Virus record (IMG/VR): IMGVR_UViG_3300025417_000092 | Location: 1 to 22,918 of that record | Length of the DNA: 22,918 nucleotides | Source: a virus | Strand: one strand, 5' to 3' | In this document: positions 1 through 22,918 of the stretch, in pieces | How the letters are laid out: the number at the start of each line of letters is the position of its first letter | Numbering within the stretch: the stretch's first letter is position 1 | Position numbers and translations under genes: made by a program | The notes under the pieces: generated by a model | Seen by the model: only the letters and a program-made list of their open reading frames with translations | Told to the model about the DNA's origin: nothing | The model's database searches: none

Positions 1-237
1 GACATTAATTAAATCGTCCAAACCTTTGTCTTGTTTCTTCATTGCAGCAGACATAGTCTCTGCATTTCTTCTTTGTTGTTCTTCTTTGTACATGCTCAAG
101 TTCATTACAATTTGTTGAGCCACACTGCCATTGCCTAGTCTTAAGGCTATAGTGTATTTTTGAGATAAATCTATAATTTTATTTTCTAGTTCTTGATCCT
201 TGAGTTTTCTAGGATCTTTTAGCAGCGGATTAAACAT
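1..237 (-). CDS. Unrecognised small phage protein, 3' end beyond window
   Basis: The reading frame opens with ATG at 237 and stays open for 79 codons to the window edge, so the C-terminus is missing. The product begins MFNPLLKDPRKLKD and is rich in Lys, Glu and Gln, with no signal peptide, membrane segment or Cys. Its spacing of charged and aliphatic residues (DQELENKIIDLSQKY, MYKEEQQRRNAE) suggests mainly helical, possibly coiled-coil structure. The ATG lies 3 bp after the stop of the upstream fibre gene and has no clear Shine-Dalgarno, so translational coupling is likely. I recognise the style of a small conserved protein of T4-like marine phages but cannot assign a function. Confidence 0.7.
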   Translation of the reverse strand, partial: MFNPLLKDPRKLKDQELENKIIDLSQKYTIALRLGNGSVAQQIVMNLSMYKEEQQRRNAETMSAAMKKQDKGLDDLINV

Positions 238-240
238 ATT

Positions 241-684
241 TTAGTTGCCCAGTGCTGACCAATAGAATGTACTAGTACCACCTGCTTTGTTGGTAAGGTT
301 AAATGTACTGTTAGTAATTACATCTACATTGCCTGAAGTTGCTGTGGTAATTGGAGTTACTGTAATAGCAAATGTAGAATTAGGAAATGCAGTAGGAAGT
401 GTAATGGTATTGTTTTGTCCAGGAGTAATCATGTCACTAGTACCCCACTGCATGATCAATCCGCTGGGTAATACTTGATAACCGTTGTTGGTAATTTCTC
501 CAGTATTAAGTGCGCTATACTGAACACTTAAAGTTTCTACACCTTGTTCAATTCCTGTCAACGCTGCTTGAATATTGGCAAAGTTTGTACGAAAGGGTTC
601 GGTACTATTTGCCTGTCCAGCAACGGGGAAATTAACATTGATATTGTTGATATAGTTACTAACTGTGGTATTTAAAAGTGACAT
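241..684 (-). CDS. Small tail-fibre protein with gp53-like C-terminal tip
   Basis: 147 aa. The N-terminus carries the motif FPVAGQANSTEPFRTNFANI (about 19-38), which resembles a short head segment seen at the start of several marine-phage fibre proteins. The C-terminal half starts at LPSGLIMQWG (about 72-81), continues with FPNSTFAITVTP and ends in FYWSALGN. This is the signature of the gp53-like C-terminal fibre-tip fold, and the same signature ends the collagen-like protein encoded at 18285-19136. The product is probably a short receptor-contacting fibre or a tip subunit. ATG at 684 is preceded by GGAG 11 nt upstream and by an ATTAAATA box at 707-714, so it may head its own late transcript with the downstream partial gene. 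Confidence 0.75.
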   Translation of the reverse strand: MSLLNTTVSNYINNINVNFPVAGQANSTEPFRTNFANIQAALTGIEQGVETLSVQYSALNTGEITNNGYQVLPSGLIMQWGTSDMITPGQNNTITLPTAFPNSTFAITVTPITTATSGNVDVITNSTFNLTNKAGGTSTFYWSALGN

Positions 685-706
685 TTTATTCTAACTCCGG
701 ATTTTA

Positions 707-714
707 TATTTAAT
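707..714 (-). promoter_or_regulatory. Late-promoter-like ATTAAATA box
   Basis: On the minus strand this reads ATTAAATA, 6 of 8 with the T4 late consensus TATAAATA and with the TAAATA core intact. It sits 23 bp upstream of the ATG at 684, in the 60-bp gap after the FN3/Gly-rich gene. The same ATTAAATATA string occurs at 3496-3505 before another gene. Confidence 0.4.
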
Positions 715-744
715 TGATATTTTGGTTGATGTTATGGTATTTGA

Positions 745-2286
745 TTATGCGATATAATTACCAGATGCTGTAAATTTATGTATTATAACGTTCGTGCTAG
801 TGCTAATTACCCCGCCGGTGGCTATTCGGGTTGTGCCTGTGTAAGTAATGAAAACAATACCACTACCCCCTGAACCTCCGGGACCAGCAGTTACATAGCC
901 ATAACCTCCTCCTCCTCCGCCACCGGTGCTAGTAGTGCCATTGGCTACTGGAGAGTAACCGCCATACCATCCGCAGCATCGTGCCCCTCGACCGCCAGTT
1001 CCGCAACTAGAACCGAAGCTTCCTGTTAATACATTGCCAGTGGATGCGCCGGTATAACTGTATCCACCGCCACCACCTCCTCCGCCATAATATGCAAGGG
1101 AACCGCTAATAGACAAGCTCACTCCGGTCCCTCCTGTGCCGCCGCCGATATAAGTACCTGAAGGTGATGTGCCAGTTCTCGCAGGCCCACCGGCTCCACC
1201 AGCACCTCCACCGCCGCCTCCATAATATCCTCTACAATTTCCGTTAGTTCTACCATATGCACAACCGCGCCCACCGGGGTACCCTTGTGTTCCCGCTCCG
1301 CCGGATGACGATTTAAAGCATCCTGGTATGTTACCGGCACCTGCTCCGCCCCCACCGTTGGCTCCAGAAAACCCAACATAACACAAAGTTTTACTACTGG
1401 ACCCACCACCTGCTCCGCCGCCATAAGCTGTAAGTCCTAGCACTGTTGTTGGGATACCATTTGCATTTTGTGATCCGCCACCACCTATTACTACAGGATA
1501 TGTAGTACCGTGGGGAATAATCATTGAACCATATACTACTCCGCCACCACCGCCACCGCCGCCCGAGCCTCCTCTGCAATAGGCAACCCCTTGCCCACCG
1601 CCGCCACCGCCGCCTACTAGTAAGTAGTTAACGATATATGGAGACCCTACAACATTACTGGGTGAACTATAGGGGCTATTACCGCCTAAATTAGTTGCAA
1701 GAACTCTAAATGTAAAGGTTGTAGTAGTTGGTACATTGTTTATTACAATACTACCAGATCCTGGAATATTATTAGTTCCTGTATAGCATCCCGGAGTACT
1801 AATGGCTGTATAGCCTGTAATAGCTCCTCCTCCGTTACATGTTGGTGCAGTATATGATACGATAATTTGGTTAGCAGTACATGCTGAAGAAACTGCTGTG
1901 CCGATGGTAGGAGCCTGCGGCGGTTGTGGTAATGCTATAACATTATTTCTGCAACAATAACCGAGTACTCCGCTGCCCTGGCAATTGGTAGCATATATTT
2001 TAAATTGGTAAGAAACCCCACAGGTAAGACCATTAATTATTAAACTACCAGAACTAGCAGTAGAGTTAGTTGATGAAGTAAGGCATCCTGGTCTGCTAAT
2101 GGCAGTATAACCAGTAATAGCACCTGGATATCCGGTAAAGGACGGTGCAGTATAATTTACTGTCATTTGTTTAGACCCTGCAGATCCTGTAGTCACACTG
2201 GTGATAGTGGGTGCACAGGGCACAGAGTTGGATACAGCAAATGTAAGGCCGCTCATACTGAATCCAGGACCGCCGGAGATAATCAT
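745..2286 (-). CDS. FN3 / glycine-rich, Cys-rich tail spike-like protein
   Basis: 513 aa. Two fibronectin-III-like modules occupy about 24-118 and 125-213. They are clearly duplicated: both contain YTAP, then AITGYTAIS and PGC. A glycine-rich region (about 222-490) follows, opening YLLVGGGGGGG and including GVVYGSMIIPHGTTYPVVIG, typical of the phage Gly-rich domain found in tail fibres and adhesins. The C-terminus is a short beta-like segment (IIHKFTASGNYIA). I count 17 Cys, high for a phage structural protein, mostly at module edges (RPGC, TPGC, GYCC, ARCC). The expected role is a virion-surface adhesin; the partner is unknown. AAGGA lies about 11 nt before the ATG, and a GATAAATA late box lies further upstream. 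Confidence 0.8.
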   Translation of the reverse strand: MIISGGPGFSMSGLTFAVSNSVPCAPTITSVTTGSAGSKQMTVNYTAPSFTGYPGAITGYTAISRPGCLTSSTNSTASSGSLIINGLTCGVSYQFKIYATNCQGSGVLGYCCRNNVIALPQPPQAPTIGTAVSSACTANQIIVSYTAPTCNGGGAITGYTAISTPGCYTGTNNIPGSGSIVINNVPTTTTFTFRVLATNLGGNSPYSSPSNVVGSPYIVNYLLVGGGGGGGQGVAYCRGGSGGGGGGGGVVYGSMIIPHGTTYPVVIGGGGSQNANGIPTTVLGLTAYGGGAGGGSSSKTLCYVGFSGANGGGGAGAGNIPGCFKSSSGGAGTQGYPGGRGCAYGRTNGNCRGYYGGGGGGAGGAGGPARTGTSPSGTYIGGGTGGTGVSLSISGSLAYYGGGGGGGGYSYTGASTGNVLTGSFGSSCGTGGRGARCCGWYGGYSPVANGTTSTGGGGGGGYGYVTAGPGGSGGSGIVFITYTGTTRIATGGVISTSTNVIIHKFTASGNYIA

Positions 2287-2307
2287 ATAAAAATAATCCT
2301 TATAGAT

Positions 2308-2315
2308 TATTTATC
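2308..2315 (-). promoter_or_regulatory. Late-promoter-like GATAAATA box
   Basis: The minus strand reads GATAAATA, 7 of 8 with the T4 late consensus TATAAATA. It is 22 bp before the ATG at 2286, in the short gap after the 2OG-oxygenase stop codon. The same octamer at the same distance precedes the superoxide dismutase gene. Confidence 0.55.
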
Positions 2316-2333
2316 GAAGCTGAAAATTGTTAA

Positions 2334-2915
2334 TTAGACAAACCAGGTAATGATTGAATAACGAGTGCCTTTGGTCACAGGCATAATTTCGTGTGGGTAC
2401 ATAAAATTACTAGGGAACATAAGCACAGATCCCTTGGGTAGTTTGTATTTTAATTTTCTGTTAAAAAACGCAAACTCTCCGCCTAGATAGTCGTCGTTTA
2501 ACATAAACGAACAAGATACCGCACGATTTCTTTCTCTAAAAGAATCTGTGTGTTGTTCATATTTTTGACCTGTATTATATCTCAATAATTCATAACCGGA
2601 GTCTTGTTGTATTCGGGCTTCTGGGAATTTTTCGTTATATTTCCTTATTGCCAAGTTAGCACATTCAAATACATCGTTGTCTAACTGTTTTCTTACAGCA
2701 AAATTCTCTTGTATAATTTGCGGGAAAGACATTCCTACAATATCAACATCTCGGTAATTTTTATCAATTACTCCGGTGCCTACCAACCCATCTTGCCAGT
2801 ATATTGAATTTCCGTATTCTTCTAAAATTCTATCACTTAACTCATCTGATATAATGTTATCAAATACCACAATATAGTCATCTAATCGATTAGAATATTT
2901 TGTGTTAGGCACCAT
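2334..2915 (-). CDS. 2OG-Fe(II) oxygenase, prolyl-4-hydroxylase type
   Basis: 193 aa, the usual length for a stand-alone P4H/PKHD-type phage oxygenase. The double-stranded beta-helix signatures are present: HxD as H122 and D124 in YEQHTDSF, the distal iron ligand H175 in YPHEIMPV, and the 2-oxoglutarate-binding Arg R185 in KGTRYSIITWF. LGGEFAFF and KGSVLMFPS are the strand motifs expected between them. All catalytic residues are intact, so the product should be an active Fe(II)- and 2-oxoglutarate-dependent hydroxylase, but the substrate cannot be read from the sequence. ATG overlaps the stop region of the preceding 83-aa gene by 11 bp, implying coupled translation. Marine T4-like phages often carry such enzymes near tail genes. 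Modification of fibre proteins is an attractive but unproven role. Confidence 0.88.
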   Translation of the reverse strand: MVPNTKYSNRLDDYIVVFDNIISDELSDRILEEYGNSIYWQDGLVGTGVIDKNYRDVDIVGMSFPQIIQENFAVRKQLDNDVFECANLAIRKYNEKFPEARIQQDSGYELLRYNTGQKYEQHTDSFRERNRAVSCSFMLNDDYLGGEFAFFNRKLKYKLPKGSVLMFPSNFMYPHEIMPVTKGTRYSIITWFV

Positions 2916-3156
2916 GTTCTGCAGTATATTTTTCTTCCCAAACAGCTATGCAGGCCACCGCCCAGTCTGGTAATTGTGTTATGTCTAAATTAAGTCTGGT
3001 ATCCCTATATTCAATCCAACCACTGTCGGTCATCCATTGCAAAGCATGTACATCTTCGGGTATGCCACAGCTTGAAATATCTAAATTAACATATGCTTCC
3101 TGGTCTCTATAGACTGCCCGGTCATCTACAATAATAGTTAATCTGTTACTGTCCAT
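2905..3156 (-). CDS. Small conserved phage protein, function unknown
   Basis: 83 aa, beginning MDSNRLTIIVDDRAVYRDQ and containing CGIPEDVHALQWMTDSGWIE. The pattern (short beta strands, a CGIPxDVHALQW segment, a C-terminal helix DWAVACIAVWEEKY) is familiar from small conserved proteins of tailed phages that sit next to tail genes. I know of no assigned activity. It overlaps its upstream neighbour by 11 bp (ATG at 3156, neighbour stop at 3146) and the downstream oxygenase by 11 bp, so the three genes form one tightly coupled unit. It has two Cys and no membrane segment. Confidence 0.8.
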   Translation of the reverse strand: MDSNRLTIIVDDRAVYRDQEAYVNLDISSCGIPEDVHALQWMTDSGWIEYRDTRLNLDITQLPDWAVACIAVWEEKYTAEHGA

Positions 3157-3472
3157 TGGTATCGTCCCCCAATAATATATTTCTACCTAAATCTTCTAGT
3201 CTATTAGTAGCGGCAGCAACAAATAATTTTTGGCTAGCTTCGTTGGCTTTGACCATTTCGTTTCTAAAACTTTCTACAGCAGCACCTGTTTGACGTTGTT
3301 GACCTGAATTTTCTATCAACAACATAGGCATCAATGCCATTGCACAATTCCACTCATCAACTCGTTTGCCAGTGTTTATATCGTAGCCTTCTACCTTCAT
3401 AAACCAAGCACATTTAAGTTTGACACATTCTTTTTTGAGAAGGGGGCAGAAATTTTCTTTATCTAATTGCAT
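3146..3472 (-). CDS. Conserved phage protein with four-Cys N-terminal motif
   Basis: 108 aa. The N-terminal part has four Cys with spacing C9-x6-C16-x4-C21-x21-C43 (FCPLLKKEC, LKCAWFM, DEWNCAMA), an arrangement suited to a zinc site or a 4Fe-4S cluster. The rest (about 50-95) is helical and holds IENSGQQRQTGAAVESFRNE, a segment I associate with a conserved small protein of many tailed phages whose role is unknown. ATG at 3472 is preceded by AGGAG about 10 nt upstream and by an ATTAAATA box 26 bp upstream, so this gene probably starts the three-gene unit ending with the 2OG oxygenase. Confidence 0.8.
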   Translation of the reverse strand: MQLDKENFCPLLKKECVKLKCAWFMKVEGYDINTGKRVDEWNCAMALMPMLLIENSGQQRQTGAAVESFRNEMVKANEASQKLFVAAATNRLEDLGRNILLGDDTNGQ

Positions 3473-3497
3473 ATTGCCAAGACTCCTATTATATGTA

Positions 3498-3505
3498 TAT
3501 TTAAT
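3498..3505 (-). promoter_or_regulatory. Late-promoter-like ATTAAATA box
   Basis: The minus strand reads ATTAAATA followed by TAC, 6 of 8 with the T4 late consensus. It lies 26 bp before the ATG at 3472 in a 59-bp gap. Confidence 0.4.
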
Positions 3506-3531
3506 AAAGAGACAGCTGGTTGAAAAATATT

Positions 3532-4014
3532 TTAGCTTTTAATAGCAACAATAAAATCTACATAATTTACAGCAAAATTATAAGGATTTCCAGTATAGCT
3601 AATGGCAGAAGAAACTGAATGAGTATGACCTACTCCGCCATAGGGGGCTGTGACATAATCATACGCAGCAGTGATCCACCCGGGATTTGATCCAGAAACT
3701 AGATTAGTAAATTTAACATTTGTTCTAAATGAAGGCGAGCCGCCGGGATGAGTGTGTTTAGGCATGGTACAACTAGTAAGAAAGGTAGTACCAACACCAC
3801 CACTAAACGAATTAGTCGCAGTCCATACGCCTGATGTAAATGCAGTGCTAAATGGTTGGGTGCCACCTGATCCGGGAGTTCCTGTAACTACTCTTAATGA
3901 GTAGCAGTTGTACGCCGAGGTGCATTTAACCCAGCCTGTTGGTGCACAGGTTTGATGGAAAATAGTTTTTGCACCACCGGCACCTTGTCCTGTAGGAAAT
4001 GCTAAAGCAGCCAT
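3532..4014 (-). CDS. Fibre-tip protein 1 of 3 tandem paralogues, two HxH motifs
   Basis: 160 aa. Its core resembles the two following genes: FHQTCAPTGWVK (about 19-30), YNxxSLRVVTGTPGSGG (about 35-51) and a C-terminal strand FAVNYVDFIVA (147-157). Two HxH motifs, H87/H89 (MPKHTHP) and H130/H132 (GHTHS), flank a central loop. HxH pairs bind metal in trimeric phage fibre tips (iron in the T4 gp37 needle), so a small trimeric, metal-stabilised receptor-binding tip is likely. It has four Cys. An AAAGGA lies inside the 3' end of the upstream paralogue, 11 nt before ATG; the gap is 6 bp. The tail-collar domain is a possible alternative family. Confidence 0.75.
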   Translation of the reverse strand: MAALAFPTGQGAGGAKTIFHQTCAPTGWVKCTSAYNCYSLRVVTGTPGSGGTQPFSTAFTSGVWTATNSFSGGVGTTFLTSCTMPKHTHPGGSPSFRTNVKFTNLVSGSNPGWITAAYDYVTAPYGGVGHTHSVSSAISYTGNPYNFAVNYVDFIVAIKS

Positions 4015-4020
4015 ATTTTT

Positions 4021-4554
4021 TTAATTCCTTTGAGCCATAATAACATCTACATACTGCACAGCAAATGATGTTGAGGTTGTTGGGCGAAACCCGCCTGCAG
4101 GCACCTGTACATTGCAGGTAGGAAATGACGGACCTGCCACAAACGGATGAGTGTGTGGTACATTTCCGCCTACACACCCTGTGTATTTTGTGCCACCTCC
4201 GCCATATTCAATAGCATAATTACCGGGCAGACCAGATACACACTGAACTGCATAGTTGCTACTAACTAATGCAGGTAAACAGCTTTTTGGAAGTGTGTGA
4301 TTATGGCATCCCCAGCCCGCAACAGCGGGTGACACACCTATTCCAGATATGCTATATGCGCTAGATGTTCCGGTGATTGACGAAAATATAGTAGAAGTAA
4401 ACACTTGGCTAAACCCTGCAGTTCCGCCCGAACCTGCAGTGCCTGTAACCAATCTAATAGTATAATCATTGTATGTGGTGATTTTGGTCCAGAATGGCGG
4501 TGCCGCGGCCTGCCTAAAAATAGTAACTGTGCCTGTTGATAATTCTTGTGTCAT
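4021..4554 (-). CDS. Fibre-tip protein 2 of 3 tandem paralogues, two HxH motifs
   Basis: 177 aa, paralogous to its neighbours. The shared core is FRQAAAPPFWTKITTYNDY (about 13-31), TIRLVTGTAGSGGTAGF (about 32-48) and a final strand FAVQYVDVIMAQ. HxH motifs are H84/H86 (GCHNHTLP) and H134/H136 (VPHTHPF), 50 residues apart. Its central region between the HxH motifs (SCLPALVSSNYAVQCVSG) is unlike either paralogue. It has five Cys, one directly next to the first HxH. The pattern of shared frame and different loops is what one expects of receptor-contacting proteins under diversifying pressure. A weak AGGT precedes ATG, with a 15-bp gap to the upstream gene. Confidence 0.75.
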   Translation of the reverse strand: MTQELSTGTVTIFRQAAAPPFWTKITTYNDYTIRLVTGTAGSGGTAGFSQVFTSTIFSSITGTSSAYSISGIGVSPAVAGWGCHNHTLPKSCLPALVSSNYAVQCVSGLPGNYAIEYGGGGTKYTGCVGGNVPHTHPFVAGPSFPTCNVQVPAGGFRPTTSTSFAVQYVDVIMAQRN

Positions 4555-4569
4555 ATAATTTATTACCTG

Positions 4570-5127
4570 TTATACATAGGTTGCAAATATAGCATCGACA
4601 TATTTTACAGACATGTTTTTTACTGATGATATAGTCATTGTAGCAGGACTACTTGAATGAGTGTGAGACCCACCACCGCCTACACACGATGTATATGAAT
4701 AACTACAGCTTTGTACAAATCCTGTATAACTCAAAGAACCACTTGCTTTTAATTTAACTGTGCCATTTGCATTTGGCCCTTGAGCACTTGCACAACATTT
4801 TATTAAATGTTTATGCGGAGACATTTCGTTAGTGGTAAGAGTATACGGGCTAACGCTACCAATTGACGAAGTGCTAGTAGTAGCAGTAAATGTATAGGAA
4901 GCCATTGCCGAAGTATACGCAACAGAACCAGACGGACTAGGTATTCCCGAAGTTATTCTTATACCGCTATTGTTATAATTTGTAGTATCTTTAACCCATC
5001 CTGTAGGGGGAGTAGGCATTAAAAATAACATAGTGGACCCAACAAATTCGGCATTGGGATTTACTGCACCTTCATCTAACGTGGTATATCCAGTTAGTCC
5101 ACCGTTTATTGTAGCGAATCTAGGCAT
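4570..5127 (-). CDS. Fibre-tip protein 3 of 3 tandem paralogues, two HxH motifs
   Basis: 185 aa, with an N-terminal extension of about 30 residues (MPRFATINGGLTGYTTLDEG) absent from the other two paralogues. The shared core follows: MPTPPTGWVKDTTNYN (37-52), IRITSGIPSPSG and the C-terminal strand MSVKYVDAIFA. HxH motifs are H105/H107 (SPHKHLIK) and H155/H157 (GSHTHSS). Four Cys include a CC pair just after the first HxH. The ATG is 3 bp after the stop of the 1628-aa fibre gene and no convincing Shine-Dalgarno is visible, so it is probably translated by coupling. The extension may anchor this subunit to the long fibre; that is inference from order only. Confidence 0.75.
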   Translation of the reverse strand: MPRFATINGGLTGYTTLDEGAVNPNAEFVGSTMLFLMPTPPTGWVKDTTNYNNSGIRITSGIPSPSGSVAYTSAMASYTFTATTSTSSIGSVSPYTLTTNEMSPHKHLIKCCASAQGPNANGTVKLKASGSLSYTGFVQSCSYSYTSCVGGGGSHTHSSSPATMTISSVKNMSVKYVDAIFATYV

Positions 5128-5130
5128 AGT

Positions 5131-8100
5131 TTAATAAGTTGAATATTGACCTAATACAGTCCAAGTACCACCAATATTTAATAAACCAAAGGAGAATATA
5201 TCTATATTATTGGCTATACCGGGAGGAGCAGTGCCTGCATTGAACCAAGCAATAGTCGCAGGAGTTCCGTTTATCTGCACAGCGGTCGGTGCGTATGGAG
5301 TGCTACCCTGTACAACTATAACAGTGGCCACTGTACTTCTATTCTGTGTGAGGCTAACATTAGTAAAATTAGCAGTCCAGTTTGCTGTTGGAGCAGTGTT
5401 GTACCAAACACTGGCTGCATTTAAATTATAGTTAACCGTGCCTGTAGGGCCAGCTATTGTTCCGATAACGTCTTGAACATTGGTTGAAGTGAATGTACCG
5501 TTGACTACCAGACCTGCTGTAGTTATTAGCGAAGCACCGGTAATGGACCCACCTGAACCCAACGGAGAAGAAATTATACCACCTACATATAAATTGCCAC
5601 CAATACCTGCTCCGCCTTGCACAACCAGTGCACCTGTAGTGGTTGAAGTTGCTTGGGTATTATTGCTTATAACAAATGTAGAAGTGGTTCCAGTGGTAAC
5701 GCCGCTGGCAGCATAGTTAGCAATGGTAGCAGTGGTAATAATTTGTGCACCAGCAACATAGCTAGTATTGGCAATATATAAAGATCCACCAATACCAACT
5801 CCGCCCGCAACACGTAATGCGCCTGTAGTACTCGAATTACTGGCAGTGGCATTGGTAATGTTTATAGCATTGGTTGTTGTGCTACCTCTGTTAGATACAG
5901 TTTGGAATGTTGATGTATCCCAAATAGTTACATTACCCGAACTTGTGCTAATTGCAGTATCAGTACCTGCAATTAGTTTGGTAACCCCGTATGACCCTAG
6001 ACCCGACAATGTTAGCACATTACTACCACATATGGTGATATTGCCTGCATTGATCGTACCGCCAACATTCAAACATCCTCCGATGCCAACGCCGCCCGAT
6101 ACTTGGAAAGCACCTGTAGCGGTAGTGGTACTTGGAGTATTATTGGTTACCTTGTATGCACCGCTGCCCAGTGAATTGGCAGTTACTGCGGTTGCAACTA
6201 GAGTTGCGGTATTAAATGATTGAGCATAACCGCTAGTGGTAGCAAACAAGCTAGTAGTGGCATTTACTGCGTTTACAGAATTTGTAACCAGTGTATTGGT
6301 ATTAAAACTATTGGCGTATCCTGCAGTCACTGCATATGTAGCACTTGATGCTACACCAGTTAGTGTGCCAACAAATGTAGTAGCAGTTATAGTTCCTGCT
6401 GTATTTAAATTTCCACCTACATATAGATTACCACCTACACCTACACCGCCCGCAACAATCAATGCACCTGTAGTGGTTGATGCACTGGCAGTAGCATTGC
6501 TAATATTTATAGCATTGGTTGTTGTGCTACCCCTGTTGGTAACTGATTGAAGTGTAGAAGTTGTCCATAGGGTAACAGCTCCTGTAGTGGTATTGACTGA
6601 TGTATCAGTACCTGCTGTTAATTTAGTAACACCATAACTGCCTAACCCTGACAATGTAAGTACATTACTACCACATATAGTGATATTACCTGCATTGATA
6701 GTACCACCTACATTTAGGCAACCACTGATACCTACACCACCTGCTACTCGTAATGCACCTGTAGTTGGACTAGTACTTGCAGTAGATGTATTAACATATA
6801 CAGAACCAGTAACAGTTCCGCCAGTTATTGGTAACGCATATGCGCCAATGCTGGCAGTGGTTAACACCAAGTTTGGTCCAAGATACAGATTTATATCACT
6901 TGCGCTGTTCCAGGAAACTCCTGCTGCATTACTTAAAATTTTATCAAATCTTAAATTGTGATTATTACACGAGTTAGCTGAACCTAGACCCCACCAACCT
7001 GCCCCACCCCATGTTCCAACAACGATCGGAACACCTGCAGTGGGATTGCCCGACACAGTTTGTGCGTTTGATGCATTTACTGCGTTGGTAACCACTGTGG
7101 CTGTATTAAATGATAGAGCATATCCGCTGGTGGTAGCATAGGATGCAGTTGATGCTACACCAGTTAAGTTGCCGAAAATAGTACCACCTACATATACATT
7201 ACCACCAACACCTACTCCGCCCGACACACGAAGTGCGCCTGTGGTAGTTGATGCACTGGCAGTGGCATTGCTAATGTTTATTGAATTGGTTGTTGTACTA
7301 CCTCTATTGGTAACTGACTGTAACGTAGAAGTTGTCCAAACTGTTACATTACCTGTGGTAGTACTAACTGCTGTATCAGTGCCAGCAAATACTCCTGTAA
7401 CACCTAGGCTACTTAATCCTGATAGTGTAAGTACATTGCTACCGCAGATAGTGATATTGCCTGCGTTAATAGTACCGCCGACATTCAAACATCCTCCGAT
7501 GCCCACACCGCCGACTACAGTTAGTGCACCTGTAGCAGTGGTAGTACTAGGAGTAGAGTTTGATATTTTATAAATTCCACTACCTAATGATGTAGCAGTC
7601 ACTGCGATGGCAACCAGAGTAGAGGTATTAAAATTAGATAGTGGTACACCGTTGCTATATACAGTACCGCTGGTATAAATGTTTCCGCCAACACCTATAC
7701 CGCCAGCAATAACCAATGCACCTGTTGTGGTACTAATTGCATTTGTGGTATTGGTAATAGTGAATATATCCGGGCTGGTAACCAGTGTTTGGGTAATTGT
7801 AGTATAGGCGACAGTCAAAGATGTAGCAGTAATATTACCTGCAACAAATAAATTGCCGCCGATGCCCACCCCACCCAATACACGAAGTGCACCTGTATTA
7901 GTCGATACGCTTTGTGTGGCATTATTGATCGTCACAGCGTTGGTAGTAGTGCTACCTCTATTAGTAACTGACTGTAGTGTAGAAGTTGTCCAAACAGTTA
8001 AATTGCCCGTAGTGGCGCTGACTGCTGTATCGGTGCCGGCAAATACTCCTGTAACACCTAGACTACTTAATCCCGATAGCGTAAGTACGTTACTACCACA

Positions 8101-10017
8101 GATGGTGATATTACCTGCATTGATAGTACCACCTACATTAAGACAACCGCCTATCCCCACACCGCCTGCTACGGTCAGTGCTCCGGTGGCAGTAGTAGTA
8201 CTCGAAGTGGAGTTTGATATTTTGTAAGCACCTGTGCCCAACGATGTAGCTGTGACAGCATAGGCAACTAATGTGGCTGTATTAAATGATAGTGCATAGC
8301 CACTGGTAGTAGCAAATGAACTAGTGGCGGCAGTTTGAGCAGTTACTGCTGCAGCGACTAATGTGGCTGTATTAAATGCCAGTGCATAACCACTGGTAGT
8401 AGCGTATGATGCAGTAGAAATAACTCCTACAATGCCTCCGCCTACATATAAGTTACCACCGATACCCACTCCTCCAGCAACACGCAGCGCACCTGTTGTG
8501 GTTGATGTACTGGCAGTGGCATTATTGATGTTTATGGCATTGGTTGTTGTACTACCGCGGCCTGATACAGTTTGTAGTGTTGATGTATCCCAAATTTTAA
8601 CAACGCCTGTAGTAGTACTAATTGCGGTATCAGTTCCTGCAGATATTCCAGTAACACCGAAGTTTCCGAGACCTGTTAGTGTTAGTGCAGGACTTCCACA
8701 GATATAAACGCCTGTAGCATTAATAGTTCCACCGACATTAAGACAACCACCGATGCCTACGCCCCCTGCTACAGTTAGCGCACCAGTGGCAGTGGTAGTA
8801 CTTGGAGTGGTATTTGATATACGATAAGAGTTAGCAGCTACCAATGAGGATGCAGTAGCAGCATAGGCTACTGTAGTATTGGTATTAAATGATTGAGCAT
8901 ATCCACTAGTAGTGGCAAATGAACTGGTAGTAGCAGTTTGAGCAGTTACTGCAGATGCAACTAATGTTGCGGTATTAAATGATAGAGCATATCCGCTGGT
9001 AGTGGCATATGATGCAGTTGATACAGTACCAATTAAATTGCCTACAAACAATGTAGCAGTTACAGTGCCGCCGACAACTAATCCCCCACCGATGCCAACA
9101 CCACCCGAAACACGTAGTGCGCCTGTAGTGCTTGAAGTACTAGCAGTGGCATTGGTAATGTTTATGGCATTAGTTGTAGTACTACCTCGATTAGATATTG
9201 TTTGTAATGTTGATGTTGTCCAAACTGTTACAACACCGGTGCTGGTACTGACGGCAGTATCAGTGCCTGCCGTCAGTTTAGTAACTCCGAAACTACCTAG
9301 TCCCGATAATGTTAGTACAGGGCTTCCGCAAATATAAGCACCGGTAGCATTGATTGTACCGCCTACATTTAAACATCCGCCTACACCTACACCGCCGGCA
9401 ACTGTCAATGCACCAGTAGCAGTAGTAGTACTTGGAGTGGTATTTGATATAATATAAGAATTAGCAGCCACTAACGCCGATGCAGTAGCAGCATAGGCAA
9501 CCATGGTATTTGTATTCAACAGATTAGTTGCAGATGTTGCTATGCCTGTTAGTGTTCCTACAAAGATAGTGGCAGTAATAATCCCAGTTGAATTAATACT
9601 ACCCGCAGAAATACCACCGGTAACACTTAATGCTGTCGGTGAGGATGTGGTAATTGAGATCGGAACATTTGTAGTGGCACCGCGGCTAGTAACTGTTTGT
9701 AAGGTACTAGTAGTCCATACCTTGACATTACCTGTGCTAGTACTGACAGCAGTATCAGTGCCTGCTGTTACAGTAATTACATATCCACTACCGCCACTAC
9801 CTGCTGTTAGCACCTGTTGTCCGTTGCTATAGATTGTTCCGCCTACATTTAAACAACCAGAAATGCCCGCACCACCTAGAACAACTAATGATCCAGTTGA
9901 TGTGCTATTCGATGCTATATTGCCTATGATATGCACACTGGCAGCTGTTACATTTGTAGAACTATCTACAAATGCAATGCCGTTTATTGATAATCCGTCT
10001 TTTAATCTTTGTGTCAT
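5131..10017 (-). CDS. Giant repeat tail-fibre protein (1628 aa)
   Basis: The protein is built largely from a cassette of about 200-257 aa that appears six times in full, with an incomplete copy at the N-terminus. In each cassette TGALTVAGGVGIGGCLNVGG leads to ICGSxVLTLSGL, then AGTDTAVSTxTG, then W(T/D)TSTLQ and NRGSTTTNA, then a second TGALRVxGGVGIGG. I count 15 TGALxVxGGVGxGG-type units. An unlike insert (about 985-1075) ends in LPITGGTVTGSV, a phage fibre repeat type. The C-terminal domain (about 1495-1628) contains VIVVQGSTPYAPTAVQI and TWTVLGQ, as in other marine-phage structural proteins. The role is a long virion fibre. ATG overlaps the stop of the upstream fibre gene as ATGA. The sequence is very rich in Thr, Ser and Gly, with no signal peptide. 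Confidence 0.88.
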   Translation of the reverse strand: MTQRLKDGLSINGIAFVDSSTNVTAASVHIIGNIASNSTSTGSLVVLGGAGISGCLNVGGTIYSNGQQVLTAGSGGSGYVITVTAGTDTAVSTSTGNVKVWTTSTLQTVTSRGATTNVPISITTSSPTALSVTGGISAGSINSTGIITATIFVGTLTGIATSATNLLNTNTMVAYAATASALVAANSYIISNTTPSTTTATGALTVAGGVGVGGCLNVGGTINATGAYICGSPVLTLSGLGSFGVTKLTAGTDTAVSTSTGVVTVWTTSTLQTISNRGSTTTNAINITNATASTSSTTGALRVSGGVGIGGGLVVGGTVTATLFVGNLIGTVSTASYATTSGYALSFNTATLVASAVTAQTATTSSFATTSGYAQSFNTNTTVAYAATASSLVAANSYRISNTTPSTTTATGALTVAGGVGIGGCLNVGGTINATGVYICGSPALTLTGLGNFGVTGISAGTDTAISTTTGVVKIWDTSTLQTVSGRGSTTTNAININNATASTSTTTGALRVAGGVGIGGNLYVGGGIVGVISTASYATTSGYALAFNTATLVAAAVTAQTAATSSFATTSGYALSFNTATLVAYAVTATSLGTGAYKISNSTSSTTTATGALTVAGGVGIGGCLNVGGTINAGNITICGSNVLTLSGLSSLGVTGVFAGTDTAVSATTGNLTVWTTSTLQSVTNRGSTTTNAVTINNATQSVSTNTGALRVLGGVGIGGNLFVAGNITATSLTVAYTTITQTLVTSPDIFTITNTTNAISTTTGALVIAGGIGVGGNIYTSGTVYSNGVPLSNFNTSTLVAIAVTATSLGSGIYKISNSTPSTTTATGALTVVGGVGIGGCLNVGGTINAGNITICGSNVLTLSGLSSLGVTGVFAGTDTAVSTTTGNVTVWTTSTLQSVTNRGSTTTNSINISNATASASTTTGALRVSGGVGVGGNVYVGGTIFGNLTGVASTASYATTSGYALSFNTATVVTNAVNASNAQTVSGNPTAGVPIVVGTWGGAGWWGLGSANSCNNHNLRFDKILSNAAGVSWNSASDINLYLGPNLVLTTASIGAYALPITGGTVTGSVYVNTSTASTSPTTGALRVAGGVGISGCLNVGGTINAGNITICGSNVLTLSGLGSYGVTKLTAGTDTSVNTTTGAVTLWTTSTLQSVTNRGSTTTNAINISNATASASTTTGALIVAGGVGVGGNLYVGGNLNTAGTITATTFVGTLTGVASSATYAVTAGYANSFNTNTLVTNSVNAVNATTSLFATTSGYAQSFNTATLVATAVTANSLGSGAYKVTNNTPSTTTATGAFQVSGGVGIGGCLNVGGTINAGNITICGSNVLTLSGLGSYGVTKLIAGTDTAISTSSGNVTIWDTSTFQTVSNRGSTTTNAINITNATASNSSTTGALRVAGGVGIGGSLYIANTSYVAGAQIITTATIANYAASGVTTGTTSTFVISNNTQATSTTTGALVVQGGAGIGGNLYVGGIISSPLGSGGSITGASLITTAGLVVNGTFTSTNVQDVIGTIAGPTGTVNYNLNAASVWYNTAPTANWTANFTNVSLTQNRSTVATVIVVQGSTPYAPTAVQINGTPATIAWFNAGTAPPGIANNIDIFSFGLLNIGGTWTVLGQYSTY
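5578..9894 (-). repeat. Long tandem cassette repeats inside the giant fibre gene
   Basis: These are six full coding cassettes of about 600-770 bp plus a partial one, with AGTDT starts at residues 85, 250, 460, 660, 878, 1135 and 1350. Similarity holds at the DNA level; for example the blocks near 6013-6074, 6650-6720, 7430-7500 and 8085-8155 are nearly the same. Repeats this similar can recombine, which would change fibre length. Confidence 0.85.
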
Positions 10018-11864
10018 ATCATTCTTCTAATATTAAATGTATAAGTGCTAGCGCCTGTATTATTGGTCAAGCCGGATATTTGTAACTGAGGAGATCCTGA
10101 ACTGACACGTTGAACCTGTAAAAATATAGAACCAGTGGCTGCTACTCCGCCTGCTCTGTGTAATACAATTTCGTCAAATGCAGTTTCCGAGCCGTTACCG
10201 CTATACCAGCTCATAATACCACTATAATACATATTTGATTCACCACCGCCTTGTGTTTGGTCACTGACCAACACTTGAACAATATATGTTCCATTGGCTA
10301 ACGAGCTACCGTTTATTCCTGTATTTTGCCAGGCCTTGTTTAATGTAAGTTGAGTGCTAGTTGTATATAATTGATCTACATTTATTCCCGAACTAGGACT
10401 GAGTCCGGTATGATATAGTTGACCAACAATATTGACATTAGAGTCAAAATACGAACAACCTTGAACACCGAGGCCGCCGCGTACTGTTAAACTTTGTGTG
10501 GTGCTGGTGCTGGTACTGGCTGTACCGTTTACTGCACGAACCGATGATACAAAGGTAGGAGTACAAGAACCTTGACTAGATAATACTTGCCCTGCTGATC
10601 CTGTGCTTATAAATGATGTTACTCCCGGAGCAGATTGATAAGGGATCTGTCCGCTGATACCTCCACTGAGATTTGTTGCAGTATTAGCAACTCCTACAGA
10701 TATATTGCAGAACCCTTGCCATGCTGGTAACCCGCATACTGAAAATAATGCTGTACAGTTACCACCGATCGGTAAGAAGGTAGTTTGACCAGGCGAACTT
10801 TGGTAAGGAATATCCCCAGAAAATCCGCCCGACAGGTTAGTGGCACTGCAAGCATTGCCACTTATGTGTGCTCCGTATATAGTACCAGTGACTGATAAAT
10901 TTCCACCTACATATAAATTTTTGCCAATACCAACTCCGCCTTTGACAGAAAGAGCACCTGTGTTAGTACTTACAGCGTTTGTAACATTGGTAATTGTAAA
11001 AATATCTGGACTATTAACTAAATTTTGAGTTACAAGTGTATTCTGAACACATAGTTGGAAAGCATTGATAGTACCACCTACGTATAAATTACCGCCAATA
11101 CCCACACCACCTACAACTCGAAGTGCTCCAGAATTAGTTGATGATGCATTGGCACCGCAGTTTACCTTTAGATTTGGAGTTGATAATTGACCAGTGTTGC
11201 CTACGAAACTTAAACTTCCTGATGCGTATTCAGAATAATTTGCCCCCACACCCCTGACCATAGTAGGATAATAGGTATTAAGATCAGAATTAGTTAATGT
11301 GTTTATGTAGACTGCATTGGCAGAGGCTGCTGCACTTGGTGCAAAATTTTGAGTATTGACCCAAGTAGCTATGCAGCCGTTAGACTGTAATACATAACCA
11401 CTAGGGCCTATGTTGATAAATCCTGTTTTACAAGTAGCACATTGATATAATATGCTTCCTGGCAATCCGCCTGCAATATTGGTAGCAGTATAAGACCCGA
11501 CGCTGGCTCCGCTAGGTCCTGTAGCACCAGTTACACCGCTAGGCCCAAGTAGACCAATAGGCCCAGCAACTCCGCTAGGACCACTAACACCTCGTTGTCC
11601 ACTAGGACCGCTTGGCCCAGTTACACCAACTCCCCCGGTTAGTCCAGTGGGGCCTATTGTTCCTATACCGCTAGGACCTGAAGGACCGCTCGGGCCTGTT
11701 GCACCCGTGGGCCCTACAGATCCGCTTGCTGCTCCTTGTGTAGTTATCAATGTCTGCAACTGAGAAATTGTGATATATTTTTGAGCGCTGGCTTCGCACA
11801 CAACAATGTGTGTAGTACCTGCGCTAGGTGAAGTATCTTGCAGTAAGGGGGTAAGGACAGCCAT
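10014..11864 (-). CDS. Collagen-like / repeat tail-fibre protein (616 aa)
   Basis: The N-terminal segment (about 1-42, MAVLTPLLQDTSPS to ITISQLQTLI) resembles a phage fibre attachment domain and weakly resembles the start of the 984-aa protein. A Gly-X-Y stretch (about 48-120) is rich in GPSG and GATG. Then come three copies of a segment with an ATN(L/I)(S/A)GG start, PYQ-type centre and GxVL end (about 126, 360 and 410). Between them are two TGALxVxGGVGIG-type units (LRVVGGVGIGGNLYVGG and LSVKGGVGIGKNLYVGG). A unique C-terminal domain (about 465-616) ends STYTFNIRRMI. The protein is presumably a virion fibre; its stop overlaps the giant fibre start (ATGA), so the two are probably made together. 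An AATAAATA box lies 29 bp upstream. Confidence 0.85.
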   Translation of the reverse strand: MAVLTPLLQDTSPSAGTTHIVVCEASAQKYITISQLQTLITTQGAASGSVGPTGATGPSGPSGPSGIGTIGPTGLTGGVGVTGPSGPSGQRGVSGPSGVAGPIGLLGPSGVTGATGPSGASVGSYTATNIAGGLPGSILYQCATCKTGFINIGPSGYVLQSNGCIATWVNTQNFAPSAAASANAVYINTLTNSDLNTYYPTMVRGVGANYSEYASGSLSFVGNTGQLSTPNLKVNCGANASSTNSGALRVVGGVGIGGNLYVGGTINAFQLCVQNTLVTQNLVNSPDIFTITNVTNAVSTNTGALSVKGGVGIGKNLYVGGNLSVTGTIYGAHISGNACSATNLSGGFSGDIPYQSSPGQTTFLPIGGNCTALFSVCGLPAWQGFCNISVGVANTATNLSGGISGQIPYQSAPGVTSFISTGSAGQVLSSQGSCTPTFVSSVRAVNGTASTSTSTTQSLTVRGGLGVQGCSYFDSNVNIVGQLYHTGLSPSSGINVDQLYTTSTQLTLNKAWQNTGINGSSLANGTYIVQVLVSDQTQGGGESNMYYSGIMSWYSGNGSETAFDEIVLHRAGGVAATGSIFLQVQRVSSGSPQLQISGLTNNTGASTYTFNIRRMI

Positions 11865-11892
11865 TGGGTATTAAATATTCACTGTTATGGTG

Positions 11893-11900
11893 TATTTATT
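11893..11900 (-). promoter_or_regulatory. Late-promoter-like AATAAATA box
   Basis: The minus strand reads AATAAATAC, 7 of 8 with TATAAATA, 29 bp before the ATG at 11864. The gap also has a TAAATA on the opposite strand (about 11872), so chance occurrence in AT-rich spacers cannot be ignored. Confidence 0.5.
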
Positions 11901-11915
11901 GTTGGGCAGGATAGT

Positions 11916-14870
11916 TTAATCACCTAGCTTTTTTAATAAATTTTCTATTTGAACTTTAAGTTCATCGATTTGAACTTGTTGTTCTTTAATAGCTTGGAAT
12001 GCTACAGCCACTAATTTTTCGTAATCTAATGCTAGAGAACCGTCTTCTCTAGTTCTTACAGCCAAAGGAAATACTGCTTGTAAATCTTGAGCAATGATAC
12101 CGAAGTCTTCTTTTCTATTAAAATAATTACAAGCACCGCCTCTAGCATTAAGATATGAGTCAGTCCAGTTGTAGGTCTTACCGCCTGCTGTTTTTACAAT
12201 ACCGATAGCATCTTGAATGTCTTGTATATTTTCTTTAAATTTAGCATCCGAAGAATAAAATGCAGCTACATTGCCTGTAAAGTATCCGTATTGTGCTCCA
12301 ATATCTCCATTCACCTGCAGAGCATTACATGAGGGAGTAAATACTGAAGTAAATGCTTGATTTGCTTTGGATATGTATACACCAGCCCCAGTATTAAGCC
12401 AAATATGATCGCCACCGGCCCCTGCGTCATTAGATATACCTAGTTCAAGTACTGTTGACTCATTAGTTGAACTAGGTGCCCAATAACGAATCCACGCAGC
12501 ATCGCCACTGCCGCCGCCTGGGTTGCATGGTGCAAATTTTATACCTGTGCAACATTTGCTGCCAGCACTACCTGCGCTGACATAAAGAGTTCCACCAACA
12601 TTTAAATTGGAATATGAGTTAGTTCTATTGTTAGAGGAAACTGTTAAGTTGGCATTGCCTGTTACTTTAGTAGAACATAAAAAATATGCAACTTGGCCGC
12701 CTGTGCCTGCTAGTGTTCCCGGGCCACTTGGGCCTGATGGGCCTTGTGGGCCTTGGGCCCCCTTTGCTCCTGATGGGCCCGACGGACCTTGACCGCCCGC
12801 TGCACCTGGAGTTCCCGGAGCGCCTGCTGGTCCTGCTGGTCCTGCTGGACCTGCCGGTCCCGCTGGACCTTGACCGCCCGCTGCACCCGGAGTGCCTGGA
12901 GGCCCCGCCGGACCTGCCGGTCCTTGCCCGCCAGTTGCGCCCGGAGTTCCGGGAGCACCTTGTGCACCTTTTTGACCAGTAGCGCCGCTTGGTCCACATC
13001 CGCCTGTTGCTCCCGACGGACCTTTTAGCCCTTGAGATCCCTGTGCACCTTGTGGTCCTTGAACGCCTTGCGGTCCTTGAACTCCCTGTGGTCCTTGAAC
13101 TCCCTGAGGTCCCTGAGGCCCTGTGACTCCGCTAGCACCCGACGGACCTGACGGTCCCTGTGCACCTTGTGGTCCTTGCGCACCTTGAACGCCTTGTGGT
13201 CCCTGTATGCCCTGTGGTCCTTGGACGCCTTGCGGTCCTTGCGGTCCTTGAATGCCCTGTGGTCCCTGAACCCCTTGCGGTCCTTGAGGTCCTTGCGGCC
13301 CTTTTGGTCCCTGTGGTCCTTGGACGCCCTGAACTCCTTGAGGTCCTTGAATCCCTTGTGGTCCCTGAGGGCCAAGTGGTCCTTGTATGCCTTGTGGCCC
13401 TTGAACCCCTTGCGGTCCTTGCGGCCCCTGTGGGCCAAGTGGTCCTTGAACTCCCTGTGGTCCTTGAACTCCCTGTGGTCCCTGAACCCCTTGCGGTCCT
13501 TGGGGTCCCTGTGGCCCAAGTGGTCCTTGAACTCCCTGAGGTCCCTGAACTCCCTGTGGTCCTTGTGGGCCAAGTGGTCCTTGAATGCCTTGAGGTCCCT
13601 GTATGCCTTGAGGACCAAGTGGGCCTTTTGGTCCTTGCGGCCCTTGAACTCCTTGCGGCCCTTGAACTCCTTGCGGCCCTCGAGCATTGCCTGTGACAGT
13701 GATAGAGGTTAAATTGTTTAATCCAAAAGATAAAATACCAGTGGCATTGATAGATGCACAAGTTACAAACCAACCTTGCGGTCCTTGGACTCCTTGCGGT
13801 CCCTGAATGCCCTGTGGCCCTTGCGGTCCTTGTGGTCCCTGAATGCCCTGTGGTCCCTGAACTCCTTGCGGTCCCTGTATGCCTTGTGGTCCTTGTGGTC
13901 CCTGTATGCCCTGCGGTCCTTGAACGCCTTGTGGTCCTTGAACGCCTTGTGGACCTCTAGCGTCGCCGGTGGCATTTATTACATTTAGATTATTGAATGT
14001 AAGCTGTAGAACGCCAGATGTAGTAACTGCGGCAGCAGTAACATACCATCCTTGGGGTCCTTGAGGTCCTTGAACTCCTTGCGGACCAGTAACGCCTTGT
14101 GGACCAGTTGCTCCGGTGGGTCCTTGTATACCTTGGGGTCCCTGTGGTCCCTGAGGACCTACAATAGTTCCAACATCGACAAATCCCTGAATACTACCTG
14201 GAGTAGTAGTAGGGTTTGCATTCATAAAGATCCAAAGATGTCCGGTGGATTGAATGATAATACCGTCACCGTATTCTGGTTGCGGATCAAATGTAAGTAA
14301 ACTTACACCAGAAGTTGTTGCGGTGCTACCGATAATTCTAACGCCAACACCTTGCGGACCTTGAACTCCTTGTGGTCCCTGTGGTCCTTGAGGACCGAGT
14401 GTAGTTCCGCTGGCAGTTATATTAGATCCGTCACTCATAGTGACAGTTAGCACACCGGTGCTATTATCTACGTTAGCTGCTGAAATATGTACGCCTTCTG
14501 GCCCTTGTGGTCCTGTTGGGCCCTGAAAAGGACCAAAGTTAGTAAAACTGTTTATAGCATCAGTGGCAGTGCTTCCTGTGTAAATCCATACATCAGTAGT
14601 ATCCATGGCCACAAAGGCCTGATAGGGTAATACATCAGTAAACGATAATAGTTGAATAGCTGTACTAATTGTGCCTTGAAAGTCTACAGTAGGACCGACA
14701 GCTCCGCTAGGACCACTGGGCCCAGGAGGACCATCTGGTCCTAATGTGGCAGCAATAATATCGTTTAGAGATACCTGTTTTGTTAAAGGTGGACTATTCG
14801 ATGTATCAACAACCGGAAGTATAAGGTTATCAGTTAATGAGGCCTGTGGTAAACAAGTAATTCTGGTCAT
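11916..14870 (-). CDS. Collagen-like fibre with C-terminal peptidase S74 chaperone (984 aa)
   Basis: An N-terminal attachment segment (1-43) is followed by alternating Gly-X-Y stretches and short beta modules: 61-117, 127-158, 176-238, 275-305 and 367-397. An unbroken Gly-X-Y tract then runs from 398 to about 718, roughly 107 triplets and mostly GPQGVQ or GPQGIQ. A globular region (720-870) with [14 protein letters not shown] leads to the S74 intramolecular chaperone (about 871-984). The predicted catalytic dyad is S874 and K879 in [10 protein letters not shown], followed by [16 protein letters not shown] and a C-terminal coiled coil. S74 domains drive trimerisation and then cut themselves off before the Ser, so the mature fibre should end near residue 873. 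The start codon overlaps the upstream gene's stop (ATGA). Confidence 0.93.
12717..13679 (-). repeat. Collagen-coding minisatellite, mainly 18-bp units
   Basis: The region encodes about 107 uninterrupted Gly-X-Y triplets. The right part consists of 18-bp units coding GPQGVQ or GPQGIQ with GPL interspersed. The left part (about 12717-13010) shifts to GPAGPAG, GAPGTPG and GPSGPSG. Synonymous changes (CCT/CCC, GGT/GGC) are scattered between units, so the array is old or under exchange rather than freshly expanded. It causes long spurious open frames on both strands. Confidence 0.9.
13773..13955 (-). repeat. Second collagen-coding repeat block
   Basis: This block codes residues 306-366 of the 984-aa protein in the same 18-bp [12 protein letters not shown] style. 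It is separated from the main array by one 31-residue beta module, so the two blocks could exchange by recombination. Confidence 0.85.
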
Positions 14871-17353
14871 ATATTATTCTGTAGTGGATTATTATCGTCA
14901 AAAACCCATTCTATTCCGTCGCCGCCAAATAGATAATTGTCTGAATATATTTGATCAGTAATAGTATGTCTTGGGAATTTGATGTATTTAGCGCCACTAT
15001 TGTCTAGGCTATTAGCTACAACGAACCGATCGAATTCAAAGTTCAACATTTTAAAATCAAAACTAGAGTGCAGTATATTGTTTAAAATTCTAACTCCATT
15101 ACCCGGAGTGGCATAACACAGAGGAACAACCATTTTATAACCCGGAGGCTGCATATCGTTTTGATAGGTTGTCATATATCCGGGCAAGTATGTAGTACTA
15201 ATCGAAACATAGTGACCGTCGACTGCTATTAAACTTAATTCTAATCGCATATTGTCTACACTAGCAGGGTAATATGTTGAATTGTGATTCATATGCACAG
15301 TGGCTTTAACTCCGTTAGATGGATCAACCATAGGCACATAAACCATTTCGTAGACTACTTTGCCAGTGCTATCTTTGGCAACTGCTACATTAGGAGTCCC
15401 AAAATAAACTGCTTTATTATAGAAGTTTTGTAGAACAGCAGGCACATACTGTGATAGATTTAGTTCTTGAATTCCAAATTCGAGATACATTTTAATATCA
15501 GTACGAAGTCCAAAATTAGGATCGTCTGCCCTATAAAACATACTTGGCACAAAGATTGATGTGTCGTTGATAAAATTACTAAACAATGTTCTTGTACTTG
15601 GATTTAAGAAAGGCCTTACATAAATGTCAGTATATTCGTAAACAGATGGTAGAACAGTTAATGTAAATTCTTTTATAGAAAATGGATAAGGGTAAACTGG
15701 TCCAAGCAAATTTGGATCATCTTCGTTGGTCAACGACAATGCTAGTCCCGGTACTAGATCGTAACCGCCGTAGACACTGGCTATAGAACCACCGTCTACG
15801 TTTAAATTGGTAATAGTGAACAGAGCAGATGCACCTCCACCGTCTAAATCATAGCTGTTTACATCATAGATTGTAGCAGTGGTTCCGGCATCTATATTAT
15901 AGTCATAACTATTTGTAGAACCGCCGCCGTCAATAACAAACGCTGTAGTACTTTCATCGTAGACCGCATTTGAACCACCGGCATCTAAAACAAAATCATT
16001 ACTACTGAATAATTGTGTGCCAGTAGTGTATCCCCATCCACCGTCTAATATAATATTGTTATAAAGATAAGTTGATGTACAGGCCAATACGGCGAATGTA
16101 TAAGTTCCAGATGCTGTAGTAGATCCTATAATATCCCCACCTATAGTTAAACTAAGTCCATTTGGCAAAAGATCCCCGCCGAAATATCTGTATAGTAACG
16201 GCCATTCTGTATCTATATGTGATGCCACTACCGATAACTGACTAATTCTACCTTCTAACAATGACGTTAGTGTGCTAGTTGTTTCCCAAGTTATAGTGTC
16301 GTAATACTCGGCCATTGTAGAAATGGTAAAGGTATTTGTAGTAGAAATACTGGCACCGGATATTTTATCGTATTTGGTAGCCTTGATAACAAACTCGTAT
16401 ACTTGTTTAAAGTTGGTCTGAGTTGTAATGTAACCGTAGAGATAACCTGCATTTGGATCCAAAGTGAGACCATTTGGTATGCGTTTAAAATCTCCATCGC
16501 CTATTGAGTAGATAGAAGAATATACAATAGGACCTAATAATGGATCTGGATCATAGGCTGTTACAGGAATATAATATTTGCTATTAGAAGTTATCTCACC
16601 TAAATTTGAATCTCTTAAAAATTCCGGCGCCTGGATAGCACTTATACTAGTATAAGTTCCGGTTGAAGCATGTACCCCTGAAAAACTTCCTATATAGATA
16701 TTGCTACTGGTAGAACTAAATCCTATGATAGTATCGTCTGCTGTTAGCGTAAACGGATTAATTACAGTGATGTTAAATGTCTGTGTAGATCTAGCAGTTC
16801 CACTAACTGCATCTATACTAAAATTATATCGTTGTACTGTACCTGGGTAAATTTTTTCTGAAACAATTCCAGCAATATATCCGCTGGTACTTAATAGGTT
16901 TAATCCGTGTGGTAAAGTAGAGCCTGCAGATACATTGTAAACAATTGGTAAATTTAATGGCGATGTTGCTGTTAATCGTATAGATAATTCTTCATTATTA
17001 ATTGCAGTACCGTTGACATTGGTTGTAGTGTTAACAGCAATAAACCCAGCAGGAGTTGTCCATACCGGCGGAACTACATTGGTTATAGTAATATTAAATG
17101 TTTTATCTGCAACCTTGCCTGAAATTGAACTTCTAGCTCTTACTACAAACTTACTCGTGGTAGTATTGAGAACAACAGCAGGTGTTCCGGTAATTAGTCC
17201 GCTTGTGGACATTGATAACCCTTTGGGTAAACTTCCTGCAATAACAGTATAGTAAGAAGAATAACCTGCAGATATTTGTATGCTAGAAATTGCAGACCCG
17301 GCTGAGAATGTTCCTAGTGCACTATTATGGGTCAACCATTGTAAATCTAACAT
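14867..17353 (-). CDS. Structural protein with He_PIG/Ig-like domains (828 aa)
   Basis: Four He_PIG-type (cadherin-like Ig) signatures of the form (L/I)PxGLxL...GxI.G are visible: [17 protein letters not shown] (42-58), [16 protein letters not shown] (147-162), [16 protein letters not shown] (292-307) and [16 protein letters not shown] (396-411). A region of short DGG repeats (about 435-522) comes next. The C-terminal third (about 570-828) is aromatic-rich and non-repetitive, with [14 protein letters not shown] and FRADD-like stretches. I associate it with marine T4-like virion structural proteins but cannot name it. The likely role is a baseplate-proximal or fibre structural component. The start is ATG at 17353, 6 bp after the preceding stop, with no strong Shine-Dalgarno. 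Its stop overlaps the start of the 984-aa fibre gene. Confidence 0.8.
15788..16051 (-). repeat. Degenerate DGG coding repeats
   Basis: Six short units of the form (I/L/V/N)D(G/A)GG lie at about residues 435, 455, 473, 486, 502 and 518 of the 828-aa protein, spaced 13-20 residues apart with Tyr/Asp-rich linkers ([20 protein letters not shown]). Confidence 0.6.
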
Positions 17354-17359
17354 CTTAAA

Positions 17360-18259
17360 TTATACTCTATTAATGGTAAGGATAGATCCCTGTGAATTTA
17401 CCCCCGAATAACTCGAAGAGATATCGTTTAGTGTTAGTGTAATTGAAGCAGGCGAGTTTAATGTAAAGTTTCCAGATGCATTAATATTGGTGCCGTACAT
17501 ATTTCTACCATATCCAGCACCGCCTTGTCTGGCCATATAAATTGAAGTAGAAACACTTGCACTAACTCCGCCGCCGCTGATACTACCGCATTGTGTCACA
17601 GTAACAGTATAATCTTTACTAGGATGATCGTCTAATGCAGATACTCGAGTATCTAATACCAGCTGATAAGTGCCTGCTAAAAGTACTGGAGAAGCACTAC
17701 TAGCACCGGTAGCTACCAGCATATACACCGGGCCGTATCCTCCGAAGCCAGATTCACCTTGAGCTCCTTGGGCTCCGGTTCCTATAGCGCCTTGAGCACC
17801 AGTGGCTCCTTGTGCGCCAGTATTACCTTGGTAGCCCATTGCTCCTTGTGCGCCACCACCGCCGCTGGTTCCCGGAGTGCCTTGACTACCTTGTGCGCCT
17901 GTAACGCCCTGTGATCCTTGAGAACCTGTACTTCCTTGTGATCCCTGTGCGCCAGTATTACCTTGATTGCCTTGTGAGCCTTGTGATCCCTGACTGCCTT
18001 GTGATCCCTGCGGCCCTTGGAATCCTTGGTAACCTTGATTACCAATAACTCCCTGATGACCCAGTAATCCTTGAGCACCTTGGTAGCCTTGGTAGCCAAT
18101 GGTTCCTGTATATTGTAGTGCTTGCCAGCTAGTAACCCCGTCCCCAATTTTAAATTTCTTTGTATCGGATTCCCAACCTGGTTCGCCCTGATCCAATGTA
18201 GGGTTATTAGTTGTCCAGTTTGCAGCAGTGTCTCTTCTTAATTGTATTCTGTTAGCCAT
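17360..18259 (-). CDS. Collagen-like fibre with Mtd-type N-terminal head (299 aa)
   Basis: Residues 1-50 (MANRIQLRRDTAANW, LDQGEPGWESDT, FKIGDGVTSWQAL) match the N-terminal domain of major-tropism-determinant-like phage proteins, which acts as the virion-attachment adaptor. A Gln-rich Gly-X-Y tract (about 55-172) of GYQ, GSQ and GAQ triplets follows. The C-terminal domain (about 175-299, GPVYMLVATGASSAS onward) is beta-rich and unlike the gp53 and S74 tips of the neighbours; I do not recognise it. The role is probably a virion fibre or adhesin. The head is nearly the same as that of the next gene upstream (18285-19136), down to the DNA around the start codon. Only a weak CGAG-like Shine-Dalgarno is present. 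Confidence 0.85.
   Translation of the reverse strand: MANRIQLRRDTAANWTTNNPTLDQGEPGWESDTKKFKIGDGVTSWQALQYTGTIGYQGYQGAQGLLGHQGVIGNQGYQGFQGPQGSQGSQGSQGSQGNQGNTGAQGSQGSTGSQGSQGVTGAQGSQGTPGTSGGGGAQGAMGYQGNTGAQGATGAQGAIGTGAQGAQGESGFGGYGPVYMLVATGASSASPVLLAGTYQLVLDTRVSALDDHPSKDYTVTVTQCGSISGGGVSASVSTSIYMARQGGAGYGRNMYGTNINASGNFTLNSPASITLTLNDISSSYSGVNSQGSILTINRV
18222..18259 (-). repeat. Near-identical 5' coding repeat, copy 1
   Basis: The first codons of this gene (MANRIQLRRDTAAN) are nearly identical in DNA to 19099-19136, the start of the neighbouring paralogue. They differ at only a few positions, so the two heads come from a recent duplication or are kept alike by gene conversion. Confidence 0.75.
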
Positions 18260-18284
18260 ATTATTGCTCGTTGTTTAAATTATT

Positions 18285-19136
18285 TTAATTTCCTATAGCC
18301 ATCCAATAGAACGGTATTATTTCCCATGAAGAGACTCTACCTTCGCCTGCACCGAGCCACGCACCCGATGTTGTTGGATCAGGCCAAGATCCGCCGTTGT
18401 CACCGTAACTGGCTACTGCCCCACTTCGTTTACCGTCGGCAAACGGTGTGACTAATATTGAAAATACTCCAGTTGGAAAGGTTCTAGGCCAAGCTACATA
18501 CTGTGGTGATTGGGTTGGGTTAACTTGTCCCCACTGCATTATTAATCCGTTGGGTAGCTCTGTCCATCCGGTACCTGAAATACATCCTGTAAATCCTGCT
18601 GCACCTGGAGATCCTTGGGCACCTTGAGATCCAGTTCCTGCAGCGCCCTGAACACCTTGCGATCCCTGAGCACCTGTGGCACCGGTAGCACCAGTGGCTC
18701 CTTGATAACCTTGAGCCCCACCTTCACCGCCAGCACCACCTATGCCTGGGACTCCTTGGGCTCCGGTGATCCCTTGTGCGCCTTGAGCGCCCTGAGCACC
18801 TACAGGGCCTTGACATCCGTTTCTTCCGTTGTAGCCTTGAAATCCTTGATATCCAAATCCCTCTGCACCTTGGAATCCGCGGGGTCCTTGATAGCCCTGT
18901 GGTCCTGGAACATTACTTGGTGCACCTTGTGCCCCTTGTCCCGGTATACCTTGAAAGCCCTGTGGCCCTTGATTTCCAGGACTCATATAACCTAGGCTAC
19001 TCCATTGGCTTACACCGTCTCCGACCTTCATACGACCTGTATCTACTTCGACACCGGGCTCTCCTTGATCTAAAATAGGATTAAAGCTAGTCCAATTTGC
19101 TGCATAGTCTCTTCTTAATTGTATTCTATTAGCCAT
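18285..19136 (-). CDS. Collagen-like fibre with Mtd-type head and gp53-like tip (283 aa)
   Basis: The head (1-50, MANRIQLRRDYAANW, LDQGEPGVEVDT, MKVGDGVSQW) is the Mtd-type adaptor shared with the gene at 17360-18259. A Gly-X-Y tract (about 54-182) has several short breaks (GAPSNVPGPQ, GEGFGYQG). The C-terminal domain (about 190-283) opens TELPNGLIMQWGQ and ends IIPFYWMAIGN, the gp53-like fibre-tip signature also seen in the 147-aa protein at 241-684. The product is a likely receptor-binding short fibre. ATG is 3 bp after the upstream S74 gene stop, so coupled translation is likely. Head, shaft and tip clearly have separate histories. Confidence 0.87.
   Translation of the reverse strand: MANRIQLRRDYAANWTSFNPILDQGEPGVEVDTGRMKVGDGVSQWSSLGYMSPGNQGPQGFQGIPGQGAQGAPSNVPGPQGYQGPRGFQGAEGFGYQGFQGYNGRNGCQGPVGAQGAQGAQGITGAQGVPGIGGAGGEGGAQGYQGATGATGATGAQGSQGVQGAAGTGSQGAQGSPGAAGFTGCISGTGWTELPNGLIMQWGQVNPTQSPQYVAWPRTFPTGVFSILVTPFADGKRSGAVASYGDNGGSWPDPTTSGAWLGAGEGRVSSWEIIPFYWMAIGN
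19099..19136 (-). repeat. Near-identical 5' coding repeat, copy 2
   Basis: Partner of the copy at 18222-18259; both code the same Mtd-type head start. Confidence 0.75.
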
Positions 19137-19139
19137 ATC

Positions 19140-20039
19140 TTATTCTTCTTTTTTAGATTCTAATTGATTAACACGATCAGTTAATTCTTTAATAGCCGCA
19201 AAGGCTAGGGCAACTAATTTTTGATAGTCAACAGCTAGAGTGCCGTCGGCTTTGACCCTTACTGCTAGAGGAAATGCTGATTGAACATCTTGTGCTATTA
19301 CACCAAAATCGTTCTTTTGAATATGGTAACCGTCCTCACCGCCTTTGCCGGCAATATACTGATCCGACCAATCATAAGTCTTGCCGCCAATGGCATTGAC
19401 TATGGATAATGCGTTGGTAATATCTGCTATGTTTTCTTTAAATTTAATATCAGATGTATAATACGCGGTGACGTTTCCGTATATGTTTAGGTCAGTTCCG
19501 TTGGTATTTCCAAACCCTGCAGGAGAGCCGCTGTTGTTATATATAATTTGTCCGTTAGTGCCTGCTACTGGACCTGGCACACCTTGAGAACCTTGAAACC
19601 CGGGGGAACCTTGTGCTCCGGGGGAACCTTGATATCCTGCACTGCCTTGCGATCCCTTTTGACCAGTTAGACCGTTGCTGCCAGCTGCGCCTGGAGAACC
19701 TTGACTGCCTGAATTTCCTTGATACCCTTGATAGCCTGTAGCTCCTTGGGCTCCTTGATAGCCTATAACACCTTGACAACCTTGGGCACCCACCATGCCC
19801 TGACTACCGCTCATACCTTGAACACCTATGGCTCCCTGATTGCCTTGGGAACCATGTGCACCTTGAGGTCCGCTAGGCCCAAGTGGCCCTACTGGTCCGC
19901 TGGGACCACCTCCTGTGTAAAGGGTAGAAAGTGCGCTATTAACTTTTTCAAAGGCAACTCGAATACTGTCGCCTGTCCCATCATTAGGACCGCTGCCTGT
20001 GTTAATTAATACTTGACATAATGGGGGGTTAAAAGCCAT
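19140..20039 (-). CDS. Short collagen-like fibre with peptidase S74 chaperone (299 aa)
   Basis: The N-terminal segment (about 8-41) contains GPNDGTGDSIRVAFEKVNSA, a head type related to that of the 147-aa fibre. A Gly-X-Y tract (about 45-157) with GYQ, GSQ and GSP triplets follows. A short linker GQIIYNNSGSPAGFG leads to the S74 chaperone (about 193-299) with predicted dyad S196 and K201 (TSDIKFKENI), FGVIAQDVQSAFPLAV and a C-terminal coiled coil ending KKEE. Self-cleavage would leave a mature fibre of about 195 residues. The S74 domain is a clear paralogue of the one in the 984-aa protein. A good AGAGGT lies 6 nt before ATG; a TAAATA-core box lies 32 bp upstream. Confidence 0.92.
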   Translation of the reverse strand: MAFNPPLCQVLINTGSGPNDGTGDSIRVAFEKVNSALSTLYTGGGPSGPVGPLGPSGPQGAHGSQGNQGAIGVQGMSGSQGMVGAQGCQGVIGYQGAQGATGYQGYQGNSGSQGSPGAAGSNGLTGQKGSQGSAGYQGSPGAQGSPGFQGSQGVPGPVAGTNGQIIYNNSGSPAGFGNTNGTDLNIYGNVTAYYTSDIKFKENIADITNALSIVNAIGGKTYDWSDQYIAGKGGEDGYHIQKNDFGVIAQDVQSAFPLAVRVKADGTLAVDYQKLVALAFAAIKELTDRVNQLESKKEE

Positions 20040-20070
20040 GGAATACCTCTATAAACTTGCGTTATAGAAG

Positions 20071-20078
20071 TATTTACC
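20071..20078 (-). promoter_or_regulatory. Late-promoter-like GGTAAATA box
   Basis: The minus strand reads GGTAAATACT. It matches the TAAATA core and the following CT of T4 late promoters, but the first two bases differ. It lies 32 bp before the ATG at 20039 and would head the collagen-fibre genes. Confidence 0.35.
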
Positions 20079-20090
20079 ATATTTTTATTG

Positions 20091-20318
20091 TTAGTGTAGT
20101 GTTCGATTTTCTAGGTCGTGTATGTCATCGATGCCAAATAGGCTTAGAATTATCAAGACTTCTTCCGGAGGATCATCCATTAAGTGTTCTGGAATCATAA
20201 AACTCTTTAAATCCCCATCTGGTCCTAGGACAAATCCAAAATCATCGGGACCGTATTCATTTGTTGTTTCGTCGTATTCTTCAATTTCTACGACTGTTTC
20301 TACATTGTTGTTGGGCAT
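20091..20318 (-). CDS. Small acidic protein, function unknown
   Basis: 75 aa from the preferred ATG at 20318 (MPNNNVETVVEIEEYDE). An in-frame ATG nine codons upstream (20345) exists, but the internal one has CGGAG 7 nt in front of it, so I chose it. The product is strongly acidic (EIEEYDE, YGPDDFG, DDPPEE, DDIHDLE) with a short hydrophobic helix VLIILSLFG near the C-terminus. There is no Cys and no recognisable domain. It is placed between the superoxide dismutase gene and the collagen-fibre genes, 61 bp after the former. I cannot suggest a function. Confidence 0.75.
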   Translation of the reverse strand: MPNNNVETVVEIEEYDETTNEYGPDDFGFVLGPDGDLKSFMIPEHLMDDPPEEVLIILSLFGIDDIHDLENRTLH

Positions 20319-20325
20319 ACTTATT

Positions 20326-20330
20326 CTCCG
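20326..20330 (-). promoter_or_regulatory. Ribosome binding site deciding the start at 20318
   Basis: The minus strand reads CGGAG, 7 nt before the ATG at 20318 and inside the frame that would be coding if the upstream ATG at 20345 were used. This favours the shorter 75-aa product. Confidence 0.7.
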
Positions 20331-20379
20331 TTTAAAGTATAACATATTTTGTGACTATAAATTAGTCTTTCGATAACAA

Positions 20380-20931
20380 TTACACGCCCTCCAGTTTAAT
20401 ATTAATACGATTCCAATCAATGATTTTCCATTGTCCTGCTAGATATTTTTCCTTATCAGTACCAAAATCTGTCATAAAAGAGTGTTCCCACCAATCTACA
20501 AGCAACAATATATCTTGTTTAATTTCGTGATTGACGATGGTTTTGATCTTACCGTCTTTACTCAGATAAATCCAACCGCTGCCCTGTATTTTCATAGCAG
20601 CAGTTTCGAATGTTTCTTTGAATTTGTCCCAACCCTTGTAGTGTTTTTCGATAAACTCTAGTATAGCACCACTGGGAGCGTTGCCGCTTTTGTAAGGTTG
20701 GAATTGAGCAAAATAGATACTATGTAGGAAAGCACCTGCTTCATTGAAGTTATGATCGCCTTCACCTCGGTTAAAACGATCAACATAGGCTTTATAAAGT
20801 GTTCCGTAGTGGTAATCTATGGATTCTTTGCTGAGACTAGGGTCAAGGGCGCTCCTTGAATAGTCCAGTTCTATTTGAACTAGATCGCTAGGATCGCGCC
20901 CTTCGGCAATAAGTTTGATAAAATTATACAT
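20380..20931 (-). CDS. Fe/Mn-type superoxide dismutase homologue
   Basis: 183 aa, close to the usual 190-210. The four metal ligands align with E. coli SodB: H41 (IDYHYG), H70 (GAFLHS), D146 and H150 (DWWEH). GSGWIYL (117-123), YLAGQWKIIDWN and the gate Tyr Y49 (YKAYV) are also present. The enzyme would convert superoxide to peroxide and oxygen in the host cytoplasm. G66 replaces the Fe-type Gln69, and H135 (IVNHE) aligns with the His of mycobacterial-type SODs, so the metal is uncertain. The second-shell His30 position is L45 and its partner Tyr (H ligand +3) is M153. About 20 residues precede the usual start. GAGAAG lies before ATG, and a GATAAATA box lies 22 bp upstream. Confidence 0.88.
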   Translation of the reverse strand: MYNFIKLIAEGRDPSDLVQIELDYSRSALDPSLSKESIDYHYGTLYKAYVDRFNRGEGDHNFNEAGAFLHSIYFAQFQPYKSGNAPSGAILEFIEKHYKGWDKFKETFETAAMKIQGSGWIYLSKDGKIKTIVNHEIKQDILLLVDWWEHSFMTDFGTDKEKYLAGQWKIIDWNRINIKLEGV

Positions 20932-20952
20932 TTCTTCTCAGTCTTGTATAGA

Positions 20953-20960
20953 TATTTATC
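20953..20960 (-). promoter_or_regulatory. Late-promoter-like GATAAATA box
   Basis: The minus strand reads CCGATAAATATC, 7 of 8 with TATAAATA. It lies 22 bp before the superoxide dismutase ATG in the gap after the glycosyltransferase stop, so the dismutase is probably expressed late with the structural genes. Confidence 0.55.
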
Positions 20961-20968
20961 GGTAAAAA

Positions 20969-22246
20969 TTAAATCTTGAGCTCGCCTGCAAAGCGTTCCC
21001 CGCCGTCTTTAATAGCAACTAGCCACGCTACAGTCACACAACTATCCATATTCTTCATCCAATCATTAGGGAAAAATGTTTCTCTACGAAACTCTTGGAA
21101 ACGAATTGTGTGATTATCAATGAAGTTTCCTAGATAAGCATCGGTATAATATAGGAAACTATTTTCGTTCCAGTAGCTGACATGAGTAGGATCTTGGAAA
21201 GCGCCGCGACCGTCTGTGCTAGGAACTTCAATAAATGCCCACCCACCATGTGCTAGCACACGATGTATTTCGCCCATGATCTTGGTTTTGTCATGCAGAT
21301 GTTCTATGATGTGGCTGGCATTTAATACGCCTACTGAGTTATCAGGTAATGGAATACCGTTATTTAAATCAGCAACAACATTAGATCCTTCTCGTAAATC
21401 TACAGTATAATATCCAGGATAAGGATTTAATCCGCCGCCGATATCTACATTCATTAACCCTCGTAATTGCGAGTCCCTCTCTGCTAATTTACGAGCATTT
21501 TCAATAAACAACTCTCTAGTTCTTTCTTGAATCTGTGCATTGCGTTCATTTATTGAAGTATTAACACCTGTAATTCTATAGATATATAATACCTTAGGAA
21601 TGTAAAATACCTTGGTTGTTAAATAGGTACGAATACAAAGGTCGTGGTCCTCACATACAAATGCATTGTCGCTGTAACCGCCTGCCTTAAAATATGCCTC
21701 ACGACGCCACGATCTTACATGATCGGGTGCATACCAAATGTAGGAAAAACTTTGGCTGGTAGGAGGAAACGTCTTCATAGCAATTAGGTCTCGCCCTCTA
21801 AATGGATATGTATAGTGAGTCCAACCGTATTCCTTCATATAAGGAATAAATGGTTTGTTTGGATCCATATCGAACATAGCATCGTCACTGTAGACAAATC
21901 CTACTTCGTTGTCTTGATATGCTATGTTTAATTCTTCTAAACAATCCGGGGTTAATAAATCATCGTGATCAACTTCAACAAACACATCACCTGTACATTT
22001 ATCGCAGGCCATACGTTTAATCATTCCTATATTAACAATCTTGGTGCGAGTATCAAATACTTTTACTCGTGGATCGTTAAAAATAGTATCCGGAATTTCT
22101 GCAGGAGTGCACTTATTGTTGGTATAGATAATCCATTCCCAATTACCATATGTTTGTGCAACCAGGCTTTCGTAGAGTTCTACTAAAAATGGAATGTTGT
22201 TTGGATCGTGTTCGCAAGTGATGATGCTATATTTTAAATTATTCAT
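20969..22246 (-). CDS. Glycosyltransferase (GT2-like) fused to SAM methyltransferase
   Basis: 425 aa from ATG at 22246; a TTG three codons upstream is in frame, but the ATG directly follows the upstream stop (1-bp gap). Residues about 5-230 are a GT-A glycosyltransferase: YSIITCEHD, a metal-binding VDHDDLLTPD (92-101), SDDAMFD, and an acidic CEDHDLCIRTY (198-208) where the catalytic base is expected. Residues about 265-425 are a class I, Methyltransf_11-like domain: VDIGGGLNPYPGYYTVDLRE (SAM motif I and acidic strand 2), HIIEHL, EIHRVLAHGGWAFIEVP. The protein probably transfers a sugar and methylates a sugar or nearby group. The acceptor may be host surface glycan, phage DNA or virion protein; the sequence does not say. 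There is no signal peptide or membrane anchor. Confidence 0.9.
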   Translation of the reverse strand: MNNLKYSIITCEHDPNNIPFLVELYESLVAQTYGNWEWIIYTNNKCTPAEIPDTIFNDPRVKVFDTRTKIVNIGMIKRMACDKCTGDVFVEVDHDDLLTPDCLEELNIAYQDNEVGFVYSDDAMFDMDPNKPFIPYMKEYGWTHYTYPFRGRDLIAMKTFPPTSQSFSYIWYAPDHVRSWRREAYFKAGGYSDNAFVCEDHDLCIRTYLTTKVFYIPKVLYIYRITGVNTSINERNAQIQERTRELFIENARKLAERDSQLRGLMNVDIGGGLNPYPGYYTVDLREGSNVVADLNNGIPLPDNSVGVLNASHIIEHLHDKTKIMGEIHRVLAHGGWAFIEVPSTDGRGAFQDPTHVSYWNENSFLYYTDAYLGNFIDNHTIRFQEFRRETFFPNDWMKNMDSCVTVAWLVAIKDGGERFAGELKI

Positions 22247-22247
22247 A

Positions 22248-22817
22248 TTAGTCAAAGAAAAATAGTTGAACTAAACGACCGTCATAGTTAGTTTGTCCGA
22301 AGTATGTACCGGCCGAATGTATGCTCTGTGCATCCATAATAACTAATCTATTATATACATTGCCTGTGGAATCTACAATATCAAATTTAGTTGCATCTAA
22401 AAATCCGCCTTCAAATGCTTGATCAGTGCCCGGGTCACCTGCTCTTGCAGCACCTGATACTTTTGATCGATGTGTACGTGTTCCACTTTCTAGTGGAGCA
22501 TCGGGTGTAAGATAAATCATAGCTGCCCACTTTTGCAGATCATGGTGATATACTTGAGGATCGCTCGATGTGGTAATTTGGAAACATCCGTTGGGGCTAT
22601 TAGTAGGAAAATTAGTGATCTTTTCTCCCATGATGTTTTCAAATACTTCTTTTATGTTGTCGGGATGGTATGCTTCTGTTGATCTAATACCTTTGTAATA
22701 TCTTAAATCTGCTGCATAATTAACACTCAGTGCGAATCGTCTGACGCTGTGCGGATCAGAATAAAAGTTATCTACAACAAATAACTTTTTAAGATAGTTG
22801 GGATTAATTTCTAACAT
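22248..22817 (-). CDS. DUF6445-like protein, probable 2OG-Fe(II) oxygenase fold
   Basis: 189 aa from ATG at 22817. An in-frame GTG at 22826 would add three residues, but nothing resembling a Shine-Dalgarno precedes it. The C-terminal two thirds shows an oxygenase-like order: H91 and D93 in YHHDLQKWAAMIYLTPDAP, distal H167 in DAQSIHSAG, and R181 in DGRLVQLFFFD. The N-terminus (KLFVVDNFYSDPHSVRRFAL) is typical of DUF6445 proteins found in marine phages and bacteria. Activity and substrate are unknown. It is followed after 1 bp by the glycosyltransferase-methyltransferase gene, so the two are probably co-translated and may act on the same target. An ACTAAATA box lies 24 bp upstream. Confidence 0.72.
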   Translation of the reverse strand: MLEINPNYLKKLFVVDNFYSDPHSVRRFALSVNYAADLRYYKGIRSTEAYHPDNIKEVFENIMGEKITNFPTNSPNGCFQITTSSDPQVYHHDLQKWAAMIYLTPDAPLESGTRTHRSKVSGAARAGDPGTDQAFEGGFLDATKFDIVDSTGNVYNRLVIMDAQSIHSAGTYFGQTNYDGRLVQLFFFD

Positions 22818-22840
22818 GGCACTCACTTTTTATGTAGTGA

Positions 22841-22848
22841 TATTTAGT
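22841..22848 (-). promoter_or_regulatory. Late-promoter-like ACTAAATA box
   Basis: The minus strand reads ACTAAATA, 24 bp before the ATG at 22817. It sits in the 78-bp divergent gap and could start the transcript for the enzyme genes. Confidence 0.4.
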
Positions 22849-22852
22849 GATG

Positions 22853-22870
22853 GTTAAATACTAGTATAAT
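22853..22870 (+). promoter_or_regulatory. Plus-strand promoter candidates for the divergent gene
   Basis: The plus strand has GTTAAATAC (22853-22861; TAAATA late core, 35 bp before the ATG at 22896) and a perfect TATAAT at 22865-22870. No good -35 is visible 16-18 bp upstream of the TATAAT, so which of the two is used cannot be decided here. Confidence 0.4.
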
Positions 22871-22895
22871 TTTTTTACGTAAAGGAATTTGTATC

Positions 22896-22918
22896 ATGGA
22901 AATTATCATTGGAATTAT
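22896..22918 (+). CDS. Start of divergent gene, truncated by window edge
   Basis: ATG at 22896 is preceded by AAAGGA (22881-22886) with 9-nt spacing. The seven visible codons read MEIIIGI, strongly hydrophobic, so a membrane protein or a buried first strand is possible. It is the only plus-strand gene I can support. The product cannot be identified from so few residues. Confidence 0.5.

Follow-up and report, generated by a model that had tools for sequence, protein, structure and literature searches.

Two second-shell residues of the Fe/Mn superoxide dismutases (SODs), His30 and Tyr166, are coupled by a low-barrier hydrogen bond. In human MnSOD, k1 is 1.5 for the wild type, approximately 0.005 for H30V, 0.2 for Y166F and 0.1 for the double mutant H30N/Y166F (PMC9208312). 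The latter (1PM9) carries Asn and Phe by design in an otherwise normal enzyme and shows low activity. Regarding the subfamilies of this enzyme, SodFM4 is defined by an HXXXHH motif that has lost its C-terminal His, and most of its members have a C-terminal water-coordinating His (PMC10172142).

Virus-encoded SODs have also been described. Megavirus chilensis has a SOD for which a solved structure is cited in PMC9270025, although it is a Cu,Zn enzyme of a eukaryotic virus, with unrelated fold and metals. Phage SODs have been reported among the stress genes of freshwater phages (PMC6802176) and of Microcystis viruses (PMC12542629). Moreover, the BFVD database labels a protein of an uncultured Caudovirales phage, 52% identical to the one analysed here, as "superoxide dismutase", so the existence of such phage SODs is not new. 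Nevertheless, a literature search found no description of the clade presented below or of its residue pair in phages.

The SOD gene and its product

The window, that is, the whole stretch of DNA analysed (22,918 nucleotides), comes from a virus contig of 22.9 kb. The features of the SOD gene and its surroundings are displayed in Table 1. The open reading frame is intact and begins with ATG, and its product matches Sod_Fe_C (3.5e-20) and Sod_Fe_N (2.1e-9), both above the curated cut-off (PF00081/PF02777). Its AlphaFold model (mean pLDDT of 90.7) aligns with Fe/MnSODs over 165-174 residues with Z values of 22-23. The ORF is an Fe/Mn-family SOD under selection, since comparison with a 94% identical relative (L001) reveals purifying selection across the whole gene (dN = 0.032, dS = 0.36, dN/dS of approximately 0.09).

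An earlier note on this DNA had described an intact metal site with a changed second shell, and its reading of the residues was correct. The four ligands, three His and one Asp, are all present (H41, H70, D146 and H150), the His30 site is occupied by L45 (four residues after the first ligand) and the Tyr166 site by M153 (three residues after the last one), and the metal-tuning Gln is replaced by the mycobacterial-type His arrangement, with G66 and H135. The gateway Tyr (Y49) is intact, as is H135, the metal-tuning His. In the HXXXHH motif, Tyr (Y46) has replaced the second His, and the N-terminal alpha-hairpin is shortened, with 21 residues from Y49 to H70 versus 39 in the canonical SOD L131.

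Table 1. Positions of the SOD gene, selected codons and neighbouring features in the window.
Feature	Position	Strand	Basis or remark
Collagen-like tail fibre with S74 endosialidase chaperone	19140..20039	-	Start of the tail-fibre cluster
84-aa acidic protein, function unknown	20091..20345	-	Next gene downstream; kept in the nearest relatives
Fe/Mn superoxide dismutase of the phage clade, 183 aa	20380..20931 (including the stop codon)	-	Pfam, fold, homologues
M153 codon (Tyr166 site)	20473..20475	-	Most variable residue of the clade
H150 codon (last metal ligand, final residue of WWEH)	20482..20484	-	
H135 codon (C-terminal water-coordinating His)	20527..20529	-	Invariant in phage-type SODs
L45 codon (His30 site)	20797..20799	-	Same residue in all 150 phage SODs
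Motif of the T4 late promoter type, GATAAATA, shortly upstream of the SOD gene	20953..20960	-	Motif counts in viral loci
Glycosyltransferase family 2 fused to methyltransferase	20969..22255	-	Immediate upstream neighbour, common to the closest relatives
DUF6445 / phrog_1644 protein	22248..22826	-	Upstream neighbour in the closest relatives

In the subclade of the window, the glycosyltransferase-methyltransferase gene sits between the DUF6445 gene and the SOD gene. Positions 3532-20039 hold a series of tail fibre genes of collagen-like, S74-chaperone and repeat-rich type, whose products measure 984, 616, 1628 and 828 aa; the last of these proteins has no match in Pfam or PHROGs. The search for tRNA genes and Rfam families in the window gave no result.

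TAAATA is the motif of T4-type late promoters. It is present at most 100 bases upstream of the SOD gene in 92 of 140 viral loci, versus a background of 5.2%. The minus strand of the window has eight TAAATA sites that precede gene starts by no more than 70 bases, including those at 20958, 22846, 11898 and 2313.

A clade of phage SODs

A single-sequence scan of IMG/VR gave 51 loci, and a profile scan raised the number of contigs encoding relatives to at least 584; the same database scanned with the Vibrio phage SOD returned no matches. Conservation was analysed in 150 distinct full-length phage proteins (an extra row of the table, L055, is a bacterial SOD). Ten residues do not change in any of them: H41, L45, Y49, H70, W120, H135, D146, W148, E149 and H150. 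Residue 46 is Tyr, Ala or, in a few cases, His. The earlier note had proposed that finding the canonical pair in close phage homologues would make this protein a local oddity. No such homologue occurs among the 150, where Leu is always present at position 45 and Tyr never at position 153, so the change belongs to the clade and not to this locus. Matches labelled as phage with less than 31% identity (e.g. L054 and L055) carry the canonical pair and have bacterial gene neighbours, and were taken as bacterial DNA.

The phage SODs form one clade in a tree of 91 rows built without the trait columns (SH-aLRT of 100, branch length of 1.66). The SODs of cultured jumbo phages fall in it, namely those of Wroclawvirus (PA5oct and MIJ3, 41% identical to the window SOD) and Vibrio phage 2.275.O (40%), also with Leu at 45 and without Tyr at 153. 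Their genes have ClpS and bS21 genes nearby, together with QueD in MIJ3, but these are other phage lineages and, unlike in the window, there are no tail-fibre neighbours. Most Wroclawvirus records annotate the SOD as hypothetical. Several contigs that carry clade SODs measure 230-363 kb. PHROGs has no family for the window SOD, nor does it include the clade.

In cells, 84,980 genomes were scanned with the conserved motifs of the clade as query, and the best 80 of 210 matches included a single phage-type copy, L111, in a Methylophilaceae MAG. It was rejected as a cellular carrier because its contig encodes a T4-like terminase and a tail sheath and is, therefore, phage DNA. Hence, as far as this search reaches, the clade belongs to viruses alone, being essentially absent from cells and confined to phages of aquatic bacteria. 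The presence of this T4-like phage contig (G001:C2, 89,521 bases) inside a Methylophilaceae MAG hints at the host; the N-terminal part of its SOD is not recognisable.

Some members are longer proteins in which Pfam finds only the SOD domain. In L208, it lies within an ORF of 1105 aa whose upstream part, by eye, looks like an ADP-ribosyltransferase-type fold. L244 and L249 are 388-aa ORFs with a C-terminal extension that resembles, also by eye, an SGNH hydrolase (GDS and GTND motifs).

Joint loss of His30 and Tyr166

The two substitutions are paired, as the earlier note had suggested. Both residues are kept in 33 rows of the 91-row alignment and both are lost in 58, with no row keeping one alone, and the tree needs two independent joint changes and no single loss. 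The independent-pairs test had only two pairs available, so statistical significance was out of reach. This pattern fits the known coupling between His30 and Tyr166, as seen in the hydrogen bond and in the kinetics of the mutants. No replacement His or Tyr that is conserved and unique to the clade was recognised by sequence, except Tyr122, which is Trp in cells.

On the other hand, the loss is not a rebuilding specific to phages, as had been proposed. All the cellular SODs in the best 80 of 210 matches of the motif scan retain both residues except L111, but a wider search revealed double losses in archaeal, proteobacterial (L394/L399) and ChrC-type SODs, all of which group with the Aquifex enzyme 1COJ on the SodFM4-like side. 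The archaeal ones belong to the phylum of G002 (a Woesearchaeota MAG genome, DPANN-type), for example L366 and L367, with HxxxLY and EHAYM. The ChrC-type SODs, found on plasmids (pMOL28, for example) and in genomes of Pseudomonadota, have Asn at site 30 and mostly His at site 166; the plasmid ones (L386-L388) present Ala at the gateway Tyr site. Some cellular SodFM4-like SODs carry Leu and Met at the two sites, as in the window. In L366 and L367 the Leu is aligned without a gap; in many other archaeal and proteobacterial double-loss SODs (L357, L368, L394 and similar) the stretch from the first ligand to the gateway Tyr is a residue shorter, and a gap is needed to align their Leu.

The co-adaptation of Leu and Met put forward in the earlier note was not borne out. 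Residue 153 in the 150 phage SODs is Ala in 106, Val in 15, Ser in 7, Gln in 6 and Met in only 4, with others in the rest, and it is the position most often changed between close relatives (10 of 26 disjoint close pairs). Since L45 is invariant and residue 153 is the fastest-changing, Leu and Met do not form a co-adapted pair. The block of eight that varies most in these 26 pairs is 151-158 (33 of 230 differences, the median block having 10), and 20 of the 44 nucleotide differences between the window SOD and L001 fall within gene bases 451-500. Synonymous changes are raised in the block too, which makes the exchange of short tracts likely. Both synonymous and non-synonymous changes are raised along the hypervariable residues 151-167 (window 20431-20481), and the preceding WEH is invariant. 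This variability could be due to tract exchange or to diversifying selection.

Relationship with described subfamilies

The phage clade shares with SodFM4, and with the Aquifex pyrophilus enzyme 1COJ, the C-terminal His (H135 in 150 of 150), an HXXXHH motif without its second His and the Leu immediately before the second ligand His (GAxLHxxYF). Some SodFM4 members have lost the His30/Tyr166 pair too, and carry Leu and Met in its place. 1COJ and its archaeal and plasmid relatives would be SodFM4 according to our own assignment from the motif. However, the phage SODs lack the long N-terminal hairpin, are encoded only by viruses and form a separate clade outside the SodFM4-like rows (99), in a tree where their branch is long and the published SodFM4 set is absent; their placement is thus uncertain. 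Given the shortened hairpin, the usual SodFM4-type homotetramer seems unlikely.

The best PDB profile match of the clade is a SodFM2 (1.1e-34), and the fold, ligands and gateway Tyr are those of E. coli SodB and the Bacteroides fragilis enzyme (8AVL/8AVM). Nevertheless, the N-terminal water-coordinating Gln of SodFM2 is absent, with G66/A67 at its site, the His30/Tyr166 pair is lost, and the segment preceding the second ligand His is shorter by one residue. SodFM3, the mycobacterial type, combines a complete HXXXHH motif with a C-terminal His, and here the motif is HXXXLY. Regarding 1PM9, the same two second-shell sites are changed as in the window SOD, but the phage protein acquired its change naturally and has Leu at 45.

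Gene neighbourhood in the viral loci

The neighbourhood was counted in 213 viral loci, some of them overlapping. A T4 gp9/10-like tail protein is encoded near the SOD in 142 of them, the UV-repair gene UvdE in 138, an ErpA-type gene in 126 and QueD in 97. Therefore, a dismutase close to late tail genes, which the earlier note had considered unusual, is common in this clade. UvdE is upstream of the SOD in the relatives with 94% identity to the window SOD, and the UvdE of the window itself is predicted to lie just beyond its edge.

Fe-S genes are also found beside the SOD. The ErpA of L013 is above the curated NCBIfam cut-off. In L250 (4612-8545) the SOD is followed directly by SufB and SufC (above cut-offs), a SufD-like protein and a cysteine desulphurase (SufS), and SufC-like ATPases are located 3' of the SOD in six further loci, among which one contig is represented twice. 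L111 (5341-10174) carries SufB, SufC, a split SufS, SufE, a SUF-associated protein, an A-type carrier and a glutaredoxin beside the SOD. No Fe-S gene adjoins the SOD in the window's own subclade, and the window has none.

Proposed function and alternative explanations

The reading that we consider fairly probable is a late-expressed, probably Fe-preferring SOD that would work without the His30-Tyr166' relay and protect phage-supported Fe-S metabolism. The gene would probably be transcribed late from its T4-like late promoter. Fe, or Fe and Mn, would be bound by the four ligands, with H135 tuning the metal-bound water and Y49 as the gateway, and the protein would keep the usual Glu149-His150' dimer bridge, since E149 and H150 are invariant in the 150 phage SODs as in the known bridge. 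The preference for Fe is probable because of the C-terminal His, as 9 of 13 tested enzymes with this feature prefer Fe (PMC10172142). Against it, the X_D-2 residue is Leu, and the clear Fe markers at this position are Thr and Val (PMC10172142). Dismutation would proceed without the second-shell proton relay, and the removal of superoxide in the infected cell would allow exposed Fe-S clusters and other targets to survive until lysis, alongside the UV repair by UvdE. These clusters may be partly supported by the phage, ErpA or SUF genes being adjacent to the SOD in many of these phages, although synteny conserved by descent argues only weakly for a shared function.

A slow or repurposed SOD fold, where the metal site serves structure or iron handling, or the protein acts as a scaffold, and dismutation is weak, is rather unlikely, though the likeliest of the alternatives. 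PAP4 and PAP9, Fe-SOD subunits of the plastid RNA polymerase that we take to be comparable repurposed cases, have chains among the PDB matches, and fusions of the SOD domain exist in the clade (L208, L244 and L249). The main ground for doubting catalysis would be the near-stop of human MnSOD by H30V (PMC9208312), which means that catalysis could be severely impaired by an aliphatic side chain at this site. However, the gateway Tyr, both Trp of the active site (W120 and W148), H135 and Glu149 are invariant or nearly so, which is more than a mere scaffold would need.

That the loss of the pair is tied to a different quaternary state, as a monomer or a new dimer, appears improbable. The shortened N-terminal hairpin would agree with it, as hairpin architecture separates dimeric from tetrameric SODs, and so would the position of the most variable block, after the last ligand and near the canonical dimer interface. 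But Glu149-His150, the core of the dimer bridge, does not change, and SodFM4-like SODs with a long hairpin have lost the pair as well. Local decay of an acquired host gene, a reading already disfavoured in the earlier note, is hardly credible, having nothing in its favour beyond the two substitutions and being contradicted by the clade-wide conservation, the dN/dS of approximately 0.09 and the intact frame.

Beyond the protective, relay-free SOD proposed above, a wider and more tentative reading, to which we give somewhat less than an even chance, is that the clade is a sixth, virus-only subfamily of Fe/Mn SODs with relay-free turnover, acting as the protective arm of a UvdE-SOD-ErpA or UvdE-SOD-SufBCDS module for Fe-S clusters and UV repair.

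The clade is abundant in aquatic phages, absent from PHROGs and linked by its neighbourhood to phage-encoded Fe-S assembly. The mutants of human MnSOD established His30/Tyr166' as a coupled proton-transfer pair, but they are silent on whether evolution can dispense with it. Natural families have done without the pair at least twice, always losing both residues, and this makes the role of the relay directly testable.
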